Shown here one piece after another: positions 1 through 64,000 of a DNA stretch of 64,000 bases; the stretch's first letter is position 1, and each line of letters starts with the position of its first letter. A program made the translations under genes and the position numbers. This DNA comes from Mycolicibacterium flavescens (lineage in GTDB: Bacteria; Actinomycetota; Actinomycetes; Mycobacteriales; Mycobacteriaceae), in assembly GCF_001722335.1 (NCBI RefSeq), contig NZ_MIHA01000005.1, forward strand, positions 248,001 through 312,000, written 5' to 3'. The notes below the pieces were generated by a model that made no database searches, was not told where the DNA came from, and saw only the letters and a program-made list of their open reading frames with translations.

Positions 1-1
1 C

Positions 2-934
2 ATCGAGAAGACTGCAGCCAAGCCGGTGGCCAGGCCTCGCCCGGCCGACGTCGTGCCGGCGCGGCCGCGCCCGGTGACGACGGTGGCGATCGTCGTCGCG
101 GGGCCCGGCGACACCGCGTTCCGCTATTCGGCCTGCTCGGCGGATCAGAACTGGACCGGCACGGTGACGGCAGACTCCGCCGAGACCGCGATCCTCGACG
201 TGATCAAACGGGTGCGCGCGCAGTCCGACGCGCCGCGGCTGCGGTTCGTCGTGCAGCTGCCGCCGCGCAGCACGCTGTGGGCGCTGCGCGACGAGATCCC
301 GGTGCTGATGCCCGGGGTGTTCGTGGAGCGGCCGACGCTGGTCGACGAGCCGCTGATGACGGCCGCCCGCCGGGGTCTGCTGCGCAGGCCGGTCACGCAG
401 GAGCCGGTGTGGGTGGCGACGGACGGTTCCGTGCGCGGCAAGGTGACCGGCTACGGCTGGTTGGCGTCGACGGGCGAGTACGGGCTGATGGGATTTCGTC
501 ACTCGCGCAAGCAGATCGGGCCGAACGTGGTGCTGGTCGCCGAGCTGCGCGCGATCGCCAAGGCAGTGCAGTATCTGCGCGGACGCGACATCACGGTGCT
601 CAGCGACAGCAAGCTGGCCGTCGCGATGGTGCAGCGCTGGATGGCCGGCGACGACGTGCTGCCCGACGGCTACAGCCGCGTCCGCGACAACGGCAGGACC
701 CCCGGGCTGGTGACCGCCCAGCGGATGATCTTCGCCGAGCGCGACCGGATCCACCCGGTGTGGGTCAAGGCGCACGCCGGAGAGCCGCTCAATGAGGGCG
801 CCGACGCGCTGGCTCGGCTGGCGTCGCGGTACGTACTGGGCGACAGCGGCCTCGACGGCACCGAATACCGCTGTCGCGCGGACGATCTCGCTGAGACCTT
901 CGCAGCGGAGTTCAACCGCCGCAAATCCGCCTGA
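2..934 (+). CDS. RNase H-like domain protein, 5' end probably outside window
   Basis: The reading frame is open to the left edge, so the true start may lie outside; the first candidate start inside is GTG at 26. The C-terminal half carries an RNase H fold signature: Asp in ATDGS, Glu in VAELRA, Asp in LSDSKLA and a final Asp in EGADALAR, the four acidic positions expected for two-metal cleavage of RNA in RNA:DNA hybrids. The N-terminal ~120 residues are a separate, unassigned region. It ends one base before the convergent VapC gene. The fold call is solid; the physiological substrate is inferred. Confidence 0.8.
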   Translation: MEKTAAKPVARPRPADVVPARPRPVTTVAIVVAGPGDTAFRYSACSADQNWTGTVTADSAETAILDVIKRVRAQSDAPRLRFVVQLPPRSTLWALRDEIPVLMPGVFVERPTLVDEPLMTAARRGLLRRPVTQEPVWVATDGSVRGKVTGYGWLASTGEYGLMGFRHSRKQIGPNVVLVAELRAIAKAVQYLRGRDITVLSDSKLAVAMVQRWMAGDDVLPDGYSRVRDNGRTPGLVTAQRMIFAERDRIHPVWVKAHAGEPLNEGADALARLASRYVLGDSGLDGTEYRCRADDLAETFAAEFNRRKSA

Positions 935-1330
935 TCACGGCCTTACGAGGACTGCGACATCGCGGTGTAGCTGGGCGAGCCCTTCGTCGAAGGTGGCGAG
1001 TTGGCCCTTGCGACTCCGCGCCAGCGCGGCCAAGTAAGCGTCTGTCACCTGGCGGTGCCCGACGACCCCGGTGGGGTCAAGGTCGGAGTAGGACAGTGAA
1101 TCTGGCCAGAAGGCGTGCCGTTCTGCAGCGGCCAAAGTCTTGATGACCTCGCGGGCCGCAGTCACCGGTTGGCCGGCGCGTACCAGAAACCGAGTCAGAC
1201 TTCCCTCGGTGATCGGGCAGGTTGCAAAGGCGAAATCGCCTGCGGCCAACCACTCCACGGCCCGGTCGTGGTGCACGTGGTCAGCGACGACGAGCGCAAT
1301 GAGCACGTTCGCGTCGAGCAGCGTGGTCAC
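935..1330 (-). CDS. vapC: VapC-type PIN-domain toxin
   Basis: A 131-residue PIN-domain protein beginning TTLLDANVLIAL, with the first catalytic Asp in LLDAN, a mid-protein acidic site (ITEGSLTRF) and a later Asp in VTDAYLAALA. PIN toxins are Mg-dependent ribonucleases that cut tRNA or rRNA when released from their antitoxin. The GTG start overlaps the stop of the upstream antitoxin gene (GTGA), so the two are translationally coupled. The length and Rx-Phe-Leu pattern are typical of mycobacterial VapC. Its RNA target cannot be read from sequence. Confidence 0.9.
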   Translation of the reverse strand: MTTLLDANVLIALVVADHVHHDRAVEWLAAGDFAFATCPITEGSLTRFLVRAGQPVTAAREVIKTLAAAERHAFWPDSLSYSDLDPTGVVGHRQVTDAYLAALARSRKGQLATFDEGLAQLHRDVAVLVRP

Positions 1331-1551
1331 TCGTCCTCCAAAGAGCGAACATCCTCGGAGGTCACCACCGTTCCGACGGTGACGAGCGGCAACCCCGTCC
1401 GCGGGTCACGCGAAACCGACGTCGCGTCCCCCGACGAAAGACCGCGACGCATCAGGTCAGCCACGGTTTGACTCAACGACCGACCGGTGTCGCGGGCGAT
1501 CGCGAGCGCCTGTTTATGCAGGTCCTCCGGCAGATCGATGGTGGTACGCAT
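1327..1551 (-). CDS. vapB: VapB-type ribbon-helix-helix antitoxin
   Basis: A 74-residue protein. The N-terminus MRTTIDLPEDLHKQAL is a classic ribbon-helix-helix DNA-binding start, followed by a helix with SLSQTVADLMRRGL. The C-terminal tail (SRDPRTGLPLVTVG) resembles VapB tails that occupy the PIN active site. I chose the ATG at 1551 over an in-frame ATG 27 bases upstream because the strand-helix motif starts there. It would neutralise the downstream VapC and repress the operon. Its stop overlaps the toxin start. Confidence 0.88.
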   Translation of the reverse strand: MRTTIDLPEDLHKQALAIARDTGRSLSQTVADLMRRGLSSGDATSVSRDPRTGLPLVTVGTVVTSEDVRSLEDE

Positions 1552-1599
1552 GGCTCCACCGTAGCATCGCCGCATCATGATGCGATGATGCGGAAGCGC

Positions 1600-2583
1600 T
1601 CAGGCTGCACGGGAGTCCCGCAACCGCGCGCACGCCTCTTCGAATCGCGCCCACTCAGCGGTCGTCGGTCTCACAGCGAAGTCGGTCAACGCGTCCGCGC
1701 CCACCTCCAGTCCCGGCGCTAGCGGCGCCAGCATCCCTGCCAGGTTGGCGAGCTGCCCGGCGGGACTGTCCGCATAACTCTCGAACACCCGCTCCCGGAT
1801 CCAGGCTTCGGCGACGTCCACGCCCTCGACAAGATCCAGACCCGGCACGCCCAATGCAGGTCCGCACGCGGCAACGTGGTTCTCGTAGCGATCGTCCCAT
1901 CGCTCTGTGCGCCAGCCCGGCCACAGCTCCGGCAGCGCCTCGAAGAAGCCCATCGTGTCGGCGGTCTGCCACGCGCCGATCGATTGGGCGGGCACATCGA
2001 TGTGTGCACCGCCCTCCGGGATTTTCTTCAGCCGGATTCGGCTGATCCCTGGACCGGGCAGCCTGTCCAGAAGCGCCGGACCATGCCAGGACTTGCTGAG
2101 ATGCCACCACAACGGCCAGAACCGCAGTCGACCGTCGCTATCGACCACAGAGATCAAGTGACACAGGTGATTTCGCCCGCGCGCCAACCGCAACGTCGGC
2201 TTCATACCCCACTGCGACGGCCGCAACTTCGCACCGACATACTTTGCGAGCTCCGAGGTTCCGTCGTAGGCCCATCGGACGTCGAACCCCGGCCACAGCT
2301 CGGCCAGTACGGCCAGCATCGCGCGGCGCATCGGCATCTCCACCATGAGTCCGTCACCGAAGAACAGCACTCGGGGCTCGTCGAAATCGATGAGAGCGCC
2401 GCCGTCGGCCCAGGCGGCGTCGGTCCATTCGTGTTTCGGGCACCTACGGAGCGAATTGACGTACCGACGCGCGAGATCCGGGCCGCCGATCAACGCGTCG
2501 AGCAGACGACACCCACCCCAGTGCGAGTAGTACAGCCGCCAGTCACCGTCCTCGACCACGACAACGTTTGCTCGGTTCCCCAT
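1600..2583 (-). CDS. Uncharacterised 327-residue protein
   Basis: Long ORF starting at ATG 2583, with codon use like its neighbours. The N-terminus (MGNRANVVVVEDGDW, then YSHWGGCRLLDALIGGP) matches a widespread uncharacterised bacterial family I recognise but cannot assign a function. The protein is Trp-rich, with no signal peptide, membrane span or P-loop. It is divergent from the Wadjet operon with about 190 bases between the starts, so a shared promoter region is possible, but nothing else ties it to that system. Confidence 0.7.
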   Translation of the reverse strand: MGNRANVVVVEDGDWRLYYSHWGGCRLLDALIGGPDLARRYVNSLRRCPKHEWTDAAWADGGALIDFDEPRVLFFGDGLMVEMPMRRAMLAVLAELWPGFDVRWAYDGTSELAKYVGAKLRPSQWGMKPTLRLARGRNHLCHLISVVDSDGRLRFWPLWWHLSKSWHGPALLDRLPGPGISRIRLKKIPEGGAHIDVPAQSIGAWQTADTMGFFEALPELWPGWRTERWDDRYENHVAACGPALGVPGLDLVEGVDVAEAWIRERVFESYADSPAGQLANLAGMLAPLAPGLEVGADALTDFAVRPTTAEWARFEEACARLRDSRAA

Positions 2584-2775
2584 ATCTTCTCCCCATCGGG
2601 TGCGTCGCTTCTGCGAGTGTCGGATGCGACCGCGACAAAATCACGCCTGCCGAACCCGGCCTGGGGATAACCCGGAGGTTGTCCACAGCCCCCGCCCCGC
2701 CTCGCGCGGCGGTCGGCGCCGTGCCTTATGTTGGACCATCGCGTGGAGACAATTGAGGGGCATCGAGGACACCAG

Positions 2776-4251
2776 GTGGACGACACCGCCGACATCGGGG
2801 GGCTTGCGGCAGCTGACCTGCTCGAACTCAACCGCGACCTGCAGTCCAGCCCGACCATTCGGCTGCTGGCCACCACCAACCTGAGCTCGTACGCCACGCT
2901 GATGGAGCGCCACCTGTCCGACGGCGTGACCACCGAGACCGAACTGGTCGTGCGCCTGGAGCGCGACCTCGGCGACCTCGAGCATCCCGACGGGCAGTCC
3001 GGGCTGGCGCTGATCAAGTCGTGGGCCAGCCAGGGCTGGCTGCACCGCATCGTGGACCCACGCACCGACCAGAACGTCTGCTACCTGACCCAGGAGGCCC
3101 GCCGCGCTTTGGACTTCCTGCGCGGGATGCGCCGCCAGGACACCATCGCCACCGGCGGCTCCATCCAGGGCATCGCGTCTCGGCTCAAGCAGGTCGCGAT
3201 CCGCGTCGGCAGCGACCCGGCGCGGGTGCGCAAGCACATCGAGGCCGAGATCGCCGCGCTGCAAGCCGAACTCGACGAACTCGACGCCGGCGAGCGCCCC
3301 CAGCCCGACGTCACCGACGCCTACGACGAGGCCCGCGCGATCGCGCTACAGATGGAACGGCTGATCACCGACATCGGCCAGTACGGGACGATGATCGAGC
3401 AGGCCACCGCGGCCCTCGACGAGCCGATCGACAGTAACGAGGCCTACCGCGACCGTCAGCGCCAGATGTACGCCGACTACCAGGCGGCGTGGGACTCACA
3501 GGGCCGCGACAGCCACCGCGCGTTCCTGCGGATGATCAACGACCCCGACCAGCGCGCCGAGTTCGAGGCCGACGTGGCCGCGGTCGCCGAGGCGCTGCCC
3601 GCGCTGGACCCGGCGCTCCGCAAGGTGATGGCCGGCTTCTTCGAACTGGTCGGCCACCAGATCGACGAGGTCGAGCGAATCCAGCAGCGCTGCGCCCAGC
3701 GGGTCAAGCGGTTCACCGCGTTCGGCACCCTCGAGCAGAGCCGCGGGGTGGCCCGCCAGCTCAACGAGGCGATCGGGGCGGCACGGACCCTGCTCAAGTC
3801 GAGCCTGACCGACTCGCGGCTCGACATCGACGTGCCGCTGGCCCGGCACGCGATCAGTTCCGTGGGCGCGCTGAGCTTCAAGATCGGCGATCTGTCCAAC
3901 CCGAAACCGGCCGTCGCCGCCGACGGCGACGTCGACCTGACCAGCTTCGCGGCGCTGACCACCCAGGTCGACGCGCCCGCGATGTCGGAGATGCTCAACG
4001 CCGCGGTCAGTGCCGGGCCGGTGTCGCTGCCCGACGCGGTCGCCATGCTCGGCCGTTCAGGACAAGGGGCCTATCTCGGTCACGTCATCGTGCTGTGGTC
4101 GTGGGCGCTCAAGCAGCCCAACGACTCTGACGCCGCAGCCCGCTCCACCACCGTGCGGTTCCGGTCCCTCGACGGCCCCGACCGCGAGATCGACGTGCCC
4201 GACCTACTGTTCACCGAACCGATCACCACCCTGGCAGGAGTCACGCAGTGA
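2776..4251 (+). CDS. jetA: Wadjet/Ept component JetA (DUF3375, kleisin-like)
   Basis: First gene of a three-gene SMC operon. JetA/MksF/EptA is the kleisin-like subunit that bridges the SMC-like JetC dimer and binds JetB; the complex extrudes loops on small circular DNA and restricts plasmids. The sequence shows an N-terminal helical winged-helix-like part (NLSSYATLMERHL), a long coiled region rich in Glu/Arg, and a C-terminal segment ending LTGVTQ-like just before jetB. An in-frame ATG exists at 2728, but GTG 2776 has a better ribosome site (GAGGA, 7 bases upstream). The stop overlaps jetB's GTG. The family call rests on the operon and domain pattern. Confidence 0.85.
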   Translation: MDDTADIGGLAAADLLELNRDLQSSPTIRLLATTNLSSYATLMERHLSDGVTTETELVVRLERDLGDLEHPDGQSGLALIKSWASQGWLHRIVDPRTDQNVCYLTQEARRALDFLRGMRRQDTIATGGSIQGIASRLKQVAIRVGSDPARVRKHIEAEIAALQAELDELDAGERPQPDVTDAYDEARAIALQMERLITDIGQYGTMIEQATAALDEPIDSNEAYRDRQRQMYADYQAAWDSQGRDSHRAFLRMINDPDQRAEFEADVAAVAEALPALDPALRKVMAGFFELVGHQIDEVERIQQRCAQRVKRFTAFGTLEQSRGVARQLNEAIGAARTLLKSSLTDSRLDIDVPLARHAISSVGALSFKIGDLSNPKPAVAADGDVDLTSFAALTTQVDAPAMSEMLNAAVSAGPVSLPDAVAMLGRSGQGAYLGHVIVLWSWALKQPNDSDAAARSTTVRFRSLDGPDREIDVPDLLFTEPITTLAGVTQ

Positions 4252-4928
4252 CCGCTGAACCCGAGGTCGACTTCAGCTCGCTGCCCGAGGTCGACCAGAA
4301 CGCCCGTCCCCCGCACCAGCGTCGGCCCCGCTTCGACGGCGATGTCTCCGAACTGCCCGACCGCGCCTGCTGGGCGCTGCAGCACCTGTTGACGCGGCGC
4401 TACATCAGCGCCGACGCCGACAGCGACATCTACTCCTGGGTGCTGGAGTACCGCGACCAGCTCAGTGTGCGGCTCTCCGAGCTGGACCTGATCCTGCGCA
4501 TCGTCGACGGCACCGACGTGGCGTTCGTCGAGCAGGCCCGCTACGAATCCGCCAGGGGCATCAAGCTTCTGCGCCGCGAACCGCTGGGCACCTACGACTC
4601 GATCCTGGCGCTGCACCTGGCGCAGATGATGCGGGCATCGGGTGGGCAGGCGGTACTGATCAGCCGCGAGGAGATGCACGGGCTGTTCTCCGGTGTGCTC
4701 AACGACACCGACCGCGACACGGTGACGTTCGCCGCCCGCATCGACGGCGCGATCGCGCGGCTGGCCGGGCTGGAGATCCTGCGCCGCAGCCGCGACGACG
4801 AGGACAGCTACACGATCAGCCCGGTGATCACCGCGATCATGACGGCGTCGGTGATCACCGAATTGCAGCAGCAGTTCGAGCAGCTGCTCACAGGCGGAGT
4901 GCCCGCCGAGGAGGTCGACAGTGCCTGA
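4248..4928 (+). CDS. jetB: Wadjet/Ept component JetB (DUF4194, KITE-like)
   Basis: A 226-residue protein of the DUF4194 type, matching JetB/MksE/EptB in size and position. Family role: a tandem winged-helix dimer binding the JetA kleisin and DNA. The N-terminal 40 residues are acidic and Pro-rich, followed by helical segments ([15 protein letters not shown]; a [15 protein letters not shown] stretch) and a Leu-rich C-terminus ending EEVDSA. It starts at GTG 4248 overlapping the jetA stop, and its own stop overlaps the jetC start, so the three genes form one tightly coupled translation unit. Confidence 0.85.
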
Positions 4929-7900
4929 ACAGTTCCACCTGTCCCGGCTGCAGGTCATCAACTGGGGCGTGTTCGACGGCTACCACTCGATCCCGATCAG
5001 CGCAGGCGGCGCGCTGATCGCCGGCGCGTCGGGCAGCGGTAAATCGTCTCTGCTGGATGCGATCTCGCTGGGCTTCCTGCCGTTCAACCGACGTAACTTC
5101 AACGCCTCGGGCGACAACACCGCGGCCGGGTCGAGCGCGGGCCGGCGCACCGTCGACAAGTACGTGCGCGGCGCGTGGGGCCAGCGCAGCGACGGCGGCA
5201 CCAGCCGGGTGATGTATCTGCGCGGCGACGGCACCGCATGGTCGGCGGTCGCCGTGACCTACACCGGCGACAGCGGGCGCACCGTGACGGGCCTGGTGCT
5301 CAAGTGGCTGACCGGGGAGTCGCGCAACGACTCGTCGAGCCGGTTCGTCATCGGCGACGGTGACCTCGACATCGAGGAGGTCTGCAACCGCTGGGCGGCG
5401 GGGCGTTTCGACACCGGGGTGTTCAAGGATGGCGGCTGGCGGTTCACCACGAAGGTGGAGTCGCAGTACCTCGCGCAGCTGTACGCGACGATCGGCATCC
5501 GCGCGTCCGACGCCGCCCAGCAGCTGCTCGGCAAGGCGAAGTCGCTGAAAAGCGTTGGCGGGCTGGAGCAATTCGTCCGCGACTTCATGCTCGACGAGCC
5601 CGAGAGCCTGGCCCGGCTGCCTGAGGCGCTCAAGCAGATCGACCCGCTGGTGGAGGCCCGCGAGCTGCTGGCCGTCGCGCAGCGCAAACGCAAGATCCTC
5701 GGCGACATCGACAAGATCCAGCAGCGCTACGCCTCGGAGTCGACCGACCTGGGCATCATCGACCTGGTCGATTTGCCGATGGTGCGCGCCTACACCGACC
5801 ATGTCCGGCTGGCGCAGTGCCCGGCGCAGATCTCCCAGCTCGACACCACGATCGAGCAGCTCGACAACGAGTACGAGGATGTCACCCGGTCGCTGAATCT
5901 GGCGAAGGCCGAGGCGGATTCGCTCAATGCGCAGATCAGCGGGGCCAGCTCGAGCATCGGGCCGCTGCAGTCGCAGGTGACGGCCGCCGAGACCGAGGCC
6001 GAGCAGGTGTCGCGCCGCCGCGGCGCCTACGAGGACATGCTGACCGCGCAGGGCCTCGACACCCCCGAGACCGCCGAGGACTTCTGGAACCTGCGCGAGG
6101 AACTGCTCGCTGAGGCCACCGAGCTGCTGGCCAAGGTGGAACGTAACCGGGAGGCCTCGACCGACGCCGAGTATGCGCAGAAGGCCGCGCGGATCGCCCG
6201 CGACGACGCCGCCAAGGAACTCAAGCGCGTCGAGCACGTCGGCTCCGCGCTGCCGGAGTTCGCGCTGGCGATGCGCGAACAGATCAGCGCCGCCGTCGGT
6301 GTCGACACCGGAGAGCTGCCGTACATCGCCGAGCTGCTGGACCTGCGGCCCGACCAGACCCGCTGGCGCACCGCGGTGGAGAAGGTGTTGCGCGGCGCGG
6401 GGCTGCGGCTGCTGGTGCCCGATCAGCACTGGGACGCGGTGCTGCGGTTCGTCAACGAGACCAATATGCGCGGACGGCTGCAGCTGCATCACGTCCGCGC
6501 CCGGTTCCTCGGCGCCGAGCCGGTCGACCCCGAGCCGAACACGTTGGCGGGCAAGCTGTTCGCGGTGGACCCGAGACATCCGTGTGCGGCCGAGGCCGTC
6601 GACGTCATCACGGCCGCCGGTGACCACATCTGCGTCGACACCCCCGACGTGTTCGCGCGGTTCCGGCGCGCGGTCACCGACACCGGCCTGTACAAGGACA
6701 GCGACCGGCTGGCGGTCAAGGACGACCGTCGTCCGCTCAAGCAGTCCGACTACCTGTACCAGGGTGACGTGTCGGCGAAGATCAACGCGCTCACCATCGA
6801 CTTGGCCGCCGCCGAGGAGGCCTACCAGAAGGCCCGTCGCGTCGCCGACGACATCGCCGCGCAGCGTCAGCAGTGGCGCGACCGGGCGGCGGCGTGCAAG
6901 GCGATCTGCGAGCAGTTCCCGCAGTGGAGCCAGATCGACATCGAGACCGCCGACGGGCACGCCGACCGGCTGCGCGAGCAGTACGAGCTGCTGATGGCCG
7001 ACCACCCCGACATCGAGGCACTCAACGCGCGCGCTGACGAATGCTGGGCGCAGATCCAGACATTGATGACCCGGCGGGGCGCGATCCAGACCCGCCGCGA
7101 CGACCTCGACGCGCGACGCACCGCGGTTCTCGAGCTGTCGGAGCGGCTGTCGCCGGCGTTCGTGTCCGAGCCGCTGACCGAGCTGTTGACGCGGTACGCG
7201 GCGCAGCTGCCGGTGTCGCTGGAGCTGCTCGACCCCGAACCGCACCGCGACGCGTTGTTCACCGCGATCAAGAAGGAACGAGAACAGCTGCGGGAGAGCC
7301 GCCGTCGCTCCTACGACGAGCTGGCGCGCATCCTCAACACCTTCGACACCGCGTTCCCCGACTCGATCCCCAACGACAGCGACAACTTCGACGAGCGGGT
7401 GCACGACTACGTCGCGCTGTGCCGCCACATCGACGAACGCGAGCTGCCCGAGGCCTACGAGCGGATGATGCGGCTGGTGACCGAGCAGGCGCCCGACGCG
7501 ATCCTCACGCTGCACCGGGTCGCCGAGCAGGAGGCGCGGCGGATCGCCGAGCAGATCGAGCGGGTCAACACGGGGCTCGGCGCGGTGGAGTTCAACCGCG
7601 GCACCCGGCTGACGCTGCGGGCCACCCCGCGGTCGCTGACGGCGGTGTCGGAGTTGACCGAGATCGTGCGCGCGATCTCGCGGCGCATCGCCGAGGTGGG
7701 CCTGGGCGACAAGCAGGCGATCCTCGATCAGTACGCCGACATCCTGCGGCTGCGCAACCGGTTGGCGTCGACGACGCCCGAGGACAAGGCGTGGACGCGC
7801 GACGCGCTGGATGTGCGGAACCGGTTCACGTTCGACTGCGCCGAATGGGATGTCGCGACCGACGAGCTGATCCGCACGCACTCCAACGCGGGTGACAATT

Positions 7901-8277
7901 CCGGCGGCGAGCAGGAGAAGCTGATGGCGTTCTGCCTGGCGGGCGCGCTGAGCTTCAACCTGGCCAGCCCCGAAAGCGACGACAACCGACCGGTTTTCGC
8001 GCAGTTGATGCTCGACGAGGCGTTCTCCAAGTCCGACCCGCAGTTCGCGCAGCAGGCGCTGTCGGCGTTCCGCAAGTTCGGGTTCCAGTTGGTGATCGTG
8101 GCGACGGTGCAGAACGCGACGACGATCCAGCCCTACATCGACAGCGTGGTGATGGTGTCCAAGACGGAGCCGACGGGCCGCAATGCGCGACCCGTCGCGA
8201 CCGTCGCCACCCGGACCATCTCGGAGTTCAGCGCGCTGCGCCGCGAGATGCGGGAGAAGGTGCCGGCGGGCGTCTAG
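4921..8277 (+). CDS. jetC: Wadjet/Ept SMC-like ATPase JetC
   Basis: A 1118-residue SMC-like ATPase. Walker A GASGSGKS lies at residues 35-42, an ABC signature NSGGEQEKL near residue 997 and Walker B LMLDEAF about 35 residues later. Two long coiled-coil arms flank a central globular (hinge-like) region around residues 450-600. Family role: the motor that captures and extrudes circular plasmid DNA until the JetD nuclease cuts it. GTG 4921 overlaps the jetB stop. The expected jetD (DUF3322/DUF2220 Toprim nuclease) is not the next gene and is absent from this window. Confidence 0.9.
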
Positions 8278-8282
8278 TTGCG

Positions 8283-8344
8283 CGCCGACTGTGAAACCAC
8301 AGCGAAAATTCGGCCGGAAAATCGCAACAGTTTCACACTCGGCG
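8283..8344. repeat. Long imperfect inverted repeat after jetC
   Basis: Arms at 8283-8297 and 8330-8344 match as inverted repeats at 14 of 15 positions, with a 32-base loop. It fills the 77-base gap between the jetC stop and the helicase start. It could be a transcription terminator or processing hairpin (no U-tract visible), or a dispersed palindromic element like those at 19171-19208 and 29125-29181. Confidence 0.7.
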
Positions 8345-8354
8345 GCCCGGTAAC

Positions 8355-10712
8355 GTGCACCTCGTGAGCGAGTTGATCCTCACCGACGAGTTCCGGGAGG
8401 CGTTGGCGCTGCTGGCCGGCGGTCGGCACCTGTTCCTGACGGGTAAGGCCGGGACCGGCAAGTCGACGCTGATCCGGCGGTTCATGGCCGAGACCGACCG
8501 CAATGTCGTGGTGGTGGCGCCGACGGGGATCGCGGCGCTCAACGTCGACGGCTACACCATCCACCGGCTGTTCGGGTTCCGCACGACGACGACGCTGAGC
8601 GACGTGACCGGCGGCGAGTACCGGCCGGGCCGGTTCGCCAAGACGCTGGCGTCGCTGCAGACGTTGATCATCGACGAAGCGTCGATGGTGCGCGCCGACG
8701 TCTTCGACATGGTGGCCACCGCGCTGCAGCGGTTCGGCCCGCAACCGGGTGAGCCGTTCGGCGGGGTGCAGATCGTGCTGGTGGGCGACCTGTACCAGCT
8801 GCCACCGGTGGTCGGCGACGGCGAGGAGTCCTACTTCGCCAGCGTCTACGAGACGCCGTACTTCTTCTCCGCGCGCCACTTCGACCGTGACGACTTCCCG
8901 ACGATCTCGCTGACGACGGTGTTCCGCCAGCTCGGGGACGACCGAATGACCGCCATTCTCAACGAGATCCGCGAGGGTGTGCTGCTGGGTCACGCGCAGG
9001 AACAGCTCAACGCCCGCGCGGACAAGGACTTCGTGCCACCGGACGACGAGCTGTGGCTGACGCTGGCGCCGACCAATCGGTTGGTGACCGCGCGCAACCG
9101 GCAGGCCCTCGAGCGGCTCGACGGCGACGAGCTGCTGCATCGCGCCCGCGAATCCGGTGACCTGTCGCTGTTCGACAAGCCGATCGAGGACGAGCTGCGG
9201 TTCAAGGTCGGCGCGCAGGTGATGATGCTCAACAACGACCAGGGCGACCGCTGGGTCAACGGCTCGATCGGCCGCGTGGTCGGCGTCGGCTACGACCGTT
9301 ACGGCGTGGTAGTGGAGGTCGAGTTCGCCGACGGCACCTGTGCGGAGGTGACACCGTTCACGTGGGAGGCGACCCGACCGGTGGTCGACGGCGGGTCGCT
9401 GCGGCGCGAGGTGATCGGGACGTTCACGCAGCTGCCGTTCAAGCTGGCGTGGGCGATCACGATCCACAAGAGCCAGGGCCAGACGCTGGACCGGGTGGTG
9501 GTCGACCTGACCGGCGGCATGTTCTCGACCGGCCAGCTGTACGTGGCGTTGAGCCGGTGCACGTCGCTGGCGGGGCTGGTACTCAAACGCCCTGTGCTGC
9601 CGAAGGATCTGAAGACCGACCGGCGGATCGCGCGGTTCCTGCGCACGTCGACCAGCGATGCGCGCGCCCGCAGGTACTGCGCGATCGGCATGCTGACCGT
9701 CGGCGACGAGGGCCGGATGTCGCGGCCGCGGCCGGTGGAGCTGGCGGTGGCGTTCGACGACGGCACCGCGGTGTCGACGTTGATCAACCCGCAGCGGGAT
9801 CTGGCCGACGCGCGAAATGCGTACGGCATCAGCGTGTCCGACGTGCTGTTGGCGCCGACGCTGCGGGAGGCGTGGGCGGTGATCGCGCCGATGCTCGCGG
9901 GTTGCACGCCGGTGGGTCCCGGGGTGGACGAGACGCTGGGGCTGATCGATTTCGAGCTCAAACGCCTCGGTCACGTCACGCCGATGCCGCTGGGTGTCGA
10001 GTTGCGGCGGGCTCCGGTGTTCGGGCGCACGGCGTTGGAGCGGGCACAGTCGGCGCTGGCGGCGATGGGGTCGGCGCAGGTCGAGGAGGGGTCGTCGCCG
10101 TTCGAGGAACCCGAACCGGCGGAATCGGTTTCGGGACTGCTGGTGAGCCGCGACCCGGAGGTGCCGACGCCGAGCGCCGAGCATCTGCCCGGGCTGTCGG
10201 CGCTGCTGCGGATCAGCCGCGACGTCGGGGCGGTGCTGTTGGGCGCGTCGGTGCGCCGGGATCTCGACTCGTCGTGGGACGCGGCGGCGCGCACAGCGGT
10301 GGCCGATCAGTTGCGGGCGGCCGCGAGCCGGGCGCTGCTGCCCGACGACGTGGTGGCGCGGTTGCACGAGGCGTCGGCGCTGCTCGGTGCCGACGTGATG
10401 AGTGACATCGCGACCGTCGCGCGCCACGATATCGCCGAGACGTTGGTGCCCGGCGCGCGGATCTGTTTCACCGGAACGGCTTTGGACCCGTCGGGCCGGG
10501 TGGTCGAGCGCGACGAGATCGAGCGGATGGCCGAGTCGGCGGGGCTCACACCCGTGCGCTCGGTGACCAAGACGCGGTGCGAGGTGCTGGTGACCGCGGA
10601 GGCGGGCACGCAGTCGGGCAAGGCCCGCAAGGCGCAGGAGTACGGCAAGCCGGTGTTCACCGCCGAGGAGTTCTTCGGCTGGCTCGCGCAACGTGTCGGA
10701 CCGCGGAAGTAA
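8355..10712 (+). CDS. Pif1-like SF1 DNA helicase with C-terminal BRCT domain
   Basis: The N-terminal motor has Walker A GKAGTGKS (residues 30-37), Walker B LIIDEAS (104-110), motif III VGDLYQLPPV, and motifs V/VI AITIHKSQGQTLD and YVALSRC, the Pif1/RecD2 5'-to-3' helicase set. The last ~95 residues (from ARICFTGTALDP to the FFGWL end) form a BRCT domain like that of NAD-dependent ligase, with the FTG core and a tail able to bind DNA ends or phosphoproteins. GTG 8355 is used; GTG 8364 is an equally weak alternative. It lies 77 bases after jetC, where jetD would be expected. A role in repair or replication restart is inferred. Confidence 0.88.
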   Translation: MHLVSELILTDEFREALALLAGGRHLFLTGKAGTGKSTLIRRFMAETDRNVVVVAPTGIAALNVDGYTIHRLFGFRTTTTLSDVTGGEYRPGRFAKTLASLQTLIIDEASMVRADVFDMVATALQRFGPQPGEPFGGVQIVLVGDLYQLPPVVGDGEESYFASVYETPYFFSARHFDRDDFPTISLTTVFRQLGDDRMTAILNEIREGVLLGHAQEQLNARADKDFVPPDDELWLTLAPTNRLVTARNRQALERLDGDELLHRARESGDLSLFDKPIEDELRFKVGAQVMMLNNDQGDRWVNGSIGRVVGVGYDRYGVVVEVEFADGTCAEVTPFTWEATRPVVDGGSLRREVIGTFTQLPFKLAWAITIHKSQGQTLDRVVVDLTGGMFSTGQLYVALSRCTSLAGLVLKRPVLPKDLKTDRRIARFLRTSTSDARARRYCAIGMLTVGDEGRMSRPRPVELAVAFDDGTAVSTLINPQRDLADARNAYGISVSDVLLAPTLREAWAVIAPMLAGCTPVGPGVDETLGLIDFELKRLGHVTPMPLGVELRRAPVFGRTALERAQSALAAMGSAQVEEGSSPFEEPEPAESVSGLLVSRDPEVPTPSAEHLPGLSALLRISRDVGAVLLGASVRRDLDSSWDAAARTAVADQLRAAASRALLPDDVVARLHEASALLGADVMSDIATVARHDIAETLVPGARICFTGTALDPSGRVVERDEIERMAESAGLTPVRSVTKTRCEVLVTAEAGTQSGKARKAQEYGKPVFTAEEFFGWLAQRVGPRK

Positions 10713-10721
10713 CGTCGGGTC

Positions 10722-11342
10722 ATGGGGGTCAAGCACGCCAGGGAATCACCGCACACGTTCGAGTGCGCCGAGTGTCACCGCACGGCTGAGATGCTGCTGC
10801 AGACCCGTGGCAGCCAGTCGATGTGCCTCGACTGCCTCGGGATCGGTCACCTGCAGTTCCTGCCTGCCGCCAGCGCACCGCTGACACGTCGCGCGGTGAG
10901 AGCCAGCCAAGAGCCTGTCGTCGTGATGCGGTGGAACACCCGGTGGAGTCGCTACGAACGGCAGGGCGTTCTGGCCGAACCGGCGGTGATCGAGGCGGCG
11001 GCACGGGACAGCCTCGTCGATGCCGACGTGCCGGGGCGCGACGAGGTCGCCGCGGTGATTCGGGAGCAGTTCCCGGGCTGTCCGGTCGAGCGCGCGGAGG
11101 CGATCGCCCTGCATACCGCCGCCCGGTTGGGTGGACGCGGGCGACAGCGGAGGTTCGTCGTGAAAGTCGCACCCGACGAGGTCTGTGAGGCGGTCGAGGC
11201 GTCGGTGCTGCATGTCGACACCGGTTACGACGACCTGCTGATGTCCGGGGCCGACCGCGACGAGGCGCGGGCGCAGGTGGCCGACCGCGTCGCGGCGATC
11301 CTGAGCGCCTGGCGCGACGGGGTCGCGATGCTCGACCCGTGA
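10722..11342 (+). CDS. DUF2293 domain protein with N-terminal zinc-finger-like motif
   Basis: A 206-residue protein. The N-terminus has two CxxC pairs (FECAECH and CLDCLG), consistent with a small zinc ribbon. The C-terminal half carries the DUF2293 pattern: FPGCPVERAEAIALHTA, then an Arg-rich link, then HVDTGYDDLLMSG. This family is widespread in actinobacteria with no established function. ATG 10722 lies only 10 bases after the helicase stop, so it is probably co-transcribed with it. Confidence 0.75.
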   Translation: MGVKHARESPHTFECAECHRTAEMLLQTRGSQSMCLDCLGIGHLQFLPAASAPLTRRAVRASQEPVVVMRWNTRWSRYERQGVLAEPAVIEAAARDSLVDADVPGRDEVAAVIREQFPGCPVERAEAIALHTAARLGGRGRQRRFVVKVAPDEVCEAVEASVLHVDTGYDDLLMSGADRDEARAQVADRVAAILSAWRDGVAMLDP

Positions 11343-11360
11343 CGCGTCGGCCCGCGTAGG

Positions 11361-13886
11361 GTGATCGCCGTGACGGCGGCGCAACACGCGATTGAGGCGA
11401 TCACGCGGATACTCGCGCAAGACAGTCCTCTGGACAAGGACCAGATCATCGCGCGCCTGCGGGCCGACAGTATCGACGATTCCGTAGTGCCGTGGAACCT
11501 GATCGACATGGACAGTCCGGCGGCGCAGCTGGTCGATGACCGGTGGGTGTGGCTGCCTGCGCTGCTGACCGGGCGGGTCTTCACCCACCGGCTGACGGCC
11601 CCAGAAGCACGCCACGACATGCTCACAGTGGTACCCGACCTGAGCCCGATCGCCACGCTGTGTGAGCGCGCGGACTATCAGCGGTTCGCCGATGGATCGC
11701 GCGCACAGATCGCCGTCCTCGGCTACGACGACGAGCTGCTCGACGAGCGCGGCATTCCGCCGGAGGTCCTCAGTTCAACTGTGTTGCTGCTCGATCCCGG
11801 CACGCTGTCGGGACTGAACGCGCAAACCGGCAACCTCGTGGGCCTGCGGTTGACCGCCGACGGATTCGTGCTGGACAGAGTCGAGGTGACCGCCGAGCAC
11901 ACCGCAGGGCAGCGGTTGGCCGCAGTTCTCCGCCCGCACCAAACAACTCTCCTCGACGCGGCAGTGTGGACCGCATGCGCCACCGACCCGGACCTGTTCA
12001 CAAAGCCGCTGCCGCCGTTGGCTGAGATCGTCGATGCCGCTGGCCTCCCGCGCCGCGACGAATGGGTCGCCCCGAGCGGATTCGACATCGATCGCTGGCA
12101 GTTCGAGCTTCGATGCGAGCTGCTCGCGGAGCGGCACGGCATCGATGCCGATGACGCGTTCGCGATCAACGCACTTGTCCAGCTGCACGACCGGATAGAG
12201 TTGCAACTGGCCGAATCGGACGATCCGGTGAGTGCGGTCAACGCCGAATTCGATTCCTTCGAGCAGGTTTTCGGTCCGCTCGCGGAACTCGGCGCCGTGC
12301 TCGCCGACCCCCACCTGGCTCAGATACTGGTCGCCGAAACCATTGATACCGACTCCAGCGGTCCGGATGCGCTGCAGGTGCTGGCCACCACACTCGAGCG
12401 CGGGGTGCCGCGTACTGCCCGGGTGGCGTGCAAGTGGATACGCGCGGTGATCCTGCAGCGGATCGGTGACATCGCCGAGGCCGAGCAGGAACTGGACGCC
12501 GCCGAATCCTTGGACCCCGAATGGCCGCTGCCGTTGCTCGAGCTGGCTCGCATCGCGTCCGACCGCGGCGACGCTGAGCGGGGGTTGAGCCTCCTGCGCC
12601 GCGCGGGCGTCGAGTCGGACCATCCGCTGATGCTCCTGTTGCAGGATCATCGCATCCCGCCGCGCACCGACCTCGGCCGCAACGAACCGTGCTGGTGCGG
12701 GTCCGGTCGCAAGTTCAAGAAGTGCCACCTGGGCCGGGAGCAGCTGGCGCTGGCGGAGCGAGTCAATTGGTTGTACGAGAAGGCAATTCACCACGCACTC
12801 GGCGGCGGATGGCGGGATGTGTACGCAGAAGCGTCGTACGAGCGATACCGTCACACACACGAGCTCACGGAAGTGTTCGAACTGGGGATGGCTGACCCGC
12901 TCATCCACGACGTCGTGCTGTTCGAGGGCGGCGCGTTCGCCGACTTCCTGGACACGCGCGGCTCGTTGCTGCCCGACGACGAACGGCTGTTGGCCGAGCA
13001 GTGGCTGCTCACCGACCGCTCGGTGTTCGAGGTGGAGGCGGTGGAGCCCGGGGCCGGCGTGACCGTTCGCGACCTGCGGACCGGGGACACGCACGAGGTG
13101 CGCGAGCGGATCGCCAGTCGCCAACTCAAACCCGGGCAGTTGATCTGCGCGCGGGTGCTTCCAACCGCTGATTCCCCGCAGTTCTATGGCGGCATCGAAA
13201 TGGTCCCCCTCCACGAACGTGACGCGTTGATGGACCTTCTCGATGTCGATCCGGACCCGGTCGAGTTGGTGGCGGCACTGAGCCGACGGTTCGCCCCGCC
13301 GACGCTGACCAACACCGAAGGGGAGCCGCTGACCGCCTGCGAAACCACGCTGCGCGTCAGTGATCCGGTCGCCGTCGACGCCGCGTTGGACGACGTGTAC
13401 GAACGGGCCACGGGCGCGGAGCCGCCGCGATGGCATGAGCAGATCGAAACCAAGGGCATGCCGCACGTCCGTGCGACGCTGGTGCGCGAGGGCGACACAC
13501 TGCAGGTGGAGACCAACAGCGAACCGCGGATGGACCGGGTTCTGAGCACACTTCTGAAGATCGATCCGACGATGCGGGTCATCGATGAGTCGCGCCGCGC
13601 AATGCCCGACCCGAAAGATGCCGCCGAGCTAGCCCAAAACCCGGGGGCACTTGAGCCGGACGACCCGGAAGTCGCGGCGATGCTCAACGCGTACATTCGC
13701 GAATACGAGGCGAAGTGGCTCGACCAAAACATCCCCGCCCTCGACGGTCACACGCCGCGCGAAGCAGCGGACGACCCGACTCGTCGCGGTGACCTGATCA
13801 AACTCCTGGACAGCTTTCCTGCCGACGACGGCACACCCGGGCGCATGAGCCCCGAGCGGTTGCGGTCAGCGTTGGGCCTCGACTAG
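11361..13886 (+). CDS. Large SEC-C motif protein
   Basis: An 841-residue protein with an SEC-C zinc motif in the middle (LGRNEPCWCGSGRKFKKCH, about residues 436-454), using the C-W-C-G-S-G...C-H ligands known from the SecA tail and many standalone proteins. Upstream there is a helical TPR-like stretch (AEQELDAAESLDPEWPLPLLELARIA). The N-terminal third looks like a winged-helix or nucleic-acid-binding region. The start is GTG 11361 or GTG 11370; neither has a clear ribosome site. Function unknown; SEC-C domains usually mediate protein or ribosome contacts. Confidence 0.75.
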   Translation: MIAVTAAQHAIEAITRILAQDSPLDKDQIIARLRADSIDDSVVPWNLIDMDSPAAQLVDDRWVWLPALLTGRVFTHRLTAPEARHDMLTVVPDLSPIATLCERADYQRFADGSRAQIAVLGYDDELLDERGIPPEVLSSTVLLLDPGTLSGLNAQTGNLVGLRLTADGFVLDRVEVTAEHTAGQRLAAVLRPHQTTLLDAAVWTACATDPDLFTKPLPPLAEIVDAAGLPRRDEWVAPSGFDIDRWQFELRCELLAERHGIDADDAFAINALVQLHDRIELQLAESDDPVSAVNAEFDSFEQVFGPLAELGAVLADPHLAQILVAETIDTDSSGPDALQVLATTLERGVPRTARVACKWIRAVILQRIGDIAEAEQELDAAESLDPEWPLPLLELARIASDRGDAERGLSLLRRAGVESDHPLMLLLQDHRIPPRTDLGRNEPCWCGSGRKFKKCHLGREQLALAERVNWLYEKAIHHALGGGWRDVYAEASYERYRHTHELTEVFELGMADPLIHDVVLFEGGAFADFLDTRGSLLPDDERLLAEQWLLTDRSVFEVEAVEPGAGVTVRDLRTGDTHEVRERIASRQLKPGQLICARVLPTADSPQFYGGIEMVPLHERDALMDLLDVDPDPVELVAALSRRFAPPTLTNTEGEPLTACETTLRVSDPVAVDAALDDVYERATGAEPPRWHEQIETKGMPHVRATLVREGDTLQVETNSEPRMDRVLSTLLKIDPTMRVIDESRRAMPDPKDAAELAQNPGALEPDDPEVAAMLNAYIREYEAKWLDQNIPALDGHTPREAADDPTRRGDLIKLLDSFPADDGTPGRMSPERLRSALGLD

Positions 13887-13897
13887 GTGCTGATCCG

Positions 13898-14383
13898 TCA
13901 GCTGTTGCGGGCGAGAATCTCTCGGAGCGTCGGCAACACCCGTAGATCTTTCGGTCGGTTGGCGGCCTGCTTAGAACGAATCACGTCGGCCAGCGACGCG
14001 ATCTCGACGGTGACGTCGTAGATTTCCGCTGCTATGGCATCGCGGCGTAGATCCGCGTATCCGCGGGTTCCGGATGGCCGGAACGCGATATCGATGTCGC
14101 CGGCATCGGTGACGAGGTTCCAGGTCTGCGCAGCCGCCAATGCTTCCACGTCACAGGCAAACTCGAGCCCTTCCGGCATACCGTCAACCCTGATCCGGGC
14201 CTTGAGTTCGCGTAGCGCGGAGGCGAGCCGGCCGAGGTTCACAGGGTCAGTATCCGGGGTGATATCGGCATCTTCGGTGGGAAATGGCGAACCGTGGTAG
14301 ACCGCGGCGAGGCCACCGATGAGTACATAGGTCACACCATGGCGGTCGAGTGTGGCTAGAAGCCGCGGAAGATCGAGCTCCAC
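13898..14383 (-). CDS. Nucleotidyltransferase toxin-like protein (AbiEii/MenT-like)
   Basis: About 161 residues. The nucleotidyltransferase core is visible: VLIGGLAAVYHG followed by TEDADI (DxD metal site) and later GDIDIAF. Such NTases paired with HTH proteins act as toxins that add nucleotides to tRNA or proteins; this follows from family knowledge of AbiEii/MenT pairs. I chose GTG 14383 because GAGG lies 5 bases upstream and the start sits one base after the stop of the XRE gene; GTG 14407 is an alternative. The C-terminal segment ends RPKDLRVLPTLREIL, typical of this group. Confidence 0.78.
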   Translation of the reverse strand: MELDLPRLLATLDRHGVTYVLIGGLAAVYHGSPFPTEDADITPDTDPVNLGRLASALRELKARIRVDGMPEGLEFACDVEALAAAQTWNLVTDAGDIDIAFRPSGTRGYADLRRDAIAAEIYDVTVEIASLADVIRSKQAANRPKDLRVLPTLREILARNS

Positions 14384-14384
14384 A

Positions 14385-14705
14385 TCATCCTCGTTCGCCG
14401 GCTGCACGTAAATCGCTGAGCTGGCGGGCTGTTCGAGCGTGCCGGTCAAGCCGTTGCTGCCCGGACAATCGAGCGAGCCGTGCCGCCTGGGCGAGATCAC
14501 TGTCGTCGCGCTCGACGAGGTGGAGTTCCAAATCGAGGTGGCACAGGCGGACAAGCCGTATGACGTCGTCGAGGCTCACTGCCGTACGGCCAGACTCCCA
14601 CCGCGCAATCGCCGGCTGCGCGGTGCCAGCGCGGTCCGCGAGCTCTGCCTGTGTCAGACCTGCGCGTTTGCGGGCCTCGCGGATCAGATCGCCGCCATAG
14701 GACAT
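14385..14705 (-). CDS. XRE-family antitoxin-like HTH protein
   Basis: A 106-residue protein with a canonical HTH_3 at the N-terminus: LIREARKRAGLTQAELADRAG then QPAIARWESG, which is the recognition helix. The C-terminal half is a charged helix that could bind the partner enzyme. It is the first gene of a two-gene operon with the NTase. A perfect 18-base palindrome lies 9 bases upstream of its ATG, so it probably represses its own promoter. Confidence 0.85.
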   Translation of the reverse strand: MSYGGDLIREARKRAGLTQAELADRAGTAQPAIARWESGRTAVSLDDVIRLVRLCHLDLELHLVERDDSDLAQAARLARLSGQQRLDRHARTARQLSDLRAAGERG

Positions 14706-14713
14706 TGGCCCAC

Positions 14714-14731
14714 TATAACAGAACTGTTATA
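14714..14731. promoter_or_regulatory. Perfect palindromic operator/promoter of the XRE-NTase pair
   Basis: Two 8-base arms, TATAACAG and CTGTTATA, separated by AA, form a perfect palindrome just upstream of the XRE ATG at 14705. It contains a -10-like TATAAC on either strand, so repressor binding would occlude the promoter. It is also close to the 3' end of the convergent ATPase region (ends 14744). Confidence 0.75.
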
Positions 14732-14743
14732 TGCCTACTGGCA

Positions 14744-17700
14744 TCAACGCACCTGACCCGACGCCAGCGCGAGCACTTCCTCCGGCGACAGCGGACTGGG
14801 CGGATGGTAGGTCAGACACCACGGCGCGACGATGCGGTGGAAGGCCTGTCCTTCGGTGGCGACGTAGAAGTTGCCCGAGCGCAACCGGCTGATGTCGGAC
14901 ACCAAACCGCCTTTCGCTCTTGCCATTTCCTTGGCGGACTCGATCTGCGCCGGCGCGTTGAGCAACCCGTAGAACTGCGTGGTCGCGTTGCCCGGGATCT
15001 GGTTGTGCAGCGACTTGGGCGCCTGCGTCGCGAACACCAGGCCCAGCCCGTACTTGCGGGCCTGCGACGCCAGCGCCAGCGTGCTGCGGGTGCACGCGGT
15101 GTAGCCCTTCGACGGCGCCAGCGTCTGCGCTTCGTCCATCACCAGCAGCCCGCCCAGCGGTCGGTCACCCGCCGGGTTGCGCTTGATCCACGCGAACAAC
15201 GCCATCTGCAGCTGGTTGACGAACCCCTGGCGCTGCTCATCGGACGGCAACCCGATCATGCTGATCACCGACACCCGCGCCCGGTAACCCGGCGACGGGG
15301 TGAGCAGCACAGCCGGGTCGACGGGTGTGCCTGCTCCGCCGAACAGCGGGTCGTTGACCATCGACGCGCGAAGGTTCTGCCCGAGATCGGAGGCGATCTT
15401 CCGCGCGTCGGCCAGGCCGCTGGCGTCGTCGGGCAGGTCGTTGAGCACACCGATGAATCCGGCCAACGTGGGATCCGGTTGTCTTCCGTAGTGCTGCAAC
15501 GCCTCTCGCAGCACGGCTCGGGCGCGGTGGCCCTTCTGCGTCTGCCCGGTGATCGACGCCCGCGGTTCCAGCGCCGCCGCCGCCGACTCGACCGCGTCGT
15601 TGAACTCGTCGTCGTCGTCGAGCACGCTGGCGAAGTCGGGCAGCGGCTGAAACGCCAACGGCCGCCCGCTGTTTCGCCGCGGTGTCCACACCACCACCTC
15701 GGTGTTGGCCAGGTACGCCTCCGCGCGCTCGCCGTCGGAGCGCCGCCACCCGTTCGGCGGTTCGGGCCACGCGGTGCCCAGCCGGGCCAGGTCGTTGTTG
15801 GGGTCCAACACGATCGACGACACCCCGCGCAGCGCGCACTCCTCCACCAGCCGCCGGATCAGCACCGTCTTGCCCGACCCCGATCCGGCGAACACCGCGA
15901 CGTGCTTACGCAACGTCGACAGCTCCACCGACACGGTCGCGTCGCTGCGCAGATCGGCGCCCAGCGGCAGTTCGTCGTCGGGCACGAAGTCCGGGGTGTC
16001 GTCGATGACGACGGGCGCCACCGGTTCGGGTTCAGCCGGCGGCGGAGGCGCGACCCGGCCGTCGTCGCCGAGCACCTGCTGCAGCAGCGCCAGACCGTGC
16101 GCGGGACGACGCGCGCGCAGCCAGCCGGGCAGGTCCGGGTCGTCCTCGGCGATCAGGTCGCGCAGCGCGATCATCGACCGCAGGTCGTCGTCGGTGAGCG
16201 CGACGGTGCGCCCGCCGGCGCGGTGGAACTCCTCGACCAGCGCGGCGGTCTTCGGGCCCGTCGGCCACGGCGTGTTGCGCAGCAGGAAGAGTCGGCGGCG
16301 GTTGGATCCCTCCCCCATTCCCGTTGCGCTCCAAGTCTTCTTGATCCGGTTCTGCGCGGCCAACGCGTTGGTGGCGGCGATCGCGCGGAACGCCCAGTGC
16401 CGCTCGTCCTCGGTGGTGGGGTCCAGGCTCTGGCGCAGCCGCGCGTGCAGCACGACGTGGCTGCCCGGCGGCGGGTCGCACGAGTACGACTGGTAGTCCT
16501 CGTCGCGCTCGGCGATCCACGCCGTAAGCGCGGCGGACAGCAGTTCGGGCATCGCGGTGTCCTCGCCCTCGGCGTCGAGGGCCGCCGCCGGGACCGCGCG
16601 CTGCCGGTAGTCGGCGAAGCGGCGGTCCAGCGCGGAAGAGACCGGCCCGGGCTCCGGGTCGGGCGGATCGACCGGTTCGATGCTGAGACGGTCGAGTTCG
16701 GTCACCGCACCGCGCTTGAGGCACAACCGCACATGCGCGTCGGCGATCTTGAGCAGGTGCCGCGGCGTCTGGTCGGGCGCGTCGGCGAACGCCTCCGGCC
16801 GGATCGGCCAACTCGGATACGGCGGAATGAAGCCGACCTCGGCGTAGGCGGCGGCGAACCGTCGCTCCAGGATGGCGCGGCCGAGGTCGGCGCTGGGCAG
16901 GCCCTTGAGCGGGGTGGGCTCGCGGAAGCGGTCGGCGACGCTGGCCGTCGCGTCGCGGCGGATCCGCTCCCACACCGCGGGCAGGCACGCCACCACGCCG
17001 ACCGTGCGCCGCATCGTCTGCCGCACCGACATCAACCCGTCGGCGACCTGGTGCAACACGTCGTCGTCGTGCTCACCCGGAGCGTCGGTACGCGAAACCG
17101 ATTGCGCCAGAAGCGTGTCGATCTGGTCGAGCGCCAGCACCGAGGGCCCGGCGAGTGCGACCAGCCGGGACACGTCGCGCACGCACTCCTGCGCCGACTC
17201 CGGTGACGCGCGCAGACCCCAGGTGCTGCGGTCGTCGCCGCCGAACTCGTCGCTGGCCTGCAGCCAGGCCTCACCGATGTCGTGCACGCTGAGGTCGGTG
17301 GCGGCCAGCAGCACCAGCGCGCGCAGCGTCTGGTGGCAGTCGCGCACGGGGTCGCGACGGGCCTTGGCGAGCGCGTTGACGAACTTCGTCAGCGTCTCGG
17401 GCTCGAGGTCGTCGTCGCCGATGATCGCGCGGCGCTCGGCGCGGCTGACATGCGCGATCGACGACAGCTCCCACAGCAGATCCTTGAGCTGGGTCTCGCG
17501 CGCCGCGCCCGGGCGGCCGAGGCTTTCCAGCACACCGCTGCGCACCGACTCCCAGAAGCTGGCGGCGTCGAGCAGTTCGACGACGAAGAAGAACCCGCCC
17601 TCGGCCTGCACGCGTTCGCGGACCTGCCCGAGCAGATGCGTCTTGCCGGACCCGGCCGAGCCGCGCACGACGACGCCGAGCGGCGCGGAGACCGGATCCT

Positions 17701-17854
17701 TGGCAGCGTCGCCGAACGCGTCCATCACGTCGTCGACGGCGTACTCGTTGAGCCCCGGCACGTGCGTGCGGGCCTGCGGGCGCCAGAGGTCGTCGGTGGT
17801 CGGAGCCCAGGTCAGCCGAAGCGAGGCGAGCGCTTCCCGTTCCGCGTCGCGCAT
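14744..17854 (-). CDS. Double-P-loop ATPase: N-terminal AAA, C-terminal HerA/FtsK-like
   Basis: A 1036-residue protein with two nucleotide-binding modules. The first Walker A, GSAGSGKT, is at residues 65-72, with a partner acidic strand VLALDQIDTLLAQ further on, as in STAND/ORC-like AAA domains. The second, GSGSGKT near residue 657, is followed by SSIVLDPNNDLARLG, LGGLLVMDEAQTLAPS and LVFATQAPKSL, the set seen in HerA/DUF87 DNA-pumping ATPases. ATG 17854 overlaps the stop of the winged-helix gene (ATGA). HerA-type motors usually work with a nuclease such as NurA; none is adjacent. A DNA-processing or defence role is inferred. Confidence 0.8.
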   Translation of the reverse strand: MRDAEREALASLRLTWAPTTDDLWRPQARTHVPGLNEYAVDDVMDAFGDAAKDPVSAPLGVVVRGSAGSGKTHLLGQVRERVQAEGGFFFVVELLDAASFWESVRSGVLESLGRPGAARETQLKDLLWELSSIAHVSRAERRAIIGDDDLEPETLTKFVNALAKARRDPVRDCHQTLRALVLLAATDLSVHDIGEAWLQASDEFGGDDRSTWGLRASPESAQECVRDVSRLVALAGPSVLALDQIDTLLAQSVSRTDAPGEHDDDVLHQVADGLMSVRQTMRRTVGVVACLPAVWERIRRDATASVADRFREPTPLKGLPSADLGRAILERRFAAAYAEVGFIPPYPSWPIRPEAFADAPDQTPRHLLKIADAHVRLCLKRGAVTELDRLSIEPVDPPDPEPGPVSSALDRRFADYRQRAVPAAALDAEGEDTAMPELLSAALTAWIAERDEDYQSYSCDPPPGSHVVLHARLRQSLDPTTEDERHWAFRAIAATNALAAQNRIKKTWSATGMGEGSNRRRLFLLRNTPWPTGPKTAALVEEFHRAGGRTVALTDDDLRSMIALRDLIAEDDPDLPGWLRARRPAHGLALLQQVLGDDGRVAPPPPAEPEPVAPVVIDDTPDFVPDDELPLGADLRSDATVSVELSTLRKHVAVFAGSGSGKTVLIRRLVEECALRGVSSIVLDPNNDLARLGTAWPEPPNGWRRSDGERAEAYLANTEVVVWTPRRNSGRPLAFQPLPDFASVLDDDDEFNDAVESAAAALEPRASITGQTQKGHRARAVLREALQHYGRQPDPTLAGFIGVLNDLPDDASGLADARKIASDLGQNLRASMVNDPLFGGAGTPVDPAVLLTPSPGYRARVSVISMIGLPSDEQRQGFVNQLQMALFAWIKRNPAGDRPLGGLLVMDEAQTLAPSKGYTACTRSTLALASQARKYGLGLVFATQAPKSLHNQIPGNATTQFYGLLNAPAQIESAKEMARAKGGLVSDISRLRSGNFYVATEGQAFHRIVAPWCLTYHPPSPLSPEEVLALASGQVR

Positions 17855-18474
17855 CAGCCCTCGATCGCGATGAGGTGTTTGGGCTGACCGCCGATGTCGA
17901 CGGCGGCGTCGCGGTCGGCGGCGGTGAGCACCTTCTGGTTCTCCTCGGGGATCAGGCTGACCCCAGGTTGGCGGTACAGCGTGCGCAGCGCGGCGTCGAC
18001 GTCGGCGCGGTCGGCGTCGGGCACGGCGGACCGCAGCGTGGTCAGGCTGACCCAGCCGCCGGGGCGCGGTGCGAGGTCGACGTAAGCGCGGCGGATGCGG
18101 TCGTCGAGCGTGAGCACGTCGTCGGTGTACCCGAATACGTCGGCCAGGCTGAGGTCGGCGCCGTCGAGGTAGCGGCCGAGCGCGCCGAGCACGGTGTAGA
18201 GCGTCTTGGCGGCGCCGGCGGCGCGCGGCGGCGGGCCGGCGGTGACGAGGTCGCGGCAGGTGCGCCAGCCCTTGTCGGTCAGCTCGTGCACGAGGCGGTT
18301 GCCCTGGCGGGTCGACTCGATCAGGCCGAGGCGGTTGAGCTTGTCGCGGCCGGGCTTGTCGAGCTTGGGCCCGAGCGCGACGAGGTCGGGGTTGGGAACG
18401 GGCCGGGACCGGGCCATCAGCACGAGAAGGACGGCTCGTTCGGTTCCGGTCAGGTCAGACGGTGCGACACCCAC
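17854..18474 (-). CDS. Winged-helix-like partner of the HerA-like ATPase
   Basis: About 206 residues. The N-terminal 80 residues look like a winged helix (LTGERAVLLVLMARS type start, then LDKPGRDKLNRLGLI and a strand-rich wing). The middle has an Ala/Leu-rich helix and the C-terminus a second helix-turn region (WVSLTTLRSAVPDADRADVDAALRTLY). The start is uncertain: GTG 18474 chosen, TTG 18483 possible. Its stop overlaps the ATPase start, so the two are coupled and likely form one complex. Function not recognised. Confidence 0.65.
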   Translation of the reverse strand: MGVAPSDLTGTERAVLLVLMARSRPVPNPDLVALGPKLDKPGRDKLNRLGLIESTRQGNRLVHELTDKGWRTCRDLVTAGPPPRAAGAAKTLYTVLGALGRYLDGADLSLADVFGYTDDVLTLDDRIRRAYVDLAPRPGGWVSLTTLRSAVPDADRADVDAALRTLYRQPGVSLIPEENQKVLTAADRDAAVDIGGQPKHLIAIEG

Positions 18475-18591
18475 CCTTGCCAAGTTAACGACTCCGCCGA
18501 CGCAAATCGACACGAGCGTAACGATCGGCGCAGAGGTCCCGATAACACCGGCAGCAACATCAACCTCATGAACCTCAGTCGGGGAGGTCGC

Positions 18592-19167
18592 ATGCGACGG
18601 CAGTGGAAGACGATGCTCGGTGCGGTGATCGTGGCGGTGGCCGCGGTGCTCGCCGACGTGGGGGTTGCAAGCGCGCAGCCACCGATCGTCGCGGCGAAGG
18701 ACTTCTCGAAGCCGGCGATCGTCATCCTGGGTTATGGCCTCATCGACAACGGGACGATGCGCCCGGTGCTGCGGCGACGGGTGCTGACCGGGCTGACCGT
18801 CGCGCAGTTCTTCCCGCAGTCGCCGATCATCGTGACGGGCGGCAACCCGCGCGGCGGTAACACCGAAGCGGGGCAGATGCGCAAGATGCTGATGATGCTC
18901 GGCTTTCCGGACAATCGAATCATCGTGGAGGACAAGGCGAACAGCACCGTGCAGAACGCGCGGTTCTCGGTGCCGCTGGCGAAGAAGGCGGGCGCGTCGG
19001 GGATCATCCTGGTGACGTCGTCGACGCATCAGGACCGCGCCGACGGCAACTTCGCGGACGCGGGCGGCAACGTGCTGGCCACGGTGAGCTACCCGGACGG
19101 CAACCCGTCGGTGAACGTCGCGCAGTTCGCGCGCGACGCGATGAGCCCGTTCCTCAACATCACCTAA
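18592..19167 (+). CDS. Secreted YdcF/ElyC-like DUF218 protein
   Basis: A 191-residue protein with a clear Sec signal peptide (basic start MRRQWK, Ala/Val-rich core, ASAQPP cleavage region). The mature part has the DUF218 pattern: AIVILGYGL at the first strand, PIIVTGGNPRGG, TEAGQMRKMLMMLG, and the late VTSSTHQDRA segment with the conserved His. The family acts in envelope metabolism, but the exact reaction is not established. ATG 18592 has a strong GGGGAGG site 4 bases upstream, better than ATG 18568. Confidence 0.82.
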   Translation: MRRQWKTMLGAVIVAVAAVLADVGVASAQPPIVAAKDFSKPAIVILGYGLIDNGTMRPVLRRRVLTGLTVAQFFPQSPIIVTGGNPRGGNTEAGQMRKMLMMLGFPDNRIIVEDKANSTVQNARFSVPLAKKAGASGIILVTSSTHQDRADGNFADAGGNVLATVSYPDGNPSVNVAQFARDAMSPFLNIT

Positions 19168-19170
19168 ATC

Positions 19171-19208
19171 TGCGCCGAACGTGGGTTACCCGCACGCCAA
19201 TCGGCGCA
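19171..19208. terminator. Hairpin after the DUF218 gene
   Basis: Perfect 8-base arms TGCGCCGA (19171-19178) and TCGGCGCA (19201-19208) enclose a 22-base loop that itself has GTGGG/CCCGC complementarity. It begins 4 bases after the stop codon. It is likely a terminator-like or dispersed palindromic element; there is no U-run. Confidence 0.6.
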
Positions 19209-19264
19209 TCGGCGTGACACGAGCCCACACTCGCCGCGGGGATAGGCGGCGTAGGGTGCGAGCC

Positions 19265-20281
19265 GTGCACGTCGACGTGATGACCACCCCGCAGCCACTC
19301 CAGGACATCGGCGGCCTCGCCCGCCGGACGCACGACGCAGGCTTCTCGGGGATGCTGTTCACCGAGACCGGCCGCACGCCGTACATGAACGCCGCACTCG
19401 CGGCGCAGGCGGCGCCGGACCTGGAATTGTCGACGGGCGTGGCGGTGGCGTTTCCGCGCAGCCCGTTCATCACGGCCGCGACGGCGTGGGAGCTGCAGGA
19501 GGCGACGGGCGGCAAGTTCCGGCTCGGCCTCGGCACGCAGGTGCGCACCCACGTCGTGCGCCGCTACGGCGTCGACTTCGAACACCCGGGCCCGCGGCTG
19601 CGCGACTACGTGTTGGCCGTCAAGGCGTGCTTCGCGGCGTTCCGGACCAACACGCTCGACCACCACGGCGAGTTCTACAACCTCGACTTCATCACCCCGC
19701 AGTGGAGCGCGGGCCCGATCGACGCGCCGGATCCCAAAGTCGATGTCGCAGCGGTGAACCCGTGGATGCTACGGATGGCCGGCGAGGTCGCCGACGGTGT
19801 CCACGTCCACCCCCTCGGCGAGCCGGGTTACATCGCACGCCATGTGGTGCCCAACGTCGCTGCGGGAGCGGCGAAGTCGGGGCGGTCGCTCGACGACATC
19901 GCGGTGATCGTGCCGGTGATGACGATCGTCGGTGACACCGACGAGGAACGTCAGCGTGAACGCGAACTGGTGCGCGCCAGCATGAGCTTCTACGGCAGCA
20001 CCCCGAACTACGCGTTCATCTGGGACGAGGCCGGCTTCGAGGGGACGACGGCGCGGATCCGCGAGAAGCAGAAGGCCGGCGACTTCAAGGCGATGGCCGG
20101 GCAGATCACCGACGAGCACATCGCGACGTTCGTCACCGAGTCGACGTGGGACGGGTTGGCCGACGCGCTGATCGACCGGTACGGCGACACCGCGACGCGC
20201 ATCGTGCTCTACAACGCGCTTTCCGATCCCGACCGCTTCGAGCGTTACGGCGAAGTGGCGCAGCGCATCCGAACCCGCTAG
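19265..20281 (+). CDS. F420-dependent LLM-class oxidoreductase
   Basis: A luciferase-like monooxygenase-fold protein of about 338 residues. Typical features are the N-terminal DAGFSGMLFTE strand-helix, ATAWELQEATGGKFRLGLGTQ in the middle (a hallmark of mycobacterial LLM enzymes) and VNPWMLRMAGEVADGVHVHPL towards the C-terminus. It would use coenzyme F420 to reduce or oxidise a small organic substrate in the cytosol; the substrate is not evident. Start GTG 19265 was chosen for the conserved HVDVMTTP beginning; GTG 19256 is in frame. Confidence 0.85.
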   Translation: MHVDVMTTPQPLQDIGGLARRTHDAGFSGMLFTETGRTPYMNAALAAQAAPDLELSTGVAVAFPRSPFITAATAWELQEATGGKFRLGLGTQVRTHVVRRYGVDFEHPGPRLRDYVLAVKACFAAFRTNTLDHHGEFYNLDFITPQWSAGPIDAPDPKVDVAAVNPWMLRMAGEVADGVHVHPLGEPGYIARHVVPNVAAGAAKSGRSLDDIAVIVPVMTIVGDTDEERQRERELVRASMSFYGSTPNYAFIWDEAGFEGTTARIREKQKAGDFKAMAGQITDEHIATFVTESTWDGLADALIDRYGDTATRIVLYNALSDPDRFERYGEVAQRIRTR

Positions 20282-21025
20282 TCAGGCGACGGGACGGATC
20301 GCGGGCCTGCCACCGTCGACATCGAGGATGGTGCCGTTGACGTAGCTGGCCGCCGGCGACGCGAGAAACGTGACAGCACTGGCGATCTCGTCGGCGTCGG
20401 CTGCGCGGGCCAGCGCCGTCGTGCGGCCCATCCCCTCGATACCGTCGGGACCGAAGTCGGCGGTGCCCGCCGTCCGTGTCGGGCCGGGCGAAACCCCGTT
20501 GACCCGCACGCCCCGGGCGCCGAACTCATCAGCCCAGAGCTTGGTGAGCAGTTCGAGGCCCGCCTTGCTGGCACCGTAGATTCCGGCGTCGGCGGCCGGC
20601 CGGCTGGCCGCGACCGAAGACACGTTGACGACGGCACCGTCGCCGCGCGAGAGCATGCCCGGCACCAACTTCTGCACCAGCACGAACGGCGCGCGCAGAT
20701 TGGTGTTGATCTGCTCGTCGAAGTCGGCGTCGGTGGCGTCGAAGGTGGCGATGACGGGATAGATGCCTGCGTTGTTGACGAGAACGTCGACCTCACCCGC
20801 CTCGTCGGCGAGCCGGCGCACGTCGTCGGCATCGGAGAGATCGGCGGCGACGAAACATGCGCTACCGCCAGCGTTTTCGACGTCCTGGACGGTTTTGGCG
20901 CCGCGCTCGGCGTTGCGGCCGTGCACGACGACTTCGGCCCCGGCCGCAGCCAGTTGTACGGCGACGGCGTAGCCGATGCCCGCGGTGGCGCCGGTGACGA
21001 GTGCGGTCTTGCCGGAAAGGGTCAT
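20282..21025 (-). CDS. Short-chain dehydrogenase/reductase
   Basis: A 247-residue classical SDR. Cofactor motif TGATAGIG near residue 12, NNAG at the end of strand 4, catalytic Ser in VSSVAAS and Tyr-Lys in YGASK, and a C-terminal DVDGG. The preference for NADP is suggested by the HGRN segment after strand 2. It converges on the LLM oxidoreductase gene, ending one base after it. The substrate is unknown. Confidence 0.88.
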   Translation of the reverse strand: MTLSGKTALVTGATAGIGYAVAVQLAAAGAEVVVHGRNAERGAKTVQDVENAGGSACFVAADLSDADDVRRLADEAGEVDVLVNNAGIYPVIATFDATDADFDEQINTNLRAPFVLVQKLVPGMLSRGDGAVVNVSSVAASRPAADAGIYGASKAGLELLTKLWADEFGARGVRVNGVSPGPTRTAGTADFGPDGIEGMGRTTALARAADADEIASAVTFLASPAASYVNGTILDVDGGRPAIRPVA

Positions 21026-21094
21026 GAGGGCTTCAAGTTCAGCGTTGGGCGGTTTATTCCGGTGCGCCGAAGCGCGAGCCCTAGACTCTGCCGC

Positions 21095-21493
21095 ATGTCG
21101 CAGAATTACGAGGATTTCGCGCGGTCTTGGCAGCAGCGGTTCACGTTCTACGACCACTACGGGGTGCCGAATACCTCACCGGAGAGCCGGGAGGCCTACA
21201 AGCAACTGTCTTTCATGGACAAGCTGCGGCTGACCAACAACATCTGGGGTCTGCTGTTCGGGCCGATCTACTTCTTCGTGAAGGGCATGTGGCGAAAAGG
21301 CCTGGTGCTGTTGGGCGCTGTGGTCGTGTTGGCGACGATCGCCATCGGGCTCGACGTGCCGGACATCATCGACCGCGCGCTGTCGCTGATCGTGCCGGTG
21401 TTCGCGATGACGACCGCGAACTACGCCTACTACCTCCACGCCGTCAAGGGCGACCGGTCGTGGAACGTCTTCGAAGGCCTCAGGCGCAGCTGA
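21095..21493 (+). CDS. DUF2628-like small membrane protein
   Basis: 132 residues. A soluble N-terminus (about 45 residues) is followed by a Leu/Phe-rich segment WGLLFGPIYFFVKGMW, a basic turn and two further hydrophobic stretches (LVLLGAVVVLATIAIGL; SLIVPVFAMTTANYAYYL), giving three likely membrane spans. This matches DUF2628-type inner membrane proteins of unknown role. Start ATG 21095 fits the MSQNYEDFA beginning. Confidence 0.7.
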   Translation: MSQNYEDFARSWQQRFTFYDHYGVPNTSPESREAYKQLSFMDKLRLTNNIWGLLFGPIYFFVKGMWRKGLVLLGAVVVLATIAIGLDVPDIIDRALSLIVPVFAMTTANYAYYLHAVKGDRSWNVFEGLRRS

Positions 21494-22372
21494 TCACCAC
21501 TGGGATCCGCACACCGTGCAGGTCCAGTCGTCGCCTCGGCCGCGGGCGCAGCCGCGGTAGTTGTCCCACGGCGGGAAGTCCAGGTGGAACGTGTGGCCGA
21601 ACTGCGCGCTCTGCGTCCGCTGGGCGCCGCAGAACGGACAGCGCGGATGTTGGGAGAACACGTAGTCGATCAGGCTGGTGAAGCCGCCGTCGGCCATGGC
21701 CGTGTCGCACCGCGGGCACAGCACCCCCGGCCAGTCCGCGGGAAGCTTGGGCAGCCAACACTTGTCGGGAATCGGCCCGAAGTAGTAGCTGGGCACGTTC
21801 GTCGGCTCCATGATCACCACTTCCGGCCGCTCGCGCTCCGGGTAGTCGACGGTGCGGATGCGAAAGGCGTTGCGCGCGTCGTCGCCGATCAGGTCGAGGA
21901 CCGCGCCGCACCCGGTGCAGCGGCCGCGCGAATGCAGCAACGTCGCCGCGGCAGCCGTGGTGGAGTGACCCAGGCGTGCGTCGCGGGCGGAGCCGCCGTC
22001 GCAATCGGTGAGCGCAAGCCGCATGCGGGTCGCGGCGTCCCCGCGCAGCTGCCAGGCGTGGCGCGGGTCCTGCTCGCGGGCCAACCCGACGACCTTCGCC
22101 AGGGTGCCGAGGTCTACCAGGCCAGGGCTCGGCAGGCCCCAGGTGATCTCGGCGCGGTTGAAGCAGCCGTCGGAGCCGATGCGGCCGAGGCGCGTCATGA
22201 CCGACGGCGGATCGGTGTTCAACACGATGGCCACCGGGTCGCCGATGTGGGCCTCCCCGAAGCCACTGCGCCACGGCCGGTAGGACGACCGGTCCTCGAG
22301 CAGCGTGATGACCGCGTCTTTCCAGTCGCTGCCGACGACGATGTGCAGACGTTCGATTTCCGTTTGCGTCAC
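21494..22372 (-). CDS. Uncharacterised protein with several zinc-ribbon CxxC motifs
   Basis: A 292-residue soluble protein. Four CxxC pairs are visible: CTGC around residue 152, then LCPRC, PRCPFC and the C-terminal TCTVC, consistent with two or more zinc ribbons. The N-terminal half (from HIVVGSDWKDAVITLLED) resembles a small beta-rich domain and holds a PWRSGFGEAHIGDPVAIVL stretch that looks EVE/PUA-like. I do not recognise a named family. It converges on the DUF2628 gene. Confidence 0.65.
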   Translation of the reverse strand: MTQTEIERLHIVVGSDWKDAVITLLEDRSSYRPWRSGFGEAHIGDPVAIVLNTDPPSVMTRLGRIGSDGCFNRAEITWGLPSPGLVDLGTLAKVVGLAREQDPRHAWQLRGDAATRMRLALTDCDGGSARDARLGHSTTAAAATLLHSRGRCTGCGAVLDLIGDDARNAFRIRTVDYPERERPEVVIMEPTNVPSYYFGPIPDKCWLPKLPADWPGVLCPRCDTAMADGGFTSLIDYVFSQHPRCPFCGAQRTQSAQFGHTFHLDFPPWDNYRGCARGRGDDWTCTVCGSQW

Positions 22373-22426
22373 TACGCCATTATTCCAGGCGGGTACGACA
22401 ATTCACCGCCCTGGAGGTTTGCTAGA

Positions 22427-22780
22427 TCACCAGAGCACAGCGATCGCGGCGGCAGTGAACGACAGCACGCCGATCGTCCAGAACATCGGGCGCGGGATCG
22501 GGTTACCGGTGCGCTTCTGACGGGCGCTGCCCATGCCGAGGACGCCGCCGAGCACGATGAGGATGACGAGCTTGACGCCGATCTTCGGATAGTTCAGTTC
22601 GACCCCGGCGGGCCACGGCGCCGCGAGGGCGAGGCCGGTCAGCAGGGAGAGCAGCAGGCCGTAGTCCATGGCGCGGGTGGTGCGGAAGCGCTGAGCCAGG
22701 GCCTCGGCGGCCCAACCGCCGAACGTGATCGCGAAGCCGACGATGTGCAGCAATACAACTACGTTGCGTAGTAGCTCCAT
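22427..22780 (-). CDS. Small four-span membrane protein
   Basis: 117 residues with four hydrophobic segments: LLRNVVVLLHIVGFAITFGG, LLLSLLTGLALAAPW, IGVKLVILIVLGGVLGMG and WTIGVLSFTAAAIAVLW. Positively charged loops suggest both termini on the same side. It resembles uncharacterised actinobacterial integral membrane proteins; no catalytic motif is seen. Confidence 0.7.
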   Translation of the reverse strand: MELLRNVVVLLHIVGFAITFGGWAAEALAQRFRTTRAMDYGLLLSLLTGLALAAPWPAGVELNYPKIGVKLVILIVLGGVLGMGSARQKRTGNPIPRPMFWTIGVLSFTAAAIAVLW

Positions 22781-22829
22781 GGGCCGAGCTTAGCGCGGAT
22801 CTGTCGGATTCCCGGTTTAATCTCGGCGG

Positions 22830-23290
22830 ATGCCGCTGCGAAACCGGGTCGCGCCAACCGGGGAGATCATCCGACAGCCGCTCGCGGCACGTACATGGGC
22901 AACCGCGGGATCCTGCACGACGGTAATCAACGGATCGTCCGTCAGGCGCGCAACCGCGCGTGGCTCATCTACCGCTCGTTCGTCGACGCCCTCAATCGCG
23001 GTGAGGCCCTATCCATCGCCAGCGCAACAGAACTGGACCGCCGGCTCCACGCCTCGCGGCGGGCCCCACACGCGGTTGCCCCGATCGTGGACCTACCCGA
23101 CGGCGTGTTCGTCCGCCTCGGCGACGACTGCTGCCTCAAATGGGCCGGCGCCCTGCACCGTTGGACCCCCGAGGGTTACGTCGACGCGGACGCCGGTATC
23201 GAGAGGGCGACCGTCCTGACGCCGGCGTTGTCCGTCGGGGCGCTGCGACACGGGTACCGCGTCGACGCTCACCCGTCGGTCAGACGGTGA
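22830..23290 (+). pseudogene. Decayed gene of a conserved actinobacterial family (MPLRNRV...MGNRG...)
   Basis: The frame from ATG 22830 begins MPLRNRVAPTGEII and runs into nonsense near 22890, while the continuation MGNRGILHDGNQRIVR is in another frame from 22895 to 23290. From memory, intact members read continuously through these two parts and carry a middle block with a CAECRR-type motif. Here that block is missing, and RNRAWLIYRSFVDAL appears to join its two ends. The C-terminus (LPDGVFVRLGDDC, then WTPEGY and TPALSVGAL) is well kept. One frameshift plus one internal deletion best explains this. The 395-base right part could still be expressed from ATG 22895. Confidence 0.6.
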
Positions 23291-24026
23291 AGCCGCCGTC
23301 GACGTTGAGATTCGCGCCGGTGATGTATCCGGACTCCGGGCCGGCCAGGAAGCTGACGAACGAGGCGACATCGGTGGTGTGGCCGTAACGTCCCTGTGTT
23401 GTAACGGCTTTGAGGCTCTCTGCAAAGTCGCCCTGGTCCGGGTTGGCGTCGGTGTCGATCGGTCCCGGCTGCACGTTGTTGACGGTGATGCCGCGGTCGC
23501 CGAGGTCACGGGCGAGCCCGCGGGTGAACGACGCGACCGCGCCTTTGGTCATGCCGTAGACAGACAGTCCCGGGCCGGGGATGCGGTCGGCGTTGATGCT
23601 GCCGATGTTGATGATCCGGGCCCCGTCGCCGAGGTGTTTGACGGCGGTGCGTGTCGTCCAGTACATGCTGCCGATGTTGATGTTCACGAGGCGGTCGAAC
23701 TCCTCGGCTGGGAAGTCGTCGATCGGCGCGATGTGCGCGACGGCGGCGTTGTTGACGACGATGTCCAGCCCGCCGAGTTCGGCGGCGGCGCGCTCGACGG
23801 CGGCGATGCTCTGCTCGCGGTCGGCGGCGTCGGCCTGAATGGCCAGCACGGTGGCGCCGTTGGAGGTCAGCTCGCCGACGAGTTTGTCGGCGTGCGCGCT
23901 CGAGGCCGAGTACGTGAATGCCACGGCGGCGCCCTCCGCGGCCAGTCGCCGCACGATTTCGGCGCCGATGCCGCGCGATCCTCCGGTGACGAATGCGCGA
24001 CGTCCGGTCAGCGGTGCTGAGCTCAT
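23280..24026 (-). CDS. Short-chain dehydrogenase/reductase
   Basis: A 248-residue classical SDR with cofactor motif TGGSRGIG, NNAA at strand 4, catalytic Ser in INIGSINAD, Tyr-Lys in YGMTK and terminal NVDGGF. It is divergent from the TetR gene at 24142, which makes it a likely target of that regulator. Its 5' leader holds an 8-base palindrome GTAATTAC (24042-24049). Its 3' end overlaps the decayed gene by 11 bases. The substrate is unknown. Confidence 0.87.
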   Translation of the reverse strand: MSSAPLTGRRAFVTGGSRGIGAEIVRRLAAEGAAVAFTYSASSAHADKLVGELTSNGATVLAIQADAADREQSIAAVERAAAELGGLDIVVNNAAVAHIAPIDDFPAEEFDRLVNINIGSMYWTTRTAVKHLGDGARIINIGSINADRIPGPGLSVYGMTKGAVASFTRGLARDLGDRGITVNNVQPGPIDTDANPDQGDFAESLKAVTTQGRYGHTTDVASFVSFLAGPESGYITGANLNVDGGFTV

Positions 24027-24141
24027 GGTCCAGGCCTCTCTGTAATTACGAACCGACGTGTTACTTAGTACGCTGAGGTCAAGCTCGTCACGACGCGGGA
24101 CATTCCCGTGTGTGACCGGCATCACAGGAAGGGTTGGTGGG

Positions 24142-24681
24142 GTGGTGGCCGTCGGACGTCCGCGCGAGTTCGACCCGATCGAGGTCGAGGATGCCGCGAT
24201 GAGGCTGTTCTGGGAGCGCGGGTTCGACGGAGTCTCGATCTCCGACGTGACCGGGGCTACCGGGGTGAACCGGCGCAGCATCTACGCCGAGTTCGGTTCG
24301 AAGGAAAGGCTTTTCGAGCGGGCCTTCCAGCGCTACCTCGCCGGCCCGAGCAGCTATACGGCCGAGGCGCTGACCCGGTCGACGGCTCGCGAGGTGGCCG
24401 AGGCGATGATGCACGGCGCGGCCGACACGGTCAGCGGTGAGGTGCCCGGCTGCCTGACTGTCGGCGAGGCGCCGGGTCTGGCGGAGTGGCGGGACGAGAC
24501 GGTGCATCGTTTGGCGGAGCGCTTCGATGCGGCCGACGACGTGCCGTCAGGGGTCGACACGGTGGTGGTGGCGCGGTGGGTCGCTGCGGTGTGCCAGGGG
24601 ATCGCGATCCAGGCGCGCAGCGGAGCTACCCGCGCCGAGCTGCACGCCGTCGCGGATCTGGCGATGAGGGCGTGGCCGTGA
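24142..24681 (+). CDS. TetR-family regulator
   Basis: About 179 residues. The N-terminal HTH is clear: AAMRLFWERGFDGVSISDVTGATGV then RRSIYAEFGSKERLF. The C-terminal ligand domain carries CLTVGEAPG and GIAIQARSGATRAEL, as in the AcuR/TetR subgroup that controls adjacent dehydrogenases. GTG 24142 was chosen because GGAAGGG lies 8 bases upstream. It probably represses the divergent SDR. The next gene overlaps its stop. Confidence 0.85.
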   Translation: MVAVGRPREFDPIEVEDAAMRLFWERGFDGVSISDVTGATGVNRRSIYAEFGSKERLFERAFQRYLAGPSSYTAEALTRSTAREVAEAMMHGAADTVSGEVPGCLTVGEAPGLAEWRDETVHRLAERFDAADDVPSGVDTVVVARWVAAVCQGIAIQARSGATRAELHAVADLAMRAWP

Positions 24682-25046
24682 ACCTGGGCTTGGACGGACG
24701 AGCCGTGGTGTCGGTCGCAAATGACTACACGGTGCGCATGAAGTTGACGGGCGGTCACTTCGTTTCCGTCGAATCACCGTTCACCCTCGATGATCTCGCG
24801 CTCTCGCCAGAGACTGATCCCGTCGAGGCGTTCACCCCGGTACGACAGTTGGTGGGGCAGACGATCGAGACCGCGACCGCCGCAGACACCGGTACGCTGC
24901 GCGTGGCTTTCCGCAACGGAACACAGTTGGTCGTCGAGCCGGACGCCCATTACGAGTCGTGGAACCTCGCGAAGCCGAACGGCGCGTTGATCGTCTGCAC
25001 GCCGGGCGGCGAGTTGGCGCACTGGAAACCGGACGCCGGCAACTAG
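24678..25046 (+). CDS. DUF6188-like small protein
   Basis: 122 residues starting at GTG 24678, overlapping the TetR stop, with GAGGG seven bases upstream. It is beta-rich: GLDGRAVVSVANDYTVRMKL, a central LVGQTIETA and a C-terminal GTQLVVEPDAHYESWNL. This pattern fits the uncharacterised DUF6188 family, which is common in actinobacteria. No catalytic residues are apparent. Confidence 0.65.
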   Translation: MNLGLDGRAVVSVANDYTVRMKLTGGHFVSVESPFTLDDLALSPETDPVEAFTPVRQLVGQTIETATAADTGTLRVAFRNGTQLVVEPDAHYESWNLAKPNGALIVCTPGGELAHWKPDAGN

Positions 25047-26143
25047 ACCGCGTCGTCCAAGTCCCACCCCGTGACCTGCTCGAGTAATCCGCGCTTGTAG
25101 CCCGACCGCAACGCGTCGACCATCGCGATCGTGTCTAGCGTCAACTCCTCGCGAATCCCGACCCGCGCGTGCGCGTAGGGGATGAACGCCCGCAACGGAT
25201 CCGGTGCGTCGAGCGCGACCTCCAGCGGGTAGTCGTGGTAACCCTCCTCGAGATCCGGGCACCGCAGCGCGAACCGAACGCGAGTCTCGCTCCACCGCAA
25301 CGGATTCTGAAAGCCCATGACGAGGTCAACCAGTAACTCCGGGTGGCGTTCGTGCGTGAATGGCGCCGCAAGCTCGGTTGCGAAGAACTCGTCGCAGACG
25401 CGCTCCGCGTCCTTGCTGTACATGGTCAGCGACCGCTCTCGGCCGCCCTCGGGCATCGCATTGACCCACCACTTCACGAGCGCACGGTAGTGCGGCACGC
25501 GGTCTGACTCGCGTCTGAACGCGTATCCCGCCAGCGCATCCTCGGTCCATGCCCGGGCATCGGCCAAGGACATGTCTACGAAGACGTCGTCGGGCCACTT
25601 CGCGGCACCCCGCGCGACGATCTCATCGATCGGCGCGCCCAGCGCAACCGCATCCCTGACGCCCGGCAGTGCGACGTGCCCGACGCGAACAATAAGGGTG
25701 ATCTCATGCCGGTCGCCGATACGCGCGCCCATCCACAGTTCGTCGAAGTCACCGAGGACATCGGTTCTGTGCACGGCGCGGTACACGTCGACGTCCGGAA
25801 GAGCGCTGATCCATCGCGCCAGGTGCCGGTCGCGTGCGGCCAGTTCGCGGCGGCATCGCTGTTGGAGCGACGGCTCGTCGACGAGAAGCTCCGCGGCGAC
25901 CGCGAGCAGAGCCGTCGTCTCGTGCGTGCGGGTACGGAGAAGCCAGCTCACGCAGTTGTCGGATCGCGACTTCACGAGGTTGATCAGGACGCTCGCGAGA
26001 GTGAGCAGGCCGAGCGGATGCCCGCCCTTCATCGCGTCGCGGATCAGGCGTCTCACTGAACGTTCGACGGGGTCTCGCTTCCTGGCCCGTCGCAGATCCC
26101 GTCGGGCTTGTTTGGCCTTGCGTGCTCGTCGCTTGTCTCCCAT
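25043..26143 (-). CDS. Uncharacterised 366-residue protein with basic N-terminus
   Basis: The first 35 residues are strongly basic (GDKRRARKAKQARRDLRRAR), suggesting nucleic-acid or ribosome contact. The rest is mainly helical with acidic, Trp-rich stretches and no recognised motif. ATG 26143 was chosen; ATG 26173 is in frame. It converges with the DUF6188 gene, overlapping by 4 bases. Confidence 0.6.
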   Translation of the reverse strand: MGDKRRARKAKQARRDLRRARKRDPVERSVRRLIRDAMKGGHPLGLLTLASVLINLVKSRSDNCVSWLLRTRTHETTALLAVAAELLVDEPSLQQRCRRELAARDRHLARWISALPDVDVYRAVHRTDVLGDFDELWMGARIGDRHEITLIVRVGHVALPGVRDAVALGAPIDEIVARGAAKWPDDVFVDMSLADARAWTEDALAGYAFRRESDRVPHYRALVKWWVNAMPEGGRERSLTMYSKDAERVCDEFFATELAAPFTHERHPELLVDLVMGFQNPLRWSETRVRFALRCPDLEEGYHDYPLEVALDAPDPLRAFIPYAHARVGIREELTLDTIAMVDALRSGYKRGLLEQVTGWDLDDAV

Positions 26144-26239
26144 GCCGCCGAGGCTACGGAGGGGGTGTGACATCGCTCACAGGGCTGGCGGGCGTCGATT
26201 ACTGGTTTGAACGCCGCGGCCAATACCATCGCAGGAAGC

Positions 26240-27838
26240 ATGACCGACATCGCCCCCGCCGCTCCACCTGCCCGTACCTCCGCCGAGGCGGCGCGCCGCC
26301 GCACCTTCGCCGTGATCAGCCACCCCGACGCCGGCAAGTCGACGCTGACCGAGGCGCTGGCGCTGCACGCGCGCGTCATCACCGAGGCCGGCGCCGTGCA
26401 TGGCAAGGCCGGTCGGCGGGCGACGGTGTCGGACTGGATGGAAATGGAGAAGGCCAGGGGCATCTCGATCACGTCGACGGTGCTGCAGTTCCCGTACCGC
26501 GACTGCGTGATCAACCTGCTCGACACCCCCGGCCACGCCGACTTCTCCGAGGACACCTACCGGGTGCTCACCGCGGTCGACTGCGCGGTGATGCTCATCG
26601 ACGCCGCCAAAGGCCTTGAGCCGCAGACGCTCAAGCTCTTTCAGGTGTGTAAGCACCGCGGCATTCCGATCATCACGGTGATCAACAAGTGGGACCGCCC
26701 CGGCCGCTACGCCCTCGAGCTCGTCGACGAGATCCAGACCCGCATCGGGTTGCGTCCCACTCCCCTGACCTGGCCGGTCGGCATCGCCGGCGACTTCAAG
26801 GGCGTGCTGGACCGCCGCGGCGGCCAGTTCATCCGGTTCACCCGCACCGCGGGCGGGGCGACCGCTGCGCCCGAGGAGCACATCGCGGCCGAGGACGCGC
26901 ATGGGGCTGCCGGTGACGACTGGGACACCGCGGTCGAGGAGTCCGAGCTGTTGAGCGCCGACGGCGGCGACTACGACCGCGAGGAGTTCCTCGCCGGGAC
27001 GGCCTCGCCGACGCTGTTCACCTCGGCCGCACTGAACTTCGGTGTGAACCAGTTGCTCGACGTGCTCGTCGAGTTGGCGCCGTCGCCCAGCGGAGCGGTC
27101 GACGTCGACGGTCAGCGACGCACCCCGGACGCCCCGTTCAGCGCGTTCGTGTTCAAGGTGCAGGCCGGTATGGACTCCGCGCACCGCGACCGCATCGCCT
27201 ACGCGCGCGTCGTCTCAGGAACATTCGAGCGCGGCGACGTGCTCACCCACGCGGCCACCGGCAAGCCGTTCGTCACCAAGTACGCGCAGTCGGTGTTCGG
27301 TCAGCAGCGGTCCACGCTCGACGACGCCTGGCCGGGTGATGTCATCGGCCTGGCCAACGCTCAGGCGCTGCGTCCCGGCGACACGCTGTATCGCGATGTG
27401 CCCGTGAAGTTTCCGCCGATCCCGAGCTTCTCGCCCGAGCACTTCGCGGTCGCGCGTGGCACCGACCCGAGCAAGCACAAGCAGTTCCGGCGCGGCATCG
27501 AACAGCTCGAGCAGGAGGGCGTTGTGCAGGTGCTGCGCTCGGACAAGCGCGGCGAGCAGGCGCCGGTGTTCGCCGCGGTCGGCCCGATGCAGTTCGAGGT
27601 GGCCGTACACCGGATGGCCGCGGAGTTCGGCACACCGATCGCGTTGGAATCGCTGCCGTATCAGGTGGCGCGCGTCGTCGATCCGGCCGACGCGGAGTTC
27701 ATGGACAGGCAGGTTTCCGCGGAGGTGCTGACCCGCAGCGACGGCGTCATGCTGGTGCTGTTCTCGACGCCGTGGCGGCTGGAGGGTTTCCAGCGCGACA
27801 ACCCGGACATCAAGCTCGGGTCACTGGTCGCTGCCTAG
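26240..27838 (+). CDS. prfC: Peptide chain release factor 3
   Basis: A translational GTPase of 532 residues. G1 is SHPDAGKST, G2 lies in the ARGISITST segment, G3 is LLDTPGHADFSEDTYR and G4 is VINKWDR. The C-terminal part matches RF3 (VGPMQFEVAVHRMAAEFG). RF3 uses GTP to recycle RF1/RF2 from the ribosome after peptide release. Start ATG 26240 has AGGA close upstream. An insertion relative to E. coli RF3 is visible around residues 190-250 (EEHIAAEDAHGAAGDD), rich in acidic residues. Confidence 0.95.
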   Translation: MTDIAPAAPPARTSAEAARRRTFAVISHPDAGKSTLTEALALHARVITEAGAVHGKAGRRATVSDWMEMEKARGISITSTVLQFPYRDCVINLLDTPGHADFSEDTYRVLTAVDCAVMLIDAAKGLEPQTLKLFQVCKHRGIPIITVINKWDRPGRYALELVDEIQTRIGLRPTPLTWPVGIAGDFKGVLDRRGGQFIRFTRTAGGATAAPEEHIAAEDAHGAAGDDWDTAVEESELLSADGGDYDREEFLAGTASPTLFTSAALNFGVNQLLDVLVELAPSPSGAVDVDGQRRTPDAPFSAFVFKVQAGMDSAHRDRIAYARVVSGTFERGDVLTHAATGKPFVTKYAQSVFGQQRSTLDDAWPGDVIGLANAQALRPGDTLYRDVPVKFPPIPSFSPEHFAVARGTDPSKHKQFRRGIEQLEQEGVVQVLRSDKRGEQAPVFAAVGPMQFEVAVHRMAAEFGTPIALESLPYQVARVVDPADAEFMDRQVSAEVLTRSDGVMLVLFSTPWRLEGFQRDNPDIKLGSLVAA

Positions 27839-27858
27839 CTCGTTTGGGCGCCGCGCGT

Positions 27859-28995
27859 TCAGAGCGACGCGTAGACCGCGGCTTCGAAACCGAGGATCGT
27901 CTCGACCATTTTGTCGTCGAAGAACGGCAGCAGCTGCGTCGCGATGACGGCGGCAATACCCGCCTTGCGGTCGATCCAGAAGTAGCTGTTGAACAGCCCC
28001 GACCAGTCGCCGGATCCGGCGCTGCGCATACCGGGCAGGTCGACCTGGTAGACGTGGAAGCCGAGGCCCCATCCCTGCGGAACAGGCAGCAGCTCAACGG
28101 CTTTCGCGAGCTCAGGCATGGTCGGTTCCATCTTCTTCGGGAGCGGCGCGCCGTTGAGGTGATCCTGCAGCGCGAGTTCGACGGTCTCCTCTTTGAGGAT
28201 GCGCGTGCCGTCGAGCTCGCCACCGTTGAGCCAGGCCCGCACGAAGCGGCCGTAGTCGGCGATCGTCCCGTACGAGCCGTGGCCGGCCGCGTCCCACTCC
28301 GGCTCCGCCGGCAGGTCGAGATCGGTCTCCACGAGGCTGCCGTCCGGCGCCCGGAAGCGGACGGGCAGCAGCCGCGAGCGCTGCTCGTCGTTGGGCGCGA
28401 AGCTCGACTCGGTCATGCCGAGCGGGCCGTAGACATGCTCGGCGAGGTACTCACCCAGCGTCTGACCGCTGACCGCCTCGACGACCATGCCGACCCAGTC
28501 CGTGCTGACGCCGTACTCCCAGACCGTGCCGGGGTCGTGGACAAGCGGCGCGCTGATGCTCTTCTTCTGTCCGGAAAACGGGTCGGGGAAGTCGTTTTCG
28601 GTGCAGAAGCGGTAGAGCTTCTCGTTGAGGAAGTGGTAGCCGCAGCCCGAGGTGTGGTTCATCAGTTGCCGCACGGTTGCCTGCGTCTTGGGTGCGCGCA
28701 GAACCGGTTGGTCGCCGTCGAAGCCGTCGAGCACCTGAAGCTCGCCGAACTCGGGCACGATCGACGCCACGGGTGCGTCGAGGTCGACGCGTCCCTGCTC
28801 GACGAGTTGCAGCGCTCCGGTGGTCGCCACCGCCTTGGTCATCGACGCGTTCCGGAACAGCGAGTCGGGTCGCGCGTCGCCGGCCGCGCCCTCGTACAGA
28901 ACGCCGTCGCGCCCGACCACCGTGGCGGCTAGGCCGTGCAGCGAGCCGTCGGCGGTCACGCCGTTCAGCAGTTCGTCGATCCGTTCGAATGCCAT
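27859..28995 (-). CDS. Serine beta-lactamase-like hydrolase/esterase
   Basis: 378 residues of the beta-lactamase/penicillin-binding superfamily. The nucleophile motif SMTK sits about 50 residues in, the Tyr motif appears as EYGVSTD and a C-terminal GSGDWSGLFNSYFW replaces the KTG box, as is common in EstB-like esterases and D-aminopeptidases. No signal peptide, so it is probably cytosolic. ATG 28995 has GGGG six bases upstream. Substrate unknown; an ester or amide of a small molecule is likely. Confidence 0.85.
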   Translation of the reverse strand: MAFERIDELLNGVTADGSLHGLAATVVGRDGVLYEGAAGDARPDSLFRNASMTKAVATTGALQLVEQGRVDLDAPVASIVPEFGELQVLDGFDGDQPVLRAPKTQATVRQLMNHTSGCGYHFLNEKLYRFCTENDFPDPFSGQKKSISAPLVHDPGTVWEYGVSTDWVGMVVEAVSGQTLGEYLAEHVYGPLGMTESSFAPNDEQRSRLLPVRFRAPDGSLVETDLDLPAEPEWDAAGHGSYGTIADYGRFVRAWLNGGELDGTRILKEETVELALQDHLNGAPLPKKMEPTMPELAKAVELLPVPQGWGLGFHVYQVDLPGMRSAGSGDWSGLFNSYFWIDRKAGIAAVIATQLLPFFDDKMVETILGFEAAVYASL

Positions 28996-29124
28996 ACGAA
29001 GCCCCTTTGCTCCCGTCGATGCGACCTCATCGTACGGGCAGGGGCGAAAGCACCCGATCGAACGCACTCGTTTATTTGCGTGCGATCAACCCGTTAAGGC
29101 CTTATCGCCCTAGCTCGGCATCCG

Positions 29125-29187
29125 CGAATTCTGCACTGCGGTCGTTGTTCGGGCGAAATCACTGCCCTGGTGCAGATTTCGACGCAG
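29125..29187. repeat. Dispersed palindromic repeat, copy 1
   Basis: A 63-base element matching the one at 34300-34362 at about 53 of 63 positions. It starts and ends with 12-base arms (29125-29136 and 29170-29181) that are inverted repeats at 11 of 12 positions. It lies between the serine hydrolase promoter and the 3' end of the Doc gene. It does not code for protein. Confidence 0.75.
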
Positions 29188-29213
29188 CTCTATGCCGGGC
29201 GGACTGAGGCGGG

Positions 29214-29597
29214 TCACCCGGATGCGAATGCCTGCAGTTTCTCCGCGAGTTCTGTCAGCTCGAGATCTCCCTCAACAGCGACGGCATTCATGAAGTTCTC
29301 GGCGTCGTCGACGTCGAAACCGGGGTTCAACTCCACACCGTTTATGTACAGGAACGTCCACGTGGCGGCCCACGCAATGCGCTTGTTGCCATCGACCAAC
29401 GCGTAATTGCGCGCCAGGGACTGCAACAGGGCCGCCGCCTTGGTGAACAGGCCGGGGTAGGCATCAACTCCGAAAGCGGTGGCTTGTGGCCGGGCCACCG
29501 CAGCGTCGAGCAAGCCATAGTCGGACACCCTCAGCTCGACTCCCACGGCTGCAGCGCCGGCGACCAGAACGTCGTCGCGGTCCAGGTACTCGGTCAC
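29214..29597 (-). CDS. Doc/Fic-fold toxin-like protein with His-to-Tyr substitution
   Basis: 127 residues of the Doc family. The active-site loop reads [10 protein letters not shown] (residues 64-73), where active Fic/Doc proteins have His at the second position (HxFxDGNKR). The Tyr is read directly from the codon TAC. The rest ([14 protein letters not shown] at the start, [15 protein letters not shown] near the end) is normal. Doc phosphorylates EF-Tu using this His, so this copy may be inactive or altered. GTG 29597 overlaps the antitoxin stop. Confidence 0.83.
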
Positions 29598-29791
29598 GCC
29601 AGGCGGCGATTGAGCTCTGCGCTGCGTTCTGCGACGATTCGCGCCCCTTCACGCACGCGGCGCTTGTGATCGCTCGCGGCATCGAGAGCGGCGCGGTGCA
29701 CGAACGCGCGCAGCGACAACTCGCCCGCGGCGGCCGCGGTGCGCAACTGCTCCATCTCTTCGTCACTGAAGCTGATGTTCAAGGCCGGCAT
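29594..29791 (-). CDS. Small antitoxin for the Doc-like toxin
   Basis: 65 residues. [20 protein letters not shown] is a ribbon-helix-helix-type start, followed by a helix [15 protein letters not shown] and a charged tail that could bind the toxin. It precedes the Doc-like gene with a GTGA overlap. Three 12-base GTACC repeats lie directly upstream of its ATG and are probably its own binding sites. Confidence 0.8.
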
Positions 29792-29800
29792 TCTTCGACG

Positions 29801-29836
29801 GTACCGAACTCAGTACCGACTCCAGTACCACTTTCG
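29801..29836. promoter_or_regulatory. Three tandem 12-base repeats upstream of the antitoxin gene
   Basis: GTACC recurs at 29801, 29813 and 29825, exactly every 12 bases, with flanks GAACTCA and GACTCCA in the first two repeats. The array starts 9 bases upstream of the antitoxin ATG. Regular phasing of about one helical turn suggests cooperative binding of a ribbon-helix-helix repressor. Confidence 0.7.
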
Positions 29837-29856
29837 TCCCCGGCACCGGTCGCGGC

Positions 29857-30649
29857 TCAGCCGACGCGTTCGAGTTCGTGCTCCCGGGCGCCTCGACGAG
29901 ACACGATGACGGCCGTGATGACGCCGATCACCGCCCATACGATCGCCTGGTTCACCAGCGAGTAGACCCGGAAGTCCGCGAGCACCTCGGCCGGGAAGCC
30001 GTCGAGCAGCAGTCCGGCCGGCCCACTGACCGGTCCGGGCACCTCGTGGAAGCTCGGCAGCAGCGCCATCGCGCCCACCATCACGACGAGATAGCCGCCG
30101 ACCGCTGCCGCGCCGGCCCGCCAGGCGCCCCATCGCCGCGCCCACGCCAACCCCACCCCAACCGCCACCGCGGCGCCGACGACGGACAGCGCCGTGATCG
30201 TCAGGAACGCCGAACTGCGTTCCGGCACCGTCTCGTCCAGCCCGACGCTCGGCGGGTTGGCCGGGTACTTCAGACCTGGCATCAGCGCGACGGTCACGAA
30301 CATCCCCGCCGCGCTCAGCAGCGCCAGAGCGGCCGGGTCGGGCCGGAACCCGCGTCGTTCCAGCACCGTGGGCAGGACGCCGTGCACGACGGCGAACAAC
30401 ACTCCCATGATGACGCCGAACGCGATGATTCCCGTTGCCGCGCCGAGGTTCTCCTGCACCGAGCAGGTGAACAGCTCGTGGCCGTGCGCGTGCCCGCCGC
30501 CGAGATGCTCTTCGGCGTGCTCACGTTCACCTTCGTAATCGATCGCGGCGGCGATCAGCGGCGCGATCATCACCCGGCTGAACACGAACGCCACCACGCC
30601 GGCGACGAAGCCGGGCAGCAGATAGCGGACCACCGAGTTCAGTGGCATG
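29857..30649 (-). CDS. cbtA: CbtA cobalt transporter subunit
   Basis: 264 residues with at least five hydrophobic spans (LLPGFVAGVVAFVFSRVMI; IIAFGVIMGVLFAVVHG; ALLSAAGMFVTVALMPGL and two more near the C-terminus). A His-rich loop GGGHAHGHELF after the first span is a typical metal site. CbtA works with CbtB in Co2+ uptake. It lies downstream of a cobalt-type nitrile hydratase, so it probably feeds that enzyme with metal. ATG 30649 lies inside the end of cbtB. Confidence 0.88.
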
Positions 30650-30845
30650 GGAAGCCCAGCAGGTGACGGCCGTCGTGCAGGAACTCGTGGATGTGGGTGT
30701 CCGCACCGAACACCGACACCGCGCCCTGGTCGAATCCGACGAAGTAGTAGGCGATCAGCGCGAGCATGGTGATCGCCGCCAGCCGGAACGCGCTCGCCAG
30801 GGCGGCGCCGCGCACGTTGACGCGCGGAATACTGAGGGTGGTCAT
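30639..30845 (-). CDS. cbtB: CbtB cobalt transporter subunit
   Basis: 68 residues with one membrane span (LAAITMLALIAYYFVGF) followed by the CbtB His motif THIHEFLHDGRHLLGFPCH at the extreme C-terminus. ATG 30845 has AGGAGA 7 bases upstream. It overlaps cbtA by 11 bases. It is the accessory subunit of the Co2+ importer and sits right behind the nitrile hydratase activator gene. Confidence 0.88.
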   Translation of the reverse strand: MTTLSIPRVNVRGAALASAFRLAAITMLALIAYYFVGFDQGAVSVFGADTHIHEFLHDGRHLLGFPCH

Positions 30846-30857
30846 CGACGGGTTCTC

Positions 30858-31169
30858 CTAGTGGTCGTGGTCGTGCGCGAGGGCGTGGTCGTTGGCGTCG
30901 GTGAGCACCGGCGCGGTCAGCAGTTGGTGACGGTCGACGAGCTTGTCGAGCGCGGCGACCCAGTGGTCGTAGTACTCCCACTGTCCGCGTTCGCTTTCCG
31001 GCTTGCTCTCCCAGTCCCCGATCGTGGCGATCAGCTCCTGCTGGAACTCGCTCCAGTCGTAGTGCCGGAACTCCGAGAGCGCCAGCGCCAGCCCGAACGC
31101 GCGGCGTTGCCACTCATGGTCGAACTGCGGCGCGGCCTGATCCGTGGTGCAGGTCTCGTGCAGCTTCAT
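30858..31169 (-). CDS. Nitrile hydratase accessory/activator protein (P14K-like)
   Basis: 103 residues similar to the N-terminal part of the beta subunit: FDHEWQRRAFGLALALSE then WSEFQQELIATIGDWE and a YYDHWVAALDKLV helix. Such proteins bind the alpha subunit and swap cobalt-loaded alpha into the enzyme. The His/Asp-rich tail (ANDHALAHDHDH) could carry cobalt. ATG 31169 overlaps the alpha gene stop. Confidence 0.88.
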   Translation of the reverse strand: MKLHETCTTDQAAPQFDHEWQRRAFGLALALSEFRHYDWSEFQQELIATIGDWESKPESERGQWEYYDHWVAALDKLVDRHQLLTAPVLTDANDHALAHDHDH

Positions 31170-31786
31170 GACGCCGGCCCCGCCGCCGCCACACCGATCA
31201 TCGACTCGGTGGTCACCAGGTCCATCAGCATCTCGTCGGTGAAATCCTCGGTGCCGGCGGGCCGTTCGGGGATGACGAACCAGCGGGAGTGTCCGCTGGA
31301 GTCCCACACCTTGATCTCGGTGTCGGCGGGCAGTTCCAGACCGACTTCGGCGAGCACCTTGCGCGGTTCACGCGCGGCGCGTGACCGGAACGTCGGGTCC
31401 TTGTACCAGTACGGCGGCAGCCCGAGCACCGGCCACGGGAAGCACGAGCACAGCGTGCAGATCACCAGGTTGTGCACGCCGGGGGTGTTGGCGACGGCCT
31501 GCAGGTGCTCGCCTTCGGCGCCGGCCATGCCGTCGGGGAAGTCGAGTTCGGCGATGGCCGCCGGGGTGTCGGTGACGACCTTCTCGGCGAACTCCGGGTC
31601 GGTCCAGGCCTTCACGACGATCTTCTTGCCGTTGAGCGGGGTCATCTCGGTCTCGAAGTAGGCGAGCACCTTGTCGACGGTCTGCGGGGTGATGACGCCC
31701 TTCTCGATCAGCAGGGATTCCAGCGCGGCAACCTTTTTCGCGCTGGCTTCCTCCCGGTCGCGTGGGTAGGCGAACTGGTCGGTCAT
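31166..31786 (-). CDS. nthA: Nitrile hydratase alpha subunit, cobalt type
   Basis: 206 residues. The metal claw VICTLCSC (Cys110, Cys113, Cys115) has Thr after the first Cys, which is the cobalt-type signature (iron enzymes have Ser). The flanking FPWPVLGLPPYWYK and YR-like RSRAAREPRKVL segments are typical. With the beta subunit it hydrates nitriles to amides in the cytosol. ATG 31786 overlaps the beta gene stop; the beta-alpha order is that of cobalt enzymes. Confidence 0.95.
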   Translation of the reverse strand: MTDQFAYPRDREEASAKKVAALESLLIEKGVITPQTVDKVLAYFETEMTPLNGKKIVVKAWTDPEFAEKVVTDTPAAIAELDFPDGMAGAEGEHLQAVANTPGVHNLVICTLCSCFPWPVLGLPPYWYKDPTFRSRAAREPRKVLAEVGLELPADTEIKVWDSSGHSRWFVIPERPAGTEDFTDEMLMDLVTTESMIGVAAAGPAS

Positions 31787-32517
31787 GACTCCTCCTCGAT
31801 CGGTTCCAGATAGGCCTCGAACAACTCGGCGTACAGGGACAGCGGGCCGCCCTCGGCGCGCGGGCCCCAGATCTCGGCCGGGTCGAACTCGACGATGTAG
31901 ATCGGCATGGGGTCGCCGATGCCGTCGCCGGTGTGGCAGAAGTAGGCGTAGTCGCCTTCGAAGACGCGTTCCACGGTGCCGGTGCGCCCGCGCAGGTAGC
32001 CGGGCAGGCGGCTGTGCGCGTCGGCGGGCACGTTGGTGATCCGCACCGCGGAGCCGACGGCGAACTTGGGGTGCGCGACGTCGCGGCGCGGGCTGTCGCC
32101 GTAGCGCAGATACGCGATCACCTGGTCGTCGATCTCCGGTGGCCCGTCGGCGTCGGCGGGCGACAGCGAGGCCATCCGTTCGGCGAGCTCCTCCTCGGTG
32201 ACGTAGCCCTTGTCGAGGAAGAACTGGGTGATGCCGCCGAGCCACTTCTCGTAGTAGCGGAACTTGAAGTAGTCGAACGGGTTCATCGCCTCGGCGCCGG
32301 TGCGCAGGTCGGCCCACGTCCACTCATCCTTGAACGCGGTCGGCACCTCGTCGATGGGATAGGCGGGCAGCGCCGAGCCGAGGTGGTTGGACAGGCCCAT
32401 CATCGCGACGTGGATGCCGAATATGCGTTTCTCCCAATCCTCCACGAACACACGCCTTTCCAGCGTCAGCGGTTCGGGCAGACCTTCGAGGCCGCCGAGA
32501 TAGTGCTGCAGTTTCAT
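31783..32517 (-). CDS. nthB: Nitrile hydratase beta subunit
   Basis: 244 residues. The N-terminus MKLQHYLGGLEGL matches beta subunits, followed by WEKRIFGIHVAMMGL, then YYEKWLGGIT and the C-terminal SH3-like barrel RLPGYLRGRTGTVERVFEGDY. It forms the active site cleft with alpha. ATG 32517 shares one base with the upstream membrane protein gene (TGATG). First enzyme gene of the operon. Confidence 0.95.
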   Translation of the reverse strand: MKLQHYLGGLEGLPEPLTLERRVFVEDWEKRIFGIHVAMMGLSNHLGSALPAYPIDEVPTAFKDEWTWADLRTGAEAMNPFDYFKFRYYEKWLGGITQFFLDKGYVTEEELAERMASLSPADADGPPEIDDQVIAYLRYGDSPRRDVAHPKFAVGSAVRITNVPADAHSRLPGYLRGRTGTVERVFEGDYAYFCHTGDGIGDPMPIYIVEFDPAEIWGPRAEGGPLSLYAELFEAYLEPIEEES

Positions 32518-33038
32518 CAGGCCGGGGTTCCTTCCGGGGCTTCGGTGGCGACGGGTTTCTTCGTCGTCGCGGTGGCCACGTACTCGGAGAGGATCCCGAA
32601 GGAGGCTCCGAGGATGCAGGCGACCGCGGCGACCAAGCCGGGGTGCGAAATGCTGGTGACGGTGATGGTGTTGCCGGTGCCCGCCACTGTCGAGACGGTG
32701 GAGGCGAATCCGACGACGACGGCCGGGGTGGTCGACAGCAGCGGCACCCACGACGCCTGCACCATCAGCGCGCTGCCGACCCCGACGGCGATCGCGGTGA
32801 CCAGCAGGCTGCCGCCCATCAGGTGCGCGGCGTACAGGCTCGCCGAAGCGATGACCACGCCGACGAGGTTCGACGACACCGACCGCACCCAGCCGGCGGT
32901 GCCGCCGCCGACGAAGAAGAACGACGCCCATGCCAGGAACACCACCCAGATGGGCACCGTGATGACTTCGGCGGTCAGTGCGACCGCCAGCCCGCCGAGG
33001 ACGCCGATGCTCAGCGTCAGGGCTGTCCGAGAATCCAT
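32517..33038 (-). CDS. DUF1097-like integral membrane protein
   Basis: 173 residues with five or six hydrophobic spans (ALTLSIGVLGGLAVALTAEV; WVVFLAWASFFFVGGG; NLVGVVIASASLYAAHLM; LLVTAIAVGVGSALMV; GLVAAVACILGASFGILSE). It fits the DUF1097 family. As the first gene of the nitrile hydratase operon, coupled to the beta gene, it may move the nitrile, amide or a related small molecule; this is inference. ATG 33038 has AAGGAAG upstream. Confidence 0.75.
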   Translation of the reverse strand: MDSRTALTLSIGVLGGLAVALTAEVITVPIWVVFLAWASFFFVGGGTAGWVRSVSSNLVGVVIASASLYAAHLMGGSLLVTAIAVGVGSALMVQASWVPLLSTTPAVVVGFASTVSTVAGTGNTITVTSISHPGLVAAVACILGASFGILSEYVATATTKKPVATEAPEGTPA

Positions 33039-33234
33039 GGGCTCACTTCCTTGAGGAGAACGGCTGAAACACAGTGGATTCAGGTTCGCGGCAGGAAGTT
33101 TCGCCTGCGTAACGGCTGGATGTCGGCGACCGTCGCGAGCGGACACGAACCACGCAGATCCGGACCACAGCTAAGCCGCAACGCGGACGTAACACACGGG
33201 CGCTAATTTGCTGGTCTCACGAAGGGGCAGCGAT

Positions 33235-34278
33235 ATGTCCGAGGGAAACAGCGGCGCACGGCGGCAACCCAAGACCGTCGTCTTCGCGCTCTACAACAAG
33301 GTGACGCTGCAGGATGTGGCGGCGCCGCTGGAGATCTTCGCGCGGGCCAACGACTTCGGCGCGCACTACCGGGTGATCCTGGCGTCGCTGGACGGTGAGG
33401 CGGTGGACACGACGTCGTTCGTGACGATGAAGGTGGACATGGCCTTGGCCGAGGTGCCGGATCGCATCGACACGCTGGTCGTGCCGGGTGGGGTGCCGCC
33501 GGACTTCGATTTCACTCCCGGCGAGCACGACATCCCCGAGGAGCAGACGCCTGACGTCGTGGCGGCGGCGCTGAAGATGGTCGACGACCTGGCGCCGCGG
33601 GCGCGTCGGGTGGCGTCGGTGTGCACCGGAGCGTTTGTCCTGGCGGCGCTGGGGTTGCTCGATGGGCGGCGCGCGACGACGCACTGGGCGCACTGCGCGG
33701 AGTTGGCGCGGGCGTATCCGGAGATCGAGGTGGACCCGGATTCGCTGTTCGTGCAGGACGGCCCGTTCATCACGGGCGCGGGTATCAGCGCCGGCACCGA
33801 CCTGGCGCTGGCGATGGTCGAGAGCGACTACGGTCCGGACGTGGCGCGACGGGTGGCGCGGTGGCTGGTGGTGTTCCTGCAGCGACCCGGCGGGCAGGCG
33901 CAGTTCAGTGTGTGGACGGAGTCGGATGCGCCGGTGTCGCGGGGGCTGCGGGAGATCCTGGACGCGGTGGTGGCCGATCCGGGGGCCGACCACTCGTTGG
34001 CGGCGATGGCGGCGCGAGCGGCGGTCAGCGAGCGGCATCTGGTGCGCATGTTCCGGATGCAGGTGGGGATGACACCGGCGCGGTATGTGGAGCAGGCGAG
34101 GTTGGAAGCGGCGAAAGTGCTTCTGGCGACCGGTGATCACGGCCAGGAGGCGGTGGCGCGGCGGGCCGGGTTCGGGTCGGCGGACACGATGCGACGGACG
34201 TTTCGCCGCGCGCTCGGGGTGTCACCGAGCACCTATCGCAGCAGGTTTCGGACGACGGGGATTCACCAGCACCGGTAG
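33235..34278 (+). CDS. GlxA-type AraC regulator with DJ-1/PfpI domain
   Basis: 347 residues. The N-terminal DJ-1/PfpI-like domain (TVVFALYNKVTLQDVAAPLE, ASVCTGAFVLAALGLL with the nucleophile-elbow Cys) senses a ligand; the C-terminal AraC HTH (MAARAAVSERHLVRMFRMQV, then ARRAGFGSADTMRRTFRRAL) binds DNA. It is divergent from the nitrile hydratase operon and is the obvious candidate regulator. ATG 33235 has GAAGGGG upstream and is preferred to the in-frame ATG 33208. Confidence 0.87.
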   Translation: MSEGNSGARRQPKTVVFALYNKVTLQDVAAPLEIFARANDFGAHYRVILASLDGEAVDTTSFVTMKVDMALAEVPDRIDTLVVPGGVPPDFDFTPGEHDIPEEQTPDVVAAALKMVDDLAPRARRVASVCTGAFVLAALGLLDGRRATTHWAHCAELARAYPEIEVDPDSLFVQDGPFITGAGISAGTDLALAMVESDYGPDVARRVARWLVVFLQRPGGQAQFSVWTESDAPVSRGLREILDAVVADPGADHSLAAMAARAAVSERHLVRMFRMQVGMTPARYVEQARLEAAKVLLATGDHGQEAVARRAGFGSADTMRRTFRRALGVSPSTYRSRFRTTGIHQHR

Positions 34279-34299
34279 CACTCGAGGCCTCGACGATCG

Positions 34300-34362
34300 C
34301 GACTTCTGCACGAGGGTCGTTGTTTTGGCGAAATCACTGCTCTGCTGCAGGTTTCGACGCAA
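34300..34362. repeat. Dispersed palindromic repeat, copy 2
   Basis: Second copy of the element at 29125-29187 (about 53 of 63 positions). The outer arms are less perfect here (8 of 11). It lies between two convergent genes, the AraC and TetR regulators, where it could also serve as a terminator. Confidence 0.72.
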
Positions 34363-34372
34363 CCCCGGGCAC

Positions 34373-34918
34373 TTACGGCTTGACGATCGGCCAGAAGAGG
34401 TCGAACAGTCGCGCTTCCCATTTCGGCGCGAGGCGGCCGGTGCGGGCGCGTTCAGCGATGTGGGCGCCGACCACGGCGTCGACGAAGGTCTCGCCGTCGA
34501 GGTCGGCGCGAAAGGATCCGTCGGCCTTGGACGCCTCGATGACCGACTCGAGTTCGGCACGCTGGTCGTCGAGGATGCGGCGGAACAGCTTGGTGAATTC
34601 GGGGTCTTCGTCGGTGAGCATCGCCGCGAAGCCGCCGAAGCCGATGCCGGCGTCGATGGCCTTGACCGCCTCGCTGATGAGCCAGCGCAGCCGGTCGGGC
34701 GGGTCGGCGTCGGGGCCTAGAGGTTCAGAAGTGGTGACCCGCGACAGTGTGACGGCGAGCATGTCGCGGCGGTCGCGGTAGCGCCGGTAGATGGTGGTCT
34801 TCGCGATGCCGGAGGTCGCGGCCACCGCCTCGACGGTCACGGCCCGAGGCCCGCGGCTGCGCAGCAGCGCCAGGGTGGCGTCGGCGATACCGGCGTCGAT
34901 CTCGGCCCGTTGCGGCAT
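34373..34918 (-). CDS. TetR-family regulator
   Basis: 181 residues with the HTH at the N-terminus (VTVEAVAATSGIAKTTIYRRYRDRRDML). The C-terminal domain (WLISEAVKAIDAGIGFGG, FVDAVVGAHIAERARTG) is of the TetR_C type. The divergent spacer to the next gene has two strong palindromes, probably its operators, so it likely represses itself and the small membrane protein gene at 35029. Confidence 0.88.
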   Translation of the reverse strand: MPQRAEIDAGIADATLALLRSRGPRAVTVEAVAATSGIAKTTIYRRYRDRRDMLAVTLSRVTTSEPLGPDADPPDRLRWLISEAVKAIDAGIGFGGFAAMLTDEDPEFTKLFRRILDDQRAELESVIEASKADGSFRADLDGETFVDAVVGAHIAERARTGRLAPKWEARLFDLFWPIVKP

Positions 34919-34960
34919 CGGGGCTCCTCTGAGCTGCGGGAATACAAACGGCCGGAAAAA

Positions 34961-34996
34961 CGCTACACTAACTGTAGCGCTACGCTACGCGTAGCG
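34961..34996. promoter_or_regulatory. Two adjacent palindromes, probable TetR operators
   Basis: Site 1: CGCTACA (34961-34967), five bases, TGTAGCG (34973-34979). Site 2: a perfect 14-base palindrome CGCTACGCGTAGCG (34983-34996). Both share the CGCTAC half-site. They lie in the divergent region between the TetR gene and the gene at 35029. Confidence 0.75.
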
Positions 34997-35028
34997 TTTT
35001 GTAATCGAGCTTTTGAGAGGTGAGTGAC

Positions 35029-35409
35029 ATGAGAAGCCTGCTCAAGCGGGTTCCTCTGACGTTGTTGGGGTTCGTGAGTTTGCTATTGGCGTTCTTCGCT
35101 TTAGGGACATCGATCTACGCCCTGGCGGCAGGAAGCGCCGTAGCCGGCATGATCGCGGTCAGCATGGTGATTCTGATGGCAGTGTCGATCTTCGGCTTCC
35201 GCGCCGGTGCGCGGATCCGCGCGGAGTCCAACGACAGTGGTATCGACATCCCGGGTGAGAACATCCTGGCGACACCGCTGCGACGCGAGCAGATCGATCG
35301 CTACATGGAGATGTACCGCGGGGTCCGGGACAACCACGAGCAGTTGCTCGAGGTCGCGGGAACCCCGGGCGGTGACGCGACAAAGCTGATGGAGCGTCGG
35401 GCGGCCTAA
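35029..35409 (+). CDS. Small two-span membrane protein controlled by TetR
   Basis: 126 residues. Two hydrophobic spans at the N-terminus (VPLTLLGFVSLLLAFFALGTSIY and AGMIAVSMVILMAVSIFGF), then a soluble charged tail with EQIDRYMEMYRG. No known family recognised. ATG 35029 has GAGAGG 8 bases upstream. The tandem palindromes just upstream place it under the divergent TetR protein. Confidence 0.65.
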   Translation: MRSLLKRVPLTLLGFVSLLLAFFALGTSIYALAAGSAVAGMIAVSMVILMAVSIFGFRAGARIRAESNDSGIDIPGENILATPLRREQIDRYMEMYRGVRDNHEQLLEVAGTPGGDATKLMERRAA

Positions 35410-35530
35410 CGGCGCCAAACGGATACGCGCGGCCGGGCGGGTGGTCGCGCGTGGTCCGCCCCTCAAAACTGCCGCGTGGGTCGACTCGGAAGCGGTGTTA
35501 ATGTGCGACTAGTAGTGCAGAGGGGGCACG

Positions 35531-35875
35531 GTGTCGCATCCGAATGATCAATCGAACCGGACGACTGCCGATGCGCGGGGCAGCACCACCGCCGATGGCA
35601 AGGTCTATTACTCCACGCCGTTCGGTGACACGAAAGACGGTCGACAACAACTGTTCTTACTGCAACGCGACGGTGTTCAATACGTACCGGCCTTCCGCAG
35701 CGTGGAGTCGATGAAAGCGTTCTACGAGCGGATGAATCGGGCGGCGTTCGTGATAATCGAGGGTGGCGTGCAGACCGTGCTGGAAACGAATCGCACAATC
35801 GATTTCCTGAAGAATGCCGGGGTGGTCATCGAACCGCTGAGCGAGCAGCCGGTCGTGATCATGCCGTCGAGTTGA
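35531..35875 (+). CDS. SseB-like domain protein
   Basis: 114 residues. After a polar N-terminus it shows GRQQLFLLQRDGVQYVPAF, a middle SMKAFYERMN helix and a C-terminal EPLSEQPVVIMP, the pattern of SseB N-terminal-like domains found in actinobacterial proteins, often near type VII loci. GTG 35531 follows an AGGGGG stretch. Function unknown. Confidence 0.6.
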   Translation: MSHPNDQSNRTTADARGSTTADGKVYYSTPFGDTKDGRQQLFLLQRDGVQYVPAFRSVESMKAFYERMNRAAFVIIEGGVQTVLETNRTIDFLKNAGVVIEPLSEQPVVIMPSS

Positions 35876-35888
35876 GGATTCACACCTC

Positions 35889-36269
35889 TCACTGCGGCCG
35901 CTTGGTCAACCCGATGACGATCGGATAGCTGGATCGGATTACGACGTCACGGAATCGGGCGAGCAATGCCATGACGAAGGCAGAGCGTTTGACGTTCAAC
36001 TCGTTGAGGAGCTCGTCGTGGCTCAAATGGCCTGCGTCGTTCAACCGTTTCCAGGCAACCACGATCATCCACGCTGGCACAAGCTGCGGACCGGTTCCGA
36101 GCCGCTCCGACCGTGACGTCTCGACCCAGACGCCCCTGGCGTCATATCGGACGATCCGGTTGAGCCGCTTGTTGGAGAGGGTTTCGATCTCGGGGTGACT
36201 CTCGAAGACGGCTCGGATGCGCTCCAGCAGGTCGTCGTCAAGCTCCGCTGAACGCGGCTGCGCCGGCAT
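35889..36269 (-). CDS. Uncharacterised 126-residue protein, paralogue of the gene at 49095
   Basis: Shares a conserved core with the protein at 49095-49472: GPQLVPAWMI, then AW-RL, LSH-ELL-E-NVKRSAFV and ALLA-F-DVVVR. This core looks like a winged helix. ATG 36269 has GGAGG six bases upstream. It is divergent from the intact HNH endonuclease gene; the second copy lies 5.2 kb from a decayed HNH copy, suggesting the two genes once travelled as a pair. Function unknown. Confidence 0.65.
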   Translation of the reverse strand: MPAQPRSAELDDDLLERIRAVFESHPEIETLSNKRLNRIVRYDARGVWVETSRSERLGTGPQLVPAWMIVVAWKRLNDAGHLSHDELLNELNVKRSAFVMALLARFRDVVIRSSYPIVIGLTKRPQ

Positions 36270-36421
36270 GCCTCACCTCCGAGCTGGAATCTTGCCAGTG
36301 ACTCCCTCGACAGGTTGCCGCCCGCTACACCAAGATAACGCGACCTCATCGTCTTACGCGACGTGCCTGGCGCATAGCGAAATACTCTTCTGACGCAGGC
36401 CAACATAGCTATTGTCCGTCC

Positions 36422-37531
36422 ATGATCGCTGAGCCGGCCGACCCGCTGTTACTCGGTCAACGGATCGTGGCGATCCTGGAGACCGGTCAGCGCGATGCCA
36501 CCTACAAGCTCGCGACACTGATGACGCTCATCGAGCACTGCATCGAGAACCTGCCCGACCATCCCGCTGACTCACTCAGGGTGCCCATCCCCGAGTTGGC
36601 CCACCGAGTTCTCGCGATTTACTGGCGTCAGGTCCGCCCATTCGAGGGTCGTGAACTCGTCCAGCGCAGGACCGGGAAGAACACCCGAATCACCGATGCG
36701 ACCAAGGAATTACGTGAGGTGGTGCGCACCGGTCATTCCGCGCTGTCATTCGAGGTAGCGATGCTGCGGGCACCGGAGGCCTATCGGCGGGCAATCGACA
36801 AGATTGTGCTGGCGCTGGCCAAGCAACCACTTCCGAGGCTGCAGAAGCTGCCGGGATCGGCGAACAGCGACCCGTTCCTATACGACGACTCCTTTCTGGG
36901 CGAGAACGTTTCTCGTCGGACGCTGCGCGAAAACGGCGACACGATCGTGCTCAGTCCCGGGGTTGCGCACGGCCTCGCACGACTCGCCGGTCTGCTGCGT
37001 CCGGCGCTGGAGATCATGTGGGTCGAGGACGTGCGACGGATGAACAAATTCCTCGACACGGAGGTGCCCGACGTGGCGGGACATCTGTTCGGGCGCGAGC
37101 GTACGGCCCTGGCCGCGGTGCGGGGCCCGTTCAAGGACGTGTTCGGGCCGTACTGCTTCTACTGCGGTAGGGATCTGCCTGACAACAACCCGATCGATCA
37201 CGTGCTTCCATGGTCGTTGGTCGGCATCGACGGACTGTCCAACCTCGTGCTGGCCTGTGCGAGGTGCAACGGTGACAAGGGTGGCGCGCTGCCATCGCTC
37301 GGGATCGTGGATCGCGTCCTGTCGCGAGACCGAGATGCACTGGAGGAGATTGCAGCCGCGATTCAATGGCCTTCACAGCATGAACGGGTGGCCGCCGCAG
37401 CGCGCGGAATCTATCTCGGCCAGCCTAAAGGTGTACCGACGTGGACGGGGTACAAGAGCACCGTAAGACTCGACATCGCCTTCGCCCCTACTTGGATCCG
37501 CGCCGTTGACTCAGCCGACTACAGTTCGTGA
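36422..37531 (+). CDS. HNH endonuclease (intact copy)
   Basis: 369 residues. The C-terminal nuclease has YCFYCGRDL (zinc Cys pair), PIDHVLPWSLVGIDGLSNL (HNH His-Asn core) and LACARCNGDKGG (second zinc Cys pair). The N-terminal 200 residues are helical, with RVLAIYWRQVRPFEGREL and EIMWVEDVRRMNKFLD. It may cut DNA in response to a signal read by that N-terminal domain. A frameshifted paralogue lies at 54720-55788. The start ATG 36422 shows no strong ribosome site; a TAGCTAT stretch 16 bases upstream could be a -10 box. Confidence 0.82.
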   Translation: MIAEPADPLLLGQRIVAILETGQRDATYKLATLMTLIEHCIENLPDHPADSLRVPIPELAHRVLAIYWRQVRPFEGRELVQRRTGKNTRITDATKELREVVRTGHSALSFEVAMLRAPEAYRRAIDKIVLALAKQPLPRLQKLPGSANSDPFLYDDSFLGENVSRRTLRENGDTIVLSPGVAHGLARLAGLLRPALEIMWVEDVRRMNKFLDTEVPDVAGHLFGRERTALAAVRGPFKDVFGPYCFYCGRDLPDNNPIDHVLPWSLVGIDGLSNLVLACARCNGDKGGALPSLGIVDRVLSRDRDALEEIAAAIQWPSQHERVAAAARGIYLGQPKGVPTWTGYKSTVRLDIAFAPTWIRAVDSADYSS

Positions 37532-38079
37532 TTAGGCTTTCGCGCCATCAACCATGCTTCGCCGTCACCCTCGCCTGCAGCGATCACTTCCAATTGCGCG
37601 AAAGCGGTGGTTAATTCGCCGGGTGCGGCCTGGAAGCGTCCGGGTTTGACGCCGACGGAGCTCAGTACCGAGATCGCTAGCAGTCCGCCTGGCGCCAACC
37701 GGTCGATGATCGGCGCGTAAAGTCGAGAGTCGCGAAACCGGTTACAGAGAACAACGTCGACGGGCGGGCCTACTGGCAGGCCGTCGTCGAGATCGACGAC
37801 AACGAATCGACACCGCTTCCCGACCCCGACGCGGTTCGCCAGTTCGCGCGCGTGATCGATGGCTTTCCTCGAGATGTCGACGCCCCAGACGTCGAGTCCA
37901 CGGCGGGCCAGCCACACACTGGCGGCACCCAGCCCGCACGCAATGTCGAGTGCGCGCCCCTCAGCGGGAAATTCGGCCTCGAACGGGGCGAATACCTGCG
38001 GGCGCCTGACTGCCGAGACGTCCGGCGGCGCCTGGTTTAGGTAGCACTCATCCCAGCGGACGCGATCCTGCTCGCTCAC
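37519..38079 (-). CDS. SAM-dependent methyltransferase
   Basis: About 186 residues of the class I Rossmann type. Motif I ALDIACGLGAASVWLARRG, acidic end of strand 2 in VWGVDIS, and motif post I VVVDLDDGLP are visible. It resembles TehB-like/thiopurine-like enzymes acting on small molecules. GTG 38079 was chosen; TTG 38097 is possible. Its 3' end overlaps the HNH gene by 13 bases on the opposite strand. Confidence 0.8.
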   Translation of the reverse strand: MSEQDRVRWDECYLNQAPPDVSAVRRPQVFAPFEAEFPAEGRALDIACGLGAASVWLARRGLDVWGVDISRKAIDHARELANRVGVGKRCRFVVVDLDDGLPVGPPVDVVLCNRFRDSRLYAPIIDRLAPGGLLAISVLSSVGVKPGRFQAAPGELTTAFAQLEVIAAGEGDGEAWLMARKPNHEL

Positions 38080-38111
38080 TCGAGCCAGGGTACGCAACGC
38101 TCTCGGTTTGA

Positions 38112-38417
38112 CTACACGAGGCCGGCTGCCTGCACGATGAGAAATGCAGGCAGCAGAACGAGAAAACCTGCTGGTACACAGAGCAATCCGATCAACATCC
38201 CTCGGCCGACCTGCCTGGGATTGCCAGCCTGAGAGTTGAGGGCCACGGCCGCGATGAGATCAACGATGATCAGCGGCACGACGTAGATGGCGAGCGGCAC
38301 GTACGGCACCGTCGTCCATACCGCCAGCTCCACGACGAGTATGTTCACCAGCGCTGCCACCAAGGTCGGTGGGCCATACGGTTCTCGATGCTGCTGACCC
38401 GAAACGTCTTTCACCAT
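38112..38417 (-). CDS. Small membrane protein, third gene of the Esp-like operon
   Basis: 101 residues with three hydrophobic spans (LVAALVNILVVELAVWTTV; YVVPLIIVDLIAAVAL; MLIGLLCVPAGFLVLLPAFLIV). ATG 38417 lies 7 bases inside the previous gene. It may serve as an immunity or membrane partner to the Esp-like protein; this is inferred from the operon only. Confidence 0.62.
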   Translation of the reverse strand: MVKDVSGQQHREPYGPPTLVAALVNILVVELAVWTTVPYVPLAIYVVPLIIVDLIAAVALNSQAGNPRQVGRGMLIGLLCVPAGFLVLLPAFLIVQAAGLV

Positions 38418-38731
38418 TGCAGGATCCAGAATCCGTAGATGGCCCCACCGATGAGGACGACAGCGTACGAACCGAGAACGGCGTAAGCCAAGCCCCGCTC
38501 TCGCGCCGCAGCGGACCGTATCAATAGACTGGACACCGCGGCGGAGACAAGGAACGTTACGCCAGCGCCTATAAGAAAGAGAACGAGACCGCTAGTACCG
38601 GGAAGCCACTTTCCGACGAGCCAGGCGACGGCGAGGACGAAACCCAGGATCAGTTGAGTGAGAACGGGTGCCGCCCAGGTCGCGATGCGCCAGACCGTGG
38701 ACTGCCCAGAGGTCGCTGCTGATGCCGACAT
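38411..38731 (-). CDS. Small membrane protein, second gene of the Esp-like operon
   Basis: 106 residues with four likely spans (TWAAPVLTQLILGFVLAVAWLV; TSGLVLFLIGAGVTFLV; AVLGSYAVVLIGGAIYGFW). Its ATG shares one base with the stop of the Esp-like gene (TGATG). Its role is unknown; the coupling suggests a function tied to that protein. Confidence 0.65.
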   Translation of the reverse strand: MSASAATSGQSTVWRIATWAAPVLTQLILGFVLAVAWLVGKWLPGTSGLVLFLIGAGVTFLVSAAVSSLLIRSAAARERGLAYAVLGSYAVVLIGGAIYGFWILQW

Positions 38732-40167
38732 CAGACGTGCTCCACTCCGGGAGTCTGCGGCGAGGGAACGCGGGGCGGATCTGCGATCAGCCCAAACTCT
38801 GTCCAGGGAAGCGCTACTCGCACGTCATAATCCGGGTTCCACGCACCAGTATCGAACGGAGTGAACGCCCTGCCACCCTCGCCGATGTCGTGGTGCTGCG
38901 GCAGATTGACCATCGGTCCGGTGGAGTTGCCGGCAGCTGCGTGGTCGACCAGTACCGTGCGAGTCGTACCGTCGGGAAGGTCTTGGTAGACCTCCATCGA
39001 GGGATAGTCGGTGCGAGTCCCGTCGACATGGACACCGTTCTGCGTTGGGGTAAAGACCAAATCACCGTTGACCGTCCAAGGATTGTCCTGCAGAGGCCAC
39101 GGCGGGTTCTTCGCGATGTCGGGCGCGAACGGATTGGCGGCGTCGTACTGGATTCGGACTGAGCCGTCCGGCAATTGTTGGATCGCCGCCTCCGGGACAC
39201 CCACTTTGACCTGACCCGGGCCGCCGTCCGTGTTCAATTCCACCGATGGATTCTGGCGCATCACCACAAGCCCATTCTCGTAGTCGATGTACGTCGTCAC
39301 CTTGGTATTGGCTGGGTCGAATTGCGGGTCCGGTGCTCTGATGTTTCCGAAGTCTCGCTTGAACGGACCGCTGATGACATCGCGTTGTTCGATCCATTGG
39401 CCCACCCGGACGACTCCTTGGCCGGGGACTGGAACGATCCTCGCGACACGGACCTCCGGTGGCACCCCGTCTGCGTCGGGGTCATAGGTATGTGGATCGA
39501 GGGCAGCCGCTGTCGTCCACTCTGCTGCCGACATCGGATCTCGGCCGAAGAGTTCGCGGAACGCGGCCGTCTCATTTTTGCGGCGTTCCGTGTCATCACC
39601 GTCGCCGGTTCCGTGTTTGAAGTCGACCGATTGAATGATCGGCGTCTCATCATCTTGTTTTTCTGCGCGGCCGTCCTCGCTACCCCGCAACGCGGCGTAA
39701 TCATCGCCCAGTAGTCGGATCTTGCTTGCGATGTCGCGGAGCTCGGACGTTGAAGCCGTCACGACCCGCTGAACCTGCGTCAAGCCATGCAGCGCGATCG
39801 AGGCCAGGACGCGATCGCGATGAATGCCGGGCGGGACGGACTGTGCGGCACTCAACGCCCAGTGCCTGATTTCTTCGAGGTTCTGCCGCCCCGCAAGTAC
39901 GGCTTGCGACGACGCTGTCACGTGCGAGCCGAGTTGCTGGTCCAACGAGGCGAGTTGTCCGAGGCGGCGTGCCTGGTAGATATTCTTACGGCCATAAGCG
40001 TCGGCCGCTGCGCCCCTCCACTTTTCCCCCGGCCGCGCGCTGTGGACAAATTCCTGCAACTGCTGGAGTCGGTGGCCGTCGAGCCACTCGCCGCCTCGCG
40101 GCATGCCTGCGCCGAAGGTAGCTCGAGCCTGAGACCACGTCGCCAAGAACGCGTCGAGCGCCGTCAC
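38731..40167 (-). CDS. EspA/EspE-like putative type VII secretion substrate, C-terminal domain unknown
   Basis: 478 residues. The N-terminal 150 are helical with the WRGAAADAYGRKN motif (a W-x-G turn), as in mycobacterial EspA/EspE/WXG100-type proteins. The middle is polar (TGDGDDTERRKNETAAFRELFG). The C-terminal 250 residues are beta-rich with repeated Asp/Gly/Pro and no known domain, as in polymorphic toxins. Two small membrane proteins follow it in the operon. GTG 40167 used. Secretion and toxicity are inferred from architecture only. Confidence 0.65.
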   Translation of the reverse strand: MTALDAFLATWSQARATFGAGMPRGGEWLDGHRLQQLQEFVHSARPGEKWRGAAADAYGRKNIYQARRLGQLASLDQQLGSHVTASSQAVLAGRQNLEEIRHWALSAAQSVPPGIHRDRVLASIALHGLTQVQRVVTASTSELRDIASKIRLLGDDYAALRGSEDGRAEKQDDETPIIQSVDFKHGTGDGDDTERRKNETAAFRELFGRDPMSAAEWTTAAALDPHTYDPDADGVPPEVRVARIVPVPGQGVVRVGQWIEQRDVISGPFKRDFGNIRAPDPQFDPANTKVTTYIDYENGLVVMRQNPSVELNTDGGPGQVKVGVPEAAIQQLPDGSVRIQYDAANPFAPDIAKNPPWPLQDNPWTVNGDLVFTPTQNGVHVDGTRTDYPSMEVYQDLPDGTTRTVLVDHAAAGNSTGPMVNLPQHHDIGEGGRAFTPFDTGAWNPDYDVRVALPWTEFGLIADPPRVPSPQTPGVEHV

Positions 40168-40209
40168 GAACCCAGGTTAAGCGGCCGCGACAGGGGTTCC
40201 TTGCACCAA

Positions 40210-41865
40210 TTAGCTCTGCGGCACGTTCAACCGTCGCGCGAGATCCGGTCCGCCGACCTCACGGATGAATTCCGGATCGCCGCAGACGACGAGTTGGTCG
40301 CGGGCACGCGACAACCCGACGTAGAGACGTTCACGCGAGCGCTCGAACATGCTCGTCTCGTTGACCACCAGCACGACGCATCGGCGCTCGAGGCCCTTGA
40401 ACCCGAGCACGTGACCGTAGAACACCTGATCGGTGTCCCAGAACGTGTCCCAATAAGCCTTGTGCCCGTCCTTCTGGCGTTCTGCCTGCTCGGGATGGCG
40501 GCTGCCGGTCGTCAGCAGCGCGACATCCTCGGGCCGCCAACCCTCTTCGAGCAGGGCGTCGATCTGGTCATCGCCAGCCTCCAGCGCATCCTCACGCGCG
40601 CACGCGACGAACTTCACGGCCGGACCCTCCCCGCCCAGGTAGCGCATCGGATGGTCGACCAACGGCTGGAACGCATTGGCGATCTGACGGGTGTTGCGCA
40701 CGTTGTGGTCAAGGATCAACGGCACCAACGGAACCGGCGGAGCACCGTAGCGGTCGAACACCCGCTGCCCCTCGTCGGTGAACACGTACAGACCGCCCTC
40801 GACCGGATCCTTCAGTGCAGCCAGCAGCGGGTCCCACCACGCGTCGGCGAAGTCCTGGGCCTCGTCGACGACAATCGAGTCGAACCGGTGCCCGGGCTCG
40901 AGTTGTGCTGCCAGATCGGCCATCTGCAGCGGCAGGTCGTGCTCCCAGAACTGCACGGTCTCCTCGCTGCGTTCCGCCTCGTCGGGCCCCTCGGGCGCAC
41001 CCCACTGCACGCCGAGGGCATGGAACTCGCCGACGTAGGCCGGTTGTTGGCGACGCGGCCAGGTCGCGGCGATCCGTTCGAGGTACGACGCCAGGCCGTG
41101 CGAGTAGCAGACCAGCGCGACGCGTTGACCCCGCTGCGCCAGCCGTCGGGCCTGCTCCATCGCCAGGAACGTCTTGCCGCTACCGGCGCCGCCGCGGACC
41201 TCGACGCGGTTGAGCAGCCGGATCGCGTCGAGGATCACAGCCTGGTGTTCGGTCAGCGCGTCGGCGGCGTCCTCGTTGGCCAGCGCGCGGGCCACCACAT
41301 CACGCTGCGGCAGACCGCGACCGGACAGCGCCGTGCCCAGCTGCTCGATGCCCTCCCTGCTCAGCAGCGGCCGGTCCAGCTCCTGCTTGATCAGCACCTC
41401 GCGCAGCTTGGCGACGAGCTTGGGCAGGTCGGTGCGGTCGACGACCTTCCACCGCGGACAGTCCGGCAGCCCGAAGTCGGCCGGCAGCTCGGTATTCGGC
41501 AGCACGACGACGTGATCCCAGCGCAGTCGGTTCTGCGTCCAGCGGGGATCCTTCTCGACGAAATCGCGTAGCGCATAACAGGCTTCGCGCGCCTGACGCA
41601 CCGGTTCGATGGTGTGGGTGCGCCCGCCGCGGATCTGCCGCCACGCGTCGCCGTCGTGCCAGACCTCGCCGCCCTTGACCTCGATGCACACGATGCCCGC
41701 GCCCTCGATGGCGACGACGAAGTCGACTTCGTGGTCCTTGAGGTGATCGGTGACCCGCTGACCCGGCACGACGAGGTCGTTGGGCTCGAGCTGGTCGATC
41801 AGCGCCTGGTAGGTGCTGCGCTCCGACGCGTTGAGCCGCGGATGCTCGTCGGGCGTGATGCTCAT
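40210..41865 (-). CDS. NERD nuclease-helicase (Nhi-like)
   Basis: 551 residues. The N-terminal NERD domain is seen in EVDFVVAIEGAGIVCIEVKGG (PD-(D/E)xK-like Asp, Glu and Lys). The C-terminal SF1 motor has Walker A GGAGSGKT near residue 228, Walker B IVVDEAQDF near 334, and late motifs GFKGLERRCVVLVV and YVGLSRARDQLVV. NERD-helicase proteins include the phage-defence nuclease-helicase Nhi and repair-linked proteins. It stands alone here. Confidence 0.82.
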   Translation of the reverse strand: MSITPDEHPRLNASERSTYQALIDQLEPNDLVVPGQRVTDHLKDHEVDFVVAIEGAGIVCIEVKGGEVWHDGDAWRQIRGGRTHTIEPVRQAREACYALRDFVEKDPRWTQNRLRWDHVVVLPNTELPADFGLPDCPRWKVVDRTDLPKLVAKLREVLIKQELDRPLLSREGIEQLGTALSGRGLPQRDVVARALANEDAADALTEHQAVILDAIRLLNRVEVRGGAGSGKTFLAMEQARRLAQRGQRVALVCYSHGLASYLERIAATWPRRQQPAYVGEFHALGVQWGAPEGPDEAERSEETVQFWEHDLPLQMADLAAQLEPGHRFDSIVVDEAQDFADAWWDPLLAALKDPVEGGLYVFTDEGQRVFDRYGAPPVPLVPLILDHNVRNTRQIANAFQPLVDHPMRYLGGEGPAVKFVACAREDALEAGDDQIDALLEEGWRPEDVALLTTGSRHPEQAERQKDGHKAYWDTFWDTDQVFYGHVLGFKGLERRCVVLVVNETSMFERSRERLYVGLSRARDQLVVCGDPEFIREVGGPDLARRLNVPQS

Positions 41866-42030
41866 GACGCCGTATCCCCCTGCCGAAACCTGAGCCGCAT
41901 GCTCGGCCCTCCCCTCGCCTTCTCACCGGATGCTAGCGAGAGCCCGTCGGTTCCGTGTCGATCGCCACGGACCTCGATGTCGGTGGGTGGGGTTACGGTC
42001 GCAGAGGAAGCGCGACTTCGAGGGGGGATG

Positions 42031-42372
42031 ATGCGCGGACGTGGGGTGATCGCCGGTGCGCTGGCGGTGTGCGGAGCGGTGGCGTTGGCGGGTCCGGCCG
42101 CGGCTGACGAGTACGACTTCATCTCGCAGCTCGACGGCATGGGGGTGTACTACAGCTCGATGCTCGACATGATCGACATCGGTAAGGAGCTCTGCCACGA
42201 GCTGCGCTTCGGGGTGCCGCCGCCGGCGGTGCTCGGCAAGCTGAACAATTCAGGGTTCGCGCCGGCGGAATCGGCGATCGTGCTGCTGTCGGCGGTCAAC
42301 ACGATGTGTCTTGATGCCAAGCCGGCGGTCGTCGAGTGGGCCCGCGAGATCGGCTACGCCCAGCCGCTGTAG
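42031..42372 (+). CDS. DUF732 secreted protein
   Basis: 113 residues. The N-terminus MRGRGVIAGALAVCGAVALAG is a Sec signal with ADEYDF after the cleavage region. The mature part has Cys pairs (KELCHEL and NTMCLDAKPAV), typical of DUF732, a family expanded in mycobacteria with unknown function. ATG 42031 has GGGGGG just upstream; ATG 42028 is also in frame. Confidence 0.83.
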   Translation: MRGRGVIAGALAVCGAVALAGPAAADEYDFISQLDGMGVYYSSMLDMIDIGKELCHELRFGVPPPAVLGKLNNSGFAPAESAIVLLSAVNTMCLDAKPAVVEWAREIGYAQPL

Positions 42373-42401
42373 GTGCTCGACGCTCATCGGCGGGTGGTCG
42401 G

Positions 42402-43055
42402 TCAGTCGCGGCGACGGAACAGCTCCGCGGGCCGGCCCCGCCCCCTGGCGCTGATCGCACCGGTGGCGACGAGATGCGGCTCCATCGCCCGACGGAACGT
42501 GTCGCGTTGCAGCGGGTGCCCCGCGATCGCCTCGTGGGCGATGCGCAACTCGCGGAGGGTGAACTCGTCGCCGAGCAGCCGGTCCGGATCGGGCCTGTCC
42601 ACATAATGGGCACGAACGTATGCGACCGCGAGATCGATGATATCGGCGTGGTCGTAGGGCAGCCGTCCGGGCGTGTCGACCGACACGAGCCGGGTGGTGT
42701 CAGTAAAGCGGTCGGCCAACTGGTCGAGACGGACCACCTGCACGTGGGCCACCGACAGCACCCACCCGCGGTCATCGCGTGTCGGGTCGTCGAAGACATA
42801 GAGCTGACGCGGATGCAGCCCGCGCACATTGGCTTTGACGCGCAGTGACCGGTCGACCGCCTGGGCGAGGGTCTCCCCTTCGTGGATGAAGGTGCCGGGA
42901 AGGGCCCAGCCGGTTCCGTTCTGACGACGCGCTTCGAGTACGACCAGTCCCTGGTCCGGGTCGAGCGTGAGCACAGCGGTGTCGACGGCAACAGAGGGCC
43001 GCGGGTAGTCGGTCAGCTTCCGCCCGCTGGTGTCTCGGTACGCGTTGTCGGCCAT
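42402..43055 (-). CDS. nrtR: NrtR-like NUDIX/winged-helix regulator
   Basis: 217 residues. A NUDIX-type N-terminus (VAVDTAVLTLD, GWALPGTFIHEGETLAQAVDRSL) with some Nudix box residues changed, then a C-terminal winged helix (FTLRELRIAHEAIAGHPLQRDTFRRA). NrtR proteins sense ADP-ribose or NAD derivatives and repress NAD-related genes. It is divergent from an ADP-ribosylglycohydrolase gene, with a palindromic site between them. Confidence 0.85.
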   Translation of the reverse strand: MADNAYRDTSGRKLTDYPRPSVAVDTAVLTLDPDQGLVVLEARRQNGTGWALPGTFIHEGETLAQAVDRSLRVKANVRGLHPRQLYVFDDPTRDDRGWVLSVAHVQVVRLDQLADRFTDTTRLVSVDTPGRLPYDHADIIDLAVAYVRAHYVDRPDPDRLLGDEFTLRELRIAHEAIAGHPLQRDTFRRAMEPHLVATGAISARGRGRPAELFRRRD

Positions 43056-43093
43056 CTCGAGGGCACAGCTTACCGCCGATTGACAATTAGCGC

Positions 43094-43108
43094 AGTTTTG
43101 CGCAAACT
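43094..43108. promoter_or_regulatory. Probable NrtR operator between nrtR and the glycohydrolase gene
   Basis: AGTTT and AAACT form matching arms around TGCGC (43094-43108), and a perfect 10-base palindrome TTTGCGCAAA lies inside (43097-43106). It sits in the 73-base divergent spacer, 21 bases upstream of the glycohydrolase ATG, which has its own GGGAGGAGG site. Confidence 0.65.
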
Positions 43109-43128
43109 ATCTCCGGGAGGAGGCGGAA

Positions 43129-44574
43129 ATGGCGTCTTACAACGATCGTGTCGAGGGTGTGCTGTTGGGCACCGCTGCAGGAGATGCGCTGGGGGCGCCG
43201 TACGAGTTCGCGCCGCCGCGCGGGCCTGAGCTCGAGGTGGCGATGGTCGGCGGCGGACCGTGGGAGCGCGGCGAGTGGACCGACGACACGGCGATGGCGA
43301 TCGCGATCGCAGGGGTCGCGGCGACCGGCGCGGACCTGCGGGACGATTCCGCGCAGGACGCGATCGTGCGCCGCTGGCTGGAGTGGTCACGGACAGCCAA
43401 AGATGTTGGGATACAGACGGGCTCCGTGCTGCGGTCCGCGTCGCGCGGCGGCAACATCACGGCGGCCGACGCCCGGCGGGCATCGGAAGCGTTGCATCGG
43501 CAGACCGGTCGCACCGCGGGCAACGGTTCGCTGATGCGCACCGCTCCGGTGGCGCTGGCCTATCTCGACGACGAGGACGCCCTGGTGGAGGCGGCACGCT
43601 CGATCAGCGAGCTGACCCATTACGACGACGACGCCGGCGACGCGTGCATGCTGTGGTGCTGCACGATCCGGCACGCGGTGCTGACCGGTGAGCTCGATGC
43701 ACGAGTGGGCCTGACGCACATCGCTGCCTACCGACGCGAGCTGTGGGTGAAGCGTCTGGCGGACGCGGAGTCGGCGGCGCCGGCGTCGTTTCCGAACAAC
43801 GGCTGGGTGGTGACGGCGATGCAGGCGGCGTGGTCGGCGATTGCGACGACGCCGATACCGGCGGATGATCCGCAGGCGGGCGTGTTCCGGGCGGACCATT
43901 TGCGGTTGGCGTTGGATGCGGCGGTGCGCGCGGGGTACGACACGGACACGGTGGCGGCGATCGCAGGCGGTCTGCTGGGCGCGGCGTATGGGGCGTCGGC
44001 GATTCCGGGTGAGTGGCGGCAGGTGCTGCATGGCTGGCCCGGGTACACGGCGCACGACTTGGCGGCGCTGGCGTCGGCGATCGAGCGCGGGGGTAAGCCG
44101 GATCTGTTCGACTTCTCGTATGCGGGCTCGGCGGTAGACACCTGCGCGCCGCATCCGTACGACGACGGGGTGGTTCTCGGCGGCGTTGGGGTGTTGCGGG
44201 ACTTGCCGTCTGACGTGGATGCGGTGGTGTCGCTGTGCCGGATTCGCGACGAGGACATGCGTCGGGATATGCCGCATGTCGAGGTGCGGTTGATCGACCG
44301 GGTGGATCGGGATGAGAACCCGCACCTGGATTTCGTGCTGCTGGATGCGGTGCGGGTGATCGAGCAGTTGCGGCGCGAGGGGCGCACGGTGCTGGTGCAC
44401 TGCGTCGCCGCCTACAGCCGCACACCGACTGTCGGCGCGCTGTACGGCGCACGACTTAGAGGTGTCGGCGTGGACGACGCGGTACGGGACGTGACGGCGG
44501 TGCTGCCGGGCGCCTATCCGAACCCGGCGTTTCGAGAAGCGTTGCGACGAGTTGGATGCTTGGCAGTGCCGTGA
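43129..44574 (+). CDS. ADP-ribosylglycohydrolase fused to a tyrosine/dual-specificity phosphatase
   Basis: 481 residues. Residues 1-320 are an ARH-type hydrolase: LLGTAAGDALGAPYEF, TDDTAM (51-56) and GYDTDTVAAIAGGLLGAAYGA, giving the paired metal ligands that remove ADP-ribose from proteins or metabolites. Residues 340-481 are a phosphatase with the Cx5R loop HCVAAYSRTP (about 424-433). The fusion could process ADP-ribose-phosphate products in two steps. NrtR is the likely regulator. ATG 43129 has GGGAGGAGG upstream. Confidence 0.85.
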   Translation: MASYNDRVEGVLLGTAAGDALGAPYEFAPPRGPELEVAMVGGGPWERGEWTDDTAMAIAIAGVAATGADLRDDSAQDAIVRRWLEWSRTAKDVGIQTGSVLRSASRGGNITAADARRASEALHRQTGRTAGNGSLMRTAPVALAYLDDEDALVEAARSISELTHYDDDAGDACMLWCCTIRHAVLTGELDARVGLTHIAAYRRELWVKRLADAESAAPASFPNNGWVVTAMQAAWSAIATTPIPADDPQAGVFRADHLRLALDAAVRAGYDTDTVAAIAGGLLGAAYGASAIPGEWRQVLHGWPGYTAHDLAALASAIERGGKPDLFDFSYAGSAVDTCAPHPYDDGVVLGGVGVLRDLPSDVDAVVSLCRIRDEDMRRDMPHVEVRLIDRVDRDENPHLDFVLLDAVRVIEQLRREGRTVLVHCVAAYSRTPTVGALYGARLRGVGVDDAVRDVTAVLPGAYPNPAFREALRRVGCLAVP

Positions 44575-44605
44575 AGTCGTCGGTGGGCGTAGAAGGGAGC
44601 GACGG

Positions 44606-45601
44606 GTGCAAGATCCTGGAATGAGCGGGTACGACGTCATCGGCGATGTGCACGGATGCGGAACGCAACTCGAGGCGCTGCTGCACACGCTCGGGTATCA
44701 GATCGGCGATTCGGCTTACCGACACCCGACTCGACAGGCGATCTTCGTCGGTGACCTCATCGACCGGGGAGACGAACAGCTTCGGGTGCTCGAGATCGTC
44801 AAGGCGATGGTCGACGCCGGCAGCGCCCAAATCGTGATGGGCAACCACGAGTTCAACGCGCTGGCCTATCACACGGAATGGCCCTCCGGTAGCGGCAAGT
44901 ACCTACGCCCGCACGACGATCCCGACAACCCCTGGTCAGCGAAGAACACGAGACAGCATGCCGCGTTCCTTGAGCAGGTCCAGGGCGATTATCGCCGTCG
45001 GTATCTGGACTGGTTCGCGACACTCCCCCTGTGGCTGGATCTCGGCGGGCTGCGGGTTGTGCACGCGTGCTGGCACGACGACTCAATCAAGCTCGTCGAA
45101 AGCCGTTGCGGTTCGAGTGCGCCTTTCGCCGAGCTGGCGCATCTGGTAGCGGCCAGCACCGAAGATGACCCGCTGTATGAGGCTGTCGAAACCCTGCTGA
45201 AGGGACCCGAGATCAGCCTGGTCGCGCATGGTCAGCGGGAGTACCTCGACAAGGACGGCATTGCGCGAGACAGCGCGCGCGTTCAGTGGTGGCACAGTGA
45301 AGCACGAACGCTTCGCGACATCGCCGAGATGGGCGGTGGATTCACGACTTCCGATGGTGAACCGTATTCGCCGCTGCCCGAACTGGAGCTTTCCGGTACG
45401 GAACGGTCTTACGTCTACACCGCCGAAGTTCCCGTCTTCTATGGGCACTACTGGCGGCAAGGCTCACCCAAGCACCGACATGACTGGACCGACTACACGG
45501 CATGCGTCGACTTCAGTGCCGTCAAGGGCGGAAAGCTGACCGCGTACCGATGGTCCGGCGAAACCACGATCAACGCTGAGAACTATGTGACCCCGGACTG
45601 A
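44606..45601 (+). CDS. Metallophosphoesterase (PrpE/Ap4A-hydrolase type)
   Basis: 331 residues. The metal-binding motifs are intact: IGDVHGCGTQ, FVGDLIDRGD and MGNHEFNALAY, with later His sites VVHACWHDD and FYGHYW. This fits serine/threonine-phosphatase-like enzymes that split diadenosine polyphosphates or phosphoproteins. GTG 44606 has AGAAGGGA upstream and is preferred to ATG 44621. A decayed second copy of the N-terminus follows at 45634. Confidence 0.85.
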   Translation: MQDPGMSGYDVIGDVHGCGTQLEALLHTLGYQIGDSAYRHPTRQAIFVGDLIDRGDEQLRVLEIVKAMVDAGSAQIVMGNHEFNALAYHTEWPSGSGKYLRPHDDPDNPWSAKNTRQHAAFLEQVQGDYRRRYLDWFATLPLWLDLGGLRVVHACWHDDSIKLVESRCGSSAPFAELAHLVAASTEDDPLYEAVETLLKGPEISLVAHGQREYLDKDGIARDSARVQWWHSEARTLRDIAEMGGGFTTSDGEPYSPLPELELSGTERSYVYTAEVPVFYGHYWRQGSPKHRHDWTDYTACVDFSAVKGGKLTAYRWSGETTINAENYVTPD

Positions 45602-45633
45602 GGTGCACAGATAGGCACGAGGGGAATCAAGAT

Positions 45634-45858
45634 GTGCTTGGCACGCATCGAGATCGCGAGCCGTCCGCTTCCGGTGCCATGGGGGATGTGCACGGATGCG
45701 CCACCCGGCTCGGAGCGCTACTGGCGAAACTCGGGTGTGAGTTCCGCGCATGGGGGTCGTACCGGCACCCCCAGAGGTCAGGTTCGTCCCACTCGGCACG
45801 CGAGTATCTCTGCGGGGTCAGCAGCGGGACTGGACGGCCGCTCAGCCAGCACCTGTGA
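45634..45858 (+). pseudogene. Remnant of a second metallophosphoesterase gene
   Basis: The frame from ATG 45634 contains GDVHGCATRLGALLAKLG and then YRHPQR, matching the first 40 residues of the intact enzyme at 44606 (GDVHGCGTQLEALLHTLG and YRHPTR). The second motif (GDLIDRG) and everything after it are lost, and the frame ends at 45858. Tandem duplication or import followed by decay explains it. Confidence 0.7.
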
Positions 45859-46168
45859 CCGTGCCGGCAAATCTTAGGGAGTTGTCTCACGTGCGCTGCA
45901 TCCTCGACCTAAGGGGAGACTCCACCTTTCATCCGATGGTGGACATTCCACCGTAGGCCCCTCAAGAGGAACACGGGCCAAGGCTCCGCACCCACGGAAC
46001 GCATTTTTAAAGGCCTAGGTCAGCCCAGACTGTGCTGCGCCGGGCCGTAGGATGGGCGTCGCGATGGGACGGTCGGCACTTGACTACGGCAGGCCGACAA
46101 ACAAATTGCGACTGAAAACACTCACGAGTTGCCTCCGAACGCGCAGCAAATTGGCTAACCTATCGCGC
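45859..46168. other. Non-coding stretch, less G+C rich than its neighbours
   Basis: About 310 bases between the phosphoesterase remnant and the SIR2 gene. I see no plausible ORF. There is a TCCACC/GGTGGA inverted pair around 45920-45945 and an AT-richer stretch (46090-46160) with TAACCT 8 bases upstream of the SIR2 ATG, a possible -10 box for a leaderless transcript. Confidence 0.5.
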
Positions 46169-47707
46169 ATGGGCGGGCACCTCTTCATCATCAACGGCGA
46201 CCTCACCAAGATTGCGTGCGATGCGATTCTGGTGCCGACGGACTCGGCGTTCACGATCGAAGCACCCTGGGATCGACTCCTCGCAGGCCGGAAGGACGAA
46301 CGACCCGACAGCTGGAGAGGCCGACGAGTCATCGCGCTTCCACCGCGGAGCAAGGAACCACGCATCTGGTTGGGGAATGTCGGCCAGGTCGGTCACAGCT
46401 CCGACTTTTCAGCATTCGAACCGATCGTCCGCGACTTCGTCGTCGAGGCCGCCGCAGAAGCCAGACGAAATGACGACACCGATCGCATCTACGCGTGGCC
46501 GAAGCCCAGGCTGGCCGTGAATGTGGTGGGCTCTGGACAAGGCGGAGGCTCTCAGAAGAAGGGCAACCTGATCCGCGGCCTGGTGAAGACGCTGACAGAA
46601 CTGGCCGCAGAATACGACGCCGACATCGTGTTGGTCACATTCGGACCGAAATCGTATGCGGCGGCGCAACGGGCCCGACGTCAGGTCGTCCAGAAAGAGA
46701 GCGAGACTTGGGGGTTCATCCAGTCCAACTCGCCTCTCATCGAAGAAGCGCACCGACTCGCGAATGACGCGATTGACCGGCACCTGGTGCTGTTTGTCGG
46801 TGCGGGTGCCAGCGCGGGTGCCGGTCTACCTACCTGGAAGAAACTGCTTGACGACCTCGCGATCGAGGCGGGCTTCGATGATGAGATGCGAAAGCGACTG
46901 GCGGAGCGAGACCTTCGCGACCAGGCCACCTTGATCGAACGAGAACTCAAGCGCAGAGGCGGTAACCTGAAGCGCAGTGTCGCTGAGAGGCTAGGCAATT
47001 ATCAGCGCTTCTCGCTGACCCATGGGCTGCTTGCGTCGCTGCCGAGCAGCGAAGCAGTGACCACCAACTACGACAAGCTCTTCGAAACGGCATACGAGAC
47101 CCGCGGCCGCGAAGTCGCGGTCCTACCGAATAACCCTCGCACCACCGACGGGCATTGGCTGCTGAAGTTGCACGGCACTGTTGATGCTCCGGAGACGATC
47201 ACCCTTACCCGTTCGGACTACCTGAACATGCCGCGGCAGTACGGCGCCTTGATGGGACTGGTGCAAGGCCTGCTGCTGATGCGCCGCATGGTGTTCGTCG
47301 GGTACTCGTTGGAGGACGAGGACTTCCACGAACTCATCGATGAGGTGCGCGCCGCGCGGGGAGACACCATGGAGATCGGCAGAGGTGTCGCATTGACACT
47401 CTGCGAGAATCCACTGGATCGTCAACTATGGGCGAAGGATTTGGACATCGTGCCGATGGTCACCGACCCCGGGATCAAGATCCCGGAAGCCGCCCGAGAG
47501 CTGGAACTCTTCCTCGACCTCGTCGGGTACCTCTCCACCACATCCGCCAGCTTCTTCCTCGACGAGAGTTACAGCGATCTGTCGGACAACGAAGCGGAGC
47601 TACGCGATGCACTGGCCACGCTGGCCACCAAGACCGCCGGCAGTCCCGTCGACAGCGTGAGCCATATGGTCGAAAGATTCCTCAGAGATCTCGGCGCCTC
47701 GAACTAG
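46169..47707 (+). CDS. Macro-like/SIR2 fusion protein, candidate NAD-degrading defence effector
   Basis: 512 residues from ATG 46169. The N-terminus GHLFIINGDLTKIACDAILVP resembles a macro-domain start (GDLTK/DAI), which binds ADP-ribose-type ligands. Residues about 205-430 form a SIR2-like NADase: LVLFVGAGASAGAGLPTW, TTNYDKLFETAY, LLKLHGTVD and FVGYSLEDEDF. Known SIR2 defence proteins (ThsA, DSR, SIR2-Argonaute partners) kill infected cells by NAD+ loss. The gene seems leaderless (TAACCT eight bases upstream). The macro-like reading is the weaker part. Confidence 0.8.
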   Translation: MGGHLFIINGDLTKIACDAILVPTDSAFTIEAPWDRLLAGRKDERPDSWRGRRVIALPPRSKEPRIWLGNVGQVGHSSDFSAFEPIVRDFVVEAAAEARRNDDTDRIYAWPKPRLAVNVVGSGQGGGSQKKGNLIRGLVKTLTELAAEYDADIVLVTFGPKSYAAAQRARRQVVQKESETWGFIQSNSPLIEEAHRLANDAIDRHLVLFVGAGASAGAGLPTWKKLLDDLAIEAGFDDEMRKRLAERDLRDQATLIERELKRRGGNLKRSVAERLGNYQRFSLTHGLLASLPSSEAVTTNYDKLFETAYETRGREVAVLPNNPRTTDGHWLLKLHGTVDAPETITLTRSDYLNMPRQYGALMGLVQGLLLMRRMVFVGYSLEDEDFHELIDEVRAARGDTMEIGRGVALTLCENPLDRQLWAKDLDIVPMVTDPGIKIPEAARELELFLDLVGYLSTTSASFFLDESYSDLSDNEAELRDALATLATKTAGSPVDSVSHMVERFLRDLGASN

Positions 47708-47793
47708 TTCCTGGCGGAAAGCCGGAAAGCCGGTTCCGCGAACCAGCACGCTGGCTACCGCAGAAGAAGGAATTCCTTGATGGCAGAACAGCA

Positions 47794-49077
47794 ATGGACA
47801 TAACAGTTGCGACCTGGAACACCGCATGGAGGACCCCGTCCAGTGGGCCCGGTCGCCGGATCGCGTCCATTCTCGAGGCGACTGGCGCCGATGTCATTGT
47901 TGTTACTGAGGCTGTCTCCGAGCTGTTGCCGGCCGACGGATACACCGTTGATGCCGGGCCTTACTGGGGATACTCCCAGGAGCCAGCCCGCCGCAAGGTG
48001 ATCGTGTGGTCCCGCCACCCGTTGACACCGGAACACACCGGTGAGGCGGGAGCGACCCGCGGGCGGCTCGTGGCCGCGACGGCGGCATTCCCACACGGTC
48101 CTGTGCGCATCGTCGGTGTCTGCGTTCCCTGGCCGGACGCACATGTGCGAACCGGACGCGGCGACGCCCAGAGGTGGTCAGAGCATCTGGACTACCTCGA
48201 CCGCTTCGAACGATGGCTGCCCACAGTGGATGACGGAACCCCCACGATCATCGCCGGCGATTTCAATCAACGTGTCCCGCGCAAGCGTCAACCGATCCAC
48301 GTCGCCACCAGACTCGCCGAGGCTCTCACCGGCTGGACGATCCACACGGCCGGCGCGCTCCCCAACGGCCCACACATCGACCACATCGCCACCGATCACC
48401 GCCTGGTTCTCAGGTGGGTCGATGATTGGCCGAGCTCGGATCAATGCGGCCGGCTCAGCGACCACGCTGGCGTAGTCTGCCGTCTGTCTTACTCCGGTCC
48501 CTCGACATCGTCTACACGTGCAAAATCGACATCACGCACACCCTGTTCTGAAGAGAGAGACGTCGTCGGCACCCACGATGACGGCGCCTCGTGCTCGGAG
48601 AAGCCCCGACGATGGGACGGTGGCCTAACACCTGAGCTACGAGCCGAGATCGAAGACATTCTGCGCCGAAGCAGTGAGGGTCTCACTCACGGCGCGGTCT
48701 TCCGGCTCCGCGAGAAGGGCCTCGGCCTCACCGAGATCGCAGCCGAGCGCGGGGTAAGCGTCAGTTCCACCCGCGAATTCCTCAAGAGCCTGGAGGCGCT
48801 CCTCGACGGCGCTATCCCGACCACCAAGTCTGCAGCGCTACGCAACTCATATGTCTACCGCGAATTGCTCAACCATCCGCTATCAACTGCTCTCAGCCGC
48901 TACGTCGGAGCACAACTTCAGAAGCTCAAGGAGGTCAATCCGGAAGTCAGCTCCGCCCCGCTCAAGACGCGGACTCATCAGTACCGCGTCGGGAAACGGA
49001 AACGACCGTCGGCGACGATCACCGATCCCTGCCCCGACTGCGCCGCGGTTGGGATCATTCATTCCGGTCGCTGTTAG
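47794..49077 (+). CDS. Endonuclease/exonuclease/phosphatase-fold protein with C-terminal HTH
   Basis: 427 residues. The N-terminal EEP domain shows ATWNTAW, VVTEAVSE, IIAGDFNQR, HIDHIATDH and LSDHAGV, a complete DNase I-like site. The C-terminal part is different: an HTH-like stretch (GLTEIAAERGVSVSSTREFLKSLEALL) and a final CPDCAAVGIIHSGRC that may bind zinc. The nuclease thus seems fused to a DNA-recognition module. ATG 47794 begins the EEP strand. A 7-codon ORF with a better ribosome site (ATG 47780) overlaps the start. It follows the SIR2 gene by 86 bases and may be co-transcribed. Confidence 0.75.
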   Translation: MDITVATWNTAWRTPSSGPGRRIASILEATGADVIVVTEAVSELLPADGYTVDAGPYWGYSQEPARRKVIVWSRHPLTPEHTGEAGATRGRLVAATAAFPHGPVRIVGVCVPWPDAHVRTGRGDAQRWSEHLDYLDRFERWLPTVDDGTPTIIAGDFNQRVPRKRQPIHVATRLAEALTGWTIHTAGALPNGPHIDHIATDHRLVLRWVDDWPSSDQCGRLSDHAGVVCRLSYSGPSTSSTRAKSTSRTPCSEERDVVGTHDDGASCSEKPRRWDGGLTPELRAEIEDILRRSSEGLTHGAVFRLREKGLGLTEIAAERGVSVSSTREFLKSLEALLDGAIPTTKSAALRNSYVYRELLNHPLSTALSRYVGAQLQKLKEVNPEVSSAPLKTRTHQYRVGKRKRPSATITDPCPDCAAVGIIHSGRC

Positions 49078-49094
49078 CCGTCTGCTCCGCTGTT

Positions 49095-49472
49095 TCAGGG
49101 GCTGGGTTTGGTAGCCAGCTCAAGCACAGTCGGCCGGTCCTGCCGCACGACAACGTCTGGGAACTGGGCAAGCAACGCGCATACGAAGGCCGACCTTTTG
49201 ACATTCATCTCCTCGAGTAACTCCGCATGGCTGAGAACACCCCGTCGAGACAGACGCTCCCACGCGATCGAAATCATCCACGCAGGAACGAGTTGTGGAC
49301 CCGATCCTTTAGCGCGGGAACGTTCAGTCTCTACCCGAACCCCGGAGCGATCGCATGAGGAAATCCAATTGGGACGCTTGATACTGAGCGTCGCTATCTC
49401 GCCCCCGGCTTCTACGACCGATGCGATCCGATCGTAAAGCTCGTCGTCGAGTTCCACGGCACTCACGTGCAT
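49095..49472 (-). CDS. Uncharacterised 125-residue protein, paralogue of the gene at 35889
   Basis: Shares GSGPQLVPAWMISIAWERL and LSHAELLEEMNVKRSAFVCALLAQF with the 35889 protein. The conserved core is probably a small winged helix. It lies between the EEP-nuclease gene (convergent) and an IS21 remnant. ATG 49472 chosen; no clear ribosome site. Function unknown. Confidence 0.62.
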   Translation of the reverse strand: MHVSAVELDDELYDRIASVVEAGGEIATLSIKRPNWISSCDRSGVRVETERSRAKGSGPQLVPAWMISIAWERLSRRGVLSHAELLEEMNVKRSAFVCALLAQFPDVVVRQDRPTVLELATKPSP

Positions 49473-49602
49473 TCGCCGGCGAAGCAGGCCGCAAAATGAG
49501 TTGCCATTGGCCCAACCTCCTACGGACACAAGGTGCGCGAGTGCGCTTGTCATTAAGTTCTCGAGCCCTATTTCTAGCAGAACACGCTACCGCGCGACGG
49601 GA

Positions 49603-50060
49603 TCAGCACCGCTGAGTCCAACGGGTATACCCGCACACCATCGTCATCACCGGCAACGATGCAGCAGTACGCACCTCGCCATACCCGACCGGGATCTCAA
49701 CGTCGGGAAACCACAGGTCGCATTGCGCGATCTCCCCGGCCTGATACGTCGTGCGCGAGGCCGGATCAGGCGGCAGATACAGCCGCCGCAAGTCACGAAC
49801 CCGCTCACTGAGGGTGCGGATCGGATACTGCCAGCCGATCCGCACCCGATCACCGTCGCCGGCATCCGCGGATACGCCGCAAGCAGCTCCCGGATCAGCG
49901 GCTCGGCCGCATCAGCTACCGCATCCGTCGACGCCCGCTCATACTTAAGCGGCCGGTCGTTGGCCGACGCCGCCTTCACCGTGTTGCGAGCCACCCCCAT
50001 CACCCGCGCCACCTCAGACATCGACACCGGAACTACCTGCTCACTTTTCGACCGGAGGTG
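49603..50060 (-). mobile_element. IS21-family istA transposase remnant
   Basis: Two minus-strand frames carry pieces of an IS21 transposase: an HTH start SEVARVMGVARNTVKAA with PLIRELLAAYPRMPATVI, then in another frame RIGWQYPIRTLSERVRDLRRLY and YQAGEIAQCDLWFPDVEIPVGYG, which is the start of the catalytic DDE domain. A frameshift lies around 49845. The rest of istA, istB and the terminal repeats are missing, so it is a dead fragment. Confidence 0.82.
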
Positions 50061-50117
50061 ACACATACGTCGCAAGGAGTTTCTACACTTCTGCGGAGCC
50101 ACTTAGGGGAGGAGAAC

Positions 50118-51434
50118 ATGGGTAACGACGCGTCGACCGGCAAACACGAGGGCTTCAGTGACGAAACATCCGCGACACCGCACTCCAATACCGATGGTGA
50201 GCGGGGGGAAGTCGTTGTCTTGCTCCAATCAGAAGGCCTACTGGTCGGTGGCGATCCTGAAGCAGTCGGTTCCTACCTTCAGCGGATCAAGGAAGCGACG
50301 AGTAACGCCGTCGATGTGGTCGGTGTGAACCGTGCCTCGGTTGGTAACGCAACCGGTCTACTCGCCGGCGTGACTTCTCTGTTGGGTCAGTCGGGCAAGT
50401 TTGTTCAACTGCATCCCGACAGTTTCAAGGCCATCCGAACCCAAAACCTCGTCCCGGGTGACAGCTCGGATTACTACCGGATGATGACGCGCGGCGCCGA
50501 CGGCAAGTTCTTACAACAGTTGCAGTGGAAGCCTGTAAGCGTCAATCCGTCGCAGCTGGTGCCTGCACAGATGATGGCTGTTCAGTTCGCACTCAAGGCT
50601 GCTATTCATGAGGTCGAAGTTGCCGTGCTACGCGTGGAGGGCAAAGTCGAGCAAGTGCTCCAACTGGCCCAGGCCAACCGCTCCGGCGATGTGCTGGGCG
50701 ACCGAGCATCGGTAGACCGAATGATCGCCTACCTCGAGAAGCACGGGTCCTTGTCCGACGCCGACTGGGAGTCCATTGCCGCCGTCGGAGCGGCCCTGAG
50801 CCGGACTGTTGAACAGTTGAGGAATCACGCGGTTCGCACCCTGAAGGCGTTTGACGCAAATCTTCCGATCCGAGAACGTGCCGGACTCATCAACCGCGCT
50901 GTGGCCAACGACCAGCTGGGTGAGACTCTGAGCCTCCTCGTTGTCGCACAAGACGCGCTCTTCAAGTGGCAGCGACTCCGCATCGCCCGGGTGGAATCGA
51001 CACAACCCGAGCACCTGCCGAAAGTCCTAGACGACGCGCGTGAACTCATCGCTCACCAAATGGCCGAGGACGGGGCACTCTACCGCCGCGCTCGCGATGT
51101 CCTCGACGGTGTCGCAACTACCAAGACCACCGATGGCTTAGCGTTCTGGGCGGTGGCCGGATTGAGTCGTGACCTTCCCTTTCTGCGCGCGGATTTGGAC
51201 AACTTCGCGCGCGCCCGGAGGACGCAGGCGGAGGACTGGAGAGACTTCCACGCTCCGCACTTCTTGGAGGCTGCCTCGGCAGTACTTGGCGCAGCGGCGG
51301 ACACTGCTGGTCGGGCACTCAATGCCGCGGGGGGCGGCATCTCCCGGGTGGGGAACTTCGTGATGCGTCGGACACGTCAACCAGCGCCCGAACCTCAGGC
51401 AGACGACGCCGGGGACGAGGCGTCTCAGGGCTGA
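50118..51434 (+). CDS. Uncharacterised 438-residue helical protein
   Basis: Well-supported gene: ATG 50118 with GGGAGGAGA upstream. A polar N-terminus (30 residues) is followed by a largely helical protein with AVLRVEGKVEQVLQLAQANRSGD and AAVGAALSRTVEQLRNHAVRTLKAFDANL, and a polar Ala/Pro/Asp tail. No membrane span, P-loop or nuclease motif is visible. It lies alone between the IS21 remnant and the MazG-SMC operon. I do not recognise it. Confidence 0.65.
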   Translation: MGNDASTGKHEGFSDETSATPHSNTDGERGEVVVLLQSEGLLVGGDPEAVGSYLQRIKEATSNAVDVVGVNRASVGNATGLLAGVTSLLGQSGKFVQLHPDSFKAIRTQNLVPGDSSDYYRMMTRGADGKFLQQLQWKPVSVNPSQLVPAQMMAVQFALKAAIHEVEVAVLRVEGKVEQVLQLAQANRSGDVLGDRASVDRMIAYLEKHGSLSDADWESIAAVGAALSRTVEQLRNHAVRTLKAFDANLPIRERAGLINRAVANDQLGETLSLLVVAQDALFKWQRLRIARVESTQPEHLPKVLDDARELIAHQMAEDGALYRRARDVLDGVATTKTTDGLAFWAVAGLSRDLPFLRADLDNFARARRTQAEDWRDFHAPHFLEAASAVLGAAADTAGRALNAAGGGISRVGNFVMRRTRQPAPEPQADDAGDEASQG

Positions 51435-51470
51435 TCGCGACGATCATCGTTCATGTTGGCAATCGGCTTC

Positions 51471-51857
51471 CTAGTTTTTTGCCAACCGATGTTCCGACAC
51501 AGACACGTTGTCACTTCTGCTGTAAATCCCGTACGCCCCGATCAACTGCCGGATTTCCGAGACGGTGGGCTGAAGCTCGTAAGCGTGGTGGTGCACCGCT
51601 CGACTGAGTCGGTGCCACACCCGTCGCGTCCGCTCACCGGCCTCGGCACCTCGAACCGCGCCCAGCGCAACAATTTTCGATCTCATGGTCGGATAGCCCA
51701 GCGTCGGCGACAACCACGACGCACTCTGTTCTTCTATCCACTCTTCCAGAACCGAGCGGGCCAGCAGCGCAGCGGTACGCGGACCACGTGCACCGAGACC
51801 GAACTGGCCATCGAGGAGTCGGTCGGCGTAGTCGAGGAACGCGGCGCGTGATGTCAC
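51471..51857 (-). CDS. Small HEPN-like protein, third gene of the MazG-SMC operon
   Basis: 128 residues, all-helical by appearance. Residues 79-95 read RVWHRLSRAVHHHAYEL; Arg83 and His89 form an Rx5H pattern as in HEPN ribonucleases, with extra His residues behind. Active HEPN toxins cut RNA in many defence systems. GTG 51857 overlaps the SMC stop (GTGA). The HEPN call is tentative; the family is not otherwise recognised. Confidence 0.6.
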   Translation of the reverse strand: MTSRAAFLDYADRLLDGQFGLGARGPRTAALLARSVLEEWIEEQSASWLSPTLGYPTMRSKIVALGAVRGAEAGERTRRVWHRLSRAVHHHAYELQPTVSEIRQLIGAYGIYSRSDNVSVSEHRLAKN

Positions 51858-54322
51858 GGCGAGAGCTTCCGCAGGTCGTCAGTCGCCAGGCGCGTCTGTC
51901 TGACCGCCTCGGTGTAGTCCTGCACGCCTTTGTGTGCACCCTTGGTGGTTACCAGCATCGCGGCGCGGCGCGCTGATCCGCCTGCGAGCCACTTCTCAAT
52001 AGCGTTGTCGTTGGCTGGATCAACGGCGAGCGCGACGCGCAGTCTGGTCGTCGTCGCGTTCTCCCACGCCTCCTCGAGATCAGCACGTGTCCGGCCCGCC
52101 GTCAGCAGGCGTGACGAATACACGTCCCATGCGGTGGCCTCCATCGCCTCGCGGCAGAGTACCGGGACGGCTTTCTTCTTGATGTCGTCGGGCACCGCGT
52201 CGTCGACGGCGATCGCATAGGCGTCGTCCAACAATCGATCAGCAGGGTGTGTCGACTCCGTCACCGAGACAACGGAGTTGGGAGCGCGTGTCAGCTCGAC
52301 GATCCGCGCCGGAGCTCGCGAGACGCGGATGGCCGAGGGCAGTCGATCGTCATGCGTGAAGACGATGACCTGGCGGGTCTCGGCGAGTCGGACGAGCACC
52401 TCGAGGAAGCCGTCGATCTTGGACGGGTCCATGGCTTGGATCGGATCGTCGAGGACCAGAAACCGGAAGGGACTCGACGGGGATGTCGCGCGAGGGATGA
52501 AGATCGCCAGCGAAAGCGCCTGCAGCTCACCTTGACTCATCACCCCGAACGCGTCGGTGCCGGAGCCGTCGACATCAGCCTTCAGCACCACGCGGCGCGA
52601 CGTCTTCTGACCCTCGAGGCGGATTTCCCCGAGGTCGACGTTGCTCTCCTGACGCAGGGCCGCCCAGATGCCCTTGGCCTCCTCGGCGAGCGGGGCGATC
52701 CGTTGATTGCGGAGTTCGCCGGCGTTTCTCTGCAGCCACTTGAGCGCCTCGTCGGCGACCTTGAGCTTGGGTGCGGCTTCGGCGGCCAGTTCCGCCTTGC
52801 GAACCCACTCGGCGAGCTCGAGAGCAACCGGCCCCCAAGCATCGGCGCGGAGCTGGATCAGTTGTGCAGCTTCCTGACGAAGGCTCGCGTAGGTCTCGCG
52901 CAGCGTGCCGAGAGTTTCTGAGATGTGTTCTACGAGTGCGATTTCGCCGTCCGCAGGTAACTTCACAAAGGCGTCGTATGCCTCGCGCGCAGCGGTGAGC
53001 GTCGTCAGTTCAGGATCAGGTGGAGGAGGCGCGGCGACTTCCCGCACCGCGGTCATGACCGCTGAACGCGCCTGGGCGGTCGCGGCGCGGGCGGCGGTGA
53101 GGGCCTGCGCTGCCTCTTGATCCTGCTCGAGTGCGGCGCGGGCGGCGACGGCCCACGTCTCGTCGAGAGTCCCGTGTGCGCAGACCGGGCACTTCTGGTC
53201 GCCGAAGTGCTCGTGAAAGTCGAGTCCCCGCTCCAGCAGCTGAGCGCGCTCGGCCGCCAGCGCGTCAGATCGCTGCGCTTCCTGCTGTTGACTCTCGGCG
53301 GCGGACCGCAGTGCCTCGCATTTGAGGGCGAGATCGTCCGGATCAGGGGCGGACAGTCGCTCGGCGCGCAGCCATGCCTGCGGGACAGCCCCGTCTGTGC
53401 CGTCGGTGATCAAGGGGCGCACGGCGTTCAGGTCCGGTTTGGTCTTGCGGAGCTGCGCCAGCGCCGTGGCGGCGCGGGGGTCGTCGTGAGACTCCAGGAT
53501 CGGTTTAAGTGCATCACGGGTCTTGCGCAGGTCGGCGGCGGGCTGGCGCAGCTGCTTGACCTCGACATCGAGAAGCGTGATGGCGCCGTTGAGCTGTTCG
53601 AGGCCGAGGAGCTTGTAGAGCTGGTCGTAGAAGGCGCTGGGGGTGCCTTCGAGGATGCCGCTCAACTCGTCGTAGCTCAGAAGCGGACGGTACATCTCCA
53701 ACGCTGTCTCCCAGCCCAGCGTCGCGATGTCTTCCTGCTTCTTGCCGGCGCGTTGGACCCAGGTCTTGCAGTCGCCGACCGGGACGTCGCCAGAGGGCCA
53801 GTCGACACCGATGACCGCGGTGCCGGAACCCTCCTCTGCCAGCCCGACGCGAATCCTGGACGTCTGGCCGGCGTGCAGGTTGCGCCAGTCCTGCGACCAG
53901 ATCGCGGGCTTGTTCTTCCAGCGCGAGTTGGTGCCGGTGAGGGCCAGCTCCAGCCCCTCGGCCAAGGTCGACTTGCCGGAGCCGTTGCGGCCGGCGACGA
54001 CGGTCAGGCCCGGACCGGGCTTGAGCGGCAACGTCACCTCCGGGCCGATGCCGCGGAAACCCTCGACGGTGATCGAGGTCAGATAGGCGCCGGTCGGCTC
54101 GGTCGTGGTGGCCGCGGGTGTGGTGAGCGATTCGACGAGTTCGGTTCGTGTGGTCTGGTCGCCGAGCACTTCGGACAGATCGCTCGAGCCCTCAAGGGCG
54201 GCCAGGACGACGAGTCGAGCTTCCTCGCTGAGGTCGGGGTCGTCATCGGCGCGGGCGAGGACGTAGTTCTTCAGGCGGGCGTCGGAGACGGCGCCGGCCT
54301 CGTCGGTAGTCGTCGACGTCAT
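51854..54322 (-). CDS. SMC/Rad50-like ATPase with zinc-hook-like motif
   Basis: 822 residues. It has a helical N-terminus (80 residues), then TSITVEGFRGIGPEVTL and Walker A GRNGSGKST (111-119). Coiled coils follow, with a CPVC motif near residue 380 (QKCPVCAHGTL) like a Rad50 zinc hook. Signature MSQGELQALSLAIFIPR and Walker B FLVLDDPIQAMD lie around 600-635, with IVFTHDD after it. It is coupled to a MazG-like gene upstream (ATGA) and a HEPN-like gene downstream (GTGA). Such ATPases often sense phage DNA and activate an effector. Confidence 0.83.
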   Translation of the reverse strand: MTSTTTDEAGAVSDARLKNYVLARADDDPDLSEEARLVVLAALEGSSDLSEVLGDQTTRTELVESLTTPAATTTEPTGAYLTSITVEGFRGIGPEVTLPLKPGPGLTVVAGRNGSGKSTLAEGLELALTGTNSRWKNKPAIWSQDWRNLHAGQTSRIRVGLAEEGSGTAVIGVDWPSGDVPVGDCKTWVQRAGKKQEDIATLGWETALEMYRPLLSYDELSGILEGTPSAFYDQLYKLLGLEQLNGAITLLDVEVKQLRQPAADLRKTRDALKPILESHDDPRAATALAQLRKTKPDLNAVRPLITDGTDGAVPQAWLRAERLSAPDPDDLALKCEALRSAAESQQQEAQRSDALAAERAQLLERGLDFHEHFGDQKCPVCAHGTLDETWAVAARAALEQDQEAAQALTAARAATAQARSAVMTAVREVAAPPPPDPELTTLTAAREAYDAFVKLPADGEIALVEHISETLGTLRETYASLRQEAAQLIQLRADAWGPVALELAEWVRKAELAAEAAPKLKVADEALKWLQRNAGELRNQRIAPLAEEAKGIWAALRQESNVDLGEIRLEGQKTSRRVVLKADVDGSGTDAFGVMSQGELQALSLAIFIPRATSPSSPFRFLVLDDPIQAMDPSKIDGFLEVLVRLAETRQVIVFTHDDRLPSAIRVSRAPARIVELTRAPNSVVSVTESTHPADRLLDDAYAIAVDDAVPDDIKKKAVPVLCREAMEATAWDVYSSRLLTAGRTRADLEEAWENATTTRLRVALAVDPANDNAIEKWLAGGSARRAAMLVTTKGAHKGVQDYTEAVRQTRLATDDLRKLSP

Positions 54323-54648
54323 CGGGCCTCGGGACCTGGATCGATCGCTTCCAGCCACAGGCGCATCGCAAAGCCTCCCCGCTTCTCACGCTTCGTTCGT
54401 GCGACCTCGCCGATGGTATCGAGGGTGACGCCGTGTTCGACGGCGATCGCAGCGAGGACTTCGAGAACGTCCGCCGCCTCCTCCAGCATCGGTTCTGTTG
54501 TTTGCACAGCTGAGAGCTCCATGGCCTCTTCGCGCAGCTTGTCGAGCAGGGCGCGGCGATAGGCGTTCGGAGACAACGTCACAACGTGGGGCGTTCGGCC
54601 CGACTCTCGGATGAGCTCCGGAATTCTGTCTCGAACGAGTTTGCCCAC
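54319..54648 (-). CDS. MazG-like NTP pyrophosphohydrolase (COG4997 type)
   Basis: 109 residues of the all-alpha NTP-PPase group: GKLVRDRIPELIRESG at the start, LREEAMELS and LEEAADVLEVLAAI (metal-binding Glu/Asp), then a charged tail ending LEAIDPGPEAR. These enzymes hydrolyse (d)NTPs or alarmones to monophosphates. GTG 54648 has GGGGAGA five bases upstream. First gene of the three-gene operon, overlapping the SMC start. It could deplete nucleotides or clear a signal; this is inference. Confidence 0.8.
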   Translation of the reverse strand: MGKLVRDRIPELIRESGRTPHVVTLSPNAYRRALLDKLREEAMELSAVQTTEPMLEEAADVLEVLAAIAVEHGVTLDTIGEVARTKREKRGGFAMRLWLEAIDPGPEAR

Positions 54649-54719
54649 GCGATCTCCCCGGTCTCGGCATATCGCGATAGTGCAGTTGTACCGGTACCGG
54701 GTGACATCGAGGGGGTTGG

Positions 54720-55788
54720 ATGCCCGCTGAGCCCGTCGATCCGCTGCTTCTCGGCCAACGCGTGGTCGCGATCCTGGAGACCGGCCTTCGGCCGGCAACA
54801 TACAAGTTGGCGACGCTGACGGCGCTTGTCGAACACTGCATCGAGAACCTACCGACCGAGCCGGGCGACGGCCTTCATGTCCCGCTACCTGAGCTGGCGC
54901 ACCGTGTACTCGAGACCTACTGGCGTCAGGTCAGGCCGTTCGACGGTCGCGAACTCCGGCAGTCAACCCAGCCCCGAGCGCGATACTGATCGCGACGAAT
55001 GAGCTTCGCGCGGCAGCCTTCAGGTGCGCCGAATCGGTGGACGTCGCTCGCCTGCGTGCGCCCGACGCCTACCAGAAGGCGATAGACGAGGTCGCGTTGT
55101 GCCTGGCACAGCAGCCATTGCATCAGCTTCAGCGACTCCCAGGGTCTTCCGCCGGTGACCCGTTCCTGTACGACGACTCGTTTCTGCATGACCAGGTGTC
55201 ACGTTGGACCCTGCGGTCCCATGGCGACGGCATCGAGCTCAAGCCCGGCGTTGCGGCCGGTCTGGCGCGACTGGCCGGACTGTTGAAGCCCACCCTGGAG
55301 ATCATGTGGGTTGAGGATGTGCGACGAATGAATAAGTTCCTCGATGCGGAGGTCCCCGACGTGGCCGGGCACCTGTTCTGGCGTGAGCGCGCGGCCCTGG
55401 CCTCGGTCCGTGAGCCCTTCAAAGACGCGTTCGGAGCGCACTACTTCTATTGCGGAACGCATCTGCCGGCCAACAACCCGATCGATCATGTTCTGCCGTG
55501 GTCGCTTGTGGGCATCGACGGGTTGTCGAACTTGGTGCTGGCGTGCGCTCGTTGCAATGGCAATAAGAGCGGAGCTCTGCTGGCGTTGAGCATCGTCGAG
55601 CGAGTGTTGCAGCGCAATCGAAAGGCGTTGGAGCAGATCGCATCTACCCTGCAGTGGCCCACTCAGCATGAGAGGGTGGTCGCCGCCGCACGGGGGGTTT
55701 ATCGCGCCAGCCCGCAGGTGTGCCGACGTGGTCGGGCTACAAAAAGCGTGAGCGACTCGATATCGGCTTTCCCCCGCCGTGGATTTGA
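54720..55788 (+). pseudogene. Frameshifted HNH endonuclease paralogue
   Basis: Closely related to the intact gene at 36422. The N-terminus (PVDPLLLGQRVVAILETG to RPFDGREL) is in one frame up to about 54975, and the middle and nuclease domain (RAPDAYQKAIDEV, YFYCGTHL, PIDHVLPWSLVGIDGLSNL, CARCNGNKSG) in another. A second shift near 55705 returns to a frame ending GVPTWSGYKK and RLDIGFPPPW at TGA 55788. With two frameshifts the full protein cannot be made, although an N-terminal fragment might. Confidence 0.82.
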
Positions 55789-56208
55789 TCAACAGAAACG
55801 TGGACCACCGGTGAGAGTTCGAATCCGTTAAGCGGCATCCACTTCGAGTCAGCAAAAGGCTCAACGCCTTGGAAACGACTCAACTCTGCCTGCTAGGGCG
55901 ACCACAACCACGCCGTCACCCTGCACCTTCGGCGATCTGCCGACCGAGGGTCCGGGCGCATGGCATCCTCCCCATATGTACTTGCGACGACGGATCACCG
56001 CAAACTGCGGCCAGTCGAAGTGCACTGACCGGGGAGGGCGGCGTGGATCCGCACGTGGACTTACGGATCGCACCGTTCGGTCGGACAAACAGGTCACGTG
56101 TGTGGATGCCCTCAGAGATGATCACACGTCATCTCAGGCCGACGGCTGACTCACTGAACGGCCACTCGCCTTTACCCCACCACAGCTCACCACAGAGACG
56201 GGACCGGA
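55789..56208. other. 420 bases without a convincing gene
   Basis: Small ORFs occur on both strands, but none has a ribosome site or recognisable motif. There is a short stretch resembling a tRNA T-loop (GTTCGAATCC, 55818-55827) without a pairing stem. It probably holds the promoter of the SF2-GHKL operon; I see no clear -10/-35 pair. Confidence 0.5.
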
Positions 56209-57999
56209 ATGGTGACGACGGAATCGCAGGTAAACGCGACTTCGAACCTGAGCGACTTGCGCCGCCGTGAACAAGCCAAGATGGTGCGGTTCCTGCAACG
56301 CACCCTCGCCCCTCGCGAGGCGCGTGCGGCATTGGCACGATTCTCCACCGACAGCCGCGGCAGATCGATCGAGTGGATAGTGGCGGCCGCAGAGCGAAAG
56401 ACCCCACCACCCAAGACTCTCCGACTGTCAGACGACGGCGTTTACGAGTTGCTCGTCGAACTCGCCGGACCCGACTTGCTCGCAGACCGTGAGCTGCGGC
56501 GGCTGATCGCTCGCAACAGTCATCCCCGCATACTCGACAAGCTCCACGAGTACCCCTCCGCGACGCGCGGCCGTGGAGGTGACGGTTCCAAGGCAAACGC
56601 CGTCGCGCAACGTAAGTGGCACCCAGGAAAATCCTGGGCTGTGCACTTTGTTCGAACCATCAATATGCCGCTGTCCTTCGCGGGTTCAAGAGGCAGCACG
56701 AACCTGCCCGACACACTCGACGTCGAGCCGTGCGTCAAGTTGCCGGGTCTGGCCGACTTCCAGCTGGAACTCTTCGAGAGACTCGTGGAAGTGCTGGTCG
56801 GTCCCGACGATGCCAACCGAGCGATACTCTCGCTTCCGACCGGTGCCGGGAAAACGAGGACCGCTGTGGAAGCGCTCCTGAAGTGGCGACAGTCACGCGA
56901 CGATCGACCGCTCATCCTTTGGATCGCACAGAGCGACGAGCTATGCGAGCAGGCAGTACAAGCGTTTCGTGAAGTATGGTTCGACCTCGGCCACGGCGAC
57001 CGGTCATTCCGGGAAACATTGACGATCGGTCGGCTGTGGGGTGACAAGAACGCGGAACCATCGGGATGCGGCGTCGTCGTGTCCAGCATCCAGAAGCTCA
57101 GTGCTGCAGCTGCAGGTCGCGGAACCTTCACAGGGGAACAACTTGAGAGTCTGCAAGAGACTGTGGGAGTCGTCGTAGTGGACGAAGCCCACCGCGCCCT
57201 CGCACCCAGTTACGGTGATGTCCTCAGCGCACTCGGGTTCAACTTCCGTCAGAAACATGGACCTACGGCTCTGATCGGTCTCACCGCAACCCCCCGTCGC
57301 AGCAGCCAGGACGAGACCGCACGACTACGCCGGCGTTTCCACAACAACATCCTCACCGCACCCAGCCTCGGGGCCGACCCCGTGCAGACGCTACGCGGCC
57401 GAGGCGTCCTTGCCCGGATCGAGGAGGAGTGCCTCGATTACGACGCCGACCGAGTCGAACTGTCAACGACTACGGCGTATGCCGAACATTACGAGGCGTT
57501 CGACGATGTGCACCCAGATGTGCTCACGAGACTCGGCGAAGAGCACCGACGTAATCGGCGGTTGATCGAGCGACTCCTCGACCTAGATCCGACGTGGCCG
57601 GTGCTCGTGTTCGCCTGTTCCGTTCAGCACGCCCAGGCCTTGTCCAGTCTGCTGCGACGCCGCGGCAGATCCTCCGCGTGCGTCCTCGGCACGACCAGAC
57701 CCGCAACACGGCGAGCCATCGTCGAACAGTTCCGCAACAACGAACTTTCCGTGCTCTGCAACTACGGTGTGCTCACCACGGGCTTCGATGCCCCGTCCGT
57801 GCGTTGCGTGGTGGTCGCGCGCCCGACGACGAGCAATGTGCTGTATGAGCAGATGGTCGGTCGCGGGATGCGTGGTCCCGCATTCGGCGGCACTGAAAAG
57901 TGCTTGATAATCGATGTCGAAGACAACATCCAATGGCGCAGTCTGCCGGCAACAGTTCATTACTCTGCCCTTGAGCGGGAGATGCGGCATGCCAGGTGA
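56209..57999 (+). CDS. SF2 DEAD/DEAH-type helicase, first gene of a four-gene module
   Basis: 596 residues. The N-terminal 180 are an unassigned domain. The motor has LPTGAGKTRTA (Walker A), VVVVDEAHRAL (DEAH box), GLTATPRRS (motif III) and YEQMVGRGMRG (motif VI), with LVFACSVQHAQAL at the start of the second RecA domain. It resembles type I/III restriction and SSL2-type motors. ATG 56209 chosen. The GHKL gene follows 86 bases later. Confidence 0.85.
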   Translation: MVTTESQVNATSNLSDLRRREQAKMVRFLQRTLAPREARAALARFSTDSRGRSIEWIVAAAERKTPPPKTLRLSDDGVYELLVELAGPDLLADRELRRLIARNSHPRILDKLHEYPSATRGRGGDGSKANAVAQRKWHPGKSWAVHFVRTINMPLSFAGSRGSTNLPDTLDVEPCVKLPGLADFQLELFERLVEVLVGPDDANRAILSLPTGAGKTRTAVEALLKWRQSRDDRPLILWIAQSDELCEQAVQAFREVWFDLGHGDRSFRETLTIGRLWGDKNAEPSGCGVVVSSIQKLSAAAAGRGTFTGEQLESLQETVGVVVVDEAHRALAPSYGDVLSALGFNFRQKHGPTALIGLTATPRRSSQDETARLRRRFHNNILTAPSLGADPVQTLRGRGVLARIEEECLDYDADRVELSTTTAYAEHYEAFDDVHPDVLTRLGEEHRRNRRLIERLLDLDPTWPVLVFACSVQHAQALSSLLRRRGRSSACVLGTTRPATRRAIVEQFRNNELSVLCNYGVLTTGFDAPSVRCVVVARPTTSNVLYEQMVGRGMRGPAFGGTEKCLIIDVEDNIQWRSLPATVHYSALEREMRHAR

Positions 58000-58085
58000 G
58001 CTCTGCCACGCCGCCACGAAATGACCGTATCCGCGCCCTGGACAGCCCAAGATGAGTGACAACCGATGTACAGCGTTGAGGGAGA

Positions 58086-60035
58086 GTGTTGACCGTTACC
58101 TGGCGATGGGAAGAACAGAGCCGCAACTACGCGAATTACGGGAACGCCAACCAGTGGACGGTGAACGCCGGCCTGTCGTCGCTCGCCCGCGAGAGCGCAC
58201 AGAACAGCAATGATGCACGGCTGCCGGGGTCCGGGGCCGACCTCGTGTACTCGTTCATCGTTCTGACAGGCGAAGACCGGAAACGCTTCGAAGACGCGGT
58301 CGCCTGGCATGACCAGCTGGAGCCACACCTCGCAGCGATGGCCTGCGCGGCGACAGGCGCCGTGACCGCCGGCCAGCTTCATTCAGGGCTCGCAGCACTC
58401 AAATCCGCGGACTCCCTCACCTTGCTACGGATTGCCGACTATGGCGCCAAAGGGCTCACCGGCCCCGAGTTCGCCGAGGGCGACGCCGATGCCTACGGCA
58501 ACTTCGTCAAACTGTGTCGTTTGGATCTGTACAGCGGTAAGGACAAGACTTCTGGCGGCTCGTTCGGCCTGGGCAAGGCCGTCTATTGGCGGTTCTCACG
58601 GCTCCAGACGGTACTGTTCAACTCGACACTGCAGGCCTCCGACGCCGTGAACGGTTACTGGCACAACAGGATCATCGGGGTCAATCAGGGTGTCGTGCAT
58701 CAACTCTCCGGTAAGAACTTTCAGGGCCGGGGTTTCTTCGGCGTTCAGGAACGCAACGGTGACGTTGCTTCTGTTTGGGAAGACACCGACCTGGCGGATC
58801 GCCTCTGGCTCCGCCGCGAAGACCACCGTCCCGGGACCTCCGCGCTATTGCTCGGTTTCTACGATCCGGACGAACCAGACAAGGGACTTGGCGACATCGG
58901 GCAGGTCAACGAGTTCGCCAAGAGTCTGGAAGCCGCGATCGAAGAGGAATTCTGGCCGCTGCTCACACGAAATCGTCTGCGGGTGCGCGTGGAAGTCCTC
59001 GATGGTGACCGGATCATCTACCAACACACCGTCGACCCCGAAGAGCAATACACCGAACTCGTCCGCGCCCTACGGAAGGTCGATTCGGGCCAGATCGATG
59101 ATGAGTTGAATGAACTAGGTGATGTCGTCGTCAGGGACGTGCCGATTGCGATCTCTGCACGCACCGATGTCAACGAGCGGCACATCGCTTTTCAGCACAC
59201 CGCGAAGCTGGTCGTCACCCTCTCCGATGACCAGAAGGATTCTCTCGAGAACAAGGTCTGCCTCTTCCGGCGCCCCGAGATGGTCGTGCAGACCGTCGAC
59301 AAGGAGTTCGAGGGCCGCACCTACCATGCGTTCTTGATGGCGGGTGCAGCCGTCAACCCGGAGTCACCGTCTTTGGAGGAGGAACGGGCGGACGACTTCC
59401 TCCGATTCGCCGAGCCGCCCGCACACGACCAGTGGATCCCTGGGTCCGGCCGCACGAAGACCTCGCAGGCCAACCTCACCGCTCACTACAAGGCCCCGTG
59501 GGTACCGAATCTCAAGAACATTCGCCAGGCGATCCTGGATCAACTGTCCGACATTTTCGGTGCCCCACCGCCATCCGGGGACAAGCCGCCGAAGTCGATC
59601 TTCAAGAATCTGGGTTTCCTGCAGGGCGAGCCAGGCGGAGGTGGGGGGCGTGGGATCGCGCCGGCCCGCAAGCCGGAGATACGGATCCACAATGCCACGG
59701 TCATCGACGGGGCCTGGCATCTCGACTTCGAGATCCGCGCCCGCAACCGTCCTGAAGGATGGTCGGTGGAGCCGCGCCTGGCTTTGGTCGGGCTCGATGG
59801 CGGCCATCAGGACATCGCATGGGAGCAACTGGATGCCGACCCGCCGGCCGAGCAGTTCGGAATGACAGTGGTCCTGCTCCACAAGCCCCGCGGGCGGCTT
59901 CTGACAACCACTGTCCGTGGAGTGAGCACGACGACGCTTCCCATACCAGCGGCGGAGTCTGCAGTGGACATACGTATCGGTCGTGCCGATGTCGCCCCGG
60001 CCTCCGCACAAGCAGAAGCGAAGGACATCCAGTGA
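58086..60035 (+). CDS. GHKL ATPase (MutL/MORC/Hsp90-like), second gene of the module
   Basis: 649 residues. The Bergerat-fold boxes are readable: N-box LARESAQNSNDA (34-45), G1 box IADYGAKGLTG (116-126) and G2 box GGSFGLGKAVY (157-167). The rest has a beta-rich middle (IIGVNQGVVHQLSGKNF) and a Gly-rich linker near 535. MutL/MORC-like ATPases occur in prokaryotic restriction-like operons with SF2 helicases (family knowledge). The start is GTG 58086 or TTG 58089; the stop overlaps the next gene (GTGA). Confidence 0.83.
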   Translation: MLTVTWRWEEQSRNYANYGNANQWTVNAGLSSLARESAQNSNDARLPGSGADLVYSFIVLTGEDRKRFEDAVAWHDQLEPHLAAMACAATGAVTAGQLHSGLAALKSADSLTLLRIADYGAKGLTGPEFAEGDADAYGNFVKLCRLDLYSGKDKTSGGSFGLGKAVYWRFSRLQTVLFNSTLQASDAVNGYWHNRIIGVNQGVVHQLSGKNFQGRGFFGVQERNGDVASVWEDTDLADRLWLRREDHRPGTSALLLGFYDPDEPDKGLGDIGQVNEFAKSLEAAIEEEFWPLLTRNRLRVRVEVLDGDRIIYQHTVDPEEQYTELVRALRKVDSGQIDDELNELGDVVVRDVPIAISARTDVNERHIAFQHTAKLVVTLSDDQKDSLENKVCLFRRPEMVVQTVDKEFEGRTYHAFLMAGAAVNPESPSLEEERADDFLRFAEPPAHDQWIPGSGRTKTSQANLTAHYKAPWVPNLKNIRQAILDQLSDIFGAPPPSGDKPPKSIFKNLGFLQGEPGGGGGRGIAPARKPEIRIHNATVIDGAWHLDFEIRARNRPEGWSVEPRLALVGLDGGHQDIAWEQLDADPPAEQFGMTVVLLHKPRGRLLTTTVRGVSTTTLPIPAAESAVDIRIGRADVAPASAQAEAKDIQ

Positions 60036-60988
60036 CCCCGCGGTTCGCCTGGCCCACCTACCGAGATCAATGGGATTGCCAGGTAACAGGGTTCAAGCTC
60101 GATGGCGAACCCGACGACGATGCCATCGATTCGGACTACCTACGACTGAAAACCCCGGAGCGGGTGTGGGCGACCGCCGACATCGAACTCTCGGCCACCA
60201 CGGATGAGCCCCTCCCCACCGGGTTGAGCGTTTTGACGGCCCATGTTCTGCTTGCGTGCGCGACAACGCAACTGCGTCGCGCATACCCTATGGTCGAGCA
60301 CCCAGATGGCTCTCGGTTCGACGCCCAGATCTCCATCCCACGGTCGGCCCTGACGCAGAAAGCATCGCTGTCGGTCGAGTTGGTCGCCACGCACGGTGAA
60401 CGGCAGCGGATAATCGGCACCGGCGTCGAATGGACGCTGGTCGTGGATCCTGGTGAAGCCCCGCGACCTGCAGGGGCCCCTCCCATAAGCAGTGCCTGGC
60501 TCGACTTCAAGAGTGATGACGCTCCGCCGGAGGCTCGACGCAGTCCGATGAGTTACTGCTACCTCGACATCAACGAAGCGCCGCCGCTGCTGTATCTGAA
60601 CAGCGGCATAGACGGATTCGAGACGCTGATCAAAGCTGAGAATGCGAAGCTGGAGCGTCGCCGACATCGCGACCTCATGGGTGCGATGATCGCCCGCCAG
60701 GTCACGAACTCGCTGCTGCGTGCCGCGGTCGAGGAGATCACTCCCGGTGAGCACGGCGCACCGGCCACCGGGCCGGCGACACGCATCCTCCAGAACACCT
60801 GTGAGGCGCTCGCACGGGAGCTACCAGACACGAACACCGCGGAAGACCTCTATGAGAAGGTCGCCGCGTTGGACGGCAATCTTACGGCCACAGCTCAGTT
60901 CTGGGCCGAGGCAGATCTAGTGCTGGACCGAATGACCGGCCTGTCAGACACGGTCATGAACGTATGCAAGGACGTCAAACATGTCTGA
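60032..60988 (+). CDS. Uncharacterised third protein of the SF2-GHKL module
   Basis: 318 residues. The N-terminal part is beta-rich (FAWPTYRDQWDCQVTGF, then ATADIELSATTDEPLP and IIGTGVEWTLVVDPG). The C-terminal half is helical with FETLIKAENAKLERRRHRDLM and a late TQFWAEADL-like segment. Coupled by overlap to genes on both sides, so it is probably a subunit of the same complex. No named domain recognised. Confidence 0.7.
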   Translation: MTPRFAWPTYRDQWDCQVTGFKLDGEPDDDAIDSDYLRLKTPERVWATADIELSATTDEPLPTGLSVLTAHVLLACATTQLRRAYPMVEHPDGSRFDAQISIPRSALTQKASLSVELVATHGERQRIIGTGVEWTLVVDPGEAPRPAGAPPISSAWLDFKSDDAPPEARRSPMSYCYLDINEAPPLLYLNSGIDGFETLIKAENAKLERRRHRDLMGAMIARQVTNSLLRAAVEEITPGEHGAPATGPATRILQNTCEALARELPDTNTAEDLYEKVAALDGNLTATAQFWAEADLVLDRMTGLSDTVMNVCKDVKHV

Positions 60989-61787
60989 TGCACTGCACAC
61001 GCTCGCTATACGCCTCGACGCAGTCCAACGCCACCAGTTCGAAGACAAGCAGGATTCACGAGCCACAGAACTACGGCGGCCGGACGGCAGCTCGGTCTCG
61101 CTCGACGTGCTAGACGCCCTGATGGCCGAGGTCAAGACACGAACAACCGAGGACTTCTGGGAGGACAGGACTCACAGCGACCGATGGCTCGCCCCTCGGG
61201 TGCATTACGCCCTTCGACTGTTGCGCTCGGAGGCCGCCGACCGCGGAGTCTGGCAGTGGCTCGCACTGCGCTTTGCCTGGTACGTCGAGTGGCGGTGGGC
61301 CGGCGCAGACGGGACTGTCGCAGATGATCGCTGGTGGGGTCCTATTCACAAACAGGTCTTCGCCCGATTGTGGTGGGGGACCGAGATCTTTCGTGATGGT
61401 GCGGACTACCGGCCCGTCGAGAAAGCATTCAGGTTCCAGGATCTACCGAATAGCTATCTACACCGGCCGATAGTCAGGTGTCGGTCGCTGGCGATCGCGA
61501 TTGTCGATCGAATCGACAAGTCGGGAACGCCAAGTTCAGATCAGGTAAATGATCTGGCTCGGGTCCTGAATCTGGCCACAGTCGGTACCCCTCCCGAGGT
61601 CGAGACTGGTTACCAGTCAGATGATTTCGATGCCTACGACAACTGGTGCAGCTCAGCACCGGCACTTCCAGCTAGCTGGGACGATTTGCCGCCAGGGCCG
61701 CAGGCCATCGACACCAACAGCGACTCGATACAAGGCGCATCACGAATTGTCGAACGCGCTTGGGACTATGCCGGTCTGGAAAAATGA
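60981..61787 (+). CDS. DUF6339-like fourth protein of the SF2-GHKL module
   Basis: 268 residues, Trp/Asp-rich. It contains EDFWEDRTHSDRWLAPRVHYALRL and RGVWQWLALRFAWYVEWRW, then DRWWGPIHKQVFARLWWGTE, which fits the DUF6339 family found next to GHKL ATPases and helicases in actinobacteria (from memory). ATG 60981 overlaps the previous gene by 8 bases. The function is unknown; membership in the complex is inferred from coupling. Confidence 0.68.
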   Translation: MSDALHTLAIRLDAVQRHQFEDKQDSRATELRRPDGSSVSLDVLDALMAEVKTRTTEDFWEDRTHSDRWLAPRVHYALRLLRSEAADRGVWQWLALRFAWYVEWRWAGADGTVADDRWWGPIHKQVFARLWWGTEIFRDGADYRPVEKAFRFQDLPNSYLHRPIVRCRSLAIAIVDRIDKSGTPSSDQVNDLARVLNLATVGTPPEVETGYQSDDFDAYDNWCSSAPALPASWDDLPPGPQAIDTNSDSIQGASRIVERAWDYAGLEK

Positions 61788-61865
61788 GGTTTCTGTCTCG
61801 CTCACACGAGCGGCGTCGTCTTCTACCGTTGAAAATAACTCACGACACCTCACGATAGGGAACTT

Positions 61866-62285
61866 GTGGGCACACCGAATCACATATCCGACTCGCTCAT
61901 CTCCGCTTTGACCGAAGCACGTATACCGACGGAGAACCATAGCTTCATTCGCGCGATGACCCAAGCCGCCGGCGTCGACAGCTACCGCGTCGTTGACCAA
62001 GCCGGCAAACCGTACGTAGCAGCCACGCGACACGATGGATCCCGCGATCTCCACATCTACTATGGCGCCACGAACGGATTCGCGTCAGAAGAAGAGACGA
62101 TCAGAATCGCACCTGACGCGGTCGGCCGAGGTCCCAGCTCGCGAAAGGGGACCTGGTATGTGTTACACCCCTTGAATCAGGCTCGTGTTGGCGGTGAGCG
62201 TTCGCGGGATGTCCGTCGTAAGGCCGGGTTCTGCGATTGCGGTATGGAACTGTCCCTGACCGGAGCATGCAGCAGCTGTGATTAG
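61866..62285 (+). CDS. Uncharacterised small protein with C-terminal Cys cluster
   Basis: 139 residues. An N-terminal 90-residue domain (HISDSLISALTEARIPTENHSF, LHIYYGATNGF) is followed by a basic stretch and a Cys cluster FCDCGMELSLTGACSSCD that could bind zinc. GTG 61866 has AGGG upstream. It lies 78 bases after the DUF6339-like gene and may belong to the same transcript. No known family. Confidence 0.6.
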   Translation: MGTPNHISDSLISALTEARIPTENHSFIRAMTQAAGVDSYRVVDQAGKPYVAATRHDGSRDLHIYYGATNGFASEEETIRIAPDAVGRGPSSRKGTWYVLHPLNQARVGGERSRDVRRKAGFCDCGMELSLTGACSSCD

Positions 62286-62494
62286 CACGAGAGAACTTCC
62301 GGCCCATTCCTGTGTTGAGCGAGAGAAATTCCCCGACCGCCGGCCACCCTCATTTTCTGAGTGGTGAGGTCCAATCGGTGAGTGAGCATTTCTACGCGTC
62401 GCTGGCGACGCGGGAACCAGGGCTGGCGACGCCTCCCGGTAGGACGTGGGTGGACGTAGGCTAACTCAGCCCGATCAAATCAGTCGGAGGGTAT

Positions 62495-63367
62495 ATGCCG
62501 CTCGTGTTGACGCAGAACGAGAAGAGTGCTGCAGCAATAAGCTACGACGACCAACTCGGCACCAGTTACGAGTTTCCGACGAGGTACAAGAAGCTTGTTG
62601 TGCCCGGCGAGGCCTTTGTCTACTACCGCGGTAAACGATCCGCTTCTGGCGCTATTCAGATTCCGCACTATTTCGGAACAGGCATAGTTGGAGCCGTTTC
62701 TCCTACCGGCGACGGGCGATTGCGTTGCAACATCCTAAAATACCGCGCTTTCAGCCTCACCGTGCCCTTCAAGCGCGAAAGTCGCTACTTCGAACCCGGC
62801 GCCAATGGGCGGTCCCCGAAGGAGGTCGGCCTGCACTTTCGCACGGGGGTGCGCACGATCGATCAAGATGCTTTCAACGAGATCCTCGATGCCGCAGGCA
62901 TCGAACATCAGATCAAAAACAAGGTCACCGCAAAGCGAGTGACGAAGGTATCCCTACCGGTGAATACACATGACAGCATGGATGCTCTCGCGATTGCACT
63001 CGCAATATCCGAAGTGAAGGACCAGTGGCCTTCGGCCACAATCTTCCGAGCCCCTCCGGGGCAGTACTTCTCACTCATCGTGCGCCACCCGAATGGCGAT
63101 AAGCACCATGTATCCGTGAAGTCGACCGAAGAGGACGAACCACGCATTCATCTATCGGAGGGCGAGGTCGCCTACGCGTCAGCGCATGCTGCATCGTATT
63201 CACTGTGGGTGTTTTATGCGCTGGACATACAAGCAGGTACCGGAAAGTTGATCAAACGCAAAGGACGGATCACGGATGACGACATAGACCTCCGTGCCGC
63301 AGTCCACGGCGGGAGATTAAAGAACACGACGGCTGGTAAGGATGTCGGGCCGGTTGTTCCACCGTGA
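62495..63367 (+). CDS. EVE/PUA-like N-terminal and DUF3883-like C-terminal protein
   Basis: 290 residues. The N-terminus has YEFPTRYKKLVVPGEAFVYYRG and IPHYFGTGIVGAV, typical of EVE/PUA-like readers that recognise modified bases. The C-terminal third (VSVKST at 206-211, then IHLSEGEVAYASAHAASYSLWVFYAL) matches the DUF3883/NO VEIN type seen in restriction-like proteins. The usual IEVKS Glu is Ser here, and the preceding GxDI-type Asp is not evident, so the nuclease-like site may be inactive. A modification-dependent restriction role is inferred. Confidence 0.7.
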   Translation: MPLVLTQNEKSAAAISYDDQLGTSYEFPTRYKKLVVPGEAFVYYRGKRSASGAIQIPHYFGTGIVGAVSPTGDGRLRCNILKYRAFSLTVPFKRESRYFEPGANGRSPKEVGLHFRTGVRTIDQDAFNEILDAAGIEHQIKNKVTAKRVTKVSLPVNTHDSMDALAIALAISEVKDQWPSATIFRAPPGQYFSLIVRHPNGDKHHVSVKSTEEDEPRIHLSEGEVAYASAHAASYSLWVFYALDIQAGTGKLIKRKGRITDDDIDLRAAVHGGRLKNTTAGKDVGPVVPP

Positions 63368-63372
63368 TGCTT

Positions 63373-63400
63373 ATTGGGCTCACTCAAGTGAGCGGCCAAT
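63373..63400. terminator. Hairpin after the EVE-like gene
   Basis: ATTGG plus GCTCACT (63373-63384) pair with AGTGAGC and CCAAT (63387-63393 and 63396-63400), giving a 12-base stem with a two-base bulge. It starts 6 bases after the stop codon. There is no U-run, as is common for mycobacterial terminators. Confidence 0.65.
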
Positions 63401-63513
63401 TGCATGCGCCGCAGGCTGAGGGAGTTCGATGCCGAAAGCGCTGGAGCTCATCGGTCACCGTAAGCCTCGGGTTCGCCGGTCACCGTCAGCTCGAAGCCGC
63501 TTGTTGAGTTCCA

Positions 63514-63735
63514 TCAAGTAACCCTTGTCGAAAGATTGCAGGGGGCGTTCTGAACCGGCTCATCGCGCACAAAGCCGTCTTTCCAGACGATGGCGTCGCC
63601 ACAATCTGCCGGATGGCTTATCTGCCCTACTCGGACATTGCGTGAGCGGAAGACCTCGAGGATGCGCACCGCTTCGGGGGTCATCAATTCTCCAGTACCC
63701 GTGCGGATGAATCTGACATGAAGGATAGCGGCCAT
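63514..63735 (-). CDS. Small uncharacterised protein
   Basis: 73 residues starting MAAILHVRFIRTGTGELM, with LEVFRSRNVRVGQIS and a polar C-terminus. Strand-rich, no known motif. It lies between the UvrD-like gene end and the EVE-like gene. The only support is a plausible ORF with a compact fold-like pattern, so confidence is low. Confidence 0.4.
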   Translation of the reverse strand: MAAILHVRFIRTGTGELMTPEAVRILEVFRSRNVRVGQISHPADCGDAIVWKDGFVRDEPVQNAPCNLSTRVT

Positions 63736-63795
63736 GATTCAGGGAAAGAGTGCTGGCCGGTGGTTACTCGCTTGGGATAGCGTGGTGGATAGCCC

Positions 63796-64000
63796 TTACG
63801 TTAGGATCGCTGATGGTTCGCCTGTCCAGAAGAGGGCCAACCGCTCCCGCGCCCGCGTGCCGGCCACGTACAACACCCGAAGTAGCCTTTTATCCTCTTG
63901 GTCGCGTTCGTCACCGTGCTTCTGCTGCACGAAGTACGGCGGGAAAGATTTCGATCCGAGCCGCGCTATCGCCACAGCGCGATACTCAAGACCTTTGGCC
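63796..64000 (-). CDS. C-terminus of a UvrD/Rep-type helicase, cut by the right edge
   Basis: The minus frame entering from the right edge reads AKGLEYRAVAIARLG (motif V) and LLRVLYVAGTRARERLALFW (motif VI), the end of an SF1A UvrD-like motor, and stops at 63796. The N-terminal motor and any nuclease lie outside the window. It could be a component of a Gabija- or Zorya-like or repair operon; the sequence here cannot tell. Confidence 0.8.
   Translation of the reverse strand, partial: AKGLEYRAVAIARLGSKSFPPYFVQQKHGDERDQEDKRLLRVLYVAGTRARERLALFWTGEPSAILT

Follow-up and report, generated by a model that had tools for sequence, protein, structure and literature searches.

A GHKL ATPase triad headed by a RadD-like helicase in Mycolicibacterium flavescens, and its restriction-rich surroundings in relatives

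A 64 kb stretch of Mycolicibacterium flavescens DNA (contig NZ_MIHA01000005.1; here the window) carries a RadD-like SF2 helicase, named HEL, at the head of a GHKL ATPase gene and two further genes, for P3 and for the DUF6339 protein P4. The last three genes are an old module that extends from Actinobacteria to haloarchaea. Its comparison across genomes shows the triad to be the fixed unit and the helicase an exchangeable part.

The four genes and their products

All four reading frames run in the same direction (Table 1). The GHKL and P3 genes overlap by GTGA, whose GTG is the start of P3 within a frame open from 59759; P3 and P4 overlap by 8 bases. The arrangement is not due to chance, because the gene order is kept in close relatives. 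A preliminary description of this DNA had named a co-directional SF2 helicase, GHKL ATPase, beta-rich protein and DUF6339-like protein, the last three overlapping; reading frames, profiles and models confirm it on each of these points.

Table 1 Genes of the unit and of the window beyond it
Feature	Position	Strand	Basis
HEL, RadD-like SF2 helicase, 596 aa	56209-57999	+	Pfam ResIII/Helicase_C
GHKL ATPase, paraMORC2-type, PDC-M33A-like, 649 aa, GTG start	58086-60035	+	PADLOC PDC-M33A 1.7e-23; GHKL motifs, ExxxH
P3, N-terminal beta-sandwich and C-terminal helical part, 318 aa	60032-60988	+	AlphaFold2; profile match
P4, DUF6339 protein, almost all helical, 268 aa	60981-61787	+	Pfam PF19866 above cut-off; AlphaFold2
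139-aa protein, Cys-rich tail	61866-62285	+	ORF
NOV_C-type protein, possible PD-(D/E)XK domain	62495-63367	+	weak: 17.7 bits, cut-off 22.1
UvrD-like helicase (ArmD-like), C-terminal tail, cut by window edge	63802-63999	-	convergent with module

HEL matches Pfam ResIII at 4.5e-21 and Helicase_C at 1.6e-13, with intact GAGKT (Walker A), DEAH and QMVGRGMR (motif VI) motifs; about 180 residues at its N-terminus are without assignment. Its match to the NCBIfam RadD model (5.8e-34, 117 bits) lies far under the family cut-off of 720. Pfam gives nothing for the GHKL protein at E ≤ 1. Nevertheless its N-box, G1 and G2 are all present (RESAQNSNDA, DYGAKGL and GGSFGLGK), the core residues are invariant in both of our alignments, A1 and A2, and all 19 rows of a diverse set keep E443 and H447 of an ExxxH motif.

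P3 likewise goes unmatched in Pfam at E ≤ 1. Its AlphaFold2 model (35-row alignment; pLDDT 88.3, pTM 0.53) is a beta-sandwich followed by helices. That of P4 (33-row alignment; pLDDT 92.4, pTM 0.91) is helical nearly throughout, and its Pfam DUF6339 match, at 24.7 bits, clears the cut-off of 23.2. In a check for hidden nuclease folds, neither protein shows a significant nuclease match among the Foldseek matches listed, which barely cover the C-terminal half of P3.

Downstream, the 139-aa protein has no Pfam or NCBIfam match. The following gene is NOV_C-type, NOV_C being a nuclease-type fold, and comes after DUF6339 in three loci, those of the window, M. peregrinum (55%) and Williamsia (39%); in M. 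peregrinum 6 bases separate it from P4. The Williamsia relative reaches 44.5 bits, over the 22.1 cut-off. Two residues before the conserved lysine it has a glutamate, where the window protein has a serine and that of M. peregrinum an alanine. KGLEYRAV and RLLRVLYVAGTRARERL are readable in the UvrD tail, which is 86% identical over 66 aa to L001:6926-9193 of M. peregrinum, in the same convergent orientation.

A fixed triad and an exchangeable helicase

The preliminary description had made conservation of all four genes together the measure of the module. Among the loci examined, this holds in four of four loci whose GHKL protein shares 88% or more identity with that of the window, all of a single mycobacterial clade (the window, M. 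peregrinum or G001, G299 and G798), with HEL directly 5' of the GHKL gene. The unit of deep conservation consists of the GHKL, P3 and P4 genes, and already G941, with a GHKL protein 71% identical, has the triad without HEL. Large helicases with a ResIII-type helicase end, termed HEL-L, belong to the surrounding islands (1545-1700 aa in G001, G299, G798 and G002). The idea that HEL is a recent truncation of HEL-L finds no support, since the tree places it apart from these helicases, in a long-branched clade by itself.

All 42 loci counted have the GHKL gene and, on the same strand and in the same order, the third gene of the triad, that of the DUF6339 protein. L011, L033 and L038-L041 (the last four near-copies) had been left out beforehand; reading frames in unannotated loci were called by a simple script. 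In L011 (Planctomycetota, GHKL 25%), a relative of the GHKL protein has no recognisable DUF6339 partner. Of these 42 third genes, 35 match Pfam DUF6339 (E ≤ 0.001); matches are weak in L067 and L071, and L061, L062, L066 and L070 have none at 0.01. Third genes in L065, L066 and L071, as well as L062, L068 and L070, were counted through references chosen by position; without such references the third gene is recognised in 36 of 42 loci and P3 in 32 of 42. With them P3 is placed in 39 loci, of which 22 have a 4-base GHKL/P3 overlap, 13 an 8-base P3/P4 overlap and 20 an overlap at both junctions.

The P3 profile matches the haloarchaeal and cyanobacterial second-subunit proteins at E 5.6e-17 over 295 columns, nearly full length. 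Where homology is clear, in 21 loci, the pairwise GHKL distances follow those of P3 (r 0.91) and of P4 (r 0.94), a correlation that 0 of 999 permutations equalled; this restricted figure is preferred to a broader one (r 0.93 and 0.95) that mixed P3 proteins of unclear homology. Such co-divergence would also be expected from plain vertical descent. Members of the triad are found in Actinobacteria, Synechococcus, Lactococcus, Ligilactobacillus, Priestia, Deinococcus and four haloarchaea. The family is sparse at each level surveyed: 5 of 396 genomes in the genus (at 1e-20), 15 of 401 in the mycobacterial family (at 1e-10, three of them weak) and 11 of 396 in the phylum (at 1e-15). A viral origin was considered and rejected, viral contigs holding no relative. 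Phage records gave one distant, unannotated match.

Methyltransferases near the triad and its putative role

We give an even chance to the reading that the triad is an ATP-gated DNA clamp serving methylation-based restriction. Such a clamp would recognise unmodified DNA and link this to a helicase and to a nuclease supplied from outside; no nuclease is recognised in GHKL, P3 or P4. The proposal draws on the conserved unit, the intact ATPase and helicase motifs, the exchangeable helicase, and the association with methyltransferases, including one fusion.

The strongest alternative is that the triad is a defence system in its own right, working alone, whether HEL is present or not, and without need of a methyltransferase; its place in restriction-rich islands would then be mere co-localisation. 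We regard this as rather unlikely in view of three observations. First, a methyltransferase lies within 40 kb in 39 of 39 scored triad loci besides the window, and adjacent to the triad in L004, L008 and L013. The triad of Lactococcus lactis pS127 has methyltransferase genes and an AlwI enzyme as neighbours. It is in the fetched flank of 32 of 40 scored loci; of the other eight, seven have a C5 methyltransferase 10-40 kb off on the same contig and the eighth is the window. Second, this frequency is far above genome-wide expectation: in G001-G010, 10 of 10 have a methyltransferase within 32 kb against 0.21 expected, a limit set after the distances had been seen and a chance estimate that ignores the clustering of defence genes. 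Third, the third gene of L068 (genome G585) is a 613-aa fusion of DUF6339 with a complete C5 methyltransferase domain (PF00145, 5.9e-38), a natural link between the two.

The counts come from a reference-based survey of 44 loci, with references partly taken from the surveyed loci themselves. Forty-one loci were scored; L062, L068 and L070, whose GHKL falls below the 1e-8 limit, were left unscored, and clustering gave methyltransferase matches in all three. The survey replaced a single-linkage clustering that had merged DUF6339 with methyltransferases, partly because of the L068 fusion. In the HEL clade the C5 methyltransferase is 27-40 kb away in a convergent cluster, so a shared function is not forced there.

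A role in repair, with the triad as a MutL-like assistant of Vsr in mending T:G mismatches from deaminated 5-methylcytosine, seems to us improbable. It would agree with the presence of a C5 methyltransferase in 30 and of Vsr in 14 of the 40 triad loci, and GHKL, helicase and Vsr together resemble very-short-patch repair, as discussed in part of PMC2292703. We rank below it, and also think unlikely, that the triad is a guard which senses when the restriction system beside it is inhibited or damaged and then closes down the cell. PrrC and RloC are such guards beside type I systems. Partner systems are exchanged between triad loci, and some GHKL proteins (L023, L024, L027 and L028, judged by eye) carry an XRE-like extension at the N-terminus, a hint of regulation; HEPN-fused paraMORCs are also described in the cited part of PMC3710099. 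Against a guard, no toxin or RNase domain appears in P3 or P4 by Pfam or among the Foldseek matches listed.

The methylation-free complex of four proteins put forward in the preliminary description is very improbable. It accords with the four genes standing together in their clade and with the lack of a methyltransferase within about 9 kb in G299, as with the observation, which we reproduce, that neither methyltransferase nor Vsr is visible in the window: tblastn (E ≤ 1e-4) found none with eight C5 methyltransferases, one Eco57I-like methyltransferase and two Vsr proteins as references. Yet the window shows only about 2.2 kb downstream of P4 and ends inside an island that, in three of three relatives with the same unit (G001, G299 and G798), contains a C5 methyltransferase with Vsr recognised beside it; in M. 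peregrinum an Eco57I/PglX-like methyltransferase is also about 11 kb from the GHKL gene. As the gene at the window's end, UvrD, opens a methyltransferase-bearing island in M. peregrinum, methyltransferases would be expected, by comparison with these relatives, beyond the edge, and their lack in the window is probably an edge effect.

Relation to known defence systems

The surroundings of the unit in relatives are of a defence type, in keeping with the setting initially suggested for a GHKL ATPase and helicase. In M. peregrinum the UvrD gene is the first of an island that resembles ARMADA and DISARM and includes Vsr and methyltransferases. A cluster facing the module in G001, G299, G798 and G002 encodes a C5 methyltransferase, HEL-L, a further UvrD helicase of about 610 aa (incomplete in G798, where the fetched piece ends), DrmA and DrmB; the Pfam and PADLOC typing of this cluster rests on the G299 proteins. 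The N-terminal stretch of the G299 HEL-L matches TmtA and, weakly, Sacsin.

DISARM is approached in many loci, where DrmA/DrmB and a C5 methyltransferase, in haloarchaea also a PLD-type gene, adjoin the triad or share its island. HEL-L, DrmA and a methyltransferase are present in L003 and L009. In L055-L058, HEL-L, UvrD and DrmA are divergent to the triad and the methyltransferase lies beyond DUF6339; in L059, L060 and L006, DrmA and DrmB are directly upstream of the triad. A DISARM-like operon of the L006 type adjoins the triad in Actinoplanes. The window itself gives no match at 1e-4 to the Drm proteins (DrmA, DrmB, DrmM), which are present in the neighbouring island of its relatives. In contrast to these loci, the description of DrmA, DrmB, DrmC and DrmMI/MII in the cited part of PMC9142583 includes no GHKL triad.

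ARMADA type II is described, in the cited part of PMC12458937, with the order SNF2/RapA helicase, adenine-type methyltransferase, YprA/MZB helicase and UvrD, a RelE-like N-terminus of ArmD and a Vsr-type C-terminus of the YprA protein. The same order of domain types is found in M. peregrinum, convergent to the module and between it and the facing cluster: an SNF2-type helicase (typed through its G798 homologue), the Eco57I/PglX-like methyltransferase, an MZB (YprA-like) helicase and UvrD, a protein with about 285 residues ahead of its helicase domain. Homologues of these four genes occur in G002 and, more interrupted, in G798; in G299 UvrD alone is recognised, and the window shows only its tail. 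ARMADA differs in being a neighbour cluster, outside the four genes, and the terms GHKL, MORC, Sacsin, HSP90 and histidine kinase are absent from the main text of PMC12458937.

The GHKL protein is closest in kind to paraMORC2. Iyer, Abhiman and Aravind (2008; PMC2292703, cited here in part) gave ExxxH as a motif of this group, found it chiefly in Gram-positives and cyanobacteria, and described SF2 helicases, methyltransferases and Vsr in MORC and paraMORC neighbourhoods; this agrees with the earlier statement that MORC/MutL-like GHKL proteins occur with helicases in restriction-like operons. The likeness extends to the GHKL motifs, the restriction-type surroundings (SF2 helicase, C5 methyltransferase, Vsr) and the Gram-positive and cyanobacterial members. 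The difference is that the cited part of PMC2292703 names no fixed P3-DUF6339 pair for paraMORC2, whereas here the triad is fixed and the helicase variable. The C-terminal PD-(D/E)XK domain (DUF4263) of paraMORC3 and GHKL-Shedu proteins is not among Pfam matches of the window GHKL protein at E ≤ 1.

Our literature search found no paper on DUF6339 or naming PDC-M33, none from 2018 on that joins GHKL, phage defence, helicase and methyltransferase, and no experimental test of such a GHKL-P3-DUF6339 triad. PADLOC does list related triads as candidate PDC-M33 (A, B, C): the Deinococcus GHKL protein is PDC-M33A (1.5e-108), and Lactococcus P3 and P4 are PDC-M33B (3.7e-63) and PDC-M33C (3.7e-47). The window GHKL protein matches PDC-M33A over residues 30-459. 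By contrast, the P3 frame (59759-60988) has no match to PDC-M33B, nor P4 to any PADLOC model including PDC-M33C, at E ≤ 1; the window unit is therefore PDC-M33-like rather than a formal member. In profile comparison P4 meets PDC-M33C-type proteins at E 6.8e-12, and the match of P3 to PDC-M33B-type proteins is weak (E 0.0044, probability 7.9). As to the idea of a new type, P3 and P4 fall outside the PDC-M33B and C models, but the GHKL protein matches PDC-M33A and its paraMORC2 ExxxH had already been described. What is new is the unit's own RadD-like helicase and its DISARM- and ARMADA-like island; the underlying kind is already known, though uncharacterised.

Fused, lengthened and broken triad proteins

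In one relative (genome G585), the third gene of the triad, which otherwise consists of genes for a paraMORC2-type GHKL ATPase, P3 and the DUF6339 protein P4, encodes a natural fusion: residues 134-237 correspond to DUF6339 and residues 301-607 to a C5 methyltransferase domain.

The GHKL proteins of four triad loci (L023, L024, L027 and L028) form a distant mycobacterial-family group. By eye, an XRE-like helix-turn-helix is seen at their N-termini in the alignment; in L024, this XRE-like part has a weak match to RmrA. At L064, the GHKL open frame reaches 1198 aa, about twice the normal length. On a Haloplanus plasmid (L033), the GHKL gene is broken and annotated as two separate ORFs, and the locus still holds P3, DUF6339 and DISARM-like genes, together with a C5 methyltransferase.

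Features in the window and at triad loci of relatives
Feature	Position	Strand	Remarks
HNH endonuclease gene, two copies	window 36422-37531 and 54720-55831
71-nt direct repeat	window 44638-45748		1040 bases apart, 73%
SIR2_2 and endonuclease/exonuclease/phosphatase protein genes	window 46052-49077
SMC/AAA ATPase	window 51854-54358	-	resembles mad3 and LmuB in PADLOC
Second HATPase-type protein, 629 aa	L053:5234-7123 (G299)		weak Pfam HATPase_c
DUF6339-C5 methyltransferase fusion, 613 aa	L068:12349-14187 (G585)
HEL-L	L074:6171-10907 and relatives
GHKL open frame of about double length	L064:9030-12626
Broken GHKL	L033:7998-9979

Other genes and repeats of the window

The two HNH copies lie 18.3 kb apart and share 71-74% DNA identity over two stretches, the second copy being broken across two frames. 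Relatives of this endonuclease occur close to the triad in genomes G798 and G941. The direct repeat falls at a metallophosphoesterase gene region.

The adjoining SIR2_2 and endonuclease/exonuclease/phosphatase proteins possibly constitute a further defence pair. Just upstream of the SMC/AAA ATPase, on the same strand, lies a gene for a PRA-PH protein.

Companions of the triad in relatives

In G299, the gene for the second HATPase-type protein immediately follows the triad. An Arthrobacter agilis plasmid (L035) carries, in a single row, dcm, vsr, a restriction enzyme, a DUF3320 protein, the triad and a Shedu gene.

HEL-L, a large helicase protein distinct from the short RadD-like helicase of the window, combines within a single chain an N-terminal part resembling TmtA/Sacsin with a C-terminal ResIII helicase. 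Its gene sits in a DISARM-like cluster, adjoining that of the DISARM protein DrmA.
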